Shown here piece by piece: positions 1 to 64,000 of a stretch of DNA of 64,000 bases. Under the pieces are notes generated by a model that was given only the letters and a program-made list of their open reading frames with translations, did no database searches and had not been told where the DNA came from. The position numbers and the translations under genes are program-made. Source of the DNA: Tissierellales bacterium (GTDB lineage: Bacteria > Bacillota > Clostridia > Tissierellales > Sedimentibacteraceae); assembly GCA_018433765.1 (NCBI GenBank), contig JAHDQO010000001.1, positions 186,001 through 250,000 of the forward strand, written 5' to 3'. Within the stretch, counting starts at the first letter, position 1; each line of letters begins with the position of its first letter.

Positions 1-1
1 A

Positions 2-226
2 CATTTTCAAGAAGCTTATCGCTTTGAAAATTTATACGATGCAGATAAACCTAGTATTGATCGAGTACCTTTACAAGGTGATGCTATGAGCGTAGAAGTA
101 TGTACTGACAATGCTAAAATTAATGATGACATTAAACTTTTTAATCAAGTTTTAAGTGACGATGGTGAATTGATAGCAGAAAGGTTAAAAATGTTAGGTG
201 GAATATTGAGAAAATTAGGTTATTAG
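2..226 (+). CDS. C-terminal end of an unidentified protein (partial, possibly frameshifted)
   Basis: The reading frame is open from the left window edge and ends at TAG 224-226, giving 74 residues that end in LRKLGY. I do not recognise the family. A second frame (+1 relative) stays open across the stop and continues as LLETKQELKEIYKQMKSD to TAA 292-294. It has the same charged, helical character, so the gene may once have continued there and been shortened by a frameshift near 215-225. The upstream part lies outside the window. A terminator follows at 311-341, consistent with a gene end. Confidence 0.45.
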   Translation, partial: HFQEAYRFENLYDADKPSIDRVPLQGDAMSVEVCTDNAKINDDIKLFNQVLSDDGELIAERLKMLGGILRKLGY

Positions 227-310
227 AAACAAAACAAGAATTAAAAGAGATTTATAAGCAGATGAAATCTGATATGGGTGTAATTGCTAAATAATTAGAA
301 AAATGCAAAT

Positions 311-341
311 AAAAAGAGAGCATGTTACTCTCTCTTTTTAT
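311..341 (+). terminator. Rho-independent terminator
   Basis: An AAAAAGAGAG arm, a short loop and a CTCTCTCTTTTT arm form a stem followed by a T-rich run. It ends the upstream partial gene. The ~200 bases up to the next gene are AT-rich, and I see no convincing promoter there. Confidence 0.75.
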
Positions 342-543
342 TATTTTAATATTGTTAATAATATATGATATAACTACTTGAACTGGTAATATTATTCATT
401 TAAATGTAATTGAAGTAATAGACTTTATTACTATATTTGTAAAGATATAAAATGAGTTTAAGATTATGTTTTGAAATGTAAATTTATACATAATAACATA
501 ATTATGATATAATAAATTATTATAAAATTAGAGGTTTAATATA

Positions 544-1458
544 ATGTATAAAAAAATTGATGAAATTTTAGGCTCAAATAAATGTAATATAATTAAAGTA
601 ATAGATAAAGGTTGGTCAAATGACAAGAAATATTATATAGAGACAAACAATGGAAAACGACTATTACTTCGTATTTCTGATATATCACACTTTGAAAAAA
701 AGAAGCAAGAATATGAAGCAGTAAAAAAACTAGATGATTTTGATATATTAATGTCAAGACCAATTGATTTTGGTGCTTGTAATGATGGTAAGGAAGTTTA
801 CTCTTTACTTACATGGATTGATGGTAATAATGCTGAAGAAATTCTTCCAACATTAAGTAATGAAGAACAATATAAACTTGGGCTTAAAGCAGGTAAAGTA
901 TTGAGAAAAATTCATCAAATTTCTCCACTTGAAGATCAAATACCATGGGAAGAGCGTTTTAATTGTAAAATTGATAGAAATATAAAAGCTTATCAAACTT
1001 GTGAAATAAAATTTAAAGATGCTGATAAGATTATAAGCTATATTAATAATAATAGATATTTATTAAAAAATCGCCAGCAATCATTTCAACATGGTGATTA
1101 TCATGTTGGAAATATGATAGTTTCACGGAATGGAGAAATAGGAATAATTGATTTTAATAGATTAGATTACGGTGATCCTTGGGAAGAATTTAATAGAATA
1201 ACTTGGTGTGCAGATGTCAGTAAATTATTTGCTTCTGGACGTATTAATGGTTATTTTAATGGTGATGTTCCAGATTCATTTTTTAAATTAATGGCATTAT
1301 ATATTGGCAGTAATCAACTTTCATCAGTCCCTTGGGCAATTAAGTTTGGACAAACACAAGTCGATATAATGATAGAGCAAGCTCAGAAAATTATTAAAAG
1401 TTATAATGGGTTTCAAACATATATACCAAATTGGTATGTACCAAACTACAATGATTAG
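544..1458 (+). CDS. APH-family (aminoglycoside/choline-type) phosphotransferase
   Basis: 304 residues with the kinase-like fold of the phosphotransferase enzyme family (APH, Pfam PF01636). The catalytic loop HGDYHVGN lies near residue 183 (Brenner-type HGDxHxxN) and the metal-binding IDFNRLD about 20 residues later. The N-terminal third holds the glycine-poor nucleotide-binding lobe. Family members phosphorylate small molecules such as aminoglycosides, macrolides, choline or homoserine, and the substrate here cannot be read from sequence. AGAGG precedes the ATG. It is followed after ~86 bases by LuxE/LuxC-like genes on the same strand, so a role in modifying a small metabolite with them is possible. 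Drug resistance is not implied. Confidence 0.75.
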   Translation: MYKKIDEILGSNKCNIIKVIDKGWSNDKKYYIETNNGKRLLLRISDISHFEKKKQEYEAVKKLDDFDILMSRPIDFGACNDGKEVYSLLTWIDGNNAEEILPTLSNEEQYKLGLKAGKVLRKIHQISPLEDQIPWEERFNCKIDRNIKAYQTCEIKFKDADKIISYINNNRYLLKNRQQSFQHGDYHVGNMIVSRNGEIGIIDFNRLDYGDPWEEFNRITWCADVSKLFASGRINGYFNGDVPDSFFKLMALYIGSNQLSSVPWAIKFGQTQVDIMIEQAQKIIKSYNGFQTYIPNWYVPNYND

Positions 1459-1544
1459 GTATATAGTTAATATTAAAAAAATTGCTAATACTTTTTTGTA
1501 CAGAAAAAATAAATAGTATTATTGAAGATGGAGGTGTTTAAGAA

Positions 1545-2672
1545 ATGATAGCTAGAGAGAAGTTATTTAGATACAATAAAATTTATGATCATAAAGGTAG
1601 CGAAAAATTATTTATAGATGCTATGAAAGAGTCTTTAGAGCATCATAGTCAACATTGTGAATTTTATAATAAATTACTAACTAATTATAATTTTAATATT
1701 GAAAATATAAAAAACGAAAGTGATTTAGCTAGTATTCCAGCTATTCCATCGCATTTCTTTAAATATCATGAAGTGATTAGTGGAAATCGAGAAGATATAG
1801 AATTACATGCAACATCTTCGGGTACTTTGGGACAAAAAAGCCAGATTTTTTTGGACAAGAGTTCATTAGAAATTGGAACTAAAATGATAATTAAAGCAAT
1901 GAAGTATCACAAATTTATTTCAATAATACCTACTAATTATTTGCTTTTAGGCTTTGAACCAAAAGAGGGAAATGAAATGGGAAATGTTAAAGTACTTACA
2001 GGTATGACACGGTTTGCACCAGCTAAAGAAAAGGTATTTGCTTTAAAAGCAATTGGAGATAATTATCAAATTGATTATTTTGGATTACAATCAGCACTTA
2101 AACGTTTTGAACGACAAAAGCTTCCAGTAAGAATTTTTGGATTTCCTTCATACTTATATATGATGTTAAAAATGATTCGGGATTCCAAAATTAAGCCACT
2201 TAAATTGAATAAACATTCATTAGTTTTCACAAGTGGTGGGTGGAAAAAATATAACGATCAAGCAATTAATAAATTAGAGCTATATAAAATGGTAGAAGAA
2301 CTACTTGGAATACCAGCAGAAAATTGCCGTGATTTTTACAGTGCTGTTGAGCATAGTGTTGCTTATCCTGAATGTAAAAATCATCATATGCATGTACCTA
2401 TTTGGAGTAGAGTAATAATTCGTGATGTAAAAACACTTGAACCTGTGGGATTTAATCAAGAGGGATTTTTAAGTTTTATTAGTCCACTTGTATCATCAAT
2501 GCCTATTTCATCAATTATTATGGGTGATATGGCAGTTTTAAGAGATGGCAAAGAATGTGGATGTGGTATTACTACACCTTATTTTGAAATTATCGGTAGA
2601 GCAGGAACAAGTAAAAATAGAACATGCGCTATTACAGCTTCTGAGTTAATGCAAGGAGGTATATATGAGTAG
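1545..2672 (+). CDS. LuxE-like acyl-protein synthetase / acyl-activating enzyme
   Basis: 375 residues matching the LuxE acyl-protein synthetase family (PF04443), which activates a carboxylate with ATP and holds the acyl group for reduction by LuxC. Visible motifs are the adenylation-type loop HATSSGTLGQ near residues 88-97, FTSGGWKK near 226-233 and a C-terminal GCGITTPYF. A GGAGG ribosome site precedes the ATG. The last 8 bases overlap the next gene, which is LuxC-like, so the two are translationally coupled and very likely form a two-component acyl reductase. No luxA, luxB or luxD is nearby, so bioluminescence is not indicated. The product is probably an aldehyde for another pathway. Confidence 0.8.
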   Translation: MIAREKLFRYNKIYDHKGSEKLFIDAMKESLEHHSQHCEFYNKLLTNYNFNIENIKNESDLASIPAIPSHFFKYHEVISGNREDIELHATSSGTLGQKSQIFLDKSSLEIGTKMIIKAMKYHKFISIIPTNYLLLGFEPKEGNEMGNVKVLTGMTRFAPAKEKVFALKAIGDNYQIDYFGLQSALKRFERQKLPVRIFGFPSYLYMMLKMIRDSKIKPLKLNKHSLVFTSGGWKKYNDQAINKLELYKMVEELLGIPAENCRDFYSAVEHSVAYPECKNHHMHVPIWSRVIIRDVKTLEPVGFNQEGFLSFISPLVSSMPISSIIMGDMAVLRDGKECGCGITTPYFEIIGRAGTSKNRTCAITASELMQGGIYE

Positions 2673-3951
2673 TATTTTTAGAGGAGAGAGAGTTTCAACC
2701 AAAGAATTTTTAAAACGTCTTAATGAGTTAAGTAATATTTTAAGAGAAGATTTGCTTTTGGAACCTTTAAATTCTGATATAGTTATTGAAGCTGCAAATA
2801 AACTAGCATTAAAAATGGAGCCAGAGATGTTAGAAACTTATCTTGTGTATAATGGGATGTCTAAATGGAAGGCAAAATTACTTATTCAAGTCATGATAGA
2901 TGAATTAAAAAGAGATGAGCTTGAAAAGAAAGTTTTTAGAGAACTTGGAGAAAACCCTTTTGAATGGCAAATAGTTGAAAAGGAAATTGAAGAAAAAGAT
3001 CAACCATATGGTGTATTGATGCATATAGGTGCAGGTAATGAAATTGGTTTGTCAGCTATAAGTGTACTTGAAGGTCTTCTATCAAGAAATATAAATATAT
3101 TAAAATTACCTTCTTATGAAGGTGGTATTTCAGTAGAGTTGTTAATGCAGTTAATTCAAATTGAACCGAATCTTAAACCATATATTTATGTTCTCGATAT
3201 TTCTTCAAATGAAAAAGAAATTCTTAGTCAAGTGGCTGAATTAGTAGATGCGGTGGTTGTTTGGGGTTCTGATGAAGCTATAGCAGGAATTAGACAATTA
3301 GCACCATCTCATTTACCAATAATTGAATGGGGACATCGCATAAGTTTTGCATATTTTACTCGTAATGATCAAAATGAAAAAGACCTTAACGGACTAGCAC
3401 TAGATATATGTCTAAGTGATCAACAGTACTGTAGTTCGCCTCAATGTGTATTTTATGAGACAGAAGACAAAGATGAACTTAATCAATTTGCTTATAAACT
3501 TGCGAAACATATCGAAGAGGTATCATTAAAATATCCATCAACTGCACAATCAAAAACAGTTGAAGCTCAAATTACATGGACTCAAGAACTTGTTAAGATG
3601 GAAGAAATATTAGGTGAGAAAAAATTAATTAAAAATCATAATTCTAACTGTAGTGTTATGATTGATTATCAACCTAAATTAAAAGCTTCACCACATTTTC
3701 GCAATATTTGGGTCATGCCAATAAAACGTCAAGATATAATGAATATATTAAGAATACATAAAGGACATTTACAAACTGTTGGATTGAGTTGTGACAAAGT
3801 AGAAAAAGAAAAATTATCCCATATTTTTTATGCTGCAGGAGTTAATCGAATTAATGCTTGTGGCAAAATGTCGGATACATACAGCGGTGAACCACACGAT
3901 GGTTTCTATACACTTAGAAAGTATGTAAGAAAAATTAGTAGAAGACTATAA
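2665..3951 (+). CDS. LuxC-like acyl-CoA / acyl-protein reductase
   Basis: 428 residues of the LuxC acyl-CoA reductase family (PF05893), an NAD(P)H-dependent enzyme that reduces a protein- or CoA-bound acyl group to an aldehyde. The aldehyde-dehydrogenase-like catalytic cysteine is most likely C256 in DQQYCSSPQC. GAGNEIGLSA near residues 120-130 and VVWGSDEAI near 200 form the nucleotide-binding core. Length is close to marine LuxC (about 480), slightly shorter. The start overlaps the LuxE-like gene by 8 bases. The GEPHDGFYTLRKYVR tail is conserved in type. The physiological acyl substrate is unknown. Confidence 0.8.
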   Translation: MSSIFRGERVSTKEFLKRLNELSNILREDLLLEPLNSDIVIEAANKLALKMEPEMLETYLVYNGMSKWKAKLLIQVMIDELKRDELEKKVFRELGENPFEWQIVEKEIEEKDQPYGVLMHIGAGNEIGLSAISVLEGLLSRNINILKLPSYEGGISVELLMQLIQIEPNLKPYIYVLDISSNEKEILSQVAELVDAVVVWGSDEAIAGIRQLAPSHLPIIEWGHRISFAYFTRNDQNEKDLNGLALDICLSDQQYCSSPQCVFYETEDKDELNQFAYKLAKHIEEVSLKYPSTAQSKTVEAQITWTQELVKMEEILGEKKLIKNHNSNCSVMIDYQPKLKASPHFRNIWVMPIKRQDIMNILRIHKGHLQTVGLSCDKVEKEKLSHIFYAAGVNRINACGKMSDTYSGEPHDGFYTLRKYVRKISRRL

Positions 3952-4101
3952 ATCATTAAATCTATTGCTCTTACTTTGATATAGTAAATCAAGAATATGA
4001 TATCAATAATATCAGAGATATATGTTTATATCGTTGAATTTATAACGAATTATTTCCCCGGCAATAAAGGAAAATAATAACAAGTAAAAGGAGAAAATTA
4101 T

Positions 4102-4680
4102 ATGGAAAGTGTACATATGATATCAAATTTATCTAGTAATAGAAATAATAAATTAATTAATATTACTAATAAAAATATTAAATTTGAAAATAGCTTCATA
4201 AAAGCAAAAACAGATTCTGTTTTAAAAGAATTAGAAAAAAGATTTGGTATGAAAATTGATGTTAGATCAATAAAAAAGGGACATAAAAATGTTTCAAGAT
4301 ATGCGACAAGTGCAGGAGCATCACCTATTGTAATAGCTCCTAATATTTTAGAAAAAATGTCAACAGATATAAACCTCAAGAAGAATATAACAAGTTGTAT
4401 TCAAAGACATATTAATTCTATCCCTTCTGGAAAAAAGTTTTTAGCAGCACATGGCAGACAACTTGTTGCTACTGGAACCATAGTACATGAAGATGGAACA
4501 GTAACTCACTGGACAATGTCCGTTGAAACTCCAGAAGAAAAAGAAAGAATAGAAGAGCAAATGGAAGCTGAATATGAAGAAAAATTAGAAAAAGCAGAAG
4601 CAAATAATTTGTTTATAAATACTTCTTTAGATAATATAAATACATATACATATAGCCTTGACAAATTCATATACAATTAA
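4102..4680 (+). CDS. Conserved small cytoplasmic protein (DUF6033-like)
   Basis: 192 residues, no signal peptide or membrane segment. The middle (about 45-150) is the conserved-looking part, with FGMKIDVRSIKKGH, YATSAGASPIVIAPNIL and GTIVHEDGTVTHW, and a charged helical stretch rich in Glu and Lys follows. The layout resembles DUF6033 proteins of Firmicutes, which have no established function; this match is from memory. A strong AAAAGGAGA ribosome site precedes the ATG (GGAG at 4091-4094), and a terminator lies 26 bases after the stop, so it is probably a single-gene transcript. Confidence 0.6.
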   Translation: MESVHMISNLSSNRNNKLINITNKNIKFENSFIKAKTDSVLKELEKRFGMKIDVRSIKKGHKNVSRYATSAGASPIVIAPNILEKMSTDINLKKNITSCIQRHINSIPSGKKFLAAHGRQLVATGTIVHEDGTVTHWTMSVETPEEKERIEEQMEAEYEEKLEKAEANNLFINTSLDNINTYTYSLDKFIYN

Positions 4681-4706
4681 ATATTTTTTAATATTATATA
4701 GTCTCT

Positions 4707-4741
4707 AAAACCGTATCACTAAGTAGATACGGTTTTTTTAT
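4707..4741 (+). terminator. Rho-independent terminator
   Basis: An AAACCGTAT arm, ten-base loop and ATACGGTTT arm are followed by a run of T. This separates the small conserved protein from the five-gene operon downstream. Confidence 0.9.
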
Positions 4742-4828
4742 TTATGTTTTTGATTATTTACTTGAGCAAAAACAATCTAATAAATTATCCCAAATAAAGA
4801 AAAATATAATTAAATTAAACAATATTTA

Positions 4829-4856
4829 TTGAAAATATAAATAAATGGTATATAAT
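4829..4856 (+). promoter_or_regulatory. Sigma-A type promoter of the HD/radical-SAM operon
   Basis: TTGAAA at 4829-4834 and TATAAT at 4851-4856 are separated by 16 bases. It lies about 90 bases before the first gene of the five-gene operon, and no terminator intervenes. Confidence 0.6.
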
Positions 4857-4945
4857 GTACATATATGACAATATTAAACAAAATAATTAATTTATTGCAA
4901 TAATACTTGCAAAAAAATTTATGAAAGGAGAGGAGATTAAGTTTA

Positions 4946-5650
4946 ATGGAAAAAAATATGTACAAATTTATCGAAGATTATATGCTTGAATGCATGCAGG
5001 ATAGTGCTCATGACTGCCAGCACGTTTATCGTGTTCTCTTTATGGCTCTTTTGATTGCTGACAAAGAAAACAATGTAGATTTAGATGTTTTAATTACAGC
5101 TTGTTTACTTCATGATATAGGAAGAGAAAAACAGTTTAAAGATAAATCGTGCTGTCACGCAGAAGTAGGAGGTGAGATGGCTTTTGATTTCTTACGAAAG
5201 AATGGGTGGAGTTATGATAAATCTAATCATGTAAAACAATGTATACAAAGCCATAGATTTAGAACTGATAGACTTCCTAAAAGTATTGAGGCCAAAATTT
5301 TATTTGATTCAGACAAATTAGATGTCACAGGTTCTATGGGTATTGCACGTACATTAATATATAAAGGACAAGTCAATGAACCACTTTATACAACTGATAA
5401 AAATGGAGATATACAAACAGGAGAGGACTTTATAAAACCGATATCTTTTATGGATGAATATCATTATAAGTTAAAAAAACTATACACAAATTTTTATACT
5501 AATTATGCAAAAGAAATAGCACAAAACCGACAAAAAATATTAATAGATTATTATGAGAATTTATTAAGTGAAATACAGTTTACATATAAAGGCAAAAAAA
5601 TATTATATGATGATATTTTAAATGATAATACTGATAAAATAGAGAGGTGA
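4946..5650 (+). CDS. HD-domain phosphohydrolase
   Basis: 234 residues with the metal-dependent HD phosphohydrolase signature: a first His in AHDCQHVYRV near residue 26-31, the His-Asp doublet in LLHDIGRE near 56-60, CCHAEVGGEMAF near 71, and a distal Asp in DSDKLDV near 130. HD enzymes of this size hydrolyse phosphate esters, often of nucleotides. Ribosome site AAAGGAGAGGAG. It is the first gene of a tight operon with two radical SAM enzymes, a cupin-like protein and an NDK-like protein. That setting suggests removal of phosphate from a modified nucleotide, by analogy with OxsA of the oxetanocin pathway; this is inference. Confidence 0.8.
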   Translation: MEKNMYKFIEDYMLECMQDSAHDCQHVYRVLFMALLIADKENNVDLDVLITACLLHDIGREKQFKDKSCCHAEVGGEMAFDFLRKNGWSYDKSNHVKQCIQSHRFRTDRLPKSIEAKILFDSDKLDVTGSMGIARTLIYKGQVNEPLYTTDKNGDIQTGEDFIKPISFMDEYHYKLKKLYTNFYTNYAKEIAQNRQKILIDYYENLLSEIQFTYKGKKILYDDILNDNTDKIER

Positions 5651-5656
5651 CTTATA

Positions 5657-7024
5657 ATGTTTTTAAAGAATATTAATATATACAAAATCTTGTTTGATGT
5701 CAGGTTTAAAATAAATAAACAAAATGAGGATGGAGATATAGTTAGTGAAGAGTTTTCATATAGTGATGGAGATTTTCTTGAGATAGTATTGTACTTAACT
5801 AATGATAGATTGTTGATTATTTCATTTGCGCTTGATGGATTTATCGTTAGCGTAGAAATGGGAGAAAAAGATAGGAAAAATAGGATTAGTATTTTTCAGA
5901 GAAATTTCAATGGACAAATGTATATTTTCCCAAAGAATTGTATTAATTTAGACAGAAAAATAATTGATTATTATTTGGATTATTATAATACCAATATAAT
6001 AATTGATGATAAAAAATCTATGCAAGTAATGGAAGATGTATATAAGACTCTTAAAGTTATCAACAAACGTATTTTCGACGAAAAAGCAGATGATTTAGAT
6101 AAAAAAGGGTTGGACAATATAAATAAAATACTAGATAGATGTATAGATCAAACTAATGATATTTTGTTTAATGATAGTAAACAAACAAAAAAAGTCTATG
6201 AAGGAGGCTTAACTGTATTACCTCCAAATGTAAGACCAGACATTGATACTCAATATATAATTATTCAAGTTACAACAGGATGTAAACTAATGGAACAGCG
6301 TAAAAAACCTTGTGCATTCTGTACATCATATTTGGACAACTCTTATCGTGAAAAGAAAGAAAATGAAATAAAAGAGCATCTGTCTATATTAAAAAGAACA
6401 TATCCTATACTAATTGAAAAGGCTAAGTGTGCATTCTTATCAGATGGTGATCCCCTAATTTCACAAAATATAGTAGAGTATATTGATATTATAAAAAATG
6501 AACTACCTACAATTCAATATTTTGAGTCATTTGCTAGTACACATTCAATTTTAACAATAAGTGATGAAAAATGGCAAACTCTAAAAAATAAAGGACTTCG
6601 TACAATATATTGGGGAGTAGAAAGTGCTAGTAATGATACATTAAAGCTAATAGATAAACCTCATAATAAGGAAATGCTTTTAAAAGCAAGAAGAAAACTT
6701 GAAGAAAATGAAATAAGTTACAATATCATAGTTATAAGCGGCTTAGGAGATATATTAAATAAACATAAAACAGATAGTTCTATATGTGAAAATGAACATG
6801 TTAATGAGACTTGTAAATTCATAAATGAGTCAAGCTGTTCTGGTGTGTTTATATCTAAGCTTCAAATTCCTAAAGAGAGTAATTTACATAAAAAAGTTAT
6901 AGAAGAAGAAATCTATCCATTAAGCGAATTAGAAATGGATGACCAGTATAGAAATATGATAAAGAAAATTGATAAATTTGTTAAAGGTTCATATGGAAAT
7001 CAATTTGTTGTAGAGAGGGTGTGA
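5657..7024 (+). CDS. Radical SAM enzyme with CX9CX2C cluster motif and large N-terminal domain
   Basis: 455 residues. The first ~200 are an extra domain I cannot name. A radical SAM TIM-barrel follows: cluster cysteines C209, C219 and C222 (spacing CX9CX2C rather than the usual CX3CX2C), a GGE-like element AFLSDGDPL near 255, IYWGVESAS near 315, and NIIVISGLGD near 355. Elp3-type proteins share CX9CX2C spacing, but the rest is not Elp3 (no acetyltransferase domain). It generates a 5'-deoxyadenosyl radical and the substrate is unknown. The start lies 6 bases after the HD gene and its stop is 4 bases before the next gene. Confidence 0.8.
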   Translation: MFLKNINIYKILFDVRFKINKQNEDGDIVSEEFSYSDGDFLEIVLYLTNDRLLIISFALDGFIVSVEMGEKDRKNRISIFQRNFNGQMYIFPKNCINLDRKIIDYYLDYYNTNIIIDDKKSMQVMEDVYKTLKVINKRIFDEKADDLDKKGLDNINKILDRCIDQTNDILFNDSKQTKKVYEGGLTVLPPNVRPDIDTQYIIIQVTTGCKLMEQRKKPCAFCTSYLDNSYREKKENEIKEHLSILKRTYPILIEKAKCAFLSDGDPLISQNIVEYIDIIKNELPTIQYFESFASTHSILTISDEKWQTLKNKGLRTIYWGVESASNDTLKLIDKPHNKEMLLKARRKLEENEISYNIIVISGLGDILNKHKTDSSICENEHVNETCKFINESSCSGVFISKLQIPKESNLHKKVIEEEIYPLSELEMDDQYRNMIKKIDKFVKGSYGNQFVVERV

Positions 7025-7028
7025 GAGC

Positions 7029-7688
7029 ATGTTTAAAGAATATTTTAAAAACATAAGCAATGATTCATTTGATGAATTTTCAACAACATCTGTACAAGCA
7101 TTAAAAAAAATTGTTAATAATAAGAGCGTAATATTAGAAATGCTAGATCATGTATTAGAAGATGAAGTGTTAATAGAAAAATCAGAATGCTATGATTTTT
7201 TAGATAAAATAGTAATATTTTCAGATGAAGAAAAAGGAGTTTATGCTAGGGTGAGTTTGTTTAACAATAAATATTCTAACAGAATACATTATCACCGTTG
7301 GAATTACAGCGCATATATTTTGAGCGGAGGATATAAACAGATGATTTATGGAATTGCAAATGGCAATGAAGATATCACAAACCTATATCCGTATACACCT
7401 AAGCTAATAGAGCAGTTGAGTAAAGGAAATTACTATTCACTGCACCATTCAATGATACATTCAGTGATAGCTATTCCAGATAGTGTGTCAATTTGTATAC
7501 GAGGATGTGCATATAAAGACAAATTCCAAGCTATAGATCCTGCTACTGGAAATTCTTGGTGGCAGTTCGGGTCAAAAATGGAAGCAAAAGAAGAAAGAAT
7601 TATGAAATCATTATACGGTGATGCCTTAAGAAAAAGAATAGAACATATAAAAAAAATAATAAAATTAGAAGGTGAATATTATGTATAA
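7029..7688 (+). CDS. Cupin-like protein of unknown function
   Basis: 219 residues, soluble. The centre looks like a double-stranded beta-helix (cupin): RIHYHRWNYSAYILSGGY near residues 88-105 followed by YYSLHHSMIHSVIAIPD near 137-153. The paired histidines (HYHRW, LHHSMIHS) could bind a metal, as in small-molecule dioxygenases or isomerases of this fold. The fold call rests on the spacing of His and Gly residues, not on a family match. It lies 4 bases after the first radical SAM gene and overlaps the second, so it is co-translated with both and probably acts on the same product. Confidence 0.55.
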   Translation: MFKEYFKNISNDSFDEFSTTSVQALKKIVNNKSVILEMLDHVLEDEVLIEKSECYDFLDKIVIFSDEEKGVYARVSLFNNKYSNRIHYHRWNYSAYILSGGYKQMIYGIANGNEDITNLYPYTPKLIEQLSKGNYYSLHHSMIHSVIAIPDSVSICIRGCAYKDKFQAIDPATGNSWWQFGSKMEAKEERIMKSLYGDALRKRIEHIKKIIKLEGEYYV

Positions 7689-8739
7689 AATGGGAGAAAA
7701 AATGAAAGTAGATATTGATAACAGTAAATTTGGAGCTGACTTTAAAAATATTTACATATATTTAACAAATGACTGTACCATGCACTGCAAGCACTGTTAT
7801 TTGGGGAAAAGGCTAACGTCAAGAGAAACTATGCCTGTTGATATGGTACTTAATCATCTTGAATTTTGGAGAAAATTAGGTTCTAGTAAGATATGTTTTC
7901 TTGGAGGTGAGCCGACATTATATAAAGATTTAAGAGATTGTGTTGATTATGCTCATAAGTTAGGATATGAAAAAGTAATAATTAATTCTAACCTAATTAA
8001 TAGTTCATTTAATGTTATTAATGATTTTTCAAAAGATGATTTCACATATGTTCAGGTTAGCTTAGATGGAGCTACAGAAAAAACTCACGATACAATAAGA
8101 GGTGTTGGAGCATATAAGCAAACTGTTGAGTCAATAAAGAAACTTAGTGCAAGAGGATTTGATGTAAGAGTAATAATGACAGTTAACCAAATTAATAAAG
8201 GTGAAGTATTAGATATTATTCCTTTAGTAGAAGAAATGGGAGCTAGTTTAGTTAAATTTCACATAATGTCTGAAATAGGAAATGCAAAAAAAGAGCATAA
8301 GTTAGGAATAGATCCAGCTGAATGGTTTGAAATATGCAGAAAAGTTAGAAAGTATTCTGAAAAAGAAGGTAGAAAAATTAAAATTTCATATCAACCATCA
8401 TACAATCTAAAAAGTGATCCAGATCCATACATAATAGATCATTATCCTGGATGCGTAGGAAAATATAAAGAAAGAATATCTATTTTTGCAGATGGAAGAT
8501 GTTATATATGTTCATTCCTTTTTGATTACAAATCTAGTTATGCTGTTTTAAAAGATAATGTAATTGAAATAAATGAAAAGTCAATAGAACATTCCTTTGA
8601 TGACTATGGATGCAATCAATGCATTAATCCTTGCGGCTTTGATGGGTGTAAGGCTGAACGTATGATATATAATGATGATTTTTGCGGCAGCAATACAGAT
8701 TTGTATCCTGTATGTCGTTTGTGGAAGATAGAAATTTGA
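7681..8739 (+). CDS. Radical SAM enzyme with C-terminal cysteine-rich (SPASM-like) region
   Basis: 352 residues from ATG 7681 (GAAGGTG upstream; overlaps the previous gene by 8 bases; ATG 7690 or 7702 are alternatives). A canonical CX3CX2C cluster is C32, C36, C39 in DCTMHCKHC, followed by CFLGGEPTLY (GGE motif) near 75-84 and VQVSLDGATEKTHDTIRG near 125-142. The last third has clustered cysteines (CYICSF, CNQCINPCGFDGCK, VCRLW), the pattern of auxiliary Fe-S domains of the SPASM/twitch type. Such enzymes modify peptides or small molecules. No obvious precursor peptide sits beside it, so a small-molecule substrate is as likely. Confidence 0.8.
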   Translation: MYKMGEKMKVDIDNSKFGADFKNIYIYLTNDCTMHCKHCYLGKRLTSRETMPVDMVLNHLEFWRKLGSSKICFLGGEPTLYKDLRDCVDYAHKLGYEKVIINSNLINSSFNVINDFSKDDFTYVQVSLDGATEKTHDTIRGVGAYKQTVESIKKLSARGFDVRVIMTVNQINKGEVLDIIPLVEEMGASLVKFHIMSEIGNAKKEHKLGIDPAEWFEICRKVRKYSEKEGRKIKISYQPSYNLKSDPDPYIIDHYPGCVGKYKERISIFADGRCYICSFLFDYKSSYAVLKDNVIEINEKSIEHSFDDYGCNQCINPCGFDGCKAERMIYNDDFCGSNTDLYPVCRLWKIEI

Positions 8740-8761
8740 CGGTAGTTATAGGAAAACAATT

Positions 8762-9676
8762 ATGCGAGATATTAATAGAATAAATATTTTAATAAAACCT
8801 GACGCATTTATTAGGAAAAAATTAAAAGATATATTAGTTTTTATAGAGCAAAATGGCATACATATAGTACATTTTAATTTAATAAAACCTAATTCTATTT
8901 TATTGGATTATATGTATCAAGAGCAGTTTAACTGGGAATATGATTTTTATACACATAATCTGAATTTATTTACATTAGGACCTAGTTTATCACTAATCTG
9001 TGAAGCAGATAGTAAGACTAAACTTAATAAAGACTACTTACGCAGTATAAAAGGACATTCTTTGGCATCAAAAAATAATAAATATACTTCAGTAAGAGGT
9101 AAATTTGAAGTTTTAGATAGATGTTTAAATCTAATACATATTTCTGATGAACATTATAATAATGCTAATGAGATTAACTGCATATATCAGCTAAAAAATA
9201 ATCAAAATCTCTCTAATGGAGATTTTAGGAATAAATTATCTGCAGAGTTAGTATACTCAGAAGTTATAGGATTGTTAGGAGATATGAGTGAATATTCTGC
9301 AGAAACCATAATAAAAACTCTAATTAAACGAATTACTCATAGATATTGCAGCTGCCTAAATTATGCGGTTAATCTTGTAGAAAAAGAAAAAGTTTCAAAA
9401 TTAAATCAAATAGTATTAAATTATTCCACTAATTTTGATAAACTTATAAATTCGATAAAAGAATATGGTGATTATTATTTGTTACCAACTTTGATTAAAA
9501 TGGTAACTATAAGTACAGAGCTGCAAAATATAATTTCATCAGTAGAGACAGAAAAGAAAATAAGGTTTCTTGATTATTTTTGGACATTATGTGATAAGTC
9601 AATGATTTATATATCACCACAAGAGAAGTATATTATTACTAGTGATGCATTATATTATTCTGTGAATAAACATTAA
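8762..9676 (+). CDS. Nucleoside-diphosphate-kinase-like domain protein
   Basis: 304 residues. The first ~150 resemble nucleoside diphosphate kinase: NILIKPDAF near residues 8-16 (the catalytic-Lys loop of NDK), HSLASKNNKYTSVRGKFEV near 99-117 (the NDK TIRGDF region) and LNLIHISDE near 123-131, where H126 aligns with the phosphohistidine of NDK (NxxHxSD). About 150 helical residues of unknown type follow. The family reading is by motif and is not proven. With an HD phosphohydrolase first in the operon, it suggests phosphates are added to and removed from a nucleotide-like intermediate. It is last in the operon, 25 bases before a terminator. Confidence 0.6.
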   Translation: MRDINRINILIKPDAFIRKKLKDILVFIEQNGIHIVHFNLIKPNSILLDYMYQEQFNWEYDFYTHNLNLFTLGPSLSLICEADSKTKLNKDYLRSIKGHSLASKNNKYTSVRGKFEVLDRCLNLIHISDEHYNNANEINCIYQLKNNQNLSNGDFRNKLSAELVYSEVIGLLGDMSEYSAETIIKTLIKRITHRYCSCLNYAVNLVEKEKVSKLNQIVLNYSTNFDKLINSIKEYGDYYLLPTLIKMVTISTELQNIISSVETEKKIRFLDYFWTLCDKSMIYISPQEKYIITSDALYYSVNKH

Positions 9677-9700
9677 TAAATTACAATAATTATAAAGGTA

Positions 9701-9743
9701 AAAAACTCCCTTAAGAATTATATATTTTCTTAGGGAGTTTTTA
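9701..9743 (+). terminator. Rho-independent terminator of the five-gene operon
   Basis: AAAAACTCCCTTAAGA pairs with TCTTAGGGAGTTTTT, giving a long stem with a T tail and an A run on the other side. Confidence 0.9.
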
Positions 9744-9797
9744 ATAAATTATTACATAAGAGATGGTGACGAATGTGAAAAAAATTTTAAAATAATA

Positions 9798-9826
9798 TTG
9801 ACAAACTTAGAAAAACAGATTATGAT
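9798..9826 (+). promoter_or_regulatory. Consensus promoter of the amino-sugar regulator/operon
   Basis: TTGACA at 9798-9803 and TATGAT at 9821-9826 have an exact 17-base spacer. The operator begins 8 bases downstream, so a bound repressor would sit on the transcription start. Confidence 0.85.
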
Positions 9827-9833
9827 TAATTAA

Positions 9834-9847
9834 GTGGTAATGACCAC
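9834..9847 (+). promoter_or_regulatory. GntR-type operator, copy 1
   Basis: The palindrome GTGGTAATGACCAC sits immediately after the -10 box. The identical 14-mer recurs before agaS (10633-10646). The TGGT...ACCA half sites fit HutC/NagR/DasR-type regulators, and the regulator gene follows directly. Confidence 0.8.
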
Positions 9848-9888
9848 ATTACAAGTTACTACAAATATGAAGAATTGGTGAATTTAGG

Positions 9889-10617
9889 ATGAAGAAAATC
9901 AATAAAAACAGTAGGATTGCACTATATTATCAGTTGATGGATATAATAGTAGAAGACATTGAAGATGGTAAATTAAAAGAAAATGATAAATTACCTTCTG
10001 AAAGAGAACTATGTATTGAATATGATATTAGCCGTGTTACAGTGAGAAAAGCTATCCAAGAATTAGAAAAAAGTGGGTACATTTATAAAGAACATGGAAA
10101 AGGTACTTTTGTTTCACCAAAAAAATTTGAACAGGATCTTTTAAAGTTCTACAGTTTTACTGAAGAAATGAAAAAAATAGGAAAGATACCTTCGTCTAAA
10201 GTAATTAGTTTTGAAATAGTAACTGAAGATGAGAAGATTGCTAGAAAATTAAAATTAAATCTTAATGACAAAATATATAAATTTACTAGATTGAGACTTG
10301 CTGATGAAAAACCTATGATATTGGAAACTACGTATGTTCCTTATGATAGGTTTATTGGGCTAACGAAAAAAGATTTAGAAAATCAACCTATGTATGATAT
10401 TTTTACAAAGACATATAATGCTGTTTTTACAACAGCAGAAGAAACATTTCAGGTTATAGCTGCTAGAAGTAGAGAAGCTAAATTACTTGAAATTTCAAGT
10501 AATACTCCGTGCTTAATGGTAGAGAGAATTACATATGAAGATGACCTAATTATAGAGTATACTAAAAGTGTTACCAGAGGTAATAAATTTAAATATCATG
10601 TAATACTCAAAAAATAA
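9889..10617 (+). CDS. GntR-family (HutC/NagR-type, UTRA domain) transcriptional regulator
   Basis: 242 residues. An N-terminal winged helix (about 10-75) carries the GntR signature KLPSERELCIEYDISRVTVRKAI, and a UTRA effector domain (about 95-240) has FTEEMKKIGKIPSSKV and ARKLKLNLNDKIYKFTRLR. Regulators of this type bind amino-sugar phosphates and release TGGT...ACCA operators. Two identical operators flank the gene, one on its own promoter and one before agaS, so autoregulation and control of the PTS operon are expected. The ribosome site before ATG 9889 is weak (TTAGG only). Confidence 0.9.
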   Translation: MKKINKNSRIALYYQLMDIIVEDIEDGKLKENDKLPSERELCIEYDISRVTVRKAIQELEKSGYIYKEHGKGTFVSPKKFEQDLLKFYSFTEEMKKIGKIPSSKVISFEIVTEDEKIARKLKLNLNDKIYKFTRLRLADEKPMILETTYVPYDRFIGLTKKDLENQPMYDIFTKTYNAVFTTAEETFQVIAARSREAKLLEISSNTPCLMVERITYEDDLIIEYTKSVTRGNKFKYHVILKK

Positions 10618-10632
10618 ATTTTTTTATCGAAA

Positions 10633-10646
10633 GTGGTAATGACCAC
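10633..10646 (+). promoter_or_regulatory. GntR-type operator, copy 2
   Basis: Same 14-mer, GTGGTAATGACCAC, as at 9834. It lies between the regulator stop and the agaS ribosome site, where it could act as an operator for an internal promoter or as a roadblock. Confidence 0.8.
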
Positions 10647-10675
10647 ATGACATTATAACAAAAAAGGAGAAAAAA

Positions 10676-11857
10676 ATGGATAAAATGTTTGGATTTGATG
10701 AATTATATCTCAAAAAGATAGGAGGAGATATAACAACAAAAGAAATTAGACAGCAGCCAAGGTTATGGAAAGAAACTATACAAATTATAAAGAAGGACAA
10801 AGAAAAGGTAGAGAAGTTTTTGAATAAGGCACTAAAAGAAAATGATCTAAAAATCATTTTGACAGGAGCAGGAACTTCAGCGTTTGTTGGAGAGAGTTTA
10901 GTTACATATCTTAACAAAAAACTTACCCATAAAGTTGAAGCTATAGCTACAACAGATATAGTATCTAATCCTGAAGACTACTTGAAATCAGATATACCTA
11001 CACTATTAATATCATTTGCAAGATCAGGAAATAGTCCAGAGAGTGTTGCTGTATTAGATGTAGCAGAAAAAATAGTGGACAACCTATACCAAATGTCAAT
11101 AACTTGTAATTCAGAAGGAAGTTTAGCAAAAAAGGCTTCTAAAAGTGATAAAAACTTATTAGTTTTGATGCCAGAAGATTCTAATGATGATGGCTTTGCA
11201 ATGACAGGCAGCTTTACATGTATGGTACTTTCTACATTAATAATATTTGATTTAGACAATATACAAAATATAGAATCAAATATTAAAAATTTATCAATAC
11301 ATGCAGAAAGCATGTTAAGCAATAGATATGAAGAAATTAAAAAAATTATTGCAAATGATTTTGATAGAGCTATATTTTTAGGCTCTTCTGAGTTAAAGGG
11401 TTTAGCTAGAGAGTCTGCTTTAAAAGTTTTAGAACTTACAAGAGGAAAAGTTATGACGAATTGGGATTCTTCTTTGGGTTTTAGGCATGGTCCTAAATCT
11501 GTGATTAATGATAAAACATTAATATTTTCATATTTGTCAAATAATCAGTATACGAGAAAATATGAAATTGATTTTCTTAAAGAAATAGACAACAAAATAG
11601 GTGATGCAAAAGTAATTGCAGTATCTGATTATAAAGACAAACAAGTTGATGAATTAGTTGATTTTTCAATAAATATTCGTGAATCAAAATATAATTATGA
11701 TGATGATTTATACTTATTGTTTAATTTTGTATTAGTTGCCCAAATGTTTGCATTATTTAAATCAATTGACTTAGGGATTAGTCCAGATAATCCAAGTATT
11801 GATGGAAGTGTGAATAGGGTAGTTAAGGGGGTTACTATTTACCCTTATTGTGAGTAA
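10676..11857 (+). CDS. agaS: AgaS-type galactosamine-6-phosphate deaminase/isomerase (double SIS domain)
   Basis: 393 residues with two sugar-isomerase domains. SIS 1 carries TGAGTSAFVGESLV near residues 62-75 and SFARSGNSPESV near 118-129. SIS 2 carries LGSSELKGLARESALKVLELT near 235-255 and SLGFRHGPKS near 266-275. AgaS proteins (about 385 residues) convert galactosamine-6-phosphate to tagatose-6-phosphate with release of ammonia. The neighbouring NagA-like deacetylase, class II tagatose-bisphosphate aldolase and PfkB kinase give exactly this route. Strong ribosome site AAAAGGAG. A GlmS-type or fructoselysine role is less likely in this context. Confidence 0.85.
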   Translation: MDKMFGFDELYLKKIGGDITTKEIRQQPRLWKETIQIIKKDKEKVEKFLNKALKENDLKIILTGAGTSAFVGESLVTYLNKKLTHKVEAIATTDIVSNPEDYLKSDIPTLLISFARSGNSPESVAVLDVAEKIVDNLYQMSITCNSEGSLAKKASKSDKNLLVLMPEDSNDDGFAMTGSFTCMVLSTLIIFDLDNIQNIESNIKNLSIHAESMLSNRYEEIKKIIANDFDRAIFLGSSELKGLARESALKVLELTRGKVMTNWDSSLGFRHGPKSVINDKTLIFSYLSNNQYTRKYEIDFLKEIDNKIGDAKVIAVSDYKDKQVDELVDFSINIRESKYNYDDDLYLLFNFVLVAQMFALFKSIDLGISPDNPSIDGSVNRVVKGVTIYPYCE

Positions 11858-11898
11858 GGATAAATAGTAACTAGTAACGAATAACGATTAACAATGTG

Positions 11899-11916
11899 GC
11901 TTTACTAACGTAAAGC
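11899..11916. repeat. Palindromic intergenic repeat, family 1, diverged copy
   Basis: GCTTTAC-TAAC-GTAAAGC, related to the TTTTACTATCGTAAAA hairpins found among the purine genes (51.5, 51.6, 54.8, 60.8 and 62.6 kb). It is embedded in repetitive AGTAACTAGTAACGAATAA-like sequence between agaS and the PTS IIB gene. Confidence 0.55.
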
Positions 11917-11962
11917 ATTAATTTATCAACAATCTAAAATCTTAAATCTAAGGAGTGGTTTT

Positions 11963-12436
11963 ATGCCAAACATTTTACTTACAAGGATTGACAACAGATT
12001 AATTCATGGACAAGTTGGAGTAACTTGGTGCAATCATTTAGGAGCTAATTTGATATTAGTAGCTAATGATGAAGTTGCAAATAGCGAAGTAAGACAGAAC
12101 TTAATGGATCTTGCAGTACGTGACACTGTAGCTTCAAGATATTTTACATTAGAAAAAACTATTAATATCATTCATAAAGCTTCTAAAGACCAGAAAATAT
12201 TTCTAGTATGTAAAACACCACAAGATGTTTTAACACTAGTTAAAGGAGGTGTTCCAATTAAAAAAGTCAATATAGGTAATATGCATTTCTCAGAAGGGAA
12301 AAAACAAATCTCATCTACTGTATCTGTTGATGAATCAGATAAGCAGGCTTTTATAGAATTAAACAAGTTGGGAATAGAACTAGACTTAAGAAGAGTACCA
12401 GATGAAAGAGGACTAGATATTATGGCTTTAATATAA
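11963..12436 (+). CDS. PTS mannose/sorbose-family IIB component (amino-sugar specific)
   Basis: 157 residues, the usual size of a free-standing IIB of the mannose-fructose-sorbose family. The phosphorylation-site loop is DNRLIHGQVGVTW, with the active His near residue 16. It accepts phosphate from IIA and passes it to the incoming sugar. Followed by IIC, IID and (after a gap) IIA, it forms a complete transporter. The aga context suggests N-acetylgalactosamine or galactosamine as substrate. Confidence 0.92.
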   Translation: MPNILLTRIDNRLIHGQVGVTWCNHLGANLILVANDEVANSEVRQNLMDLAVRDTVASRYFTLEKTINIIHKASKDQKIFLVCKTPQDVLTLVKGGVPIKKVNIGNMHFSEGKKQISSTVSVDESDKQAFIELNKLGIELDLRRVPDERGLDIMALI

Positions 12437-12489
12437 TTTGTTCAATTAATTTCGAATGAATTAAATAAATATCAAAGGGAGGAACAAGA

Positions 12490-13254
12490 ATGTTTATTAA
12501 AGCATTATTAATAGCTATTTGGGCAGGAATAGCTGGTATTGACAATTTTGATGGTCTTATTCATATCCATCGTCCTATCGTAACAGGCTTAGTTGTAGGG
12601 ATTATACTTGGAGATGTACAGACAGGCTTAGTAACAGGAGGTATGCTAGAATTAGTATGGATGGGAATGGCTCCATTAGCAGGAGCACAACCGCCTAATG
12701 TAGTTATAGGAGGTATTATAGGTTCTTCTTTTGCTATATTAACAAAACAAGAACCTAGCGTTGCAGTAGGTATTGCAGTTCCATTTGCAGTTGCAGCTCA
12801 AGCAGGTATAACATTGCTATTCACAGCATTTTCACCTGTTATGCATAAAGCTGATCAATATGCAAAGGCAGCAAATCTAAAAGGTATTGATAAAATTAAT
12901 TATTTAGGATTAGCAATTTTATTCATCTCATATTTTATTGTAGCTTTCTTACCAATATATTTTGGTGCCGATGCAGCTCAAGCTATGGTAGAAGCACTGC
13001 CAGAGAAATTTATAGCTGGACTTTCAATAGCTGGTGGAATGATGCCTGCAATAGGTTTTGCTATGCTGCTAAAAATCATGTTAAAAAAAGAATATGTATC
13101 TTTTCTATTAATTGGATTTGTTATTGTAACTTATATTAAATTACCTATATTAGCAGTAGCAATTATAGGAGTTGCCATAGCTTTATATGATTTTTATTCA
13201 AGCAAAGATAAAGAACAAGAATCTAGTAAGGAGGTAACAGTAGATGGAATCTAA
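12490..13254 (+). CDS. PTS mannose/sorbose-family IIC membrane component
   Basis: 254 residues, highly hydrophobic, with several membrane segments. The N-terminal half contains the family-typical GIAGIDNFDGLIHIHRPIV and a glycine-rich VTGGMLELVWMGMAPLAGAQPPN. It forms the translocation channel with IID. GGGAGG ribosome site (12477-12482). Its end overlaps the IID gene by 11 bases. Confidence 0.92.
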   Translation: MFIKALLIAIWAGIAGIDNFDGLIHIHRPIVTGLVVGIILGDVQTGLVTGGMLELVWMGMAPLAGAQPPNVVIGGIIGSSFAILTKQEPSVAVGIAVPFAVAAQAGITLLFTAFSPVMHKADQYAKAANLKGIDKINYLGLAILFISYFIVAFLPIYFGADAAQAMVEALPEKFIAGLSIAGGMMPAIGFAMLLKIMLKKEYVSFLLIGFVIVTYIKLPILAVAIIGVAIALYDFYSSKDKEQESSKEVTVDGI

Positions 13255-14065
13255 TGTAAGTGTTTATGAAGATAAATCAGTAGAAAAGGTTATCACTAAA
13301 AAAGATTTAAATAGAATGGCATTAAGATCAGTACTTCTACAAGCATCTTTTAACTATGAAAGAATGCAAGCTGCTGGATGGTTATATAGCTTAGCACCCG
13401 GACTTAAAAAAATTCATAAAAATAAGAAGGATTTATCAAAATCTATGTCACTTCACATGGAGTTTTTCAATACACATCCTTTCTTAGTAACTTTTATAAT
13501 GGGTATTGTAACAGCTATGGAAGAAAATAAGGAAGATACTGAAACGATAAGAGGAATTAAGGTTGCTACAATGGGGCCTCTTGGTGGTATTGGAGATGCT
13601 TTGTTTTGGCTAACTTTATTACCAATTTGTGCCGGCATAGGTGCTGCTTTAGCAATAGAAGGAAGTGTTGCAGGGCCACTTATATTCTTATTAATGTTTA
13701 ATATAGTTCATTTCTTATTAAGGTTTGGATTAATGCATTATGGATATAAGACAGGGGTTAGTGCCATAAAGACATTAAAGAAAAGTACTAAACGTGTATC
13801 TCATGGAGCAAGCATTCTAGGACTTTGTGTAGTAGGTGGATTAATAGCTTCTTATGTAAAATTAAATACTACTTTGGTAATTAATGCAGGTAAAGCTTCA
13901 GTTGAAATGCAAGCAGGAGTTTTGGATAAAATAATGCCAAATTTACTTCCACTTGGGTATACATTTTTAATGTATGCGTTATTAAAGAAAAATTGGTCAC
14001 CAATTAAACTTGTAGTAATAACAGTTGCTATTGGTGTTATAGGAAGATATGCAGGAATACTATAA
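13244..14065 (+). CDS. PTS mannose/sorbose-family IID membrane component
   Basis: 273 residues with the IID-family features: KKDLNRMALRS near the N terminus, FNYERMQAAGWLYSLAPGL near 36-54, and a membrane-spanning C-terminal half (LLPICAGIGAALA, LLFLLMFNIVHF-type segments). It partners IIC in the membrane. Overlap with IIC indicates translational coupling. Confidence 0.92.
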   Translation: MESNVSVYEDKSVEKVITKKDLNRMALRSVLLQASFNYERMQAAGWLYSLAPGLKKIHKNKKDLSKSMSLHMEFFNTHPFLVTFIMGIVTAMEENKEDTETIRGIKVATMGPLGGIGDALFWLTLLPICAGIGAALAIEGSVAGPLIFLLMFNIVHFLLRFGLMHYGYKTGVSAIKTLKKSTKRVSHGASILGLCVVGGLIASYVKLNTTLVINAGKASVEMQAGVLDKIMPNLLPLGYTFLMYALLKKNWSPIKLVVITVAIGVIGRYAGIL

Positions 14066-14095
14066 TCATTGAGAATATAAAGTAATAAGCTAAAA

Positions 14096-14205
14096 TAGGC
14101 GATTGTGAAATAGAAAATGAGCATAAGGGGATATCAATAGTTACATATTCAACAATCGCCTAGTATTCTTAAATAGACGATTGTAAAAACATTTGATAGT
14201 CGTCT
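14096..14205. repeat. Inverted/direct repeats AGRCGATTGT between IID and IIA genes
   Basis: TAGGCGATTGT (14096-14106) faces AACAATCGCCTA (14151-14162), forming a 12-bp stem with a ~45-base loop. TAGACGATTGT follows at 14174-14184 and a further ATAGTCGTCT arm at 14196-14205. A related TAGGTGATTGTGAAATA occurs after the second hydantoinase gene (56334 on). This occupies most of the 168-base gap inside the operon and may attenuate or process the message. Confidence 0.55.
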
Positions 14206-14233
14206 GAATATTGTTAACAAACAGGAGGTTAAA

Positions 14234-14656
14234 ATGACAGGAATCATTATATCTGGACACGGCAATTTTGCTACAGGACTTTTATCAGCTATAAAACTTG
14301 TAATGGGAAACCAAGAAAACTTAGAAGCTGTTGATTTTTTGGAGACTCATTCTACAGAAGAATTAAAAAGTAACATTCAAAGAGCTATGGATAAAATGAA
14401 TGTGGATGGATACTTGTTTTTTACAGACATATCAGGAGGTTCACCTTTTAAAAGCTGTGTTGAATTATCTTTGAAAAATGGTAACAGTGAAGTAATTGCA
14501 GGGTCTAATGTACCTATGATTATGGAAATATTAATTAATAGGCTTGATAATCCTAAAATTTTGATGAATAAAGCTATAGAAATAGGAAAAGATCAAATTC
14601 TTTCATTTGATATCAATAAAATAAACAAAAAGGTTGAAGTATCAGACGGCATATAA
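14234..14656 (+). CDS. PTS mannose/sorbose-family IIA component
   Basis: 140 residues, with the IIA phosphorylation-site loop IISGHGNFATGLLSAI at the N terminus (active His near residue 9) and FFTDISGGSPFKSCVELS near 61-78. It transfers phosphate from HPr to IIB. Ribosome site AGGAGG. It is separated from IID by a repeat-containing 168-base spacer but clearly belongs to the same transporter. Confidence 0.92.
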   Translation: MTGIIISGHGNFATGLLSAIKLVMGNQENLEAVDFLETHSTEELKSNIQRAMDKMNVDGYLFFTDISGGSPFKSCVELSLKNGNSEVIAGSNVPMIMEILINRLDNPKILMNKAIEIGKDQILSFDINKINKKVEVSDGI

Positions 14657-14667
14657 GGAGAAAATTC

Positions 14668-16705
<2,038 letters not shown>

Positions 16706-16715
16706 GTGAATTAGA

Positions 16716-17645
16716 ATGATTGCAACTATTACTTTAAATCCTTCTATTGATAGAGGGTATAGTGTAAAAGAGTTAAAAAAAAATGGAGTATATAGATGTG
16801 GTGACTATTCATTAACAGCTGGAGGAAAAGGATTAAATGTATCAAGAGTACTAAATCAATTAAATGTAAAAATTATGTGTTTAGGATTTTTAGGAGGGCA
16901 TTCTGGTGAATTCATAAAATCCAAATTAGAAGATTTAGATATATGTGTGAATTTTACTAAAATTGCTTCTGAAACAAGGACATGTATTGGTATAGTTGAT
17001 CATGATGACTCTCAAATAGAAATATTAGAACAAGGGCCGCAAATTTACGAATATGAATTAAAAGATTTTATAAATAAGTTTCAACATATATTAAAACAGT
17101 CTAAAATAATCATTGCTTCTGGAAGCATTCCAAGAGGAGTAAATACAGACATATATAAATATTTGATTAACTGTTCTAACCAAAATAACGTAAAATTTAT
17201 ACTAGACTCAAGCGGTATTCCTTTAATAGAAGGAATTAAAGCAGGGCCGTACTTAATTAAACCTAACAAGAAAGAATTAGAAAGTATTGTAAAAAAGAAG
17301 ATTAATACAGACTTAGATATTGTAGAAGCATGTGAATCTTTAATAAATATGGGTGCTAAAAATGTAGCTGTATCCTTAGGCAAAGATGGAATGATATTTG
17401 TAGGTGAAGAAGGAAGATATAAAGTTAATATCCCTAAGATAGAAGTGTTAAATCCTGTGGGATCCGGTGATAGTACCGTAGCAGGATTTGGAGCAGGTTT
17501 ATTACAAAAACTAGATATAAAAGAAATATTAAGATTAGCAAATGCTTGTGGAATGTCTAATGCTATGGAAAAAGAAACAGGAAAAATCAATGTAAAAACA
17601 GTAAATGAATTGATGAAAAATATTAAAATTTATAAAATTCGCTAG
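16716..17645 (+). CDS. PfkB-family tagatose-6-phosphate kinase / 1-phosphofructokinase
   Basis: 309 residues of the ribokinase/PfkB superfamily. It starts with the 1-phosphofructokinase/LacC pattern ITLNPSIDRGY and contains LTAGGKGLNVSRVL near residues 33-46. The C-terminal signature NPVGSGDSTVAGFGAGLL near 246-263 carries the catalytic Asp and anion hole. It phosphorylates tagatose-6-phosphate at C1 to feed the adjacent aldolase; LacC fits best. Located 10 bases after gatY. Confidence 0.85.
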   Translation: MIATITLNPSIDRGYSVKELKKNGVYRCGDYSLTAGGKGLNVSRVLNQLNVKIMCLGFLGGHSGEFIKSKLEDLDICVNFTKIASETRTCIGIVDHDDSQIEILEQGPQIYEYELKDFINKFQHILKQSKIIIASGSIPRGVNTDIYKYLINCSNQNNVKFILDSSGIPLIEGIKAGPYLIKPNKKELESIVKKKINTDLDIVEACESLINMGAKNVAVSLGKDGMIFVGEEGRYKVNIPKIEVLNPVGSGDSTVAGFGAGLLQKLDIKEILRLANACGMSNAMEKETGKINVKTVNELMKNIKIYKIR

Positions 17646-17669
17646 AATTATAATATTGGAGGGTCTAGA

Positions 17670-17933
17670 ATGAGAACTAAAAAAGTAATACTAATGAATG
17701 AAAGTGGATTACATGCGAGACCAGCGAGTGTGTTTGTTAATGAGGCAAATAAATTTAAAAGTGATATATCCATAATAAAAGAAGATAAAGAATGTAATGG
17801 AAAAAGTATTATAAATTTACTTAGCCTAGGCGCTGCAAAAGGTGACTGCATTACTATCAAAACTGTAGGAGAAGATGAAGAACAAGCACTAGAAGGTTTA
17901 GTAAAACTAATTGAAAATGGATTTGGTGAATAA
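17670..17933 (+). CDS. ptsH: Phosphocarrier protein HPr
   Basis: 87 residues, standard HPr size. The active-site His is in SGLHARPAS near residue 14-16. The regulatory-serine region GKSIINLLSLGA, near 47-58, corresponds to Ser46 that HPr kinase modifies in Firmicutes. It shuttles phosphate from Enzyme I to IIA. GGAGG ribosome site. It lies inside the amino-sugar operon directly before ptsI, which is unusual because the general PTS genes are normally separate. Confidence 0.95.
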   Translation: MRTKKVILMNESGLHARPASVFVNEANKFKSDISIIKEDKECNGKSIINLLSLGAAKGDCITIKTVGEDEEQALEGLVKLIENGFGE

Positions 17934-17935
17934 AG

Positions 17936-19642
17936 ATGAAAAAAGGAATAGGTGTATCATCTGGAATATGTATTGGAAAAGTTCTAATAAAGCAAGATAA
18001 ATTTGAAATTGATAAAAAAAATATAAATAATATTGACTATGAAATTAGTAGACTAGATGTAGCAATACAAGATACAAAAAAACAAATAGAAAATCTACGT
18101 AAAATTGCTAAAGAAAAAATAGGCGAAGAAGAGTCTAAAATTTTTGAAGCTCACTTATTGATTTTAGAAGATCCTGAAATAATTAAGCAAACAAAAGAGA
18201 GAATTAAAAATAAGAAAAAAAATGCAGAATGGGCATTGACAGAAATTACCAATAATTATGTTGACATGTTTAAAAACATAGATAATGAATACTTAAAAGA
18301 AAGAAGTGCAGATTTATTAGATGTATCAAATAGAATTATTAAAAATCTCATGGGTATTACATCATTTGATTTTAGCAGTATAAAAGAGCCTGTAATATTA
18401 GTGTCACATGATTTAACTCCATCTGATACTGCTCAAATATCGAAAGATAAGGTATTAGGTTTTGTTACAGAAATAGGGGGTAAGACATCTCATACAGCTA
18501 TTATGGCAAGAAGTTTAGAAGTTCCTGCAATAGTAGGTGCGGAAAATATATTATCCAATGTAAGAAATAAAGATGTGCTAATTATTGATGGAGAGAAGGG
18601 TCAATATATTATCAATCCAAGTGATGAACTAATAAGACAATATAAGATGAAAGAAGAGAAATATAATCAATATAGAAAAGAATTATTAAGCTTAATTGGT
18701 GAAAAAAGTGTTTCCAAAGATGAAATAGAAGTAGAATTAACTTGCAATATTGGTTCACCAAAGGATTTAGATAGTGTTTTAAAAAATGATGGTGAAGGAA
18801 TAGGACTTTATAGAAGTGAATTTATATATATAGATAGAAATTCACTCCCCACTGAAGATGAACAGTTTGAAGCATACAAAATCGTAGCTAAAAAAATGAA
18901 TGGCAAACCAGTAATTATTAGGACTCTTGACATTGGTGGCGATAAAAATCTTAGTTATTTAGAATTTCCTAAGGAAGAAAATCCTTTCTTAGGGTATAGA
19001 GCTATTAGACTTTGTTTAGATAAAAAAGAGATATTTAAAACTCAGCTTAGAGCACTGTTAAGAGCTAGTTGTTTTGGAAATATTAAAATTATGTTTCCGA
19101 TGATTTCTAGTATAGGAGAACTTAGACTCGCTAAGGAACTGTTAAATGATGCAAAAGTAGAACTCTTAAACAAAAAAATACCATTTGACGATAAATTAGA
19201 GGTTGGAATGATGATAGAAGTTCCAGCAGCAGCTTTAATATCAGATTTATTTGCTAAAGAAGTAGATTTTTTTAGTATAGGAACAAACGATTTAATTCAA
19301 TATACAACTGCTGTAGATAGAACAAATCAAAATATTTCTAAGCTGTATACACCTTTTCATCCCGCACTGCTAAGATTAATTAAAACCATTATTGAAAATG
19401 GTCATAAGGAAGGTATAAGAGTAGGAATGTGTGGAGAAGTAGCTTCAAATCAAAAGCTTGTTCCTATTTTACTTGGAATGGGATTGGATGAGTTTAGCAT
19501 GAGTCCTATATCTATATTGCCAGTTCGAAGAATTATAAGGTCAATTTCTAAAAAAGATATGCAATATCATATAAAGAAAATCATTAACTTATCTATGGCA
19601 GAAGAGGTTGAACAATATATTAATCAAAATTTGGATTACTAA
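17936..19642 (+). CDS. ptsI: PTS Enzyme I (phosphoenolpyruvate-protein phosphotransferase)
   Basis: 568 residues, full length for Enzyme I. It has an N-terminal HPr-binding helical domain, the phosphohistidine loop GGKTSHTAIMARSLEVPAIVG near residues 180-200, and a C-terminal PEP-binding barrel with GIGLYRSEFIY near 286, RTLDIGGDKN near 328, IEVPAAA near 424 and the active Cys in VGMCGEVASN near 498. It starts 2 bases after ptsH. Last gene of the operon before a terminator. Confidence 0.95.
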   Translation: MKKGIGVSSGICIGKVLIKQDKFEIDKKNINNIDYEISRLDVAIQDTKKQIENLRKIAKEKIGEEESKIFEAHLLILEDPEIIKQTKERIKNKKKNAEWALTEITNNYVDMFKNIDNEYLKERSADLLDVSNRIIKNLMGITSFDFSSIKEPVILVSHDLTPSDTAQISKDKVLGFVTEIGGKTSHTAIMARSLEVPAIVGAENILSNVRNKDVLIIDGEKGQYIINPSDELIRQYKMKEEKYNQYRKELLSLIGEKSVSKDEIEVELTCNIGSPKDLDSVLKNDGEGIGLYRSEFIYIDRNSLPTEDEQFEAYKIVAKKMNGKPVIIRTLDIGGDKNLSYLEFPKEENPFLGYRAIRLCLDKKEIFKTQLRALLRASCFGNIKIMFPMISSIGELRLAKELLNDAKVELLNKKIPFDDKLEVGMMIEVPAAALISDLFAKEVDFFSIGTNDLIQYTTAVDRTNQNISKLYTPFHPALLRLIKTIIENGHKEGIRVGMCGEVASNQKLVPILLGMGLDEFSMSPISILPVRRIIRSISKKDMQYHIKKIINLSMAEEVEQYINQNLDY

Positions 19643-19693
19643 ATATAAACATGGATGTAAAAATAGTATAAATAAAATAAAATATTAAAATTT

Positions 19694-19738
19694 ACAGTAC
19701 ATACATTTTTGTATAAAAAGTGAATGTACTGTTTTTAT
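19694..19738 (+). terminator. Rho-independent terminator of the amino-sugar PTS operon
   Basis: ACAGTACAT pairs with ATGTACTGT, followed by TTTTTATT, 51 bases after the ptsI stop. Confidence 0.85.
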
Positions 19739-20054
19739 TAGGAGACCATAACATATTTTATAAAATTACTCAAATATATAATATAATAACAAGTAATCAA
19801 AATAATGTTAAAGTATATAGAAGCTAGTCCGATATAAATAAAAATGAATTGTTTATATAAGATTATTCATTTGAAAGATGTAGATAATATACAGCAAATA
19901 GTAGAAGCCGGCAAAATACTATATCTGTATAAATTGGAGGTGCTATATAGACTAGAAAAAATTACATAATAGAATACAAAATAATAAAAAGGTTTATATT
20001 TTTGATGTTCTAGAAAAAATACAATTAAACTAATACTAAAAAAGGGAGACAAAT
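19739..20054 (+). other. Intergenic leader before the chemoreceptor gene
   Basis: About 315 AT-rich bases without a gene. It contains short pairing segments, including CATTTGAAAGATG near 19868 and GCAAATAGTAGAAGCCGGC near 19894. I considered a cyclic-di-GMP riboswitch and could not support it. A GGAGG ribosome-site-like sequence at 19935-19941 precedes no open frame. The real ribosome site is GGGAG before ATG 20055. Confidence 0.4.
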
Positions 20055-22034
20055 ATGTTTAAAAAATATAACTCTTTTAGCTTAAGAAACAAAATAGCAA
20101 TACCTATTTTACTTACTATTATTTTGGGGGTAGCGTTAATTTTATATTCAATACTTTCAAGTTTTTCAGCAGTAGCAGTAGATTTATCTGAAAAAATAAT
20201 AGTGGAAATGGGACATCGTTATTCCAATTTAATAGGACAAGATGTGCATGCTAAGTTTTCAACAATTAGGTCTTTGAAAACTTCATTAATAGATGCTTCT
20301 AAAAACAAAACTATGAATAGAGAGCAGATGATAAGTTTTCTAGAAGATGTTATGAAAAATGATGATAGTATATTTGGTATATCTACATGTTGGGAGCCAA
20401 ATGCTTTTGATGGTAAAGATAGTGAGTATGTTAGTGCACCTTTACATGATAGTACTGGACGATTTATTCCTAATATTATTAGAGATGGCAATAAATTTAT
20501 AAAAAAACCTTTAGAAGGTTATGATACAGAAGGAATAGGAGATTACTATTTAATACCTAAACAAACAAAGAAAACATCAGTACTTGAGCCTTATAATTAT
20601 GAAGTTGGAGATACAAAAGTATTAATAACATCTATAGATGAACCTTTGATTATTAATGGTGAATTTGTAGGAACAATAAGTATTAAAATTTTACTAGACC
20701 CTATAAACGACATGTTAAGTCAAGTAAAATTATTTAATACTGGTTATGTGTATTTTATGTCTCAAAAAGGCACATTAGTTACATATCCAAGTTCAGATTT
20801 TATAGGAAAATCAATTTATGATTTTGCAACACCAGAATCAACTGTCATGATGAAAGATTCATTGAAAACAGGGGTAGAAAAACATTTCGATGCTAAAAAA
20901 TTAAGTACAGGTGAATCTATCATATGTTCTATGATACCAATTAAAATGGGTGAGTCAGGAATCAATTGGGGTATAGGTTTATCCGTATCTAGAAGTGAAG
21001 TAATGGAATCTATTAATAATCAAACACGTATAGGTATTATAATAGGTGCTATAGTGACAGTCATTGCACTTGTTCTTTTATTGGTTATAGTTAATAGCAT
21101 TGTAAAGAAAATTTTCAGTTTAAATAAAAAATTGTCTCAATCTTCAGTATATGTTTCATCTGCATCAGCTCAACTAGCTGCTACGAGTCAGGAAGTTTCA
21201 GAAGGTTCAAATGAGCAGGCAGCATCTATAGAAGAAACATCTGCTAGTATGGAGGAATCTTCAGCAATGGCTGAACAAAATGCTGAAAATACTAGAGTTG
21301 CATCAGATTTGACTAAAGAAGCAAAACAGTCTTCTCTTGAAGGTGCAAGCAAAATGAATATGATGGTAAAAGAAATGGATGAACTTAAAGATTCCAGCAA
21401 CCAAATTTATAAAATAATAAAAGTAATTAATGATATTGCATTTCAAACCAATATACTTGCCTTGAATGCTGCAGTAGAAGCAGCTAGAGCAGGAGATGCA
21501 GGACAAGGGTTTGCAGTAGTAGCTGAAGAAGTGAGAAATTTAGCACAAAAAAGTTCAGAAGCAGCAAAAGATACTGCTGAGATCATAGAAAGAAATATTG
21601 ATTTATCTACAAAGGGTGCTAATGTAAGTGTAGAAGTAGAACAATCCTTAGGCAAAATTACTTCTCAAATTGAAAAAGTAAATGTACTTATATCTGAATT
21701 AGCTGAAACTAGTTCTGAGCAAACAAACGGTGTAAAACAAGTAAATGATGCAATGACCAGTATGGAACAAGTAGTCCAAAAAAATGCAGCAGCAGCAGAA
21801 GAAAGTTCAGCAGCAGCAGAAGAATTACAGGCTCAGTCATTTGAGTTAGAAACAGTTGTTAAAGAGCTTACTGAGCTTATTTCAGGGGGTAGAAAGGCAA
21901 AAAAAATAAATAAGAAAAGTAATAAATTTAAAACTGTGATAAATAATGACGAAAAAAAATTACATTTAAATAACAATGAAAAGATTATTTCTCCTGAAGA
22001 AATAATACCATTAAACGATAAAGATGAATTTTAG
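20055..22034 (+). CDS. Methyl-accepting chemotaxis protein with extracellular dCache-type sensor
   Basis: 659 residues. One membrane segment lies near residues 14-35 and a second near 323-348. The ~290-residue extracytoplasmic region between them has the double-Cache pattern (GISTCWEPNAFDGKDSEY, GYVYFMSQKGTLVTYPSS). The cytoplasmic signalling hairpin carries the conserved tip IAFQTNILALNAAVEAARAG near 460-480, and Glu/Gln/Ala-rich methylation segments lie on both sides. It senses a small extracellular ligand and signals to CheA/CheW. No ligand can be assigned. Flanked by non-chemotaxis genes, so an orphan receptor. Confidence 0.92.
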   Translation: MFKKYNSFSLRNKIAIPILLTIILGVALILYSILSSFSAVAVDLSEKIIVEMGHRYSNLIGQDVHAKFSTIRSLKTSLIDASKNKTMNREQMISFLEDVMKNDDSIFGISTCWEPNAFDGKDSEYVSAPLHDSTGRFIPNIIRDGNKFIKKPLEGYDTEGIGDYYLIPKQTKKTSVLEPYNYEVGDTKVLITSIDEPLIINGEFVGTISIKILLDPINDMLSQVKLFNTGYVYFMSQKGTLVTYPSSDFIGKSIYDFATPESTVMMKDSLKTGVEKHFDAKKLSTGESIICSMIPIKMGESGINWGIGLSVSRSEVMESINNQTRIGIIIGAIVTVIALVLLLVIVNSIVKKIFSLNKKLSQSSVYVSSASAQLAATSQEVSEGSNEQAASIEETSASMEESSAMAEQNAENTRVASDLTKEAKQSSLEGASKMNMMVKEMDELKDSSNQIYKIIKVINDIAFQTNILALNAAVEAARAGDAGQGFAVVAEEVRNLAQKSSEAAKDTAEIIERNIDLSTKGANVSVEVEQSLGKITSQIEKVNVLISELAETSSEQTNGVKQVNDAMTSMEQVVQKNAAAAEESSAAAEELQAQSFELETVVKELTELISGGRKAKKINKKSNKFKTVINNDEKKLHLNNNEKIISPEEIIPLNDKDEF

Positions 22035-22118
22035 TAAGTTTAATATATTTATAATATACAGTACTTATTAAAATTAATTTGTATATTTGATTATTACAAT
22101 ATAAAGTTAAATCAAATA

Positions 22119-22176
22119 TTGACAAATAATACATAAATATGCTATTATTTAATGGAGAAAGTTAACTAAAGTTAAC
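22119..22176 (+). promoter_or_regulatory. Promoter with duplicated AGTTAAC operator-like sites
   Basis: TTGACA (22119-22124) and TATTAT (22143-22148) have an 18-base spacer. AGTTAAC at 22160-22166 and again at 22170-22176 follows at the expected start site. Such symmetric short sites suit the MarR regulator encoded convergently just downstream. The only reading frame after the promoter is a short, broken one. Confidence 0.55.
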
Positions 22177-22193
22177 TATTGAAAATAAATAAG

Positions 22194-22326
22194 ATGCTGA
22201 ATAACGGTAAAACTTTTAATTGTAATGTTATGGATATACAATTGGGAAAAAAATTATAATGCAGAAGAAATAATGATAGGGAGTTGCTATGCAATAAGTA
22301 ATAGAAGGGAATTAATATTTAAATAA
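22194..22326 (+). pseudogene. Short broken reading frame downstream of the AGTTAAC promoter
   Basis: ATG 22194 opens MLNNGKTFNCNVMDIQLGKK and then stops just after an A7 run (22247-22253). The +1 frame continues NYNAEEIMIGSCYAISNR and ends at TAA 22324-22326. Removing one A would give a single 43-residue protein. There is no strong ribosome site. It could be a decayed small gene, a sequencing slip, or a leader of a small RNA. I do not recognise the peptide. Confidence 0.3.
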
Positions 22327-22366
22327 TATGTTTCATATTGTCCATACATACAGTTAAAAGTAGCTG

Positions 22367-22398
22367 AATTAAATCTCTCACAAGTGAGAGATTTAATT
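22367..22398. terminator. Bidirectional terminator
   Basis: AATTAAATCTCTCAC and GTGAGAGATTTAATT form a perfect 15-bp stem, with T-rich flanks on both strands. It ends the rightward transcript from 22119 and the leftward marR-like gene. Confidence 0.85.
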
Positions 22399-22840
22399 AT
22401 TTTAAACTTGTTTTGCTTTTAATATGCCTATATTCAAAAAGTGCATTTTTAAGTTTTTCATCTATATTATCTATTTTCGAAAAATTTACGTGCTTATCAA
22501 GAATGTCAATAAACATCATATCTGATTCAATAATCTGTTCATATATATTCAATGCTTTTGGAGTTAGAGATACGGTATAAGTATAACCCTGCTGTACATC
22601 TTCATTTTTTTTAACATACCCATTTTTTATAAGCTTTTTAAGTGTTTTTGTTACAGCAGGTTTTGAAACATTTATTTTTTCTGCAATTTTTGAAGGAGAA
22701 ATAGCTTTAGAAAGATAAATTTCATCAAGATATCTAAAAGTTGAGAAAGTAAGAACATTATTATATTTTGAAGCTAATTCATTAGCTGTTTTATTTTCAT
22801 ATTCAAACATTATACTTTGAAATATTTTTCTATAATCCAT
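22397..22840 (-). CDS. MarR-family transcriptional regulator
   Basis: 147 residues with a winged helix at about 30-95: SPSKIAEKINVSKPAVTKTLKKLIKNGYVKK is the recognition helix-turn-helix, and the following DVQQGYTYTVSLTPKAL is the wing typical of MarR. N- and C-terminal helices would form the dimer interface. MarR proteins usually repress a nearby gene and release DNA on binding a small aromatic ligand or on oxidation. The only nearby candidate site is the duplicated AGTTAAC after the 22119 promoter. Confidence 0.88.
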   Translation of the reverse strand: MDYRKIFQSIMFEYENKTANELASKYNNVLTFSTFRYLDEIYLSKAISPSKIAEKINVSKPAVTKTLKKLIKNGYVKKNEDVQQGYTYTVSLTPKALNIYEQIIESDMMFIDILDKHVNFSKIDNIDEKLKNALFEYRHIKSKTSLK

Positions 22841-22922
22841 AATATAATTCCTTTCTAGTAATATTAAATATGAGATTAATTATTTAAGTAGATGGTAGCA
22901 TTCTTTTTTTTATATGTCAAAA

Positions 22923-22978
22923 ATTTATATAAAAAACATTTATATAAAAAACATCTATATAAAAAATATTTATATTTT
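22923..22978. repeat. 15-base tandem repeat
   Basis: ATTTATATAAAAAAC is repeated three times head to tail (22923, 22938, 22953 with two changes) plus a partial fourth unit. It lies immediately upstream of the sigma operon promoter element and is extremely AT-rich, so it may act as an UP-like or curved element. Confidence 0.75.
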
Positions 22979-22992
22979 TTTAAAATAATTTC

Positions 22993-23036
22993 CAAAAATG
23001 GTTGATAAAAAACACCTTTTTTTGTTTATATTTATA
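22993..23036 (+). promoter_or_regulatory. Alternative-sigma promoter motif, copy 1 (sigma operon)
   Basis: GGTTGA (23000-23005), an 18-base spacer, then GTTTATATTTATA (23024-23036). The whole 44-base block from CAAAAAT onward matches copy 2 (25641-25684) at 38 of 44 positions. A third, opposite-strand copy precedes the secreted-protein gene. It lies 160 bases before the split sigma factor, implying autoregulation. Confidence 0.75.
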
Positions 23037-23197
23037 TAAAGCTTTTTTTAAAAAAATTTAATATTATTCCATTTATTCTTCAAATATAACATACTGCAAT
23101 AGAATAGGTGACTTGACAAGACAGAAGATAAAATTTACAATGTTACATATGATTGCCTTAAATTCATAATAATTGTTGATTTTATACGGGGGTCTAC

Positions 23198-23635
23198 ATG
23201 GATAATAATATTAAATTTGTCAAACAGTTTAAACGATATATAAAAATGTCAATACGCGGCGAATACTATAATTATTTAAAAAGAACAAGTAAATATGATG
23301 AACTATATCTAGAAGAAGCTTCTAATTGGGCTGAAATGTGTGTAACCAAATTAGAAGATGATATTGATATAGTTAATTTCAGAAGAAAAAATTTAACTTT
23401 TGAAAAATTATTTGATAGTCTTTTAGATAAAATCGAAGATTATAATTTGATATTAATTCTAAAGAATCTAACTATTAGTGAGAAACAGATTATTTATTAT
23501 GTTTATGAATTAAACTGGAAAGAAAAAGATGTAGCAGAATATTTTAATATAAGCATACAAGCAGTTAACAAAATAAAGAATAACGCACTTAAAAAAATAA
23601 GAAAAGAAATAAAGATAAAGGAAATAATAATATGA
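23198..23635 (+). CDS. Split sigma factor, region-4-containing subunit (SigO/YvrI-like)
   Basis: 145 residues. The C-terminal third is a sigma region 4: LTISEKQIIYYVYELNWKEKDVAEYFNIS followed by IQAVNKIKNNALKKIRKE, the helix-turn-helix contacting the -35 element. The N-terminal part is helical and too short for a full region 2. The next gene overlaps by 4 bases and supplies a region-2-like piece. This two-subunit layout resembles SigO-RsoA (YvrI-YvrHa) of Bacillus subtilis. A short ECF sigma factor on its own is the alternative. Confidence 0.75.
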   Translation: MDNNIKFVKQFKRYIKMSIRGEYYNYLKRTSKYDELYLEEASNWAEMCVTKLEDDIDIVNFRRKNLTFEKLFDSLLDKIEDYNLILILKNLTISEKQIIYYVYELNWKEKDVAEYFNISIQAVNKIKNNALKKIRKEIKIKEIII

Positions 23636-23829
23636 AAGATAAGTCTCTTGAGAATCTATATAAAAAGGCTAGAACAGGAGATAAACAGGCATTAGAGAAA
23701 ATAATTGAATATTTTAATCCCTTATTGTGCAATTACAGCATTATCAACGATAAATTTGATGAAGACTGCTATCAACAATTATGTGTTAGATTAATTTTAT
23801 GTATAAAAAATTTTAAGGTAAAGGGGTAA
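23632..23829 (+). CDS. Co-sigma subunit, sigma region-2-like (RsoA-like helix-turn-helix protein)
   Basis: 65 residues. LENLYKKARTGDKQALEKIIEYFNPLLCNYS resembles the start of sigma regions 1.2-2.1, and DEDCYQQLCVRLILCIKNF resembles 2.1/2.2, which binds the core polymerase clamp. It has no region 4. ATGA overlap with the preceding gene means coupled translation and probably a 1:1 complex. RsoA of B. subtilis is of similar size (about 79). The same short proteins also occur in conjugative elements; no other mobile genes are seen here. Confidence 0.65.
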   Translation: MKDKSLENLYKKARTGDKQALEKIIEYFNPLLCNYSIINDKFDEDCYQQLCVRLILCIKNFKVKG

Positions 23830-23836
23830 TGTGCCT

Positions 23837-24688
23837 ATGGATAATGAAAGCAGCAAAGAAAAAAAATTGTATGATAAGCTGCCAGAAGATATTAATAATT
23901 TATCTGGTGTTAGTATAGATGATTTTTCTGAAAATGCTGTTAACCAGTTTAAACAAGGAGTAAGTCGGCTGGTAGAAGAAGCTGAAAAAATAGATGAAGA
24001 AGATATAGAAGATTTATTAAATAACTTTGACATGGAAAGAGTTTATCAAGATTGTAGAGTGAAAAATATGTTTGAAAAACCTAAAAAACAAAAAAGAAAA
24101 ATTATAAGCAATATTACCAAAGGGTTTTTAGTTGCAGCTAGTATACTTATGATATTTGCATTTTTACCTATACATATCAATGAATCTGTAAGTGCATTTA
24201 AATTTAATTTGTTTGATAGTATCATAGAAATTAAAAACGAAATCTTCAAATTAAAAAGCACGGATGAAGATGTTACTGAAGATGAAATGGTGGATGATGA
24301 ATTTTCAACTATTAATTTTAAAACAATTGAAGAAGCAAAGAATAATATTGATGTAAATTTTCTATATTCTACTTATATCCCAGAAGGATATGAAATTAGT
24401 TTTATAGAATACGAAAAACTTCCTAAAGATAAATACTTTTTAATAATAACTTACAAAAATAAAAATGATGAAAGTATATATTTTGAACAAAAGAATAGGT
24501 TCTCAGCGAAGTATAATTTTTCTGAAAACAAAATTAAACCTATACCATACAATGGATTAGAATTATATTTGTCAGAAGGAAATGACAAATATAATGTAAC
24601 TTGGTTTAATAAGGATGTTGAGTTTTATCTTTCAGGTATAGAAAATAAAGATATAGTATTTAAATTTATAGATAAATTAACATATTAA
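23837..24688 (+). CDS. Membrane anti-sigma factor with DUF4367-like extracellular domain
   Basis: 283 residues from ATG 23837 (GTG 23831 is the alternative). The acidic cytoplasmic N-terminal ~95 residues would bind the sigma subunits, and one membrane segment, GFLVAASILMIFAFLPI, lies near residues 92-110. The extracellular C-terminal domain (about 155-283) has VNFLYSTYIPEGYEISFIEY and a sheet-rich pattern of the DUF4367 type. Gene order sigma, co-sigma, anti-sigma parallels SigO-RsoA-RsiO. It presumably holds the sigma complex at the membrane until a cell-surface signal arrives. Confidence 0.75.
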   Translation: MDNESSKEKKLYDKLPEDINNLSGVSIDDFSENAVNQFKQGVSRLVEEAEKIDEEDIEDLLNNFDMERVYQDCRVKNMFEKPKKQKRKIISNITKGFLVAASILMIFAFLPIHINESVSAFKFNLFDSIIEIKNEIFKLKSTDEDVTEDEMVDDEFSTINFKTIEEAKNNIDVNFLYSTYIPEGYEISFIEYEKLPKDKYFLIITYKNKNDESIYFEQKNRFSAKYNFSENKIKPIPYNGLELYLSEGNDKYNVTWFNKDVEFYLSGIENKDIVFKFIDKLTY

Positions 24689-24692
24689 TTAA

Positions 24693-24731
24693 AAAGTCTA
24701 AATTTAGAAATATATTCTGAATTTAGACTTT
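24693..24731. terminator. Bidirectional terminator
   Basis: AAAGTCTAAATT pairs with AATTTAGACTTT. It separates the convergent anti-sigma gene and the secreted-protein gene. Confidence 0.85.
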
Positions 24732-24737
24732 CGCATA

Positions 24738-25253
24738 TTATCTTTTTATATATGGAGAACAGCCATCTAAGAAACTTGTAACTCCATTATCAGTTACTAT
24801 GCATTTTACTTTAACTCTAAAGTATTTTGCTGAAGAAGGTTTATGACTTTCAAATCCACTACAAACTAATGCATTATATTTAGTTTTAGTATAAGGTTCT
24901 CTATGTATATTTTCCCAATATTCACCATTCCACTCTTGGAACCATAAAGCATAACCGACTTCATCACTAGTGTGAGCAGCAGTTGTTCTTCCGTAACCTA
25001 ATAATTTACCGCTTTCACTATCATATTCTATTTCAGCTGAACCTTCATCAATAAGGGAATTAGATTTTTTTACACTAAATAATCCAAAACCTTCTGAATT
25101 ATCACTAGGATAGAAGGTTATAGAAGCTTTATTGCCATTAGCTGGTACGCCTTCTGTTGGTACCTCTGAATAATTTGAAGGCACATCAGCTGCAAAAGCT
25201 GCACTGCCTAAACTTAAAACTAGAATTAAAGAAAATAATAAAAATTTTTTCAT
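24738..25253 (-). CDS. Small secreted protein (probable target of the split sigma factor)
   Basis: 171 residues. A clear signal peptide, MKKFLLFSLILVLSLGSAAFA, with cleavage after AFA near residue 21, precedes a ~150-residue mature domain rich in Tyr, Ser and aromatics (GYALWFQEWNGEYWENIHRE). Three cysteines near the end (residues about 132, 151 and 165) could allow one disulfide. I do not recognise the family with certainty; DUF6147-like secreted clostridial proteins come to mind. A GGTTGA-N18-GTTTATAT promoter lies ~30 bases before the AGGAGG ribosome site. Confidence 0.7.
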   Translation of the reverse strand: MKKFLLFSLILVLSLGSAAFAADVPSNYSEVPTEGVPANGNKASITFYPSDNSEGFGLFSVKKSNSLIDEGSAEIEYDSESGKLLGYGRTTAAHTSDEVGYALWFQEWNGEYWENIHREPYTKTKYNALVCSGFESHKPSSAKYFRVKVKCIVTDNGVTSFLDGCSPYIKR

Positions 25254-25281
25254 GTTTACTCCTCCTATAATTTATTTTCTC

Positions 25282-25327
25282 TATATATATAAACATAAAT
25301 GTGCAGGTTATTTCAACCCATATTTTG
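25282..25327 (-). promoter_or_regulatory. Alternative-sigma promoter motif, copy 3 (secreted protein)
   Basis: On the minus strand GGTTGA (25318-25313), an 18-base spacer, then GTTTATATATATA (25294-25282), with CAAAATAT upstream. Spacing is identical to copies 1 and 2, although the spacer sequence differs. Placed correctly to drive the 24738-25253 gene. Confidence 0.75.
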
Positions 25328-25640
25328 AAAAAAAATAAAAAAATTTTTAATTAATTCAATATTTTCTTTTAAATACAAATGATTCTAGCTATATAAAAAT
25401 TTTTAAAATTTTTTAAAAAATGGATAGAAATTTAAAGAAATTTTATTCATATAATAAAAAAAGTTAAATATTACATTATAAGTAAAATGGTAAATAATGA
25501 TAATATTTTATTTAAAACATTATTAAAAAAAAATAAAATTTAAATATTTAAAATAAGGTTTAAGATTGAAATTTCAACAGTATCATGGTTTATAATATAG
25601 ATTTTTACTAAATTAAAATAAAAAAAAATAAATTATTTTT

Positions 25641-25684
25641 CAAAAATGGTTGATAAAATCGATACTTTTTTGTTTATATTTATA
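25641..25684 (+). promoter_or_regulatory. Alternative-sigma promoter motif, copy 2 (target unclear)
   Basis: GGTTGA (25648-25653), 18 bases, GTTTATATTTATA (25672-25684), in a block nearly identical to copy 1. An AGGAGGTG sits at 25752-25759, but no frame longer than ~18 codons follows it. The transcript may be non-coding or may run into the small membrane protein at 26239. Confidence 0.7.
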
Positions 25685-26238
25685 GAGCCTTGCAAGAGTT
25701 TTTAATTAAATGACAAAAATATACTGATCAGTTTTTTCATTTGTAGAAAATTAGGAGGTGAACTTTTACTTAATTTTATTAATAGCTGTTTTAAAAAAGT
25801 ACGTGTAGTAAATTAAAATATATCAAACTGTTTTATTGTAGAATATGTATTTAAGGGTAACATAAAATGTAATGTGTTTTAAGATTTAAATAGGTACGAA
25901 AATAAAAACGCTTTTACATGGGAGGCATGACAAATTGGTAAGTAATATACTTTACTATTGTAGAGTACATAATTGCATACCATAGATAAAGAATAAATAT
26001 AAGTAAAAATGTCTAGTAATAAAAATAAAATTAAGAATTTGAGCTGAGAAATTCTTAAAAAATAATATATATAGAATAAGAAAAAATAATCGAAATAAAG
26101 CCAATTTGTCAAGCCTTACCCTTTTTTTACAATTAATTAATTGTGTGTTAGAGTATAATATATTTGAGTGAAATGTTAAAAGATAAGCTATATAAAGTTG
26201 TTTTCAACGCTGTAAAATTTAATAATAGAGGTAATATT
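25685..26238 (+). other. Long gene-poor, AT-rich stretch with a long-range inverted repeat
   Basis: There is no supportable protein gene. GGCATGACAAATTGG (25924-25938) is matched by CCAATTTGTCAAGCC (26101-26115), a 14-15-bp inverted repeat about 160 bases apart. The right arm runs into CTTTTTTTAC (26121 on). This could close a large folded transcript started at promoter copy 2. A hydrophobic frame on the minus strand (25879-26112) has only a TTG start and looks like chance in AT-rich DNA. Confidence 0.4.
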
Positions 26239-26418
26239 ATGAATATGAATCTAAGCTATATACAAAGATTTATAACTGCTGTTATTTTTATGATACCTAT
26301 AGTAATTTTAAGTTATTTTGTAATTAAAATAGCAGTTCGAGATGCTATTTATAGTACTATTAAAAGACTTAAAGACGAGAATATTTTAAATAATAAGGAT
26401 TTAGATGAATTAGATTAA
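26239..26418 (+). CDS. Small single-pass membrane protein
   Basis: 59 residues from ATG 26239, chosen because AGAGG lies 7 bases upstream; an upstream TTG frame start at 26164 has no ribosome site. A membrane segment, FITAVIFMIPIVILSYFVIKIAV, spans about residues 11-33 and is followed by a charged cytoplasmic tail ending in NNKDLDELD. Function unknown. It lies downstream of sigma promoter copy 2, so it may belong to that regulon. Confidence 0.5.
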   Translation: MNMNLSYIQRFITAVIFMIPIVILSYFVIKIAVRDAIYSTIKRLKDENILNNKDLDELD

Positions 26419-26449
26419 GTTGAAGTTGTATAGTAATACTTGTAATGTG

Positions 26450-26904
26450 ATGAGTATAACATTAGTAAAAGTTATATTAGATTTATTTGATATAGTATAT
26501 TTGATTGTAAGCTGTATTTTGGATTTATTTATATTGAAATTATTTCATGAATAATATTAATAGTAATTAGAAAAAAACAATTCTATGTAGAAAAGAACTC
26601 TCTAATTAAAACTTGCCAAGAGCTAAGTTTAGAAAATGACGAATTGATAAGCGATACTGAAAAACTAAATAATGAAATTCAACTTATTAAAGAAGAGCTT
26701 AGCCTTATAAATAATATATCAATATGTTACATTGAAACTGATAAAAGAAAAGTAATTGTAAAAAATAAGACCTCTCTATTAGCTTTACCCATAGAAACTT
26801 TGAAAGAAAGACGAAAAATTGAGCCTTACACAGTAGTTAAAGTAATCGATGAAGTAGGTTGCTTAGATAAAACATGGTATTATGTAAATACTTCTTTAGA
26901 ATGA
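26450..26904 (+). pseudogene. Possible frameshifted membrane-anchored coiled-coil protein
   Basis: ATG 26450 opens a hydrophobic 34-residue peptide (DIVYLIVSCILDLFILKLF) ending at TAA 26552-26554. The +2 frame is open from 26551 to 26904 with no good start codon. It reads RKKQFYVEKNSLIKTCQEL, a Glu/Leu-rich coiled coil (LNNEIQLIKEELSLI), and a small C-terminal domain ending TWYYVNTSLE. Joined, they give a plausible membrane anchor plus coiled coil of ~150 residues. Alternatively the second part starts at TTG 26644 as an 86-residue protein. No family recognised. Confidence 0.35.
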
Positions 26905-26910
26905 GTAATG

Positions 26911-26987
26911 AGGGGCAGGCTTGACAAGTTGACAAAGCCTGGTCCCTTTATAATATGAGGGTTAAGTCCATTAGGAAACTAACCCTC
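26911..26987 (+). terminator. Two consecutive hairpins (terminator region)
   Basis: GGGCAGGCTT...AAGCCTGGTCCC (about 26912-26945) is followed by GAGGGTTA (26957-26964) paired with TAACCCTC (26980-26987). A third hairpin, AAAACTATTATTAT...ATAATGATGGTTTTTTT, lies at about 27019-27053. Together they isolate the preceding small genes from the antioxidant operon. Confidence 0.6.
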
Positions 26988-27245
26988 TATGTGTTAAAAA
27001 GAGAGTTAGAAATAAACAAAAAACTATTATTATATTTATAATGATGGTTTTTTTATTAATAATTATATAAATTTTGATATAAATGTTTTAATTATAGTAA
27101 AAAGGGTATTAAATATTTAAATATATAAAATCAAATTGATATGAAGTCAAGCACGTAATAATAGACAGCAATTAGGTAACAATAAAATAAAGATTTTTAA
27201 ATAAACTAAGTTTCAAGTTTGACTTCAACTAAGGAGGTGTAAAAA

Positions 27246-27716
27246 ATAAGTATTGAGATAGGAAAAAAAGCTCCTGATTTTAAGCTACCTTCTTCCACCG
27301 GAAATGAAATTGCTTTAAGTGATTATATTGGTAAAAATGTTGTTCTTTATTTTTATCCTAAAGACAATACATCTGGTTGAACAATTGAAGCTGAGGGGTT
27401 TCGTGATTATTTAGATGACTTTTCAGCACTTAATACAGTTGTATTAGGAGTAAGTAAGGATAGTATAAAGTCACATATAAAATTTTCAGATAAGTTAAAT
27501 TTACCTTTTGCACTTCTTTCAGACGAAGATAAAGAAGTTAATAAATTATATGAAGTATGGAAATTAAAAAAAATGATGGGTAAAGAATATTACGGTACAG
27601 TAAGGTCTACATTTATTATTGATAAAAATGGAGTTTTAGTAAAAGAATACAGAAAAGTAAAAGTGAAAGAACATGCTAAAGAGGTTCTTGAATTTGTTAA
27701 AACATTAAATAATTAA
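27246..27716 (+). CDS. Selenocysteine-containing peroxiredoxin (PrxU/BCP type), in-frame TGA, AUA start
   Basis: 156 residues if TGA 27378-27380 is read as selenocysteine (residue 45) in DNTSGUTIEA, which aligns with the peroxidatic Cys of BCP-type peroxiredoxins (PGCTxEA). The frame is intact on both sides: GKKAPDFKLPSS before, and DDFSALNTVVLGVSKD plus YGTVRSTFIIDKNG after. There is no other Cys. An in-frame TAA at 27240 excludes a longer N terminus. The only codon well placed after AAGGAGGTG is ATA 27246, giving MSIEIGKKAPDF. A GGGGTT run 15 bases after the TGA could lie in a bacterial SECIS loop, which I could not fold. It reduces peroxides and is co-transcribed with superoxide reductase. 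Confidence 0.85.
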
Positions 27717-27734
27717 ATAGAAAGGAATAAGAAA

Positions 27735-28118
27735 ATGGCTAAATTATTAGGAATTTATAAATGTCAGATTTGTGGAAATATAGTAGAGGTTTTTGTTGAA
27801 GGTGCTGCACCACTCTTCTGTTGTGGACAAAAGATGACTTATATGGAAGAAAAAACAGCTGATCATTCAGTAGAAAAACATGTACCATTTATAGAAAAAA
27901 CTCAAAATGGTTATAAAGTAAAAGTAGGAGAAACTACAGATCATCCTATGATAGAAAAGCATTTTATTCAATGGATTGAACTGATAGTAGATGATGATTT
28001 GATTCTAAGAAAATACTTAAAACCTGGTGACAAACCAGAAGCAGAATTTTGTGTTGCAGAATCAAATAATGTTACAGCAAGAGAATACTGTAATGTTCAT
28101 GGACATTGGAAAAGTTAA
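27735..28118 (+). CDS. dfx: Desulfoferrodoxin (superoxide reductase)
   Basis: 127 residues, the normal length of a two-iron desulfoferrodoxin. The N-terminal desulforedoxin centre is YKCQICGN plus FCCGQ (residues about 9-31). The catalytic square-pyramidal iron site is formed by EKHVPFIE (His ~49), [15 protein letters not shown] (His ~69 and 75), and CNVHGHW near the end (Cys ~119, His ~122). It reduces superoxide to hydrogen peroxide without making oxygen. The adjacent peroxiredoxin would remove the peroxide, so the two genes form an oxygen-defence pair. GAAAGGAAT ribosome site. Confidence 0.95.
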
Positions 28119-28123
28119 ATACT

Positions 28124-28175
28124 AAAAAAGCTGGTTATCAATATAAGCCTTAGTTATATTGATGTACCAGCTTTT
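28124..28175 (+). terminator. Strong Rho-independent terminator after dfx
   Basis: AAAAGCTGGT and ATCAATATAA pair with TTATATTGAT and ACCAGCTTTT, making a long hairpin with a T tail. Confidence 0.9.
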
Positions 28176-28180
28176 ACTTT

Positions 28181-28331
28181 CAGGCTATTGACAAACCCGA
28201 ATTTCATCGTTGTTGCCTCAATCGAGAAAGCTCACGTATTTCTATATACGCTCCGCTTACTCGCTTTCGGCACGCCTCGAACTTCGAGTTTCTCAAAAGC
28301 CTGTCATCTTGTTGACTTTGTCGACAATTTG
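28181..28331. ncRNA. Structured GC-richer intergenic element (candidate RNA or repeat)
   Basis: This ~150-base block stands out as GC-rich in an AT-rich gap. CAGGCT (28181-28186) pairs with AGCCTG (28298-28303) to close it. Inside are CGTATTTCTATATACG and CTCGAACTTCGAG hairpins and a TTGTTGACTTTGTCGACAA palindrome at the right end. A separate terminator follows. I believe similar blocks recur in clostridial genomes, but I cannot verify that here. No gene is present. Confidence 0.5.
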
Positions 28332-28364
28332 AACCTGCTTTATTAAAGCAGGTTTTATTTTTTT
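28332..28364 (+). terminator. Rho-independent terminator after the structured element
   Basis: AACCTGCTT, TATT loop and AAAGCAGGTT, followed by TTATTTTTTT. The preceding gene already has its own terminator, so this one supports a transcript of the structured element. The remaining ~315 bases up to the next gene show nothing beyond AT-rich sequence. Confidence 0.85.
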
Positions 28365-28682
28365 ATATATATTGTGTGTAATGATGTATTGAATATTTTT
28401 CCATGACATATTCGATTGACTTACAGATATTATCTTGATATATTAATTAAAAATTCATTAAGTGAGACATAATCTTAAAGAAACATATAAGAAGTTGTTT
28501 AATATATAGCTTTAATATGTTGTAAAAAGGATGGGAACTGGGTAAATTGGTTAATTTATAGATAAGAAGATCTTTATAATTAATTAAAATAAATTGAAAT
28601 ATTATTTAACCTGCATGCTAAGCCTTATAAAGCTGAGAAAATTTTTTGAGAAGTGTTACTATAAAAAATTAAGGAGAAGCAA

Positions 28683-30425
28683 ATGAATACTGTTCTATTT
28701 AAGATTAAAGATAAGGTTAAGAACCATGTTCGAATTTTATCCCAAATAATGAATGCTGATATTGAAGTCGTTGATGAAAATTTAGAAATTATTGCTGCAT
28801 CATACGTTAGTAGTGATAAGGAAAATATAGGTCGATGTATTAAAGGAAATTCATATAAGAAGATTTTAAGAACAGGGACACATGTTATTATTCCTAATCC
28901 AGGTGAGCATTTCATATGCGCTGATTGCAAAAACCGTGAAGAATGTAAGGAAGTATACGAAATGGGTATGCCTATTAAGATTAAGAATCAGACTATAGGT
29001 GTTATTGGATTTTTATGCTATAGTGATGAACAACGAAGTAATATTGTAAGCAATTTCTCAGTTTATTTTGATTTTTTAAAACAAATATCTGAAATGATTG
29101 CTTCAGAAGTTCATGAAGAAGTCGAAAAATCACACCGCCTTCGAATAATAAATTTACTAAAAAGTATTATCAATAAAGTTGATGAAGGGGTTATAATATT
29201 AAATCATTTAAACAGAATTACCAGAATGAATTTGATTGCAGAAAAAATGTTAGGAAAAACATTTCATAAAGTAAACTTACAAATTGTAAATATAGTTCAA
29301 GTTGAATCAACAGTTGATAATAAAGAAGAATTTGAAATGATTTTAGATGGAAAAACATATCGTTTATTGGGAAAATACTATGATATGGAATTTGGTTCTA
29401 AAGAGTCATTTAAAGTATTTATATTTGTTGATATATATACTTACAAAAATAGACATTTAGTATACACAAACACAAAAGAAAATTTCGGATTAGAGAAAAT
29501 ACTTGGTGAAAGTGAAGAGATTTTACAGCTTAAAGATAAAGTTAAAAGGATTCCTTCAAGCTCTACAGTATTAATTACAGGTGAAAGTGGAACAGGTAAA
29601 GAAATATTTGCACGTGCAATACATGAAATGGGCTTAAGAAGAGAGCATCCATTCATTGCATTGAACTGTGCCGCAATTCCAGAAACATTGCTAGAAAGCG
29701 AACTTTTTGGATATGAGAAGGGTGCTTTTACTGGTGCAGATGTTAAAGGGAAAATAGGAAAAATTGAACTTGCTGATAAAGGAGTTTTATTTTTAGATGA
29801 AATTGGTGATATGCCATTATATCTTCAAGCTAAGCTTTTACGTATGCTAGAAGAACGCCGAGTGATGAAGATAGGATCTACAAATTCAAAAGCTGTTGAT
29901 ATTCAAGTTATTTCAGCAACAAATAAGGATCTTAATGAAATGATAGAAAATGGTATGTTTAGAGAAGACTTATTTTATAGATTAAATGTAATACCTATCG
30001 TTATACCACCACTAAGAAACCGTAAAGGTGATATTCGTATCTTGTCCATGGAATTTGTTGAAAAATATGTTGAGTTATTTGAAAAGAAATTATATAAGAT
30101 TGAGAATAAAGTTTGGGAATATTTTGAGAATTACAATTGGCCGGGAAATGTTAGAGAACTGCAAAATGTAATTGAATATCTTGTCAGTATGATGGGTGAT
30201 GAAGGTGTTATCAAAGCAAATCATCTCCCCTTCAAAATTATTAGTTATGATGGATATAGTGAAGAAGCAGAAGAAAGTTTGAATCTTGACGATGCTGAGA
30301 AAAGATTAATAAGAAAAGCATTAATACTTTCCAAAATAAAAAATAAAGGGAACCAATTTGCCGCTGATCAATTAGGTATAGGGATAGCAACTTTATATAG
30401 AAAAATAAAAAAATACGGACTATAA
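28683..30425 (+). CDS. Sigma-54-dependent activator (YgeV-like) of the purine cluster
   Basis: 580 residues. The N-terminal sensor (1-150) carries FICADCKNREECKEV (CX2CX5C), possibly metal- or redox-linked, a PAS-like linker lies near 160-210, and an AAA+ domain near 275-510 has Walker A GESGTGKE, GAFTGA (sigma-54 contact) near 347 and LFLDEIGDMP. The Fis-type HTH is at the C terminus (AADQLGIGIATLYRKIKKYGL). It is the gene directly before ygeX and lies next to three palindromic sites and a -24/-12 promoter. E. coli YgeV occupies the same cluster; orthology is likely but not proven. Presumed signal: a purine such as urate or xanthine. Confidence 0.85.
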   Translation: MNTVLFKIKDKVKNHVRILSQIMNADIEVVDENLEIIAASYVSSDKENIGRCIKGNSYKKILRTGTHVIIPNPGEHFICADCKNREECKEVYEMGMPIKIKNQTIGVIGFLCYSDEQRSNIVSNFSVYFDFLKQISEMIASEVHEEVEKSHRLRIINLLKSIINKVDEGVIILNHLNRITRMNLIAEKMLGKTFHKVNLQIVNIVQVESTVDNKEEFEMILDGKTYRLLGKYYDMEFGSKESFKVFIFVDIYTYKNRHLVYTNTKENFGLEKILGESEEILQLKDKVKRIPSSSTVLITGESGTGKEIFARAIHEMGLRREHPFIALNCAAIPETLLESELFGYEKGAFTGADVKGKIGKIELADKGVLFLDEIGDMPLYLQAKLLRMLEERRVMKIGSTNSKAVDIQVISATNKDLNEMIENGMFREDLFYRLNVIPIVIPPLRNRKGDIRILSMEFVEKYVELFEKKLYKIENKVWEYFENYNWPGNVRELQNVIEYLVSMMGDEGVIKANHLPFKIISYDGYSEEAEESLNLDDAEKRLIRKALILSKIKNKGNQFAADQLGIGIATLYRKIKKYGL

Positions 30426-30440
30426 TTATAAATTAGTAAA

Positions 30441-30490
30441 CGACTATCATAATGATATGCAGCTATCATTGTGATAGTCGTTTTTATTTT
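30441..30490 (+). promoter_or_regulatory. Enhancer sites 1 and 2, doubling as terminator of the activator gene
   Basis: GACTATCATAATGATA (30442-30457) and CTATCATTGTGATAGTC (30463-30479) are two TATCAT/ATGATA palindromes. The outer arms CGACTATCA and TGATAGTCG also form one hairpin followed by TTTTTATTTTT, so the segment probably terminates the activator transcript as well. Confidence 0.7.
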
Positions 30491-30531
30491 TACTATAATT
30501 CAATGTACTTTAGCAAAATATTTCATTGTAA

Positions 30532-30554
30532 CAGACTATCATTATGATAGTCTG
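30532..30554 (+). promoter_or_regulatory. Enhancer site 3, perfect palindrome
   Basis: CAGACTATCAT-T-ATGATAGTCTG is a perfect 23-base palindrome about 50 bases before the -24 element. It shares the CTATCATNNTGATAG core with sites 1 and 2. T7 follows at 30554 on, so it may have terminator activity too. Confidence 0.75.
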
Positions 30555-30602
30555 TTTTTTTGAAAAAACGGCTAAATACATGTAATATCAGTATTTTTAA
30601 AT

Positions 30603-30618
30603 TGGCATAGGTCTTGCA
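30603..30618 (+). promoter_or_regulatory. Sigma-54 (-24/-12) promoter of ygeX operon
   Basis: TGGCAT-N5-TTGCA (TGGCATAGGTCTTGCA), matching the TGGCAY-N5-TTGCW consensus, 37 bases before ygeX and downstream of the three palindromic sites. Confidence 0.88.
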
Positions 30619-30654
30619 CTAATATATGAGATATAAAAAGGTGGAGGTGAATAA

Positions 30655-31872
30655 ATGAAAATTATTAATGAAAAGTTTGAGTTAAATGTTCAATTAAGCA
30701 ATCCTAATATGAAAATTCAAAACAAATATTTCAATCAGACAAATGCAAACGCAGTCAGAAACTTCCATTCAAAATTCAGTAATTATAAGCCAACACCATT
30801 GGTAGCATTAGATGCATTAGCAGAAAAAATGAATGTCTCAAAAATACTAGTAAAAGATGAGTCAAAAAGATTTGGACTTAACGCATTTAAAGTTTTAGGC
30901 GGAGCATATGCAATTGCAAAATTAATATGTAAAGAATTAAAAATTGATATAAATGCTATTGATTTTGGATATTTAAAATCAGACGAAATAAAAGAAAAAT
31001 TAGGTAATGTAACATTTATTACTGCAACAGATGGAAATCATGGTAGAGGAATAGCATGGGCAGCAAAAGAACTGGGACAAAATGCAGTTATATATATGCC
31101 AAAAGGTTCTGCACTAAATAGAGTTAAGGCTATTGAAAAATTAGGAGCAAAGGTAACTGTAACAAATTTAAATTACGATGATTCTGTAAGGGTAGCTTTA
31201 GAAGAAAGTGAAAAAAATGGTTGGTTTATGGTACAAGATACGGCTTGGGAAGGATATGAAGAAATACCAAGATGGATTATGCAGGGTTATATGACAATGG
31301 CAACTGAAGCAGTTGAACAAATGGAAGATATGGAAATAAAAAAACCAACACATGTGATATTACAGGCTGGAGTTGGTGCAATGGCAGGAGCTGTACTCGG
31401 CTATCTATCAAATAAATATAAAAAAGTTCCTAAAACAATAATAGTTGAGCCTACAGAAGCTGCATGTATATATAAATCTGCAGTAGCTGGTGATGGTAAG
31501 ATGCATATAGTTGATGGCGATTTGACGACAATTATGGCAGGACTGGCTTGTGGTGAACCGAATCCATTAGGATGGTCAATACTCAATGAGCATGCTAGTG
31601 CTTTTATATCTTGCGGTGATTATATTTCTGCAAACGGAATGAGAATACTTGCAAATCCCATAAAGAATGATGAAAGAGTTATTTCAGGTGAATCAGGTGC
31701 TATAAGTATTGGCTTAATTAATCTTCTATCACTCAATGAATTAGCAGATGTTAGAGAGAAACTAGAAATCAATGAGGATTCCGTAATTTTATTATTCAGT
31801 ACTGAAGGTGATACTGACCCAGAGAACTATATGAAAGTAGTTTGGGAAGGTAAATATTCTAAAACAAATTAA
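30655..31872 (+). CDS. ygeX: Diaminopropionate ammonia-lyase
   Basis: 405 residues of the fold-type II PLP family. The PLP lysine lies in [13 protein letters not shown] near residue 79, the substrate loop [10 protein letters not shown] near 123-132, and the glycine-rich phosphate cradle [15 protein letters not shown] near 237-251. It converts 2,3-diaminopropionate to pyruvate and two ammonia. In urate-degrading gut anaerobes this enzyme is part of the late purine pathway (ygeX-ygeY-ygeW). Strong GGAGGTG ribosome site behind a sigma-54 promoter. First gene of the catabolic operon. Confidence 0.93.
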
Positions 31873-31889
31873 TCAATGGAGGGATAAAA

Positions 31890-33101
31890 TTGAACCTAGA
31901 TTTTGAAGAAGTTCTAAAAAAAGCAGAAGAGTACAAACATCAAATGTCACAATTTCTTCGTGATATGATTGCTATTCCTAGTGAAAGCTGCGATGAAAAA
32001 AGAGTTGTTTTAAGAATTAAAGAGGAAATGGAAAAAGTAGGTTTTGACAAGGTGGAAATCGATAACATGGGTAATATTTTAGGATATATTGGTCATGGAA
32101 AGCACATTATTGCTATGGATGCGCATATTGATACAGTAGGTGTAGGTGATATTAAATTATGGGATTATGATCCATATGAAGGTATGGAAGATAGTGAAAT
32201 AATACTTGGACGTGGTGCTAGTGACCAAGAAGGCGGTATGGCATCTATGGTCTACGCTGGCAAGATTATTAAAGATTTAAATTTAGAAGATGATTATACA
32301 CTAATTGTAACTGGAACTGTCCAAGAAGAAGATTGCGATGGTTTATGCTGGCAGTATATTATTAATGAAAGCAAAATCAAACCTGAATTTGTAGTTATTA
32401 CAGAGCCAACTTCTTTAAATATTTATAGAGGACATCGTGGAAGAATGGAAATAAAAGTAACAACAAATGGTGTTAGCTGTCACGGTTCAGCACCAGAAAG
32501 AGGAGAAAATGCTATTTATAAAATGGCTCCAATCATCAATGAATTAAAAGCACTTCATGAAAACTTACATTATGATGACTTTTTAGGAAAAGGTTCTCTG
32601 ACAGTCTCAGAAATATTTTTTAGTTCACCATCAAGATGTGCAGTTGCTGATGAATGCAGCATTTCAATAGATAGAAGATTAACAGATGGAGAAACATGGG
32701 AATATGCACTACAGCAGATAAGGAATCTACCATCAGTAAAAGCAGCAAATGCAAAAGTTGCAATGTATAACTACGATCGTCCATCGTATACTGGACTTGT
32801 ATATCCTACAGAAAGTTATTTTCCAACTTGGGTTTTAGAAGAAAAACATCCAGCTTGTCAAGCGATGGTTGAATCTTATAAAGGATTATTTGAAGAAAAA
32901 CCTCTTGTTGATAAATGGACTTTTTCTACAAATGGAGTTTCAATTATGGGACGTTGCGCTATTCCGTGTATAGGATTTGGCCCGGGTCATGAAGATCAAG
33001 CACATGCTCCAAATGAAAAAACATGGAAAGATGAATTAGTTAAAGCAGCTGCAATGTATGCAGTTTTACCAAAATTATATGTAAATAATTATGCAAAATA
33101 G
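31890..33101 (+). CDS. ygeY: YgeY-type M20 amidohydrolase
   Basis: 403 residues. M20 metallopeptidase/deacylase fold with metal ligands in [10 protein letters not shown] (near 71-80), [10 protein letters not shown] (near 109), the Glu pair in TVQEEDCDG (near 146), [14 protein letters not shown] (near 171), and [14 protein letters not shown] near the end. YgeY proteins are tied to selenium-linked purine degradation and probably hydrolyse an N-carbamoyl or formyl intermediate to feed YgeX. Exact substrate uncertain. Located 17 bases after ygeX. Confidence 0.92.
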
Positions 33102-33114
33102 GAGGAAATTAAAA

Positions 33115-34098
33115 ATGCAGAGTGTATTCAGAGGAAAACATTTAATTACATTACAAGAATGGACAAAGGAAGAAATTGATACAGTTATTGAAGTATCAAA
33201 GGATTTAAAGAAAAAATTTGCTATGGGTGTTGCTACACCTTATCTACCTTATAAAACAGCGTTTTTAATGTTCTTTGAGCAGAGCACGAGAACAAGAAAT
33301 TCAATGGAAGCAGGTATTGCACAATTAGGCGGACATGCTAATTTTCTAGATACGAGTACAATGCAAGTTTCTCATGGTGAAGTTGCTAAAGATACAGCTG
33401 TAATACTTTCTAGATTTGGACATGCAATTGCATGTAGAAATTGTTTCTGGGAAGTAGGAAATAAATATCTTAGAGATATGGCTAAATATTCAAGCGTACC
33501 GGTAATGAATTTGCAGTGTGATTTATATCATCCAATGCAGGGTTTAGCAGACCTTATGACTATTCAAGAAAAATTTGGAGATACTAAACGTTTAAAGGTT
33601 TCAATTATCTGGGCATATGCTACTAGTCATAAAAAACCAATTTCAGTTCCTTTAACACAAGCTTTATTGTTTCCAAGATACGGAATGGATGTAACTTTAG
33701 CTTATCCAGAAGGATATGATTTACCTGATTGGGCAGTAAAACAGGCAGAAGAAAATGCAGCTAAACATAATGGAACATTTACAATTACTCACAACATGGA
33801 AGAAGCTTATAAAGATGCGGATGTTGTTATTCCTAAGAACTGGGGAAGTTGGGTAAATAATCAAAGTGATGCTGTTGTAGATGATTTACTAGAAAGTTAT
33901 AAGTCATGGATATGTACTGAAGAAATGATGGAACAAACAAATTATAATTCAATTTATATGCATGCACTGCCAGCAGATAGGGGTAATGAGGTTGTAGATT
34001 CTGTAATAGATGGCTCACATTCTGTTGTTTATGATGAAGCAGAAAATAGAATTCATACTGCTAAAGCTGTTATGGCTTTAACAATGGGTGGTAAGTAA
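33115..34098 (+). CDS. ygeW: YgeW knotted carbamoyltransferase
   Basis: 327 residues from ATG 33115. GGAGG sits 10 bases before it; a frame start at 33091 overlapping ygeY was rejected. The carbamoyl-phosphate loop FEQSTRTRNSMEAG lies near residues 58-71, with HPMQGLADLMTIQEK near 141 and LPADRGNEV near 283. It belongs to the aspartate/ornithine carbamoyltransferase superfamily (knotted group). It probably runs in the phosphorolytic direction, making carbamoyl phosphate from a ureido compound for the carbamate kinase next door. Confidence 0.92.
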   Translation: MQSVFRGKHLITLQEWTKEEIDTVIEVSKDLKKKFAMGVATPYLPYKTAFLMFFEQSTRTRNSMEAGIAQLGGHANFLDTSTMQVSHGEVAKDTAVILSRFGHAIACRNCFWEVGNKYLRDMAKYSSVPVMNLQCDLYHPMQGLADLMTIQEKFGDTKRLKVSIIWAYATSHKKPISVPLTQALLFPRYGMDVTLAYPEGYDLPDWAVKQAEENAAKHNGTFTITHNMEEAYKDADVVIPKNWGSWVNNQSDAVVDDLLESYKSWICTEEMMEQTNYNSIYMHALPADRGNEVVDSVIDGSHSVVYDEAENRIHTAKAVMALTMGGK

Positions 34099-34099
34099 A

Positions 34100-35050
34100 A
34101 TGAATAAATTAGCAGTTATTGCCATTGGTGGTAATTCACTTATAAAAAGTAAAGACAAAGTTTCTATTAATGATCAATATGATGCTATCAAAGAAACAGC
34201 AGTGCATATCGCTGATATTATACAAGAAGGCTATGATGTAGTTGTTACTCACGGCAATGGTCCTCAAGTTGGATTTATTTTAAGACGATCAGAGATTGCA
34301 TATGAAATGGCTGGAATGCACGCAGTACCACTTGTTAACTGCGGAGCTGATACTCAAGGTGCTATTGGCTATCAAATTCAGCAGGCTTTAAGGAATGAAT
34401 TTAAAAAGAGAAACCTAAAAAAATCAGCTGTAACATTAGTAACTCAAGTTCAAGTGGATAAAAATGATACCGCTTTTGAAAATCCTGTAAAACCTATTGG
34501 AAATTTTTATAGTGAAAAAGAAGCAGAGGAAATTAAGTCTAAAAATCCAAATTGGACGCTGGTAAATGATGCAGGCAGAGGCTATAGAAGAGTGGTAGCT
34601 TCACCTACCCCTTTGAAAATTGTCGAATCTGATGCGATAGTTGGTATGATTGATAACAATTACTGTGTTGTAGCTGTAGGAGGCGGAGGAATACCTGTTA
34701 TAGAAAATGAAGAAGGATTACTCCAAGGTGTGGATGCTGTTATTGATAAAGACTATGCAACAAGTCTGCTAGCAAATCAACTAAATGCTGATTTGTTAAT
34801 AATTTCTACAGGTGTAGAGAAGGTATGTTTAAATTTTGGATGTGAAAATCAAATAGATCTTGATCAAATTGATTTACCTGCATTGAAAAAATATAGAGAA
34901 GAAAATCATTTCGCTCCAGGCAGTATGCTGCCAAAGATTAATGCGGTAATAGATTTTATTGAGAGAGGTGGAAAAAAAGCAATTATTACTAACCCCGAAA
35001 GCTTAAAGGATGCATTAAAAGGATTAACAGGAACACACATAGTAAAATAA
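34100..35050 (+). CDS. arcC: Carbamate kinase
   Basis: 316 residues from ATG 34100, one base after the ygeW stop. Amino-acid kinase fold with IAIGGNSLI at the N terminus, THGNGPQVGF near 51-60, NDAGRGYRRVVASP near 155-168, VVAVGGGGIPVI near 193-204 and FAPGSMLPKI near 269. It transfers the carbamoyl-phosphate phosphoryl group to ADP, the energy-yielding end of the ureido branch. A second carbamate kinase lies at 47712. Confidence 0.95.
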   Translation: MNKLAVIAIGGNSLIKSKDKVSINDQYDAIKETAVHIADIIQEGYDVVVTHGNGPQVGFILRRSEIAYEMAGMHAVPLVNCGADTQGAIGYQIQQALRNEFKKRNLKKSAVTLVTQVQVDKNDTAFENPVKPIGNFYSEKEAEEIKSKNPNWTLVNDAGRGYRRVVASPTPLKIVESDAIVGMIDNNYCVVAVGGGGIPVIENEEGLLQGVDAVIDKDYATSLLANQLNADLLIISTGVEKVCLNFGCENQIDLDQIDLPALKKYREENHFAPGSMLPKINAVIDFIERGGKKAIITNPESLKDALKGLTGTHIVK

Positions 35051-35088
35051 AAATTCATAATTGCTTTTAGAAAATGTGGAGGATTCTT

Positions 35089-36486
35089 ATGACAATCATT
35101 ATTAAGAATGGTAAAATCGTTACTTCTAAGGATACTTACGCAGGAGAACTTCTTATTGAAGAAGGTATAATTAAACAGATAGGAACAAATATAGAAAAAG
35201 ATGATGCAGAAATAATTGATGCATGTGGAAACTATATTATTCCAGGTGGAATTGATGTTCATACACATCTTAATTTAGATGTTGGAATAGCTGTAGCTAC
35301 AGATGATTTTTATACAGGAACAGTTGCTGCTGCATGTGGCGGTACAACTACCATTGTCGATCACATCGGGTTTGGTCCTAAAAATTGCAACTTACATCAT
35401 CAATTGAATGTTTATCACGATTTTGCAAAAGATAATGCTGTAGTGGATTATAGTTTTCACGGAGTTATTCAACATGTAAATGATGATATTCTATCTGAGC
35501 TGCAAGAGATAGTGAATAATGAAGGAATTACAAGTTTTAAATGTTATTTAACTTATGATTACAAATTAAATGATTTGGAAGCTTATAAAGTTTTGCTCAA
35601 AATGCAAGAGTTAGGTGGAATGGTAACTGTACATCCGGAAAACGATTTTATGGTAACGTACTTTAGAGAGAAATTTCAAAAAGAAGGTAAAACTTCTCCA
35701 ATTTATCATGCTTTAAGCAGACCAGAAGAATGTGAAGCTGAAGCAGTAAATAGAATGATAAATCTGGCTTCAATTGCTAACAATGCACCATTATACATCG
35801 TTCACCTAACAAATGGTTTAGGACTTGATTATATTAAATTTGCTCAGAAAAGAAATCAAAATGTATATGCTGAAACATGTCCGCAGTATCTATTATTAGA
35901 TCAAGAGTGTTACAAAAAAGAAAATATGGAAGGCTTGAAGTATATTATGAGTCCGCCACTAAGAAAAGAATTTAATCAGGAACTGCTTTGGGAAGGTATA
36001 AGAGATGGTAGTATTAGTGTTATTGCGACTGATCATTGTCCGTTTGATTTTACTACTAAAGTAAGATTAGGTAAAGATAATTTTACAAAGTGTCCAAATG
36101 GTGCACCAGGGATTGAAACAAGAGTACCACTTATTTTTTCAGAAGGAGTTATGAAGGGTCGTATAGATATTCAAAAGTTTGTTGACGTGATTAGTACAAA
36201 ACCAGCAAAACTATTTGGACTCTATCCTCAAAAAGGTGAGATTGCTGTAGGATCAGATGCTGATTTAGTTATTATTGATCCAAATAAGGAAGTTGCAATC
36301 AGTAATGATATGCTGCATCAAAACGTTGATTATACACCTTTTGAAGGAATTACAGTACAGGGATATCCTGTTTTAACAATGTTACGCGGCAAAGTTATTG
36401 TTAGGAATAATGATTTTATTGGAGAAAAAGGATATGGAAAATTTTTAAAGAGATTAAAACCATTTAGTGACAATTATAATAATTAA
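35089..36486 (+). CDS. hyuA: Hydantoinase/dihydropyrimidinase, copy 1
   Basis: 465 residues from ATG 35089 (GGAGG upstream; an earlier in-frame ATG at 35074 precedes the ribosome site). Cyclic amidohydrolase with HxH in GIDVHTHLNL near 54-63, a carbamylated Lys in TSFKCYLTYD near 148, His in VTVHPEND near 181 and IVHLTNG near 235, and Asp in IATDHCPFD near 312. It opens hydantoin-like or dihydropyrimidine-like rings made during purine breakdown. A paralogue lies at 54960. Confidence 0.92.
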   Translation: MTIIIKNGKIVTSKDTYAGELLIEEGIIKQIGTNIEKDDAEIIDACGNYIIPGGIDVHTHLNLDVGIAVATDDFYTGTVAAACGGTTTIVDHIGFGPKNCNLHHQLNVYHDFAKDNAVVDYSFHGVIQHVNDDILSELQEIVNNEGITSFKCYLTYDYKLNDLEAYKVLLKMQELGGMVTVHPENDFMVTYFREKFQKEGKTSPIYHALSRPEECEAEAVNRMINLASIANNAPLYIVHLTNGLGLDYIKFAQKRNQNVYAETCPQYLLLDQECYKKENMEGLKYIMSPPLRKEFNQELLWEGIRDGSISVIATDHCPFDFTTKVRLGKDNFTKCPNGAPGIETRVPLIFSEGVMKGRIDIQKFVDVISTKPAKLFGLYPQKGEIAVGSDADLVIIDPNKEVAISNDMLHQNVDYTPFEGITVQGYPVLTMLRGKVIVRNNDFIGEKGYGKFLKRLKPFSDNYNN

Positions 36487-36606
36487 ATACTTATTTAAAA
36501 ATAATATAAGCAAAAGATATTAATTAATTTAAAACAAAAGGAGGTAAAAGTTTAAAAAAATTAAAAAGTTTACTCTTATCATCAAAAATAATAAGGAGGA
36601 AATATT

Positions 36607-37644
36607 GTGAAAAAATCATTAGTTAAATTATTATCTGTTATATGTATAGTTGCTTTATTTATTGGTCTAGTTGGATGTTCTCCTAAGGAACAACCAAATG
36701 ATGGTGGAACTGACGGAACTGACGGAACTAAAGCTGAAGAACTTAAGATTGTATTAATTCTTCCTGGTCCTATAAATGACCAAAGTTGGAATGCAACTAA
36801 TTATGCTGGTCTTGTTAAATGTAATGAAACTTTAGGAACAAATATGGAGTATATAGAAAATGTACAGTCTTCTGATTATGAATCTACGTTCCGTAATTAT
36901 GCTGAACGTGGTTATGATTTAATTATGGCTGCTGGTACTCAATTTGATGAAGCTGCAAACAAAGTTGCTGAAAGTTATCCAGATACTACTTTTGTTGTGG
37001 TAAACGGAATGGTTAGTACTGGACCTAATGTAGCTCCAATTTTTCCAAAAGAATATGAAGCAAGTTACATTGCTGCTTTAATAGCAGGTGAAATTACTGA
37101 AAATGGTCAATTTGCAACAATAGGCGGCTTTCCTAACGATGCAATGGAAAAATTATTAGATGTTTATGAGCATGTTGCTGTAGAAGTTGCTACAAACCGT
37201 GGAATAGCTGATTCAAAAGCAGTTAGAGCGTATGCTAATAGCTGGGATGATGTAGCGCTTGGTAAACAAATGGCAGAAACTATGATTGATAATGGAGCCG
37301 ATGTAATGTTTGTTTATGCAAATCAAGTTGGACTTGGAGCTATTCAGGCAACAAAAGAAAAAGGTGCTAAATATGTTGGTTTCTCTAGTGATCAAACTAC
37401 TATTGATAAAGACACTGTAGTTGCATCAGTTCCATTTGATTTTGAAACTTTTTACACTTGGGCTCTGCAGAAGTTCTTAGATGGCGAGTTAGATGGTAAT
37501 AAAGTTCATATGGCTGGGATAGCAGAAGGTATTTTTAGTACAGTGTATACAGATAATATTAGCCAAGAAGTTAAGGATAATGTTGCTGCAGGAATTGAAT
37601 CAGTTAAAAATGGTGAAGTAGATTTTGAGTCTATGTTTAAATAA
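36607..37644 (+). CDS. BMP-family purine/nucleoside ABC transporter substrate-binding lipoprotein
   Basis: 345 residues. Lipoprotein signal peptide with lipobox FIGLVGC (Cys near residue 26), then a Gly/Asp/Thr-rich linker and a BMP/PnrA fold: LILPGPINDQSWN near 53-65, MAAGTQFDEAANKVA near 109-123, FVYANQVGLGAIQ near 234 and YVGFSSDQ near 257. BMP proteins bind nucleosides or related purine compounds. GTG start with AAGGAGG upstream. A second ribosome-site-like AAAGGAGG at 36538 leads to no usable start. The context of urate and nucleoside catabolism supports a purine ligand. Confidence 0.88.
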   Translation: MKKSLVKLLSVICIVALFIGLVGCSPKEQPNDGGTDGTDGTKAEELKIVLILPGPINDQSWNATNYAGLVKCNETLGTNMEYIENVQSSDYESTFRNYAERGYDLIMAAGTQFDEAANKVAESYPDTTFVVVNGMVSTGPNVAPIFPKEYEASYIAALIAGEITENGQFATIGGFPNDAMEKLLDVYEHVAVEVATNRGIADSKAVRAYANSWDDVALGKQMAETMIDNGADVMFVYANQVGLGAIQATKEKGAKYVGFSSDQTTIDKDTVVASVPFDFETFYTWALQKFLDGELDGNKVHMAGIAEGIFSTVYTDNISQEVKDNVAAGIESVKNGEVDFESMFK

Positions 37645-37721
37645 GTAACATAAATTTAGAAATTCTGACTGGCGACATCAGAATAAGGTGTTGCCAGTTA
37701 CATTATATGGGCGGTGAAATT

Positions 37722-39245
37722 ATGAATAAACCTTTTTTTGAATTAAAAAACATAACAAAATATTTTTCTAAAGTAATAGCAAATAATAACGTTTCTTTCT
37801 CAATAAATAAAGGTGAAGTTCTTGCATTACTTGGTGAAAATGGTGCAGGTAAAAGTACTATTATGAAGATACTTTATGGACTTTATGAAGCTGACTCTGG
37901 TGATATTTTTATGGAAGGTGTTAAGCAAAAAATTAATTCTCCTAAAGATGCTATGTCTTTAGGGATTACGATGATTCAACAACATTTTTCACTTGTTCCT
38001 GCTCATACAGTTACTGAGAATATAATTCTTGGTAATGTCAAAGGTAGAATTGATTGGAAAGCTTATGAAAATGAAATAGGAGAACTAGCAAATAAATATG
38101 GTTTTGAGATTGACCCTAAGGCATTAGTAAAGGATTTACCAGTAGGATTACAGCAGAAAGTTGAGATTTTAAAGGCACTTCATTTAAAAACTAAATTATT
38201 AATAATGGACGAGCCTACAGCAGTGCTTACACCACAGGAAGCAGAAAATTTAATGGAATTTGTACGTGAATTTACTTCTAGTGGAAATTCGGTTATATTT
38301 ATTACTCATAAATTAAAAGAAGTTATGGAAGTAGCAGATCGTATTATTGTAATGCGAAGTGGAGAGATTCATGGAGATTTAAAATGTGCTGATACTGATG
38401 AAATAGAACTTTCTAGATTAATGATAGGTAGAGATATAAATCCACCAGCTCGAATTGAAGCTGATTCTGAAGCTGATTCCAGTGAGATAAGATTACAAAT
38501 TGATGGTATATCAGTTGTGGAAAATGACAATATCTCTCGTTTAAACAATGTATCATTTAATATTAGACGTGGAGAAATCTTTGGTATTGCAGGTGTAAGC
38601 GGTAATGGACAACAAGATATTTGTGAAGTTATTATTGGTGCATTAACACCATCTTCAGGGAAAATTTTACTTGATGGAGAAGATATTACGAATTCAAGTA
38701 TTAGAGAAATAATTGAAAAAGGCATAGGATATGTACCTGCTGACAGGCACAGAGATGGTATGATAATGGACATGACTCTTGCTGAAAATATGATGCTTAA
38801 AGATAGTTTTGGTGAAAAGTGGCTTAAAAACAAATTTATAGATAATAACAAGCTCAAAAATTATACAAACTCTATTATTAAGGAATATGAAGTAAAGGCT
38901 CCAGGGGCAGAAGCTAATGCTAAAGGTTTATCTGGAGGTAATCAGCAAAAAGTAATTGTTGCAAGAGAAGTAAATAATGGTAGTAAACTAATTATTTTCA
39001 ATCAACCAACTAGAGGGTTGGATTTAGGTGCTATAAATCATGTTCATAAGACTATTTTTAAAGAGCGTGCAAAAGGAAAAAGTATTTTACTAATATCTAC
39101 AGAATTATCAGAAATATTTGGACTCTCAGATAGGATTGCTGTTATTTATAAAGGAATGATTCAAGGAATATATAATCGTTCGGAACTTACAACTGAAAAA
39201 ATCGGTCTGCTGATGGCAGGATATACTGATGATAAGGAGGTATAA
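37722..39245 (+). CDS. ABC transporter ATPase, double-domain (BMP-type purine/nucleoside importer)
   Basis: 507 residues from ATG 37722, with GGCGGTGA just before it. Two ABC domains. The first has Walker A LLGENGAGKST near 34-44 and DEPTAVL near 162-168. The second has the degenerate GVSGNGQQ loop near 290, signature LSGGNQQK near 405 and the NQPTRGLD Walker B region near 427. This layout is shared by ribose- and BMP-type sugar/nucleoside importers. It overlaps neither neighbour and ends 2 bases before the first permease. Confidence 0.93.
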   Translation: MNKPFFELKNITKYFSKVIANNNVSFSINKGEVLALLGENGAGKSTIMKILYGLYEADSGDIFMEGVKQKINSPKDAMSLGITMIQQHFSLVPAHTVTENIILGNVKGRIDWKAYENEIGELANKYGFEIDPKALVKDLPVGLQQKVEILKALHLKTKLLIMDEPTAVLTPQEAENLMEFVREFTSSGNSVIFITHKLKEVMEVADRIIVMRSGEIHGDLKCADTDEIELSRLMIGRDINPPARIEADSEADSSEIRLQIDGISVVENDNISRLNNVSFNIRRGEIFGIAGVSGNGQQDICEVIIGALTPSSGKILLDGEDITNSSIREIIEKGIGYVPADRHRDGMIMDMTLAENMMLKDSFGEKWLKNKFIDNNKLKNYTNSIIKEYEVKAPGAEANAKGLSGGNQQKVIVAREVNNGSKLIIFNQPTRGLDLGAINHVHKTIFKERAKGKSILLISTELSEIFGLSDRIAVIYKGMIQGIYNRSELTTEKIGLLMAGYTDDKEV

Positions 39246-39247
39246 AT

Positions 39248-40312
39248 ATGAACGAAAAACTACGAGACTTAATAATAACAGATTTTTTAGCGATAGTTTT
39301 AGGATTAACTGTAAGTGCTCTTATTCTATTATTCCTTGATAAAAATCCAGTAGAGTCTTTTGGTATATTGTTTTCATCAATAATTAGTGACAAATATACA
39401 TTTGCAGAAATTTTTGTCAAGGCAACACCATTGATATTTACAGCACTTGCATTTGCATTTGCATTTAAAGCAAATCTTTTTAATATAGGTGCACAAGGAC
39501 AGTTTTATATAGGTTCTCTTATTGCAGTATCTAGTTCATTATTTCTTCAAGGTAAAATGCCAAGTGGAATAGCACTAGTTATTGTGTTTTTACTAACAGT
39601 AATTGGAGGAGGAATTTGGGGATCTTTTATTGGTTTTGCTAAAGCGAAATTTAAAGCAAATGAATTTCTTGTAAGTATGATGTCTACTTATGTAGCTTTA
39701 GCTATAATGAATTATTTACTTAGAACAGTATTGATTGAAACAAAGGCGGAGTATCCACAAACTAATCCATTAGATACATCAATGTGGTTACCGACATTTA
39801 TTCCAGGAACAAGACTTCATATTGGTTTCTTAATTGCTGTAATAGTAGCTATTGCAGTATGGATTCTTCTTTATAAAACAACATTAGGATATCGAATACG
39901 CGTTGTTGGTAGAAATTCAGAAGCTGCACGTTTAGCTGGTATTTCTTCAAAACGACTTTATATAATTGCTTTTTTAATAAGTGGATCTCTTGCTGCTATG
40001 GCAGGCTTTACAGAAGTGAATGGAGTTCAACATATGCTTTTACAAGGTTTTAACCCTGATATAGGATCAGCAGGAATAGGAATTGCTATTTTAGCAAATG
40101 CAAATCCTATTGGTATTATTTTTGCTTCAATTCTATTTGGTGCACTTAAAGTAGGTGGTACAATCATGGGTCAAATGTCAGGTATTCCGTCTAGTATTAT
40201 TGAACTTATGCAGGGGTTCGTAATGGTTTTTGTAATTCTATCATATTTTGTTCGTTCACAATTAGAAATTAGGCGAGAGAAACGTAAGTTAAGAAAGGTG
40301 GTAGAAGAATGA
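39248..40312 (+). CDS. ABC transporter permease 1 (BMP-type importer)
   Basis: 354 residues, about eight to ten membrane segments. The conserved permease core is FNIGAQGQFYIGSL near 77-90, with GRNSEAARLAGISSKRLYIIAF near 220-242 forming the coupling-helix region. It pairs with the next gene to form the channel, a subunit of the purine/nucleoside importer. GGAGG before the ATG. Confidence 0.92.
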   Translation: MNEKLRDLIITDFLAIVLGLTVSALILLFLDKNPVESFGILFSSIISDKYTFAEIFVKATPLIFTALAFAFAFKANLFNIGAQGQFYIGSLIAVSSSLFLQGKMPSGIALVIVFLLTVIGGGIWGSFIGFAKAKFKANEFLVSMMSTYVALAIMNYLLRTVLIETKAEYPQTNPLDTSMWLPTFIPGTRLHIGFLIAVIVAIAVWILLYKTTLGYRIRVVGRNSEAARLAGISSKRLYIIAFLISGSLAAMAGFTEVNGVQHMLLQGFNPDIGSAGIGIAILANANPIGIIFASILFGALKVGGTIMGQMSGIPSSIIELMQGFVMVFVILSYFVRSQLEIRREKRKLRKVVEE

Positions 40313-41220
40313 TTAATATATTGTCACGTGCTTTAATGATGAGTACTCCATTGTTATACGGTTCAATTGCTGAAGTATATGCTGAACGTACTGGAATGAT
40401 GGTAACAGCTATAGAAGGAATTTTTCTTATGGGAGCCTGGGGTGGATTTGTTGGTGCATATTTAAGCGGCAGTTTGTTTTTAGGCATTATTGTAGCTATA
40501 TTAGCAGGCATTATAACAGCTGTTAGTTATGCTTGGATTACTGTTTATCTTAAACAGCATCAAGTTGTGACAGGTGTAGCAATTAACATTCTTGCGGTAG
40601 GAATTTGTTCATTTTTTATGAGAGTAATATTCGGTGTTCCGATTATTCCTTTAACAGTTGAACCTCTTGCAACGATTCCTATTCCTATTCTTTCACAGAT
40701 ACCTGTAATAGGACCAGTATTTTTTAATCAAAATATATTAACGTATCTTATGTATCTTATTATTCCAACTGCATATTTTATTCTTTATAAAACATCAATT
40801 GGATTGATTATTAGATCAACTGGTGAAAATCCTGTAGCAGTAGATGTTGCTGGTTTAACAGTAGAACGAATAAGATTTATAGTAGTTCTAATTGCTGGAG
40901 CTATGGGCGGTATAGCAGGTGCTTTTTATTCTATTGGATATATTGGTATGTTTACGACAAACATTATTGGTGGACGAGGATGGATTGCCTTTGCAATATG
41001 TTTTCTAGGTAACTGGAATCCTCTAGGAGCATTAATTGGAGCATTAGTATTTGGACTTGCTGAGGCTATTGGAATTTATATGCAGTCTAGTGGTGGGGGC
41101 TTTTTTCCAAATGAATTATTTATTGCACTACCATATATCCTTACAATAGTATTGACAATTACAAGAAAATCTTTCAATGTACCTGCACAGTTAGGTGTAC
41201 CATATAAGAAAGAAAACTAA
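40309..41220 (+). CDS. ABC transporter permease 2 (BMP-type importer)
   Basis: 303 residues, hydrophobic, with the NupQ/YufQ-like N terminus LMMSTPLLYGSIAEVYAERTG, IEGIFLMGAWGG near 36-47 and the coupling-helix stretch GENPVAVDVAGLTVERIRF near 176-194. ATGA overlap with permease 1. Last gene of the importer operon, followed by a terminator. Confidence 0.92.
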   Translation: MINILSRALMMSTPLLYGSIAEVYAERTGMMVTAIEGIFLMGAWGGFVGAYLSGSLFLGIIVAILAGIITAVSYAWITVYLKQHQVVTGVAINILAVGICSFFMRVIFGVPIIPLTVEPLATIPIPILSQIPVIGPVFFNQNILTYLMYLIIPTAYFILYKTSIGLIIRSTGENPVAVDVAGLTVERIRFIVVLIAGAMGGIAGAFYSIGYIGMFTTNIIGGRGWIAFAICFLGNWNPLGALIGALVFGLAEAIGIYMQSSGGGFFPNELFIALPYILTIVLTITRKSFNVPAQLGVPYKKEN

Positions 41221-41244
41221 TTATATAATATTAAAATCTATATA

Positions 41245-41284
41245 AAGACACCAATAGAACAATTAACTTATTGGTGTCTTTTTG
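41245..41284 (+). terminator. Rho-independent terminator of the importer operon
   Basis: AAGACACCAATA pairs with TATTGGTGTCTT, followed by TTT. Confidence 0.9.
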
Positions 41285-41374
41285 TATTTTATTTAAATTC
41301 TACTTTTTAGTTCATTTAACCTTTTATAAATATTATATATTTGATACAATCTTTGTGAAGGAGGTATTTTAATT

Positions 41375-42379
41375 ATGGAGAAAAAAATAAAACTCATAGT
41401 TGATGCAGATGTAGGAACTGATGATGCTGTAGCTATTACCGCTCTTGCATTAGCTCCAAATGTAGAAATTCTAGGTGTAACATGTGTACATGGTAATACA
41501 GGTGTAGAGTTCACTACTGAAAACACCCTAAGACTTGTAGATTTTTTAGGTCTTAATATTCCTGTATATAAAGGCTGCCCTACACCTATGGTAAGACATC
41601 TTACTCCGGGTCGTATATGTAATCCTTTAATGGAAACCGTTAAAAAAGAAATAAATGGAGTCGAGATAGGTATACATGAAAAGATAATTTGCCATCTTCC
41701 TCAAACTAATAGAAAGAAAGAAAAAGAACATGCATGTTCTTATATAGTTAATACCTTAAGAGAAAGCAGAGAAAAGATAACTATTGCAGCTGTAGGACCT
41801 CTTACTAATATTGCTACTGCACTTACAATGGCACCTGAAATAGTAGAAAAAATAGAAGCTATATATGTTATGGGTGGAGGTATAAATAAAGGCAATCGCA
41901 CCCCTGTTGCTGAAGCTAATTTTTATGATGATCCTGAGGCGGCTCAGATAGTCTTAAAAAGTGGTGCAAAAGTAATATTAGCTCCTCTTGAGTCAAGTGG
42001 AATGGGTTTTTTTGATGAAAAGTTTTTACAGAAAGCTAAAAAAATAAACAACAAAATATCTAATTTTATAGTTAACCTTTCTAGAGACTTTATATGCAGG
42101 ATGAAAAAACTTGGGTTATATGATGTTAGTGCTGATAGCTGTCAAATGTATGATTGGGGAGCAGTTGCTCCTATAATAGACCCTTCTTTAATAGTTGATA
42201 TGAAAAAAGAAATATGTCAAGTTGATATTAATGGTGGTTTTGCTGATGGTATGCTTATTATTGATAAAAGAGGTTTTTTAAATATAGATAGTAATGTTTA
42301 CATTATTTATTCTCTTGATGAGAAAAAAATGAAAGAAAATTATCTTAATCTTCTTAAAAATAATGAGGTGCAAAAATGA
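41375..42379 (+). CDS. Inosine-uridine-type nucleoside hydrolase, copy 1
   Basis: 334 residues. The calcium-binding signature VDADVGTDDAVAI near residues 8-20 (DxDxGxDDA), ILGVTCVHGNTG near 31, ITIAAVGPLTNIATAL near 135-150 and a C-terminal region with YDWGAVAPIIDP near 252 mark the IU-nuc-hydro family. It cleaves ribonucleosides to base and ribose, supplying bases to the purine pathway. Ribosome site AAGGAGG. Overlaps copy 2 by 4 bases. Confidence 0.92.
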   Translation: MEKKIKLIVDADVGTDDAVAITALALAPNVEILGVTCVHGNTGVEFTTENTLRLVDFLGLNIPVYKGCPTPMVRHLTPGRICNPLMETVKKEINGVEIGIHEKIICHLPQTNRKKEKEHACSYIVNTLRESREKITIAAVGPLTNIATALTMAPEIVEKIEAIYVMGGGINKGNRTPVAEANFYDDPEAAQIVLKSGAKVILAPLESSGMGFFDEKFLQKAKKINNKISNFIVNLSRDFICRMKKLGLYDVSADSCQMYDWGAVAPIIDPSLIVDMKKEICQVDINGGFADGMLIIDKRGFLNIDSNVYIIYSLDEKKMKENYLNLLKNNEVQK

Positions 42380-43332
42380 GAAAAATAATAATTGATACTG
42401 ATACAGGTAGCGATGATGCTGTAGCTCTTATGATGGCTCTTAAATCAGATGATGTTGATATTTTAGCTATTACTACTGTTTGCGGAAATGTTCCTCAAAA
42501 TCTAGCAACACAAAATGCTCTTATGACAGTGGAAGTATGTGATAGTTATGTAAAAGTTTATCCGGGTGCTGTAAAGCCTCTTTTCCGTAATCTTGTAACT
42601 GCTGTAAATGTTCATGGAGATGACGGTATGGGAGACCTTGACCTTATACATCCTACTAAAAAGTCAGAGAATATTAATGCAGTTGATAAAATTTTAGAAC
42701 TAATAAAGAAATATCCAAATGAAATAGAAATTGTATCTTTAGGTCCTGTTACAAATTTAGCATTAGCAATTTTAAAAGAACCTGAAACTATGAAAATGGT
42801 AAAACATATTTATAGCATGGGTACAGGTGGGTTTGGTCCGGGAAATACTACTCCAGTTGCTGAATTTAATGTTTTTGTTGATGCTGAAAGTTATTCAATT
42901 ATGCTTAATAGCGGTATACCTGTTACTATAATAGGGTATGATTTATGTGTAGGTTCTGCTGCTTGGAATAAAAAAGATATTGATTTCTTATCTTCTCAAA
43001 CAAAAGTTTCAAAGTTTGCAGTAGATTGTAACAGACAGCTTTTAAATTATAACATTAAACGTTCTGGACAATACATCGTAGATCTTCCTGATGCTGTTGC
43101 AATGGCAGTAGCATTATGGGAAGATGTTGTAAAAGATAAAGTCTCTTGTTATTGCTACTGCTGTACAAAAGAAGAGGAATCATATGGACAAGTTGTAGTG
43201 TTTAGCAGGAATCAGATCATGTCTAATCCATTTTACAAAGAGTTTATAAATAAAACTGATAATGCTTTTGTAATTAAAAATTTTGATTACAAAACATATA
43301 AGCAGAGACTCAGAAATCTATTAATTAAATAG
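42376..43332 (+). CDS. Inosine-uridine-type nucleoside hydrolase, copy 2
   Basis: 318 residues, same family with IDTDTGSDDAVALM near residues 5-18, ILAITTVCGNVPQN near 29, IVSLGPVTNLALAI near 118 and DLPDAVAMAVAL near 236. It overlaps copy 1 by ATGA, so both are translated from one message. The two differ clearly in sequence, suggesting different nucleoside preferences rather than recent duplication. Confidence 0.92.
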   Translation: MRKIIIDTDTGSDDAVALMMALKSDDVDILAITTVCGNVPQNLATQNALMTVEVCDSYVKVYPGAVKPLFRNLVTAVNVHGDDGMGDLDLIHPTKKSENINAVDKILELIKKYPNEIEIVSLGPVTNLALAILKEPETMKMVKHIYSMGTGGFGPGNTTPVAEFNVFVDAESYSIMLNSGIPVTIIGYDLCVGSAAWNKKDIDFLSSQTKVSKFAVDCNRQLLNYNIKRSGQYIVDLPDAVAMAVALWEDVVKDKVSCYCYCCTKEEESYGQVVVFSRNQIMSNPFYKEFINKTDNAFVIKNFDYKTYKQRLRNLLIK

Positions 43333-43348
43333 AATACATACTAATATT

Positions 43349-43394
43349 TAAGATGTTGCAGTCATGAGAATGGCTCATCATCTTATTTTTTTAT
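43349..43394 (+). terminator. Rho-independent terminator
   Basis: TAAGATG...CATCTTA outer stem and ATGAG/CTCAT inner stem, followed by TTTTTTTA. Confidence 0.8.
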
Positions 43395-43490
43395 AGTATT
43401 AATAACAGATATTTTGTTTTTTGCATATAAATGATATAAGTTTAAATTTTTTAAGTAAATATTATAATATTATACATTTGGAGGTTGTAT

Positions 43491-44066
43491 ATGGTTAAAT
43501 TTAATCACAATCCTTGTGAAAGCACTAGGATTACAGCAAAATTTGGATATAATAATGATTATTTAAATGATAATTTTCACAATGGTCTTGATATTGGACC
43601 TTTGATTCCTGGCGTAGAAGGTGATTCTATATATGCTGTGAATGATGGAATTATTAGATTTATTAAATTGGGCAGTCCATCAGCAGGTAATTATGCAGTT
43701 CTTGAGTGTAAAGATTACACAATAAGATATTTACATATGCAGAGTATAACTTCAAAAATAATGGAAGTAATAAAGGCAGGAGAAATTATAGGTTATATGG
43801 GTAGCACTGGAATTTGTACGGGACCACACTTGCATATAGAAGTAAAAACATGTAAATTTGATGATAAAGATTATTGGTTAAAAAATAGTGATGGCAAATA
43901 TATAAAGGCAATAAATCCTGAAGATTTACTTTTAAAAGAGCATTGGGCAGAAAAACATTGGATAAGTTTGAATGAAAAAGGTATTAAAATCAATGAAAAA
44001 AGATTTGATGACCCAATGACAAGAGGAGAAGTATTTGCACTTCTAGATAGAGCAGTCCACAATTAA
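43491..44066 (+). CDS. M23-type zinc endopeptidase domain protein without signal peptide
   Basis: 191 residues from ATG 43491 (GGAGG at 43480-43484). M23/LytM zinc ligands are visible in FHNGLDIGPL near residues 29-38 and GPHLHIEV near 107-114. The last 45 residues (HWAEKHWISLNEKGI ... DPMTRGEVFALLDRAV) resemble a single S-layer-homology repeat. Such enzymes cut peptidoglycan peptides, yet no signal peptide is present, so export, lysis-dependent release or an endolysin role is unclear. Stands alone between purine genes. Confidence 0.8.
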   Translation: MVKFNHNPCESTRITAKFGYNNDYLNDNFHNGLDIGPLIPGVEGDSIYAVNDGIIRFIKLGSPSAGNYAVLECKDYTIRYLHMQSITSKIMEVIKAGEIIGYMGSTGICTGPHLHIEVKTCKFDDKDYWLKNSDGKYIKAINPEDLLLKEHWAEKHWISLNEKGIKINEKRFDDPMTRGEVFALLDRAVHN

Positions 44067-44158
44067 ATTGCTTATATAGTATTTGAATTTGGTAGTATAT
44101 TATGCTATGATAATTATGGTATAAAATGTTAAAATAAATATAAAATTGGAGGACAATT

Positions 44159-44803
44159 ATGTTAAACAAAATTAAAATATTTATTTGTGGATTTATTAGC
44201 TGTATAATCATATTTAATATACCTGCTGTTATGGCTGCAGTAGAAGAATATACTTTACAGCGTGCTGATTTTAGTATTGTCATTAACGGTGAAGAATATG
44301 AAGGAGAATTACCTATATTAGAAATGGAAGGTAATACATATATTCCATTAAGAAAATTTTGCAATATTAGTGGTATGAACATTAATTGGAATGAAGAGAT
44401 TAAAAAAGTTGAGATTAATAGTAATATTAATAATATAAACATAAATAATGGGTTATCAAATATTGATCCTAGCGAATTAATTGGTAAAGAAATATCTATA
44501 AATGACAAAAAACTTATTTTCACTGAAGATGAAGAAACTAAAGCATTATATTTAGAAGTAGATGATACTAAATATGTTCAAGAAGCATTCGTGTTTCAGT
44601 CAATTGCAACATCTGATAAAGTGTATCGATTTAAGCGTGATGAATCAATTACTAAAAAATTTCAGTTTAGAGATGATTTATATCTACATGAAATAATAAA
44701 TGATAAAATTATTATAGAGAAAATTCCGACAGTTATATATGAAGGTATGGATTTCATTGACTATAACTTTTATATTAACAATATTCAGAACATAAATGAA
44801 TAA
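44159..44803 (+). CDS. Exported protein with copper-amine-oxidase-N-like stalk domain
   Basis: 214 residues. A signal peptide near residues 1-26 (IFICGFISCIIIFNIPAVMAA) is followed by an INGEEYEGELPILEMEGNTY-IPLRKFCNISG-type domain near 40-85. That is the copper amine oxidase N-terminal-like fold common in secreted clostridial proteins. The remainder is beta-rich with no recognised domain. GGAGG ribosome site. Function unknown, probably cell-surface. Confidence 0.75.
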   Translation: MLNKIKIFICGFISCIIIFNIPAVMAAVEEYTLQRADFSIVINGEEYEGELPILEMEGNTYIPLRKFCNISGMNINWNEEIKKVEINSNINNININNGLSNIDPSELIGKEISINDKKLIFTEDEETKALYLEVDDTKYVQEAFVFQSIATSDKVYRFKRDESITKKFQFRDDLYLHEIINDKIIIEKIPTVIYEGMDFIDYNFYINNIQNINE

Positions 44804-44835
44804 GTAAAGTTTTTAATATATTTATTATATAAAAA

Positions 44836-44876
44836 GAAGCTGTTAATTAAATATAATTATCAGCTTCCTTTTTTTA
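44836..44876 (+). terminator. Rho-independent terminator
   Basis: GAAGCTG and TAATTA arms pair with TAATTA-like and CAGCTTC arms, followed by CTTTTTTTA. Confidence 0.8.
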
Positions 44877-45015
44877 TATTAGATATTATTTTGGCTAAAT
44901 TAAATTTAAAACATTTAAATTTTCAATACATCAATATAATTATAACTGCAAACATAGAGCTTGTCAATATTTTAACAATGTTTCTTAAACTTTAATAAAA
45001 AATAGTAATTAGTGG

Positions 45016-45112
45016 AAAAAAAAACAAAATGGTCCGATGACGACCATTTTGCTATGCATAATATGCATAAAAGGGGTATTGGGAATATATTTTGGCTATC
45101 GGGGGGATAACC
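45016..45112 (-). ncRNA. Candidate C-rich-loop small RNA
   Basis: On the minus strand a promoter (TTGCCA-N17-TATAAT) is followed after ~7 bases by the hairpin GGTTATC-CCCCC-GATAGCC (45112-45094), then the unpaired C-rich TTCCCAATACCCC. A terminator stem, CAAAATGGTC/GACCATTTTG (45051-45025), follows with nine U. The ~97-nt transcript has no plausible coding frame. C-rich loops are the hallmark of Gram-positive small RNAs that pair with ribosome binding sites. I do not recognise a named family. Confidence 0.65.
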
Positions 45113-45118
45113 AATTCC

Positions 45119-45147
45119 ATTATAACAATATTAGACAAAAATGGCAA
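45119..45147 (-). promoter_or_regulatory. Promoter of the C-rich small RNA
   Basis: TTGCCA (45147-45142) and TATAAT (45124-45119) on the minus strand, spacer exactly 17. A perfect -10 box in a gap with no minus-strand gene. Confidence 0.7.
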
Positions 45148-45282
45148 CAAAAATATCTCAAAATGTCAAAAAAATTTAAAAATTATTTATAAATGTAGAA
45201 TTCATTGACAAAGAACATAGAATTATTTTAAAATAAACATTGCAGATATACAAAATAAAGCGTGTAAAAAGGAGATGATTTT

Positions 45283-45906
45283 ATGTATTACTGCGGTTTA
45301 TGTAAAAAATTATCATGTAAAAAGGAAGAAGATAATAATTATCCTAAAAATTGTCCTTGTAAAAGCAGTGTTATAGATGAAAGTAAAAAATTATACAAAT
45401 TAGAAGAAAATAAGAAGATAGCTTATTATTCAGCGGTAGTTGAAAACGAAGGTTATTGTAAAAAAACTCGTATAGAAGAAACAATGGACTTTTTAAATAA
45501 GTGTGGCTATAAAAAAATAGGTTTTGCTTTTTGCAGTGGATTAAAATATGAAATGGAAGCTGTAAGCAAGATATTTTTAGATAATGGTTTCGAGGTTAAT
45601 TCTGTTATTTGCAAATGCGGAAGCATACCTAAAGAATATATAGATATTAAAGAAGAACAAAAAAATAATCCTAATGAATTTGAAGCTATGTGCAATCCTA
45701 TTGGTCAGGCACTTTTACTTAATGAATGTAAAACAGATTTTAATGTTATTTTAGGATTGTGCGTGGGTCATGATTCATTATTTATTAAATATTCAGATGC
45801 ACCAGTAACTGTCTTAGCAGCAAAAGATAGAGTGACAGGTCATAATCCTTTAGCTCCTGTATATTTAAGGAATAGTTATTATAAAAAGAAATTACAGCAA
45901 AAATAA
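45283..45906 (+). CDS. DUF1847-type cysteine-rich metal-binding protein
   Basis: 207 residues. Cys-rich N terminus (YYCGLCKKLSCKKEE, NCPCKSS, about residues 2-30), then conserved blocks KKIGFAFCSGLKYEMEAVSKIF near 83-104, VNSVICKCGSIPKEY near 107, AMCNPIGQALLLNE near 138-151 and NVILGLCVGHDSLFIKYSDAPVT near 157-179. These match the DUF1847 family of anaerobes; about a dozen cysteines suggest bound metal or Fe-S. Function unknown. GGAGATG ribosome site. Confidence 0.85.
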   Translation: MYYCGLCKKLSCKKEEDNNYPKNCPCKSSVIDESKKLYKLEENKKIAYYSAVVENEGYCKKTRIEETMDFLNKCGYKKIGFAFCSGLKYEMEAVSKIFLDNGFEVNSVICKCGSIPKEYIDIKEEQKNNPNEFEAMCNPIGQALLLNECKTDFNVILGLCVGHDSLFIKYSDAPVTVLAAKDRVTGHNPLAPVYLRNSYYKKKLQQK

Positions 45907-46061
45907 ATATTTCTAAAATATATTACTATTGATAAATTATTTTAATTATTGGAATAATAAAAGTGAATAGTATTAAACATAAATAATAAGGACATTAAAT
46001 AGAAGGGAGAAAAATTTAGTCAAGACATATTAATTAGCAGTTTTGATAACTAGTGATTATA

Positions 46062-47396
46062 ATGAGCAGAGCATTTCTTACAGATACTACATTTCGTGAT
46101 GGACAGCAGTCCTTACTGGCAACAAGACTTAAAACAAAAGATTTATTATCTTTATGCAAAGATATGAACCAAGTTGGTTTTTATTCAATGGAGATATGGG
46201 GTGGAGCTACTTTTGATACATGTCTTCGTTATTTAAATGAAGATCCTTGGGAAAGATTAAGAAAGTTAAAAAAAGAGCTACCTGATACTAAAACTAGTAT
46301 GTTAGTTAGGGGACAAAGCTTAGTTGGATATAAACATTTTCCAGATGATATAGTTGAAGAATTTATTACTTATGCACATAAAAACGGAATAGATATATTT
46401 AGGATATTTGATGTATTAGATGATTTAAGAAATCTAGAAGTACCGATAAAGGCTGCAAAAAAAGTTGGAGCAAGAGTTCAGGGGCAGATATTATATACTA
46501 AGAGTCCAGTTCATAACACAGAAAATTACGTTAAACAAGCGTTAAAGATGGAAAAAATGGGTGTTGATGATATTGTATTTGAAGATATGGCAGGATTAAT
46601 GACACCTTATGACGTAGAGAATTTATTCTCCCAGTTAAAGAAGGCTATTAAAGTACCTCTACATTTACACTGTCACTGCACGAGTGGAATGGCTCTATTG
46701 TGCTATTTAAAAGCAATTGAATTAGGAGTTACATCTGTTGATACAGCTATGGCTCCATTATCTATGGGAACTTCACAGCCTGCAACTGAAACAATGGTAG
46801 CTGCTTTGAAGGGGTCAAATTATGATACACAATTAGATATAAAAAGACTAAATAAGATTACAAAAAAATTATATAAAATTCTAGAGAATTATAACCCTGT
46901 ACCAAGTAGGTTTTTGAGAGTAGATGTTGATGTTCTAGAATACCAAATTCCCGGAGGTATGTTATCAAACCTATATGCTCAGCTTGACCAATATGGACAA
47001 AGCAGTAAATTTCAAGAAGTTTTAGAAGAAGTGCCGAGAGTTCGTGCAGAATTAGGATATCCACCTTTAGCTACACCAGCAAGTCAATTTGTTGGAGCTC
47101 AAGCAGCAATTAATGTATTAACTGGCGAAAGATATAAAATGATTCCAATTGAAGTCAAAAACTACGTAAAAGGATTATATGGAAAATCTCCATCAGAGAT
47201 AGACCCAATGGTTCGACAAAAAGCAGTGGGAGATGAAGAAACAATTAATTGTAGACCAGCTGACTTATTATCTCCAAAATGGGATGAATTAGTTTCAAAA
47301 CTTGACAAAAACATTATATATCAGGATGAAGATTATTTATCATATGCTTTATTTCCGAAGGTAGCAGAGAAATTTTTAAGAAACAGGAAAATATAG
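46062..47396 (+). CDS. Pyruvate/oxaloacetate carboxyltransferase-domain protein lacking biotin domain
   Basis: 444 residues from ATG 46062 (GTG 46053 is an alternative; no strong ribosome site at either). It has the OadA/PycB carboxyltransferase barrel: DTTFRDGQQSLLATR at the N terminus and metal-binding LHLHCHCTSGMALL near residues 200-213. A PYC_OADA helical region follows (QVP-type LRVDVDVLEYQIPGGMLSNL, LGYPPLATPASQFVG). It stops before any biotin-carrier domain. The Lys that normally precedes DMAGL and is carboxylated (K184 in transcarboxylase 5S) is Glu here (VFEDMAGLM, near residue 174), so activity may differ. A terminator follows. Confidence 0.8.
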   Translation: MSRAFLTDTTFRDGQQSLLATRLKTKDLLSLCKDMNQVGFYSMEIWGGATFDTCLRYLNEDPWERLRKLKKELPDTKTSMLVRGQSLVGYKHFPDDIVEEFITYAHKNGIDIFRIFDVLDDLRNLEVPIKAAKKVGARVQGQILYTKSPVHNTENYVKQALKMEKMGVDDIVFEDMAGLMTPYDVENLFSQLKKAIKVPLHLHCHCTSGMALLCYLKAIELGVTSVDTAMAPLSMGTSQPATETMVAALKGSNYDTQLDIKRLNKITKKLYKILENYNPVPSRFLRVDVDVLEYQIPGGMLSNLYAQLDQYGQSSKFQEVLEEVPRVRAELGYPPLATPASQFVGAQAAINVLTGERYKMIPIEVKNYVKGLYGKSPSEIDPMVRQKAVGDEETINCRPADLLSPKWDELVSKLDKNIIYQDEDYLSYALFPKVAEKFLRNRKI

Positions 47397-47424
47397 CTAA
47401 AAAATTACATACAAATAAAATGCC

Positions 47425-47459
47425 TAAAAAAGCTCACTTTATGTGAAGCTTTTTTTTAT
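47425..47459 (+). terminator. Rho-independent terminator
   Basis: AAAAAAGCTCAC pairs with GTGAAGCTTTTTTTT (one bulge). Confidence 0.8.
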
Positions 47460-47486
47460 GTTAAATACTAAATCTAATAAAATGTT

Positions 47487-47558
47487 TTAAAAATATTTTG
47501 TAAATTTAAAAATATTTTGCAAAAAATAATTGATTTATATTTTTCATGATGATATACT
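47487..47558 (+). promoter_or_regulatory. Promoter with duplicated AAAATATTTT boxes, before carbamate kinase 2
   Basis: TTAAAAATATTTTG occurs at 47487 and again at 47506 (19-base period). TTGATT at 47530-47535 and TATACT at 47553-47558 follow with a 17-base spacer. The same geometry (19-base period, 24 bases from second box to -35) occurs before ssnA at 49976-50047. Confidence 0.7.
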
Positions 47559-47711
47559 ATAATTACCAAATAACTTGGAAATAAATTCAAGAAAAAGCTG
47601 CTCATATAAATTCTTACAGTTATAAATTGTATATTTATAATAAGTCCCAAAATCTTATATTTATAAAAATGAAATATTTACTTTTAATTATTATAAATTG
47701 GAGGAATAAAA

Positions 47712-48641
47712 ATGAAAATAGTACTAGCTTTAGGTGGAAATGCGTTAGGCAGTACACCAAGTCAGCAATTAGAATTAGTAAAAAATTCTGCAAAACCTAT
47801 TGTAGATTTAATTCAAGAGGGAAATCAGATAATCATAGCTCATGGTAATGGACCACAAGTAGGAATGATAAATTTAGCTATGGAAGCATCATCAAAGTCG
47901 TATGCTAATACACCGGAAATGCCTTTTCCTGAATGTGGTGCTATGAGTCAAGGATATATAGGATACCATTTGCAGAATGCAATAAGAGAGGAATTACTTA
48001 ATAGAAAAATAGATAAACCTGTAACTACAATAATCACACAAGTTGTGGTAGATGAAAAAGATAATGCTTTTAATAATCCTACTAAACCAATAGGACAATT
48101 CTATACAGAAGAAGAAGCTAAAAATTTAATGGAAACTAAAAATTACAAGATGATAGAAGATGCTGGAAGAGGATGGAGAAGAGTGGTGCCTTCACCAATA
48201 CCTGTAGATGTTGTTGAAAAGGAAATAATAAAAGTTTTAGTTGAAAAAGAATATGTTGTAATAACAGTTGGAGGAGGGGGTATACCTGTTATAAAAGAAG
48301 GTAATAATTTAAAAGGAGTTCCTGCTGTTATTGATAAAGATTTTGCAAGTGAGAAAGTAGCAGAAATATTAGATGCTGATTATTTTGTGATATTAACTGC
48401 TGTTGATAGAGTTAGTATTAACTTTAATAAACCAAATCAAAAAGATTTGGATAAAATAACAGTAAAAGAAGCAGAGCAGTATATAGAAGAAGGACATTTT
48501 GCTCCGGGAAGCATGCTTCCAAAAATAAAAGCTGCAATGAAGTTTGCAAAATCTAAAAAAGGTAGACAAGCTGTTATAGCTTCTTTAGAGAAAGCTGAAG
48601 AAGCGTTAAAGGGTGAAAGTGGCACATTAATCATACAATAA
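47712..48641 (+). CDS. arcC: Carbamate kinase, copy 2
   Basis: 309 residues with LALGGNALGS at the N terminus, AHGNGPQVGMINLAME near 44-59, EDAGRGWRRVVPSP near 152-165, ITVGGGGIPVI near 190 and FAPGSMLPKIKAAM near 261. Same ATP-forming reaction as the enzyme at 34100 but clearly diverged from it. It begins a second purine module (carbamate kinase, guanine deaminase) under the duplicated-box promoter. AATTGGAGG ribosome site. Confidence 0.95.
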   Translation: MKIVLALGGNALGSTPSQQLELVKNSAKPIVDLIQEGNQIIIAHGNGPQVGMINLAMEASSKSYANTPEMPFPECGAMSQGYIGYHLQNAIREELLNRKIDKPVTTIITQVVVDEKDNAFNNPTKPIGQFYTEEEAKNLMETKNYKMIEDAGRGWRRVVPSPIPVDVVEKEIIKVLVEKEYVVITVGGGGIPVIKEGNNLKGVPAVIDKDFASEKVAEILDADYFVILTAVDRVSINFNKPNQKDLDKITVKEAEQYIEEGHFAPGSMLPKIKAAMKFAKSKKGRQAVIASLEKAEEALKGESGTLIIQ

Positions 48642-48697
48642 TATAATTGCTAAGGATTGTTTGAAATGAATTAAATAGGTATATTCGAGGTATATTT

Positions 48698-49960
48698 ATG
48701 GAAAATTTATTAATACTGAAAGGAAATATAATATTTACACAAACACCTGAAGAATTCAAAGTTTATAAAGATAGTTATATTGTATCTAACAAAGGTAAAA
48801 TAGAAGGAATATATAATATTTTACCAGAGAAATATCAAAACTGCTTAATAAAAGATTACAGAAACAGATTAATAATACCAACTTTTGTAGATTTACATTT
48901 GCATGCATCTCAATTTATACAGTGCGGAATGGGTATGAATAAAAAACTTTTAGATTGGCTAAATGATTATACTTTTAAATTAGAAAAAGATTTTTCCAAA
49001 GCACAATTTGCTCAGGAAGCTTATAATAGTTTTGCAGATGAACTTATCAAAAGAGGTACACTAAGAGCATGTATATTTGCTACATCTTCTACAATAGGTA
49101 CAGAAATATTATTTGAAATCTTAAAGAAAAGAGGAATAGGTGCATATATTGGTAAGGTAGACATGGACAGAAATGCTCCAGAATCAATAATAGAGTCAAA
49201 AGACCAATTAATAAAAGGAACAAAGTATTTAATAGAGAAATATAAAAATGAGAAACTAGTAAAACCTATTATAACACCAAGGTTCGCACCTACATGTTCT
49301 GATGAATTATTAAAAGAATTAGGTTCTTTAGCCAATAAATATGATTTACCTGTTCAATCTCATCTTGATGAAAATCTTGATGAAATAAAATGGGTTCAAA
49401 GCTTATTTCCAAAGACTAAGAATTATTCACAGGCATACTATCTTAATGACTTATTTGGACAAACTAAAACAGTTATGGCTCATTGTATATATTTAAATGA
49501 AGATGAGATAAACCTAGTTAGAGAAAATAATGTAATGTTAGTTCACTGTCCAGATTCAAACATAAATTTAAGAAGTGGAATAATGCCAGTTAGAAAATAT
49601 TTAGATTTAGGAGTTCCCATTGGATTGGGTTCTGATATTGCAGGAGGGCATAGAATAGCTTTAAATGAATCTATGGTGAGAGCTGTTCAACTTTCTAAAA
49701 TTCTCAATATAAATAGTCCAGGAATAAAGCCACTTTCAATTCAAGAAGTATTTTATTTAGGAACTAAAAGTGGAGGTAAATTTTTTGGCAATACTGGAAG
49801 CTTTGAAAAAGGATACAGTATGGATGCACTTATAATTGAAGATGATAAGCTAATTTCTGGCAGATATTCTATTGAAGATAGGTTAGAAAAATTCATATAC
49901 ACAGGTGATGACAGAAATATATGTGCAAGATATGTTGAAGGTAAATATATAGAGATATAA
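48698..49960 (+). CDS. guaD: Guanine deaminase
   Basis: 420 residues of the amidohydrolase superfamily. Metal HxH in FVDLHLHASQF near residues 65-75, HLDEN near 221, MAHCIYLN near 259 and Asp in GLGSDIAGG near 310 are visible. The N-terminal ILKGNIIFTQTPEEF pattern and LDWLNDYTFKLEKDF are typical of GuaD. It converts guanine to xanthine, the substrate of the xanthine dehydrogenase later in the cluster. Confidence 0.9.
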   Translation: MENLLILKGNIIFTQTPEEFKVYKDSYIVSNKGKIEGIYNILPEKYQNCLIKDYRNRLIIPTFVDLHLHASQFIQCGMGMNKKLLDWLNDYTFKLEKDFSKAQFAQEAYNSFADELIKRGTLRACIFATSSTIGTEILFEILKKRGIGAYIGKVDMDRNAPESIIESKDQLIKGTKYLIEKYKNEKLVKPIITPRFAPTCSDELLKELGSLANKYDLPVQSHLDENLDEIKWVQSLFPKTKNYSQAYYLNDLFGQTKTVMAHCIYLNEDEINLVRENNVMLVHCPDSNINLRSGIMPVRKYLDLGVPIGLGSDIAGGHRIALNESMVRAVQLSKILNINSPGIKPLSIQEVFYLGTKSGGKFFGNTGSFEKGYSMDALIIEDDKLISGRYSIEDRLEKFIYTGDDRNICARYVEGKYIEI

Positions 49961-49975
49961 AAAATAATAATAGAA

Positions 49976-50047
49976 TTACAAAAATATTTTAAGTTTACAA
50001 AAATATTTTAAAAAATAATTGACTTTTAATTTTTCAGGTGTTAGTCT
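49976..50047 (+). promoter_or_regulatory. Promoter with duplicated AAAATATTTT boxes, before ssnA
   Basis: TTACAAAAATATTTTAA occurs at 49976 and at 49995 (19-base period). TTGACT at 50019-50024 and TAGTCT at 50042-50047 follow with 17 bases between. Matches the arrangement at 47487-47558. Confidence 0.7.
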
Positions 50048-50087
50048 GTTAATAACAATAAGATACTAAGTAAAGGAGTGTTTTCTA

Positions 50088-51419
50088 ATGATTTTAATAG
50101 GAAATGGTAGAGTAATAACTCGTAATTGTAAAAATTTTTTCATTCAAGATGGATGTATTTGTGTAGAAAATAATTTGATTCATGATTTAGGAAAAACTGG
50201 TGATATGAAAGAAAAATATCCTGATGCAGAATTTATTGATGCAAAACAAGGTTTGATTATGCCTGGACTTATAAATACTCATCATCACATATATAGTTCT
50301 TTTGCTAGAGGATTATCAATAAAAGGTCATTCACCAAAGAACTTTATGGATATTTTGGAAGGAACATGGTGGAGAATAGATAGATTATTAACCTTAGAAG
50401 ATATTAAATATAGTGCTTATGTGACTTATTTAGATTGTATTAAAAATGGTGTTACAACTGTATTTGATCATCATGCAAGTTATGGAGCAGTTGAAGGAAG
50501 TTTGTTTGAAATTTCTAATGCTGCTAAAGAATTAGGAATACGTACTTCTTTATGTTATGAAGTTTCAGATCGTGACGGTAAAGATAAAATGGTACAAGCT
50601 GTAAAGGAAAACGTTGATTTCATAAATTATTCAAAAAAAGATGAAACTGATATGCAAAAAGGTATGATGGGATTACATGCTCCTTTTACTCTTTCTAATG
50701 AAACACTTGCTTATTGTGCTGAAAACTTACCTGCTGATACAGGCTATCATGTTCACGTAGGAGAAGGAATTGCTGATTTATATGATTCCTTAGAAAAATA
50801 TAATAAACGCATCGTAAATCGTCTGCTTGATATGAACATTTTAGGTTCTAAAACTATAGCAGTTCACTGTATACATATAAATAATCAAGAAATGGATATA
50901 TTAAAAGACTCTGATACTATGATAGTACACAATCCAGAATCTAATATGGGTAATGCTGTTGGATGTACACCTATTTTAGAACTTGCAAAACGTAAAATAA
51001 CTATGGGTCTTGGAACTGATGGATATACTAGCGATATGTTAGAATCAATGAAAGTTGCTAATATATTACATAAACACCATAACTGTAACCCTTCTGTTGC
51101 ATGGGGAGAAGTTCCAATGATGTTATTTGACAACAATGCAGCTATAGCAAATCGTTTCTATAAAAAACCATTAGGTGTCTTAGAAAAAGGAGCATATGCT
51201 GATATTATAGTAGCAGATTATGATCCATTTACACCACTTGATGAAACTAATTGTAATTCACATATCTTGTTTGGATTAAACGGCAGACAAATAAAAACTA
51301 CTATGGTAAACGGTAAAATACTTATGAAAGATAGAGAATTAATTGGAATCGATGAAGCTGGTATCTGTGCTAAATCAAGAGAGCTTGCAACAGCTTTGTG
51401 GACAAAAATTAACGGATAA
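50088..51419 (+). CDS. ssnA: SsnA putative aminohydrolase
   Basis: 443 residues of the amidohydrolase/cytosine-deaminase superfamily. Metal ligands lie in INTHHHIYSSFARG near 63-76, HVHVGEG near 222, AVHCIHINN near 258 and GLGTDGYTSD near 306. SsnA accompanies YgfK and the selenium-dependent xanthine dehydrogenase in many anaerobes and is required for urate breakdown in reported gut clusters; the exact reaction is not settled. AAAGGAG ribosome site under its own promoter. Confidence 0.92.
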   Translation: MILIGNGRVITRNCKNFFIQDGCICVENNLIHDLGKTGDMKEKYPDAEFIDAKQGLIMPGLINTHHHIYSSFARGLSIKGHSPKNFMDILEGTWWRIDRLLTLEDIKYSAYVTYLDCIKNGVTTVFDHHASYGAVEGSLFEISNAAKELGIRTSLCYEVSDRDGKDKMVQAVKENVDFINYSKKDETDMQKGMMGLHAPFTLSNETLAYCAENLPADTGYHVHVGEGIADLYDSLEKYNKRIVNRLLDMNILGSKTIAVHCIHINNQEMDILKDSDTMIVHNPESNMGNAVGCTPILELAKRKITMGLGTDGYTSDMLESMKVANILHKHHNCNPSVAWGEVPMMLFDNNAAIANRFYKKPLGVLEKGAYADIIVADYDPFTPLDETNCNSHILFGLNGRQIKTTMVNGKILMKDRELIGIDEAGICAKSRELATALWTKING

Positions 51420-51786
51420 TAAAATAAGATAAAAGATAAAAGTAAGATAAGATAAAAGATAAAAGTGTAAAGTGAAAAGTTATTGTAGCTTTACTCCGTA
51501 AAGCATAATGAGTTAAAAGTGTAGAACTTTGTGTAAGCGATAAACACCAAATATAAAATATTTGAGTTTCCTTTTTGAAGCTAATGACTAAGTGATTCAC
51601 ATTAAATCATAGATTTAGGTTTACTACTTATGCTTAAGTTATGGTAGTATTACTATCGTAAGACAAAATTAAATATAAAAATTTACGAACTTATGAGTAA
51701 ATTAACTATTAACTATTAACTATTAACTTTTAACTTTTAATTTTTATCTTATTTATTATAAATTAGTATGTGGAGGTACATAAACA
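51420..51786. repeat. Repeat-rich gap with two palindromic family-1 repeats
   Basis: No gene is present. AAGATAAAAGT- and TTAACTATTAACT-type simple repeats surround two hairpins: GCTTTAC-TCC-GTAAAGC (51488-51504) and GTATTACTATCGTAAGAC (51647-51664). Flanks such as AAAGTGAAAAGTTA before the hairpin match the inverted flank of the 60.8-kb copy. The ygfK ribosome site GGAGG lies at the right end. Confidence 0.65.
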
Positions 51787-54700
51787 ATGGGTGATAGAAT
51801 GAGACCTATTCCTTTTGATAAATTAATTGAATGGATATTAGAAGAAAAAGAAAAATATAATACAATATTTGGAGTAAGGACTTTATTTCAAAAACAAGAT
51901 GATAATAAATTAGCTTTATTTAATGAGACAATAGAAACACCATTCGGACCTGCAGCTGGACCTAATACTCAGCTTACACAAAACATTATTGCTGCATATG
52001 CTGCAGGATGTAGATTTTTTGAACTCAAAACAGTCCAAACACTTGACGGAGAAGATTTACCTGTATCAAAACCTTGTATAAAAGCAGAAGATGAATGTTA
52101 CAACGTAGAATGGTCTACAGAATTGACTGTTCCTCAAGCATTTGATGAATATATAAAAGCATGGTTCGCACTTAAAATACTTTCAAAAGAATATGGATTA
52201 GGCAGCAAAAATGGTTTCATATTTAATATGAGTGTTGGATATGATTTTGAGGGTATATCTTCACCTAAAATTGATAAATTTATAGTAGGATTAAAAGATG
52301 CTTCAAGTACTGAGATATGGAAGAGATGTAAAAATTATTTATTGAAAAATTTAGATAAATTTAATCATATTGATAAAGAATTTGTTGAAGATATATCATC
52401 TCAAGTATGTACATCTATAACTTTGTCTACTCTTCATGGATGTCCTCCACAAGAGATAGAGAAAATTTCTGAATATTTAATAAGAGAAAAAGGTTTAAAT
52501 ACATATGTTAAATGCAATCCGACAATGCTTGGATATGAGTATGCTCGTGATGTTCTTGACAAGATGGGATATGATTATATAGCATTTGACGATTTTCACT
52601 TTAAAGATGATTTACAATTTGAAGATGCTGTACCTATGTTTAAACGTCTTCAGACTCTTGCTGATGAAAAAGGACTTGATTTTGGAGTTAAGCTTACTAA
52701 TACATTCCCAGTTAAAATAACTAGAGATGAACTTCCGGGAGAAGAAATGTATATGTCTGGTCGTTCATTATATCCACTTTCTGTTTCTCTTGCTTATAAA
52801 CTAGCAGAAGAGTTTGACGGAAAACTAAAGATATCATATTCAGGTGGAGCAGATGCATTTAACATTGATAAAATATTCACTGTAGGTATTTGGCCAATTA
52901 CAATGGCTACTAATTTTCTAAAACCAGGTGGATATCAAAGAGGTGTACAAATAGCAGAAAAGTTAAATAAATTAAATTTTAATGATTTTACTAGTATAAA
53001 TGTAAAAGCATTAAAAGAATTAAGAGACAATATAATTGCTGACCCTTATTATAATAAGCCTGTTAAACCTATTCCAAATCGTAAAAACGACAGTAAAGTT
53101 CCTCTTGTTGATTGTTTTGCAGCACCTTGTAAAAATGGATGTCCTATTGAACAAGAAATACCATCATATATTCGTTTAGTTGGTGAAGGAAAACATTTGG
53201 AAGCTTTAAAGGTTATAGTTGACAAAAACCCACTTCCTTTTATAACAGGAACTATATGCAGTCATAAATGTATGACTAAATGTACTCGTAATTTTTATGA
53301 TGAATCAGTTAAAATTCGTGATACCAAGCTAGAAGCTGCTAAAGGTGGTTTTGACGGCTTAATGAAAGAGATTTATACTCCGAATAAAGTATCAGATGCT
53401 AAAGTTGCTGTAATAGGTGGAGGTCCTGCAGGCCTTGCAGCTGCTTACTTCTTAGGAAGAGGCGGTATGGATGTAACTATATTTGAGAAAAGAAATGCTC
53501 TTGGAGGTATTATTAAGCATGTAATTCCAGAGTTTAGAATTTCTTCAGAAGCTATACAAAACGATATTGATCTTGTGAAAAAAATGGGTGTAAAAGTTGT
53601 ACTTGGACAAGAAAAATGTTCAGTAGAAGATTTAAAAGCTGAAGGATATAAATATATATTATTTGCTGTAGGCGCTTGGAAACCGGGTGTGCTCAAGTTA
53701 GAAGGTAAAGAGCCTTTAAATGTAATGAATTATCTTGAGAGATTAAAAAATAATGACAGCAATTTAGAATTAGGTAAAAATGTTGTAGTTATTGGCGGAG
53801 GAAACACAGCAATGGATGCTGCTAGAGCTGCTAAGAAAGTAAATGGAGTTCAAAATGTATATCTAGTTTATAGAAGAACAAAAAAATATATGCCTGCTGA
53901 TGCAGAAGAATTAGAATTAGCTTTAGAAGACGGTGTGGAATTTAAAGAACTTTTAGCACCTGTTAAGAATGAAAATGGAATATTGACATGTAACAAAATG
54001 AAACTTGGAGAACCTGATGAGTCTGGAAGACGCAGACCAATAAAAACAGATGAATTTATTGAAATACATGCTGATACTGTAATATCTGCAATTGGAGAAA
54101 AAGTAGATACAGATTTATATAAAAATAATGGTATCAAACTTAATGAAAAAGGTAAAGTTGTAACTGATTCTCAAACATTCCAAACTAGCATAAAAAATGT
54201 ATATGTTGCAGGTGATGCACTTAGAGGACCTTCAACTGTAGTAGAGTCTATAGCTGATGCTACACGATTTGCAGTTAGCGTTATGAATGAAGAAAAAATA
54301 TCAGATAATGGATTTAAAGCTTTAACCTATAATGGAGACTATGAAAATGCTACTAATAAAAAAGGTATTCTTAAAATGTCATGTAATGCTAAAAATGAAA
54401 ACGAAAGATGCCTTGAATGTTCAACTGTTTGTGAGAACTGTGTAGATGTATGTCCAAACAGAGCTAATATTGCTGTAAAAGTGCCAAACAAGGATATGAT
54501 TCAGATTGTACATGTTGATAAAATGTGTAACGAATGTGGAAACTGTGAAGTTTTCTGTCCATATGACAGCGCACCTTACAAAGATAAGTTTACTTTATTT
54601 GGGACAGAAGCAGATTTTTGTGACAGCAAAAACGAAGGTTTTGTAGTTATAAACAAAGAATCAAATATATGCAAATTAAGACTTGAAGGTAAAGTGTCAA

Positions 54701-54792
54701 CAATAGATAGGAACAATAATAAATGTTCAATATCTAAAGATATTGAAAATATCATGTGGACAGTTATAAAAGACTACGGATATCTAATATAA
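51787..54792 (+). CDS. ygfK: YgfK putative selenate reductase / multi-domain Fe-S flavoprotein
   Basis: 1001 residues. A dihydroorotate-dehydrogenase-like barrel in the N-terminal ~440 (ETPFGPAAGPNTQLTQNII, TLSTLHGCPPQEIEKIS) precedes a GltD-like Fe-S region (CFAAPCKNGCPIEQE near 443-457, CSHKCMTKCTRN near 489-500). FAD-binding VIGGGPAGLAAAYF lies near 542 and NAD(P)H-binding VIGGGNTAMDAARA near 668. The C terminus has a two-cluster ferredoxin domain (CLECSTVCENCVDVCP near 875-890; CNECGNCEVFCPYD near 914-927). It shuttles electrons, probably for reductive attack on urate or as partner of the FAD-less xanthine dehydrogenase. Typical size for YgfK. Confidence 0.93.
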   Translation: MGDRMRPIPFDKLIEWILEEKEKYNTIFGVRTLFQKQDDNKLALFNETIETPFGPAAGPNTQLTQNIIAAYAAGCRFFELKTVQTLDGEDLPVSKPCIKAEDECYNVEWSTELTVPQAFDEYIKAWFALKILSKEYGLGSKNGFIFNMSVGYDFEGISSPKIDKFIVGLKDASSTEIWKRCKNYLLKNLDKFNHIDKEFVEDISSQVCTSITLSTLHGCPPQEIEKISEYLIREKGLNTYVKCNPTMLGYEYARDVLDKMGYDYIAFDDFHFKDDLQFEDAVPMFKRLQTLADEKGLDFGVKLTNTFPVKITRDELPGEEMYMSGRSLYPLSVSLAYKLAEEFDGKLKISYSGGADAFNIDKIFTVGIWPITMATNFLKPGGYQRGVQIAEKLNKLNFNDFTSINVKALKELRDNIIADPYYNKPVKPIPNRKNDSKVPLVDCFAAPCKNGCPIEQEIPSYIRLVGEGKHLEALKVIVDKNPLPFITGTICSHKCMTKCTRNFYDESVKIRDTKLEAAKGGFDGLMKEIYTPNKVSDAKVAVIGGGPAGLAAAYFLGRGGMDVTIFEKRNALGGIIKHVIPEFRISSEAIQNDIDLVKKMGVKVVLGQEKCSVEDLKAEGYKYILFAVGAWKPGVLKLEGKEPLNVMNYLERLKNNDSNLELGKNVVVIGGGNTAMDAARAAKKVNGVQNVYLVYRRTKKYMPADAEELELALEDGVEFKELLAPVKNENGILTCNKMKLGEPDESGRRRPIKTDEFIEIHADTVISAIGEKVDTDLYKNNGIKLNEKGKVVTDSQTFQTSIKNVYVAGDALRGPSTVVESIADATRFAVSVMNEEKISDNGFKALTYNGDYENATNKKGILKMSCNAKNENERCLECSTVCENCVDVCPNRANIAVKVPNKDMIQIVHVDKMCNECGNCEVFCPYDSAPYKDKFTLFGTEADFCDSKNEGFVVINKESNICKLRLEGKVSTIDRNNNKCSISKDIENIMWTVIKDYGYLI

Positions 54793-54844
54793 CGAGAAAC
54801 TTATTAAGATAAAAGTGAAAAGAGAAAAGTTAAAAACTTTGGTA

Positions 54845-54862
54845 GTTTTACTATCGTAAAAC
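54845..54862. repeat. Palindromic intergenic repeat, family 1
   Basis: GTTTTAC-TATC-GTAAAAC, flanked on the left by AAAGTTAAAAACTTTGGTA. The flank and core match the 60791 copy in reverse orientation. Confidence 0.75.
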
Positions 54863-54959
54863 AAATAGATATAATATAAAAATTTTCTTAGAAAATTTAA
54901 CCAATAATTATCAATTATACATTATCAACTATCAACTATAAAAAAGGGTGTGTGAATTT

Positions 54960-56336
54960 ATGACTATTATTATAAAGAATGGAACTGTAGTTTCTTCGGA
55001 TAATCAATACTTATCTGATATTAAGGTGGAAAACGGTATAATTACTGAGATAAAGCAAAATATTAGTGATGATAGTGCGGAAATTATTGATGCGAGCGGT
55101 TGTTTGGTATTTCCGGGATTTATAGATTCACATACACATTTTGATTTAGATAATGGTTTTACAGTATCACCTGACGATTTCTCAACAGGAACTAGTGCTG
55201 CCATACTTGGCGGTACTACTACTGTTTTAGATTTTGCAACACAAAACAAAGGCGAAACATTAACTGAGGCATTACAAAATTGGCATAAAAAAGCTGACAA
55301 TGTCTCTTCATGTGATTATGGTTTTCATATGGCCATAACCGAGTGGAACAATAATGTATCTAAAGAGATAGAAGAAATGATTAATAAAGGTGTCACTTCT
55401 TTTAAACTGTATATGGCGTATGATAATCTGCGTTTATCAGATGATAAAATTTATGAAATTCTTAAACGTGTTAAAGAATACAACGGTATAGTTGGTATGC
55501 ATTGTGAAAATGGAGACCTAGTAAATATATTAATAAAGGAACAGTTAAAGCGAAATAACTCTTCACTTATTGCTCATCCTTTATCAAGACCTAATTATGT
55601 AGAAGCTGAAGCCATAGCTCGATATCTATATATAGCTAAGCTTGCTGATGCTCCTGTAAACATAGTACATCTTAGCACTACTGAAGGTTTAGAGGAAGCT
55701 CTGCGAGGAAGAGAAAGAGGTCAGGAAGTATATATAGAAACTTGTCCCCAGTATCTATTATTAGATGATAGCAATTATAATTTAGATGGTTTTGATAGTG
55801 CAAAGTATATTCTATCTCCACCATTACGCAAGCGTAATGATATTAATAAGTTATGGGAAGCAATAAGTAAGAATTATATAAATACAATAGGCACTGATCA
55901 TTGTAGTTTTAATATAAAAGGACAGAAAGATATGGGAAAAGATAACTTCAGTAAAATTCCAAATGGTATACCCGGCGTACAGCATAGACCTGTTCTGATG
56001 TATACTTATGGAGTTTGCGAAGGAAAAATGACTAATGAACAAATGTGCAGTTTACTTTCTGAGAATATAGCCAAACTTTTTGGTATGTATCCAAAAAAAG
56101 GTACATTGAGTATAGGTAGTGATGCAGATATAGTTGTGTGGAATAAAAATCATAAAGATACTATAACTGTTGAAAAACAATCACATAATGTAGATAATAC
56201 TCCTTATGAGGGATTTGAAACTATAGGAAAGGCAGAACATGTTTTGTTAAGGGGACAGCATGTTGTTAAAAACGGAGACTTGATAATAAAAAACCAAGGC
56301 AAGTATGTATACCGCAGTAACAAAACCTTTATATAG
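54960..56336 (+). CDS. hyuA: Hydantoinase/dihydropyrimidinase, copy 2
   Basis: 458 residues from ATG 54960; only a weak GGGTGTG precedes it. Same fold as the 35089 gene, with HxH in FIDSHTHFDLDNG near 57-69, Lys in TSFKLYMAYD near 149, His in VGMHCENGD near 180 and IVHLSTTEG near 235, and Asp in IGTDHCSF near 313. It sits between YgfK and the xanthine dehydrogenase. It is diverged from copy 1, so the two probably open different rings. Confidence 0.92.
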   Translation: MTIIIKNGTVVSSDNQYLSDIKVENGIITEIKQNISDDSAEIIDASGCLVFPGFIDSHTHFDLDNGFTVSPDDFSTGTSAAILGGTTTVLDFATQNKGETLTEALQNWHKKADNVSSCDYGFHMAITEWNNNVSKEIEEMINKGVTSFKLYMAYDNLRLSDDKIYEILKRVKEYNGIVGMHCENGDLVNILIKEQLKRNNSSLIAHPLSRPNYVEAEAIARYLYIAKLADAPVNIVHLSTTEGLEEALRGRERGQEVYIETCPQYLLLDDSNYNLDGFDSAKYILSPPLRKRNDINKLWEAISKNYINTIGTDHCSFNIKGQKDMGKDNFSKIPNGIPGVQHRPVLMYTYGVCEGKMTNEQMCSLLSENIAKLFGMYPKKGTLSIGSDADIVVWNKNHKDTITVEKQSHNVDNTPYEGFETIGKAEHVLLRGQHVVKNGDLIIKNQGKYVYRSNKTFI

Positions 56337-56385
56337 GTGATTGTGAAATAAAAGAGTAAATTATATTTTAGTTTAGGAAATAGTA

Positions 56386-56416
56386 CAAGATCCTTCAACT
56401 CACTATGTTTGCTCAG
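56386..56416. repeat. Repeat family 2, diverged copy
   Basis: AAGATCCTTCAACTCACT followed by TTTGCTCAGGAT, related to the ATCCTTCGACTCTCTTTGCT elements after both NCS2 permease genes (60661 and 62453). Lies in the gap between hydantoinase 2 and xanthine dehydrogenase. Confidence 0.55.
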
Positions 56417-56545
56417 GATAGTATAAAAAGAAAGTTTTTGATAATAAAATGATGTGATATAACTTAATTTACAAAATGAGAACAAGTAATATCAAAAATT
56501 ACATATATATAAACAGTGTAACATTTATATAAAGGAGGTATATGA

Positions 56546-59110
56546 GTGTATAGTTTTATTTTAAACGGCGAAAAAATAAGTACAAATGAAGATAAAAGAC
56601 TCTTAGATTTTCTAAGAGATGATAAAAAAATTACTTCTGTTAAGAATGGATGTAATGGTGAAGGGGTATGCGGAGCATGCTCAGTACTAGTAGATGGTAA
56701 GAAAAGACAGTCATGTAAGCTTACAACTGCAAAGGTAGATGGAAAAGAAATCATAACTGTTGAAGGTTTATCAGACTTAGAAAAGGATATATATGCTTGG
56801 GCATTTACTGAAGCGGGAGCTGTACAATGTGGATTCTGTACACCGGGTATGGTTATAAGTGCCAAATCGCTTCTGGATAATAATCTTAATCCAACAAGTA
56901 AAGATATTAAGAATGCAATTAGAGGTAACTTATGCAGATGTACTGGTTATGTAAAAATAGAAAAAGCTATTTCTTTAGCTGCAAAAGCAATGAGAGAAGG
57001 TTTTGAACCTGTAAAGAAAGAATGCAAAGGTTATTTAGGTGAAGAATTAAACAGAATTGATGCTAGGGAAAAGGTTTTAGGAACAGGAGAATTTACAGAT
57101 GATATGCATGCTGACGGAATGCTTTATGGTTCTGCGCTTAGAACAAAATATCCTAGAGCTTTAATAAAAAATATAGATATATCTGAAGCACTAAAACATC
57201 CAGAAGCAGAAGCAGTGCTTACAGCTAAAGATGTACCGGGTGAAAGATACATAGGTCATATAATAAAAGACTGGCCTGCATTAATAGATGTAGGAGAAGA
57301 AACAAGATATTTAGGTGATGCAGTTGCAATAGTTGCAGCTAAAAGTAAAAAAGGATTGGAAGAAATACTTAAATTAATAAAAGTAGAATACGAAGAGCTT
57401 AAACCTTTAACAAATCCTGAAGAAGCTTTAGCTGAAAATGCACCTAAAATACATGAAAAAGGTAATGTTTTAACAAAAGAAATACTAAAAAGAGGAAACG
57501 TTGATGAGGTTATTTCAAAATCAAAATATGTAGTAACTAAAAAATATTCAACACCCTTTACTGATCATGCTTTTTTAGAGCCTGAAAGTGCATTAGCAAT
57601 GATAGATGGTGATTCAGTAATTATTTATACAGGATGTCAAGGAGTATTTGCTGTTCAAGAAGAATGTTCTGAATTACTTGGATTACCCAAAGAAAGGGTA
57701 AGAGTAATTAATAAGCTTGTTGGAGGAGCTTTTGGAGGAAAAGAGGATGTAAGTGTTCAGCATCATGCAGCACTTTTGACATGGTATACTAAAAAACCTG
57801 TTAAAGTAACTTTAACTCGTTTAGAAAGCTTAGTAGTTCATCCAAAAAGACATGCTACGGAGATGGAATTTACAACAGCTTGTGATGAAAATGGAAAATT
57901 AACTGCAATGAAGGCAAGGATAATAGCAGATACAGGAGCATATGCATCACTTGGAGGACCAGTATTACAGAGAGCTTGTACTCATGCAGCTGGACCATAT
58001 AACTATCAAAATATAGATATAGAAGGGCTTGCTGTATATACAAATAATCCACCAGCAGGTGCTTTTAGAGGATTTGGTGTTACTCAGTCTCTATTTGCTA
58101 CTGAATGCAACTTGAATTTATTGGCAGAAAAAGCAGGTATTACACCTTGGGAAATTAGATATAGAAATGCAATAGAACCCGGACAGGTACTTCCAAATGG
58201 TCAAATTGCATCAGATGATACTGCATTGAAAGAGACAGTTTTAGCAGTAAAAGAAGCATACGATGATAATAAATATGTAGGAATAGCATGTGCAATTAAG
58301 AATACAGGACTAGGTGTTGGAAATTCTGATACAGGAAGATGTAGAATATCTATTATAGATAATAAAGTTCATATAAGATCTGGAGCTGCTTGTATGGGGC
58401 AGGGACTTGCAACAGTTGCTCTACAAATATTTAAAGAAACAACTAAACTTGATATAGAAAATGTAGTTGTGGATGAAAATGATACAGCAATTACGCCTGA
58501 TTCAGGTATGTCAACAGCTTCTAGACAGACTTTATTTACAGGAGAAGCTATTAGACGTGCAGCAGTAAAACTTAATAAAGCTTTAGAGACTAATACACTT
58601 GAGGAGCTTGAAGGACAAGATTTTTATGGCGAATATTTTGGAAAAACAGATCCAATGGGATCAGAAAAGAAAAACCCAATAAGTCATATAGCCTATAGTT
58701 ATGCAACTGATGTTGTTGTTTTAGATGATGACGGCAGAATCAAAAAGGTAGTTGCTGCTCATGATGTAGGTAAATCTATAAATCCTAAAAATTTAGAAGG
58801 ACAAATTGAAGGTGGAGTAGTTATGGGATTAGGATATGCTCTTACTGAAGATTTTCCTCTTAAGGATTCTGTACCTACTGCTAAATATGGTACATTAGGA
58901 TTAATTAGAGTTAATAATGTACCGGAAATTGAATCAATACTCATTGAAAAGAGTAATAGTGAATTAGCATATGGTGCAAAAGGAATAGGAGAAATATCTG
59001 CAATACCAATAGCACCTGCGGTAGCTGGAGCATATCTTGAATATGATAAAACATTTAGAAATAAGCTTCCTTTAGAGGGGACACCTTACAGCAGAAAGAA
59101 AAAAGTATAA
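56546..59110 (+). CDS. xdhD: Selenium-dependent xanthine dehydrogenase (molybdenum hydroxylase, Fe-S plus Mo domains)
   Basis: 854 residues from GTG 56546, chosen because GGAGG lies 7 bases upstream and the nearby ATG is in another frame. Plant-type 2Fe-2S domain CNGEGVCGACSVLVDG near 37-52, second 2Fe-2S domain QCGFCTPGMV near 95 and NLCRCTGY near 133. The Mo-cofactor region has GGAFGGKEDV near 394, AGAFRGFGVTQ near 506 and the catalytic Glu in GAKGIGEISA near 811. No FAD domain is present, so electrons must leave through a partner such as YgfK. Length matches the Se-dependent XDH family (labile selenium, no Sec codon). It hydroxylates hypoxanthine/xanthine or works in reverse on urate. Confidence 0.92.
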   Translation: MYSFILNGEKISTNEDKRLLDFLRDDKKITSVKNGCNGEGVCGACSVLVDGKKRQSCKLTTAKVDGKEIITVEGLSDLEKDIYAWAFTEAGAVQCGFCTPGMVISAKSLLDNNLNPTSKDIKNAIRGNLCRCTGYVKIEKAISLAAKAMREGFEPVKKECKGYLGEELNRIDAREKVLGTGEFTDDMHADGMLYGSALRTKYPRALIKNIDISEALKHPEAEAVLTAKDVPGERYIGHIIKDWPALIDVGEETRYLGDAVAIVAAKSKKGLEEILKLIKVEYEELKPLTNPEEALAENAPKIHEKGNVLTKEILKRGNVDEVISKSKYVVTKKYSTPFTDHAFLEPESALAMIDGDSVIIYTGCQGVFAVQEECSELLGLPKERVRVINKLVGGAFGGKEDVSVQHHAALLTWYTKKPVKVTLTRLESLVVHPKRHATEMEFTTACDENGKLTAMKARIIADTGAYASLGGPVLQRACTHAAGPYNYQNIDIEGLAVYTNNPPAGAFRGFGVTQSLFATECNLNLLAEKAGITPWEIRYRNAIEPGQVLPNGQIASDDTALKETVLAVKEAYDDNKYVGIACAIKNTGLGVGNSDTGRCRISIIDNKVHIRSGAACMGQGLATVALQIFKETTKLDIENVVVDENDTAITPDSGMSTASRQTLFTGEAIRRAAVKLNKALETNTLEELEGQDFYGEYFGKTDPMGSEKKNPISHIAYSYATDVVVLDDDGRIKKVVAAHDVGKSINPKNLEGQIEGGVVMGLGYALTEDFPLKDSVPTAKYGTLGLIRVNNVPEIESILIEKSNSELAYGAKGIGEISAIPIAPAVAGAYLEYDKTFRNKLPLEGTPYSRKKKV

Positions 59111-59163
59111 TTTGAATGGATTAAAAAAATAGCATGGTAAAAATCACATAATATTTAGTATCA

Positions 59164-59187
59164 AGATTGTTAAAAAAATAACAATCT
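59164..59187 (+). terminator. Probable terminator after xanthine dehydrogenase
   Basis: AGATTGTTA and TAACAATCT form a 9-bp stem with a short A-rich loop. The following tract is only moderately T-rich, so efficiency is uncertain. Confidence 0.5.
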
Positions 59188-59190
59188 GAT

Positions 59191-59294
59191 ATATTTTATA
59201 ATTTGTATGTATTAAGCAATTATGAAATAACTAATCATCAACCATAGCTATTATCATAATTGTTTAAATTATATTATAACGAGGAGGACGAAAC
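59191..59294 (+). promoter_or_regulatory. Conserved leader of NCS2 permease 1
   Basis: CAATTATGA (59217-59225) pairs with TCATAATTG (59254-59262). The same leader, with loop differences and an A-to-G change that keeps pairing as G-U, lies before permease 2 (60985-61088). It also shares ATATTTTATAATTTGT upstream and GCTATTATCATAATTGTTTA. It may be an operator pair or an RNA hairpin. Confidence 0.55.
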
Positions 59295-60653
59295 ATGAGC
59301 AAGATGTCAATGTTACAACAATTGGAAGGAAAGCCGCCTTTAAAAGAAGCAGTACCACTAGGTATACAACATGTATTTGCAATGTTTACATCTAATTTAG
59401 CACCTCTCATTATCGTTGCAGCAGCAATAGGTATGAAAAGTGCTGACAAAATTTATTTATTACAAGCAGCTATGTTTATAGCTGGAATTTCTACACTTAT
59501 TCAAATATTTAAATTAGGACCTATTGGTTCAGGACTGCCAATAGTAATGGGTACAAGTTTTGTATTCTTAGGTGCTGCAATCTCTATAGGAACAGCTCAT
59601 GGATATAGTGCTGTACTGGGAGGATGCCTAATTGGTGGATTATTTATGATGGTAATTGGGAAAGCGTATATGAAGTTAAAGAAATTTTTCCCATCTATTG
59701 TTTCAGGCATTGTGGTTATGAGTATAGGACTTTCTCTGATTGATGTAGGAGCTGATTATTTTCTAGGCGGAGCTGGTACTCCGGGTTTTTGCTCAGTACA
59801 GAATGTTTTATTAGGAGCATTAGTATTCGTAATATTTATACTATTAAATATATATGGTAAAGGGTTAATTAAATCATCAGCAATACTTATTTCGCTAATA
59901 GTGGGATATATAATTGCAATATTCATGGGTATTGTTGATTTTACGCCTGTAAAAGAAGCAGCATGGTTTGCTATTCCTGCTATTCCATTGAAAATGGGAT
60001 TATCCTTTAATTTGGATGCAATAATATTGTTTATGGCATTGTTTCTTGTTACTGCCGTTGAAACAATTGGAGACACAAACGGAGTAGCTGTAGGTGGATT
60101 AGATAGAGCTGCGACTCCAGAAGAAGTTCAAGGTTCTCTTTATGCAGACGGATTTGGCAGTTCATTAGCAGCTATTTTTGGAGTACTGCCAAATTCATCT
60201 TTCAGCCAAAATGTTGGAATAATAGCATTAACAAAATGTGTAAATAAATTTACTGTTGGTGTAGGAATAGTATTTTTGCTGATATTATCATTTATACCAA
60301 AATTAGCAGCCGTATTTTCAATAATGCCTTCTAGTGTATTAGGTGGAGCATTAATAGTTATATTTGCATTGATAACAGTTACTGGTATTAGAATGATTAT
60401 TAATACAGATTTAACAGGTAGAAATGCTATCATATTAGCAGTTGCTTTAGGCATTGGTATTGGCTTGACATCTGCTATTGGAGCAAATAAAGAAGCATTT
60501 GAAAATTATCCTAAAATATTTAACTTTATTTTTCAAGATAAGATATTTGCTACAGGTATGATTGCATTTATTTTGAATATATTATTGCCACAGGATGAAG
60601 CTGAATCAGAAGTAAGAGCTGAACCATATGAAAAATTAAATAAAACATTATAA
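59295..60653 (+). CDS. NCS2 xanthine/urate-type permease, copy 1
   Basis: 452 residues, about 14 membrane segments. NCS2 hallmarks are GIQHVFAMFTSNLAPLI near residues 22-38, GTSFVFLGAAISIG near 87, GGLDRAATPEEVQGSLYADG near 265-284 (motif region with the conserved Glu) and PNSSFSQNVGIIALTK near 300. Members import xanthine, uric acid or uracil with protons; the neighbourhood favours urate/xanthine. GAGGAGG ribosome site. Nearly identical to the next gene, with the highest conservation in the C-terminal 170 residues. Confidence 0.93.
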   Translation: MSKMSMLQQLEGKPPLKEAVPLGIQHVFAMFTSNLAPLIIVAAAIGMKSADKIYLLQAAMFIAGISTLIQIFKLGPIGSGLPIVMGTSFVFLGAAISIGTAHGYSAVLGGCLIGGLFMMVIGKAYMKLKKFFPSIVSGIVVMSIGLSLIDVGADYFLGGAGTPGFCSVQNVLLGALVFVIFILLNIYGKGLIKSSAILISLIVGYIIAIFMGIVDFTPVKEAAWFAIPAIPLKMGLSFNLDAIILFMALFLVTAVETIGDTNGVAVGGLDRAATPEEVQGSLYADGFGSSLAAIFGVLPNSSFSQNVGIIALTKCVNKFTVGVGIVFLLILSFIPKLAAVFSIMPSSVLGGALIVIFALITVTGIRMIINTDLTGRNAIILAVALGIGIGLTSAIGANKEAFENYPKIFNFIFQDKIFATGMIAFILNILLPQDEAESEVRAEPYEKLNKTL

Positions 60654-60660
60654 ATAAACA

Positions 60661-60727
60661 ATAATCTTCGACTCTCTTTGCTCACTCAGGTGATTCGATA
60701 TCGTTATTCTGAATGAAGCAAAGCGGG
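60661..60727. repeat. Repeat family 2 element
   Basis: ATAATCTTCGACTCTCTTTG, CTCACTCAGGTGATTC and TCTGAATGAAGCAAAGCGGG can fold on themselves (CTTTGCT/AGCAAAG arms). A shorter, more perfect hairpin of the same kind follows permease 2 at 62453-62503. Confidence 0.65.
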
Positions 60728-60790
60728 CGAGCTTATGTAGTTAAAAGTGTAAAGTTATGGACAAGACTTTAATTAAATATTAGTTCTATT

Positions 60791-60810
60791 AGTTTTACGA
60801 TAGTAAAACT
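60791..60810. repeat. Palindromic intergenic repeat, family 1
   Basis: AGTTTTAC-GATA-GTAAAACT with right flank TTGCATAGTTTTTAACTTTTA, which is the reverse complement of the left flank of the 54845 copy. Confidence 0.75.
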
Positions 60811-60853
60811 TGCATAGTTTTTAACTTTTAACTTTTAGTTCTTAACTTTTTTT

Positions 60854-60911
60854 GGAAGGAGAGTGATACAATCAAAAAACGACTTCTGTAGACATTGACT
60901 TAAATTATTAA
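60854..60911 (+). other. Conserved GGAAGGAGAGTGATA block, copy 1
   Basis: A ribosome-site-like GGAAGGAGAGTGAT is followed by CGACTTCTGTAGACATTGAC and TTAAATTATTAA. The block recurs after permease 2 (62641-62700). In this copy the frame after GTG closes after 11 codons. It looks like the remnant of a gene start or a leader duplicated together with the permease. Confidence 0.45.
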
Positions 60912-60984
60912 CTTCCCATAGATTCTTAGTATGTAAAAACAACATAATATGTAATGCCAATATTCTGAAAAATCAACAATTTAA

Positions 60985-61088
60985 TATATTTTATAATTTG
61001 TGGATATTTAGCGATTATGAAATAACTAATTAAAATTACAGCTATTATCATAATTGTTTAAATAATATTATAAAGAGGAGGACAAAAC
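60985..61088 (+). promoter_or_regulatory. Conserved leader of NCS2 permease 2
   Basis: CGATTATGA (61012-61020) pairs with TCATAATTG (61048-61056), same position and flanks as the leader at 59191. The upstream 75 bases hold no gene. Confidence 0.55.
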
Positions 61089-62447
61089 ATGAACGAGATG
61101 TCAATGTTACAACAATTAGAAGGAAAGCCGCCTTTAAAAAAAGCTGTACCACTAGGCATACAACATGTATTGGCAATGTTTACATCTAATTTAGCACCTC
61201 TTATTATCGTTGCAGCAGCAATAGGTATGAAAAGTGCTGATAAAATTTATTTATTACAAGCAGCTATGTTTATAGCTGGAGTTGCTACACTTATTCAAAT
61301 ATTCAAATTAGGACCTATTGGGTCAGGACTCCCAATAGTAATGGGTACAAGTTTTACTTTTCTAGGTGCAGCAATTTCTATGGGAACAGCTCATGGATAT
61401 AGTGCTGTATTGGGAGCATGCTTAATAGGTGGTTTATTTGAAATGATAATTGGAAAAGCTTATATGAAGCTTAAGAGGTTTTTCCCACCTATTGTTTCAG
61501 GCATTGTAGTTATGAGTATAGGACTTTCTTTAATTGATGTAGGAGCTGATTACTTCCTAGGTTCAGCAGGTACTCCCGGTTTTTGCTCAGTGTCGAATAT
61601 TCTATTAGGAACAGCAGTATTTGTAATATTTATACTATTAAATACATATGGTAAGGGTTTAATTAAATCATCGGCAATACTTATTTCGCTAATAGCGGGA
61701 TATGTAATTGCAACATTCATGGGTATTATTGATTTTACGCCTGTAAAAGAAGCAGCATGGTTTGCTATTCCAGTCATTCCATTAAAAATGGGATTATCCT
61801 TTAAGTTAGATGCAATCGTTTTATTTGTGGCATTGTTTCTAATTACTGCCGTTGAAACAATTGGAGACACAAATGGTGTAACTGTAGGTGGATTAAATAG
61901 AGCTGCAACTCCAGAAGAGGTTCAAGGTTCTCTTTATGCAGATGGTTTTGGAAGTTCATTAGCAGCTATTTTTGGAGTAATGCCAAATTCATCTTTCAGT
62001 CAAAATGTTGGAATAATTGCATTAACAAAGTGTGTAAATAAATTTACTGTTGGTGTAGGTATAGTATTTTTGCTGATATTATCATTTATACCAAAATTAG
62101 CAGCCGTATTTTCAATAATGCCTTCTAGTGTTTTAGGTGGAGCTTTAATAGTTATATTTGCATTGATAACAGTTACAGGTATTAGAATGATTATTAATAC
62201 AGATTTAACAGGTAGAAACGCTATCATATTAGCAGTTGCTTTAGGTATTGGTATTGGATTGACATCTGCTATTGGAGCGAATAAAGAAGCATTTGTAAAT
62301 TATCCTAAAGTATTTAACTTTATTTTTCAAGATAAAATTTTTGCTACAGGTTTGATTGCTTTTGTATTGAATATGTTATTACCAAAGGATGAAGTTGAAT
62401 CAGAAGTAAGAGCTGAACCATATGAAAAATTAAATAAAACATTATAA
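61089..62447 (+). CDS. NCS2 xanthine/urate-type permease, copy 2
   Basis: 452 residues, same length and start as copy 1, with roughly nine in ten residues identical by eye. Differences are scattered (VFAMF to LAMF, GGCLIGGLFMMV to GACLIGGLFEMI, NLDAIILFMALFLV to KLDAIVLFVALFLI), while the C-terminal stretch from FGSSLAAIFGV onward is almost unchanged. Both retain the TPEEVQGSLYADG motif. The tandem pair may raise dosage or split specificity between urate and xanthine. Confidence 0.93.
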   Translation: MNEMSMLQQLEGKPPLKKAVPLGIQHVLAMFTSNLAPLIIVAAAIGMKSADKIYLLQAAMFIAGVATLIQIFKLGPIGSGLPIVMGTSFTFLGAAISMGTAHGYSAVLGACLIGGLFEMIIGKAYMKLKRFFPPIVSGIVVMSIGLSLIDVGADYFLGSAGTPGFCSVSNILLGTAVFVIFILLNTYGKGLIKSSAILISLIAGYVIATFMGIIDFTPVKEAAWFAIPVIPLKMGLSFKLDAIVLFVALFLITAVETIGDTNGVTVGGLNRAATPEEVQGSLYADGFGSSLAAIFGVMPNSSFSQNVGIIALTKCVNKFTVGVGIVFLLILSFIPKLAAVFSIMPSSVLGGALIVIFALITVTGIRMIINTDLTGRNAIILAVALGIGIGLTSAIGANKEAFVNYPKVFNFIFQDKIFATGLIAFVLNMLLPKDEVESEVRAEPYEKLNKTL

Positions 62448-62452
62448 ACAGA

Positions 62453-62503
62453 CAAGATCCTTCGACTCTCTTTGCTCACAGCAAAGCGGAGTTGAAGATT
62501 CTT
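62453..62503. repeat. Repeat family 2 element, strong hairpin
   Basis: AAGATCCTTCGACTCTCTTT-GCTCACAGC-AAAGCGGAGTTGAAGATTCTT folds into a long imperfect hairpin with a T tail, so it may also terminate the permease transcript. Confidence 0.7.
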
Positions 62504-62578
62504 TTATAAGATAGAAAGTGTAAGATAAATAATTGATAGTTGATAATGTATAATTGATAATTAATGGTTAATTTATTT

Positions 62579-62595
62579 GTTTTACAATAGTAAGA
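62579..62595. repeat. Palindromic intergenic repeat, family 1
   Basis: GTTTTAC-AATA-GTAAGAC with right flank TTCTATAGTTTTTAACTTTT, same orientation as the 60791 copy. Confidence 0.7.
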
Positions 62596-62640
62596 CTTCT
62601 ATAGTTTTTAACTTTTAACTTTCAACTCTTAAATTTTAAA

Positions 62641-62700
62641 GGAAGGAGAGTGATATTAACAAAGAAAACGACCTCTATAGATATTGACTTAAATTATTAA
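62641..62700 (+). other. Conserved GGAAGGAGAGTGATA block, copy 2
   Basis: Matches the block at 60854. Here GTG after the ribosome-site-like sequence opens a 16-codon frame (ILTKKTTSIDIDLNY) ending at TAA 62698-62700. Possibly a leader peptide or a relic; not recognised. Confidence 0.45.
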
Positions 62701-62731
62701 ATTTAGAAATATAATTTAAGGAGGAAAAACA

Positions 62732-64000
62732 ATGGAATTATCAAAAGACAGAAAAATTGAAAAGTTTTTTAAACTTAAGGAACACAATACTACAGTTAAA
62801 ACTGAAATTGTAGCTGGAATTACTACTTTTATGACTATGGCATACATACTTATAGTCAATCCACAAATATTGGGAGAAGCAGGTATGGATACTGGAGCAG
62901 TATTTACTGCAACAGCTCTGTCAGCATTTATAGCAACATTAGTAATGGCGCTGTATGCTAAATTACCATTTGCTTTAGCACCGGGTATGGGATTGAATGC
63001 TTTCTTTGCACTAACTGTATGCATAGGAATGAACAAATCATGGGAATTTGCACTTACAGCAGTATTTTTAGAAGGTATAATATTTATAGTTTTGACATTT
63101 TTAAATGTGAGAGAAGCTATTATTAACAGTATTCCTATGAATCTTAAAAAAGCAATATCAGTTGGTATAGGATTATTTATAGCTATAATAGGCTTATCAA
63201 ATGCAGGTATTATAGTACATAAACCTGATTCAACAATACTTCAACTTGGAAATATAACTTCAGGTGGAGGATTAGTAGCATTAATAGGATTAATTATTAC
63301 AGGTATACTGCTTGCTAAAAAAGTAAAAGGTGCTTTACTAATTGGAATAATTGTAACAACAATTATAGGTATACCAATGGGAGTAACAACAGTATCTGAA
63401 GGTTTTACGTTTTTCAGTGCACCACCATCATTAGCACCTACTTTCTTTAAATTTAATTTTAGTGAAATATTTACATTTGATATGTTTGTAGTACTGTTTA
63501 CATTCTTATTTGTAGATATGTTTGATACTGTAGGAACATTGATAGGAGTTTCAACAAAAGCTGGAATGCTGAGTAAAGATGGAAAAGTACCAAATGCTAA
63601 GAAAGCACTTCTAGCTGATTCTATAGGAACAACAGTAGGAGCTATTTTTGGAACAAGCACAGTAACAACATATGTAGAAAGTTCATCAGGAGTAGCAGAA
63701 GGTGGTAGAACTGGACTTACATCTTTATCAACAGCAGTTATGTTTGGACTGGCTCTATTATTCTCAAATGTATTTTTATTAGTACCAAGTGCAGCGACAT
63801 CACCGGCATTAGTATTAGTTGGACTATTCATGATGTCACCTGTAAAAGAAATTGATTTTGAAGACTATACAGAAGCTGTGCCGGCATTTATTACAATCAT
63901 ATTCATGCCATTTGCATATAGTATTTCAGAAGGTATTGTATTTGGTATACTTTCTTATGTATTATTGAAAATATTTAATGGTAAATTAAAAGATATACAT
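62732..64000 (+). CDS. AzgA/PbuG-type hypoxanthine-guanine (purine) permease, C-terminus beyond window
   Basis: 423 codons are visible from ATG 62732 (AAGGAGG upstream) and the frame is open to the window end. Family length is about 430-450, so little is missing. N-terminal signature EIVAGITTFMTMAYILIVNP near residues 25-44, ALAPGMGLNAFFA near 85-97, FTFLFVDMFDTVGTLIGV near 252-269 and TSTVTTYVESSSGVAEGGRTGLT near 308-330 mark NCS2/AzgA purine carriers. Probably imports adenine, guanine or hypoxanthine by proton symport. Confidence 0.9.
   Translation, partial: MELSKDRKIEKFFKLKEHNTTVKTEIVAGITTFMTMAYILIVNPQILGEAGMDTGAVFTATALSAFIATLVMALYAKLPFALAPGMGLNAFFALTVCIGMNKSWEFALTAVFLEGIIFIVLTFLNVREAIINSIPMNLKKAISVGIGLFIAIIGLSNAGIIVHKPDSTILQLGNITSGGGLVALIGLIITGILLAKKVKGALLIGIIVTTIIGIPMGVTTVSEGFTFFSAPPSLAPTFFKFNFSEIFTFDMFVVLFTFLFVDMFDTVGTLIGVSTKAGMLSKDGKVPNAKKALLADSIGTTVGAIFGTSTVTTYVESSSGVAEGGRTGLTSLSTAVMFGLALLFSNVFLLVPSAATSPALVLVGLFMMSPVKEIDFEDYTEAVPAFITIIFMPFAYSISEGIVFGILSYVLLKIFNGKLKDIH

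Follow-up and report, generated by a model that had tools for sequence, protein, structure and literature searches.

Within the window, by which we mean the whole stretch of 64,000 nucleotides analysed here from a Tissierellales bacterium, ORF and profile searches delimit five tight, co-directional genes at positions 4946-9676, referred to below as P1 to P5 (Table 1). From P1 to P5 the intergenic spacings are 6, 4, -8 and 22 bases, the P3 and P4 genes overlapping by 8 bases. The compact five-gene operon described in the initial annotation is thus borne out, as are the identities given to its genes (an HD phosphohydrolase, two radical SAM enzymes, a cupin and an NDK-domain protein), by Pfam matches and, for P3, by a predicted cupin fold.

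Table 1. Genes and flanking features of the operon (positions in the window).
Feature	Coordinates	Strand	Evidence
Terminator-like hairpin, end of upstream DUF6033 gene	4707..4736	+	Computed scan
Promoter-like site TTGAAA-16-TATAAT	4829..4856	+	11/12 match
P1, HD-domain phosphohydrolase, 234 aa	4946..5650	+	Pfam HD, 5.6e-15
P2, radical SAM protein, 455 aa	5657..7024	+	Pfam Radical_SAM, 9.7e-12
P3, predicted three-His cupin, 219 aa, thiol-dioxygenase-like fold	7029..7688	+	AlphaFold model, alignment
P4, radical SAM protein, 352 aa	7681..8739	+	Pfam Radical_SAM, 6.3e-21
P5, NDK domain (~5-143) and C-terminal part of ~160 residues	8762..9676	+	Pfam NDK, 1.5e-13
Hairpin and T-run, probable terminator	9703..9743	+	By eye; absent from the scan's list

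The single promoter and single terminator attributed to the operon stand only in part. The upstream hairpin lies between the DUF6033 gene and the operon, and the downstream one was recognized by eye, but the promoter-like site is weak evidence for a promoter, because the AT-rich stretch 3900-9900 contains hardly more sites of this kind than chance would give (59 found against 47.9 +/- 7.0 in shuffles). G+C content is 27.8% in the operon and 27.8% and 29.4% in its flanks, giving no sign of a recent import, and no exporter gene lies within the operon.

The two outer genes encode an HD hydrolase and an NDK-domain protein. P1 displays the HD pattern H...HD...D, with putative metal residues H26, H56, D57 and D123 (assigned by eye), and its PDB matches include 2pq7 (1.1e-23), YedJ 3gw7 (1.5e-15) and 5dqv (1.1e-14). 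By sequence, it resembles YedJ and the HD nucleotide pyrophosphohydrolase YpgQ. OxsA is not among its 8 PDB matches at E <= 0.01, a threshold that a weak match could escape. P5 scores 51.3 bits against Pfam NDK over residues 9-143, above the gathering score of 27. An alignment to solved NDKs shows that it keeps KPDA at 12 and NLIHISD at 123; in NDKs, KPDA and the His-containing NLIHxSD motif have a catalytic role. With 44.7 bits against the NCBIfam ndk equivalog, below the cut-off of 155, it has an NDK-like domain and is no equivalog of ndk. The kinship of the last gene to NDK therefore holds at the sequence level for residues 9-143, but not for the C-terminal half (~160 residues), which has no convincing match in Pfam or NCBIfam. 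No other protein of the NDK family was found in the genome, and P5 could be the cell's ordinary NDK; searches of plasmids and viral contigs gave no match to it.

Both radical SAM proteins carry a cluster motif, CX9CX2C in P2 (Cys 209/219/222) and CX3CX2C in P4 (Cys 32/36/39), and neither matches a B12-binding domain in Pfam at E <= 1. For residues ~1-190 of P2, neither Pfam nor NCBIfam gives a family match at E <= 1, and the PDB gives one weak match at residues 109-160 (TRAPPC3 7yh2, 0.0034); its C-terminal part resembles a clostridial radical SAM family of ~290 aa. Among 391 genomes of the class, 57 matched P2 at 1e-10, the matches outside the window covering the radical SAM part only (query residues ~150 onward). 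The P2 profile had no match in viral contigs and a single one in phages, to the radical SAM part, and the neighbours of four plasmid relatives share no common theme except one exonuclease. A structure prediction for P2 was discarded (pLDDT 45.9).

P4 ends in a Cys-rich, SPASM-like tail (C258, C274, C277, C311, C314, C318, C323, C335, C345) that has no match to Pfam SPASM at E <= 1. SPASM domains show the seven-Cys pattern C-X(9-15)-G-X4-C ... CX2CX5CX3C ... C; read by eye, C258-X13-G272-X4-C277 fits it, but the middle of the tail is CX2CX3CX4C (C311, C314, C318, C323), followed by C335 and C345, and departs from CX2CX5CX3C. The best NCBIfam scores of P4 are those of peptide maturases (ScmF 102, WgkB 84.7, StsB 84.1), below cut-offs of 400-650, and P4 had no match in phages at 1e-10.

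P3 has histidines at positions 87, 89, 139, 140 and 144, and H87, H89, H140 and H144 are invariant in 19/19 aligned sequences. Its AlphaFold model (pLDDT 90.5) is a cupin, superposing on mercaptosuccinate dioxygenase 8vni with Z 12.7 and an rmsd of 3.0 over 158 residues; the placement came from the fold search only, the best rows of which show 12-15% identity. No Pfam family matches P3 at E <= 1. Membership of a known sequence family was rejected, the sole NCBIfam match being meaningless (PQQ dehydrogenase, 0.094), and phmmer against the PDB returned one unrelated chain (0.49). Since COX1 and bd oxidase, both oxidase families tested, were not found in the host genome, oxygen chemistry by P3 is unlikely, and an oxygen-independent reaction is likelier in this host than oxygen-dependent thiol oxidation.

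No other genome was found to carry all five genes, so the co-occurrence of homologues, on which the initial annotation depended, fails for the full set but holds for P2-P3-P4 and for P3-P4. P2, P3 and P4 are kept together in a second phylum, on a Patescibacteria contig (L054) with the order P3-P4-exonuclease-P2, where nearly full-length relatives share 34% (P2, 433 aa), 36% (P3, 201 aa) and 41% (P4, 336 aa) identity with those of the window, the P2 relative having CX8CX2C as its cluster motif. This run holds no kinase; its partner is a DEDD exonuclease 5' of P2, and its P3 overlaps a gene read by eye as rnhB. In the P4 tree the sequence from the window groups with that from L054 (97/97), on long branches and with dissimilar letter composition, whereas the P3 tree does not resolve the two. 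P3 itself is rare: besides the window itself, 249 genomes of the window's order gave a single weak match, interrupted by stops (G085, 4.2e-4), 398 genomes of the window's phylum gave only the window, and the P3 profile matched 2/332 genomes in the phylum of the L054 genome.

Nucleotide-type kinases and hydrolases recur around P3 and P4 in actinomycetes. In 41 loci with P4 orthologs, 31 of them from Nocardia so that the counts are not independent, we found P3 in 36/41, an adenylate-kinase-like kinase in 40/41, NUDIX in 38/41 and PfkB in 27/41, against 0, 0, 1 and 0, respectively, in 34 more distant radical SAM loci from the same scan, which are unmatched by phylum (mostly other phyla, some spanning only 3-8 kb, searched with reference proteins from Nocardia). 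Actinomycetes commonly carry kinase and NUDIX genes. The Nocardia kinase scores 46.1 bits (4.3e-12) to an adenylate kinase model whose cut-off is 168, has no Pfam match at 0.01, and its PDB matches are RecA chains only, over residues 4-30. Five of the 41 loci are without P3: P4 itself is cut or broken in three (L089, L092, L100), and in the two others (L065, L083) a search for P3 gave nothing better than short fragments with E values from 0.74 upward, none being found nearby in L065. P4, kinase, NUDIX and PfkB are all present in the Streptomyces genome that contains L083, yet P3 has no match anywhere in it; in its class the P3 profile matched 3/325 genomes. P2 was absent from the seven P4-carrying actinomycete genomes searched.

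A second actinomycete context of P3 (L047, L048, L143) holds in each case an OxsB homologue, which in L047 matches PDB 5ul2 at 7.5e-72 and in the two others is 57% and 62% identical to that of L047, together with endonuclease/exonuclease/phosphatase-family hydrolases, a DegT aminotransferase and a formyltransferase; an aldo/keto reductase is annotated in L047 and L048, where P3 occurs without P4. In L131, a distant P3-like gene (profile E 3.2e-10) lies immediately after a gene for thymidylate kinase, and a NUDIX gene comes one gene later. P3 alone as query had no match in a first search of viral contigs; one viral contig holds an actinomycete-type kinase-P4-P3-PfkB-NUDIX cluster among phage genes. 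Judging from L054 and the P4-ortholog counts, the grouping is more than chance. Nucleotide chemistry as the theme of the operon, proposed at the outset, is likewise upheld by the kinases and hydrolases beside P3 and P4, the OxsB homologue in the second context and the likeness of P1 to YedJ and YpgQ.

Taken together, we read the operon as a compact pathway to a modified nucleoside or nucleotide, and hold this slightly more probable than its negation, a confidence tempered a little by control loci unmatched by phylum, by a Nocardia kinase that lacks a match to Pfam or to adenylate kinases in the PDB, and by an L083 genome with no P3. In the order of steps that we infer, with a nucleotide as substrate, the NDK domain of P5 would convert a nucleoside diphosphate, or an intermediate, into a triphosphate, P4 and P2 would remodel this phosphorylated nucleotide at its sugar or base through radical SAM chemistry, the metal cupin P3 would contribute an accompanying isomerisation, epimerisation or dehydration, oxygen-free in this host, and the HD hydrolase P1 would remove phosphate for product release or producer protection. 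The recurrence of P2-P3-P4 in L054 and the company of P3 and P4 in actinomycetes support this reading. The reading is weakened by the restriction of the full set to one genome, by the kinase-free run of L054, by the seven actinomycete genomes without P2, by peptide maturases being the best profile scores of P4, by the lack of an exporter in the operon and by the ordinary role that P5 could have. A bolder version, which we consider improbable, would make P2-P3-P4 the core of a new class of nucleotide-remodelling pathways in the window's Bacillota-type anaerobe and a Patescibacterium, and P3-P4 the core in actinomycetes and their virus; the window's product would then be a nucleoside triphosphate analogue kept intracellular (given the NDK and the lack of an exporter), where it would serve in conflict or as a signal.

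Could the operon instead modify or repair nucleic acids, P2 acting on an RNA (such as tRNA) or DNA nucleotide, P4 and P3 tailoring it, and P1 and P5 serving the nucleotide pool? The ~290 aa relative of the C-terminal part of P2 (L018) matches HpnJ best (2.4e-15), followed by the tRNA enzymes MnmL/YtqA (1e-13) and RaSEA (1.3e-7), but far below the cut-offs, and P2 itself matches more weakly (MnmL, 0.02). The exonuclease preceding P2 and the rnhB overlap in L054 point the same way, as does a Sulfuricurvum plasmid in which a relative of the radical SAM part of P2 lies directly 3' of a 3'-5' exonuclease gene; the two exonucleases, however, show no clear homology to each other (25% over 36 residues, E 0.15). 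Given also the rare distribution, the lack of any RNA-binding or tRNA domain found and the seven actinomycete genomes without P2, we regard this as unlikely, albeit the least so of the alternatives. Only just behind it stands nucleotide salvage or clean-up, in which the operon would detoxify a damaged nucleotide and P5 would be the cell's NDK. House-cleaning roles are frequent among HD, NUDIX and DEDD enzymes, and P5 is the sole member of its family found, but two radical SAM enzymes and a cupin would be costly for such a task, and relatives of P3 stand beside OxsB-like, aminotransferase and formyltransferase genes, the tested Nocardia cluster including an NsdA-family regulator.

More doubtful still is RiPP maturation, with P4 modifying a small peptide: the maturase scores of P4 favour it while falling well short of their cut-offs, no closed ATG-started ORF of at least 20 aa was found in the two stretches searched, 4600-4960 and 9640-9900, the operon has neither peptidase nor exporter, and this alternative would not account for the kinases and nucleotide hydrolases. 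The viperin-like anti-phage action suggested by the initial annotation, in which the operon would make a chain-terminating or poisoning nucleotide, is not sustained for the window, and we give it the lowest probability. P4 matches PADLOC pVip (1e-21), an NDK could provide the triphosphate and the cluster on the viral contig lies among phage genes, but 62.6 bits against NCBIfam viperin (NF038283) are far from the cut-off of 180, many radical SAM families score P4 as high or higher, its tail is SPASM-like, and none of the ten neighbouring genes scanned has a PADLOC match.

If the reading as a nucleoside pathway is correct, the operon would represent an undescribed pathway from an anaerobe, perhaps leading to a new nucleoside compound, P3, an uncharacterised cupin family, would offer genome mining a marker for such pathways, and the substrates of two subfamilies of radical SAM enzymes would become testable. 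No description was found of the P4 loci conserved across 31 Nocardia records and Micromonosporaceae, nor, in the literature searched, of a pathway with this gene set, in agreement with the initial annotation.

Known systems resemble the operon in parts. P3 shares a predicted cupin fold and three-His site with cysteine and thiol dioxygenases, and differs by its low identity and lack of a Pfam match; P4 shares CX3CX2C and a nucleotide theme with viperins (pVip), but not the Cys-rich tail or the partner genes. P1 falls below the cut-off of the YedJ equivalog PRK10119 (83.1 bits against 286). YpgQ (5DQV) is described as active on NTPs and dNTPs, and PenF as a YpgQ-like HD 5'-nucleotidase of the Ara-A/pentostatin cluster; both have H...HD...D, as P1 does. 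By counting, not alignment, an R and a Y of P1 sit at the offsets of PenF R140 and F144, while an H and a K reach those of H174 and K178 only with a four-residue shift. The oxetanocin A cluster shares the pairing of an HD phosphohydrolase (OxsA) with a B12 radical SAM enzyme (OxsB), a homologue of which accompanies P3 relatives in the second actinomycete context; direct kinship to OxsA/OxsB is nevertheless not supported, as P2 and P4 lack a B12-binding match and the PDB matches of P1 at E <= 0.01 are of YedJ/YpgQ type, and the window has a second radical SAM enzyme in addition to a cupin and an NDK. The thmA-C cluster of Photorhabdus (4'-thiothymidine) likewise combines a radical SAM enzyme, a nucleoside kinase and a nucleoside triphosphatase in a compact set, but with three genes, one radical SAM enzyme (ThmA) and no "cupin" in the paper's main text. 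In the tubercidin cluster tubA-I, as far as its available description goes, tubB, tubG and tubH combine radical SAM, kinase and nucleotide hydrolase, TubB being proposed for early steps towards the deazapurine base; P3 and P4 are not named there. A NUDIX hydrolase and a carbohydrate kinase are listed consecutively in that cluster, like the NUDIX and PfkB genes of the actinomycete relatives, in place of which the window has HD and NDK.

The five genes P1 to P5 lie on one strand between 4946 and 9676 (the window being contig C13:186001-250000 in a 4.19 Mb assembly), with intergenic spacings of 6, 4, -8 and 22 bases, as tight as the initial annotation had described, and the Pfam domains agree with its assignment of an HD protein, two radical SAM proteins and an NDK-like protein. 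P3 matched no Pfam family, and the cupin-like nature proposed for it is borne out by its AlphaFold model. The promoter-like site at 4829 has a good pattern, but such sites occur here little above chance frequency. A hairpin with a T-run can be recognized by eye at the other end. The operon contains no exporter gene. An aldehyde-forming set stands in a row just upstream.

Features of the operon and its surroundings in the window
Feature	Position	Strand	Basis
APH-family kinase, LuxE acyl-protein synthetase, LuxC acyl-CoA reductase	544-3951		
Terminator-like hairpin, upstream of the operon	4707-4736	+	sequence scan
P1, HD-domain protein	4946-5650	+	Pfam
P2, radical SAM protein	5657-7024	+	Pfam
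P3, three-His cupin	7029-7688	+	AlphaFold model
P4, radical SAM protein	7681-8739	+	Pfam
P5, NDK domain at N-terminal start	8762-9676	+	Pfam
Hairpin and T-run	near 9703-9743	+	by eye

Relatives of P3 occur in 8 actinomycete plasmid records (tblastn, E <= 0.01), and in Nocardia farcinica P3 is directly preceded by an ortholog of P4 (38% over 343 aa). Scanning a single genome per species with an alignment of two P4 sequences returned 75 loci, split by identity to the Nocardia P4 into 41 ortholog loci (>= 50%) and 34 others (below this value or without match). P3 lies within the fetched DNA at 36 of the 41 and at none of the 34, and the same holds for an adenylate-kinase-like gene (40/41 versus 0/34), a NUDIX gene (38/41 versus 1/34), a regulator similar to the Nocardia NsdA-family one (37/41 versus 0/34) and a PfkB gene (27/41 versus 0/34), this control being unmatched, with reference proteins from Nocardia, most of the 34 loci from other phyla, and some of just 3-8 kb. 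Because 31 of the 41 loci are, going by their record titles, from Nocardia, they represent few independent events. Where P3 is present (36 loci), it directly adjoins P4 in 31 (match gaps of 0-32 bases), and NUDIX and PfkB genes separate the two in four Micromonosporaceae loci. Among the five ortholog loci without P3 (L065, L083, L089, L092, L100), P4 itself is cut or broken in L089, L092 and L100, and the genome of L083 has no P3 match anywhere. Kitasatospora and Nocardia plasmids (L051, L052, L053, about 5993-10615) carry another cluster type, in which two tandem P4-related radical SAM genes are accompanied by one gene with a nucleotidyltransferase domain and one annotated as gltX.

The complete five-gene set, proposed initially as a unit, was found among the genomes searched in the window's own only, and it is smaller groupings, P3 with P4 and P2-P3-P4, that recur. 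The most telling locus for a real grouping is L054, a Patescibacteria contig with rnhB (by eye), P3, P4, a DEDD exonuclease gene (RNase_T, 1.4e-21) and P2 on a single strand, P3 thus preceding P4. Identity to the window reaches 36% for P3, 41% for P4 and 34% over 433 residues for P2, including most of its N-terminal part; the three are therefore found together in two phyla. L054 has no kinase. A search of seven actinomycete genomes that have P4 orthologs gave no match to P2, which points to at least two cluster versions: P2-P3-P4 in the window and L054, and kinase-P4-P3-PfkB-NUDIX in actinomycetes. On a Sulfuricurvum plasmid (L161, 4457-5861), the gene of a radical SAM protein related to the C-terminal part of P2 lies directly 3' of a 3'-5' exonuclease gene, comparable to P2 in L054; the two exonucleases share no clear homology.

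The P3 model (pLDDT 90.5, 20 aligned sequences) is a cupin whose nearest folds are thiol dioxygenases (8vni, Z 12.7, rmsd 3.0, 158 residues, 12% identity), and H87, H89, H140 and H144, invariant in 19/19 sequences, are as expected for a three-His metal site. In the host, chemistry that depends on oxygen is unlikely, since its genome has no match to COX1 or bd oxidase (control searches positive in 8/14 and 10/14 genomes), and we infer an isomerase- or epimerase-type cupin reaction.

Do these enzymes act on nucleotides? We lean slightly towards a radical SAM nucleoside or nucleotide pathway with a new core. In its favour, the Nocardia kinase beside P4/P3 matches an adenylate kinase model at 4.3e-12, under that model's cut-off; against this, Pfam gave it no match at 0.01, and the PDB yielded nothing but RecA chains (residues 4-30). 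Its counterpart in another locus, L055, matches AAA_33 (1.1e-8). P4/P3 are further accompanied by a NUDIX protein and a kinase of the PfkB family. A second P3 context, from which P4 is absent (L047 4330-13376, L048 6788-13418, L143 6448-14873), combines the P3 cupin with an OxsB-like B12 radical SAM protein (PDB 5ul2, 7.5e-72 with the L047 protein as query), endonuclease/exonuclease/phosphatase (EEP)-family hydrolases, a formyltransferase and a DegT aminotransferase extended at its N-terminus (sub-cut-off P-loop matches there in L047); these are possible new oxetanocin-like nucleoside clusters. A distant P3-like gene lies directly 3' of a thymidylate kinase gene, with NUDIX one gene beyond (L131), and another (L050, 17% identity) has genes annotated as dTMP kinase and NUDIX at a distance of two to three genes, the radical SAM protein of that locus not being OxsB-like in a PDB search. 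P1 matches 2pq7, YedJ and 5dqv in the PDB; YpgQ (5DQV) is reported to hydrolyse NTPs and dNTPs (PMC8177086), and PenF of the Ara-A/pentostatin cluster is a YpgQ-like HD enzyme acting as a nucleoside 5'-monophosphatase (PMC11592144). P5 retains NDK motifs. No other protein of the NDK family was found in the 4.19 Mb genome, and a search of 27 genomes from the same taxonomic family, some of them incomplete, left 16 without a match to P5; it might be the cell's ordinary NDK.

Against a nucleotide substrate, the top profile scores of P4 are to peptide maturases, none of them close to its cut-off, and its tail agrees with the SPASM pattern only partially. The single occurrence of the full set, the lack of a kinase in L054 and of an exporter in the operon, and the possible housekeeping role of P5 also count against this reading. 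The anti-phage role suggested initially, by analogy with viperin products, finds some echo in the match of P4 to PADLOC pVip (1e-21), a score however equalled or exceeded by many radical SAM families; P4 reaches 62.6 against a viperin cut-off of 180, and the ten neighbouring genes scanned for defence functions gave no PADLOC match. A conflict role may nevertheless apply to relatives of the operon, since a viral contig (L158, IMGVR_UViG_2868068591_000005, 6522-20243) contains an actinomycete-type cluster, kinase-P4-P3-PfkB-NUDIX plus an NsdA-like regulator, between genes for RusA and PAPS reductase and genes for terminase, portal and major head proteins. A further relative of P3, L157, is located at the edge of its contig, with a terminase gene 3 kb away.

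For the nucleotide pathway, the most likely mode of action is that P5 would phosphorylate the substrate, P4 and P2 would attack the phosphorylated nucleotide by radical chemistry, P3 would catalyze an accompanying metal-dependent step, and P1 would dephosphorylate the product for release or self-protection. In line with the initial annotation, which knew of no such system, no paper describing a set like P1-P5 appears among the open-licence literature matches listed, judged by title and abstract. The proposed scheme would follow the same logic as published nucleoside pathways: OxsB is reported to prefer 2'-dATP and OxsA to strip one to three phosphates (PMC13331322), PolH/PolJ pair a radical SAM enzyme with a phosphatase (PMC5365060), the tub cluster combines radical SAM, NUDIX and carbohydrate kinase genes (PMC6112128), and thmA-C bring together a radical SAM gene, one for a nucleoside kinase and one for a nucleoside triphosphatase that confers resistance (PMC12691670). 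The albucidin cluster contains the OxsB homologue albB and lacks oxsA (PMC7074753).
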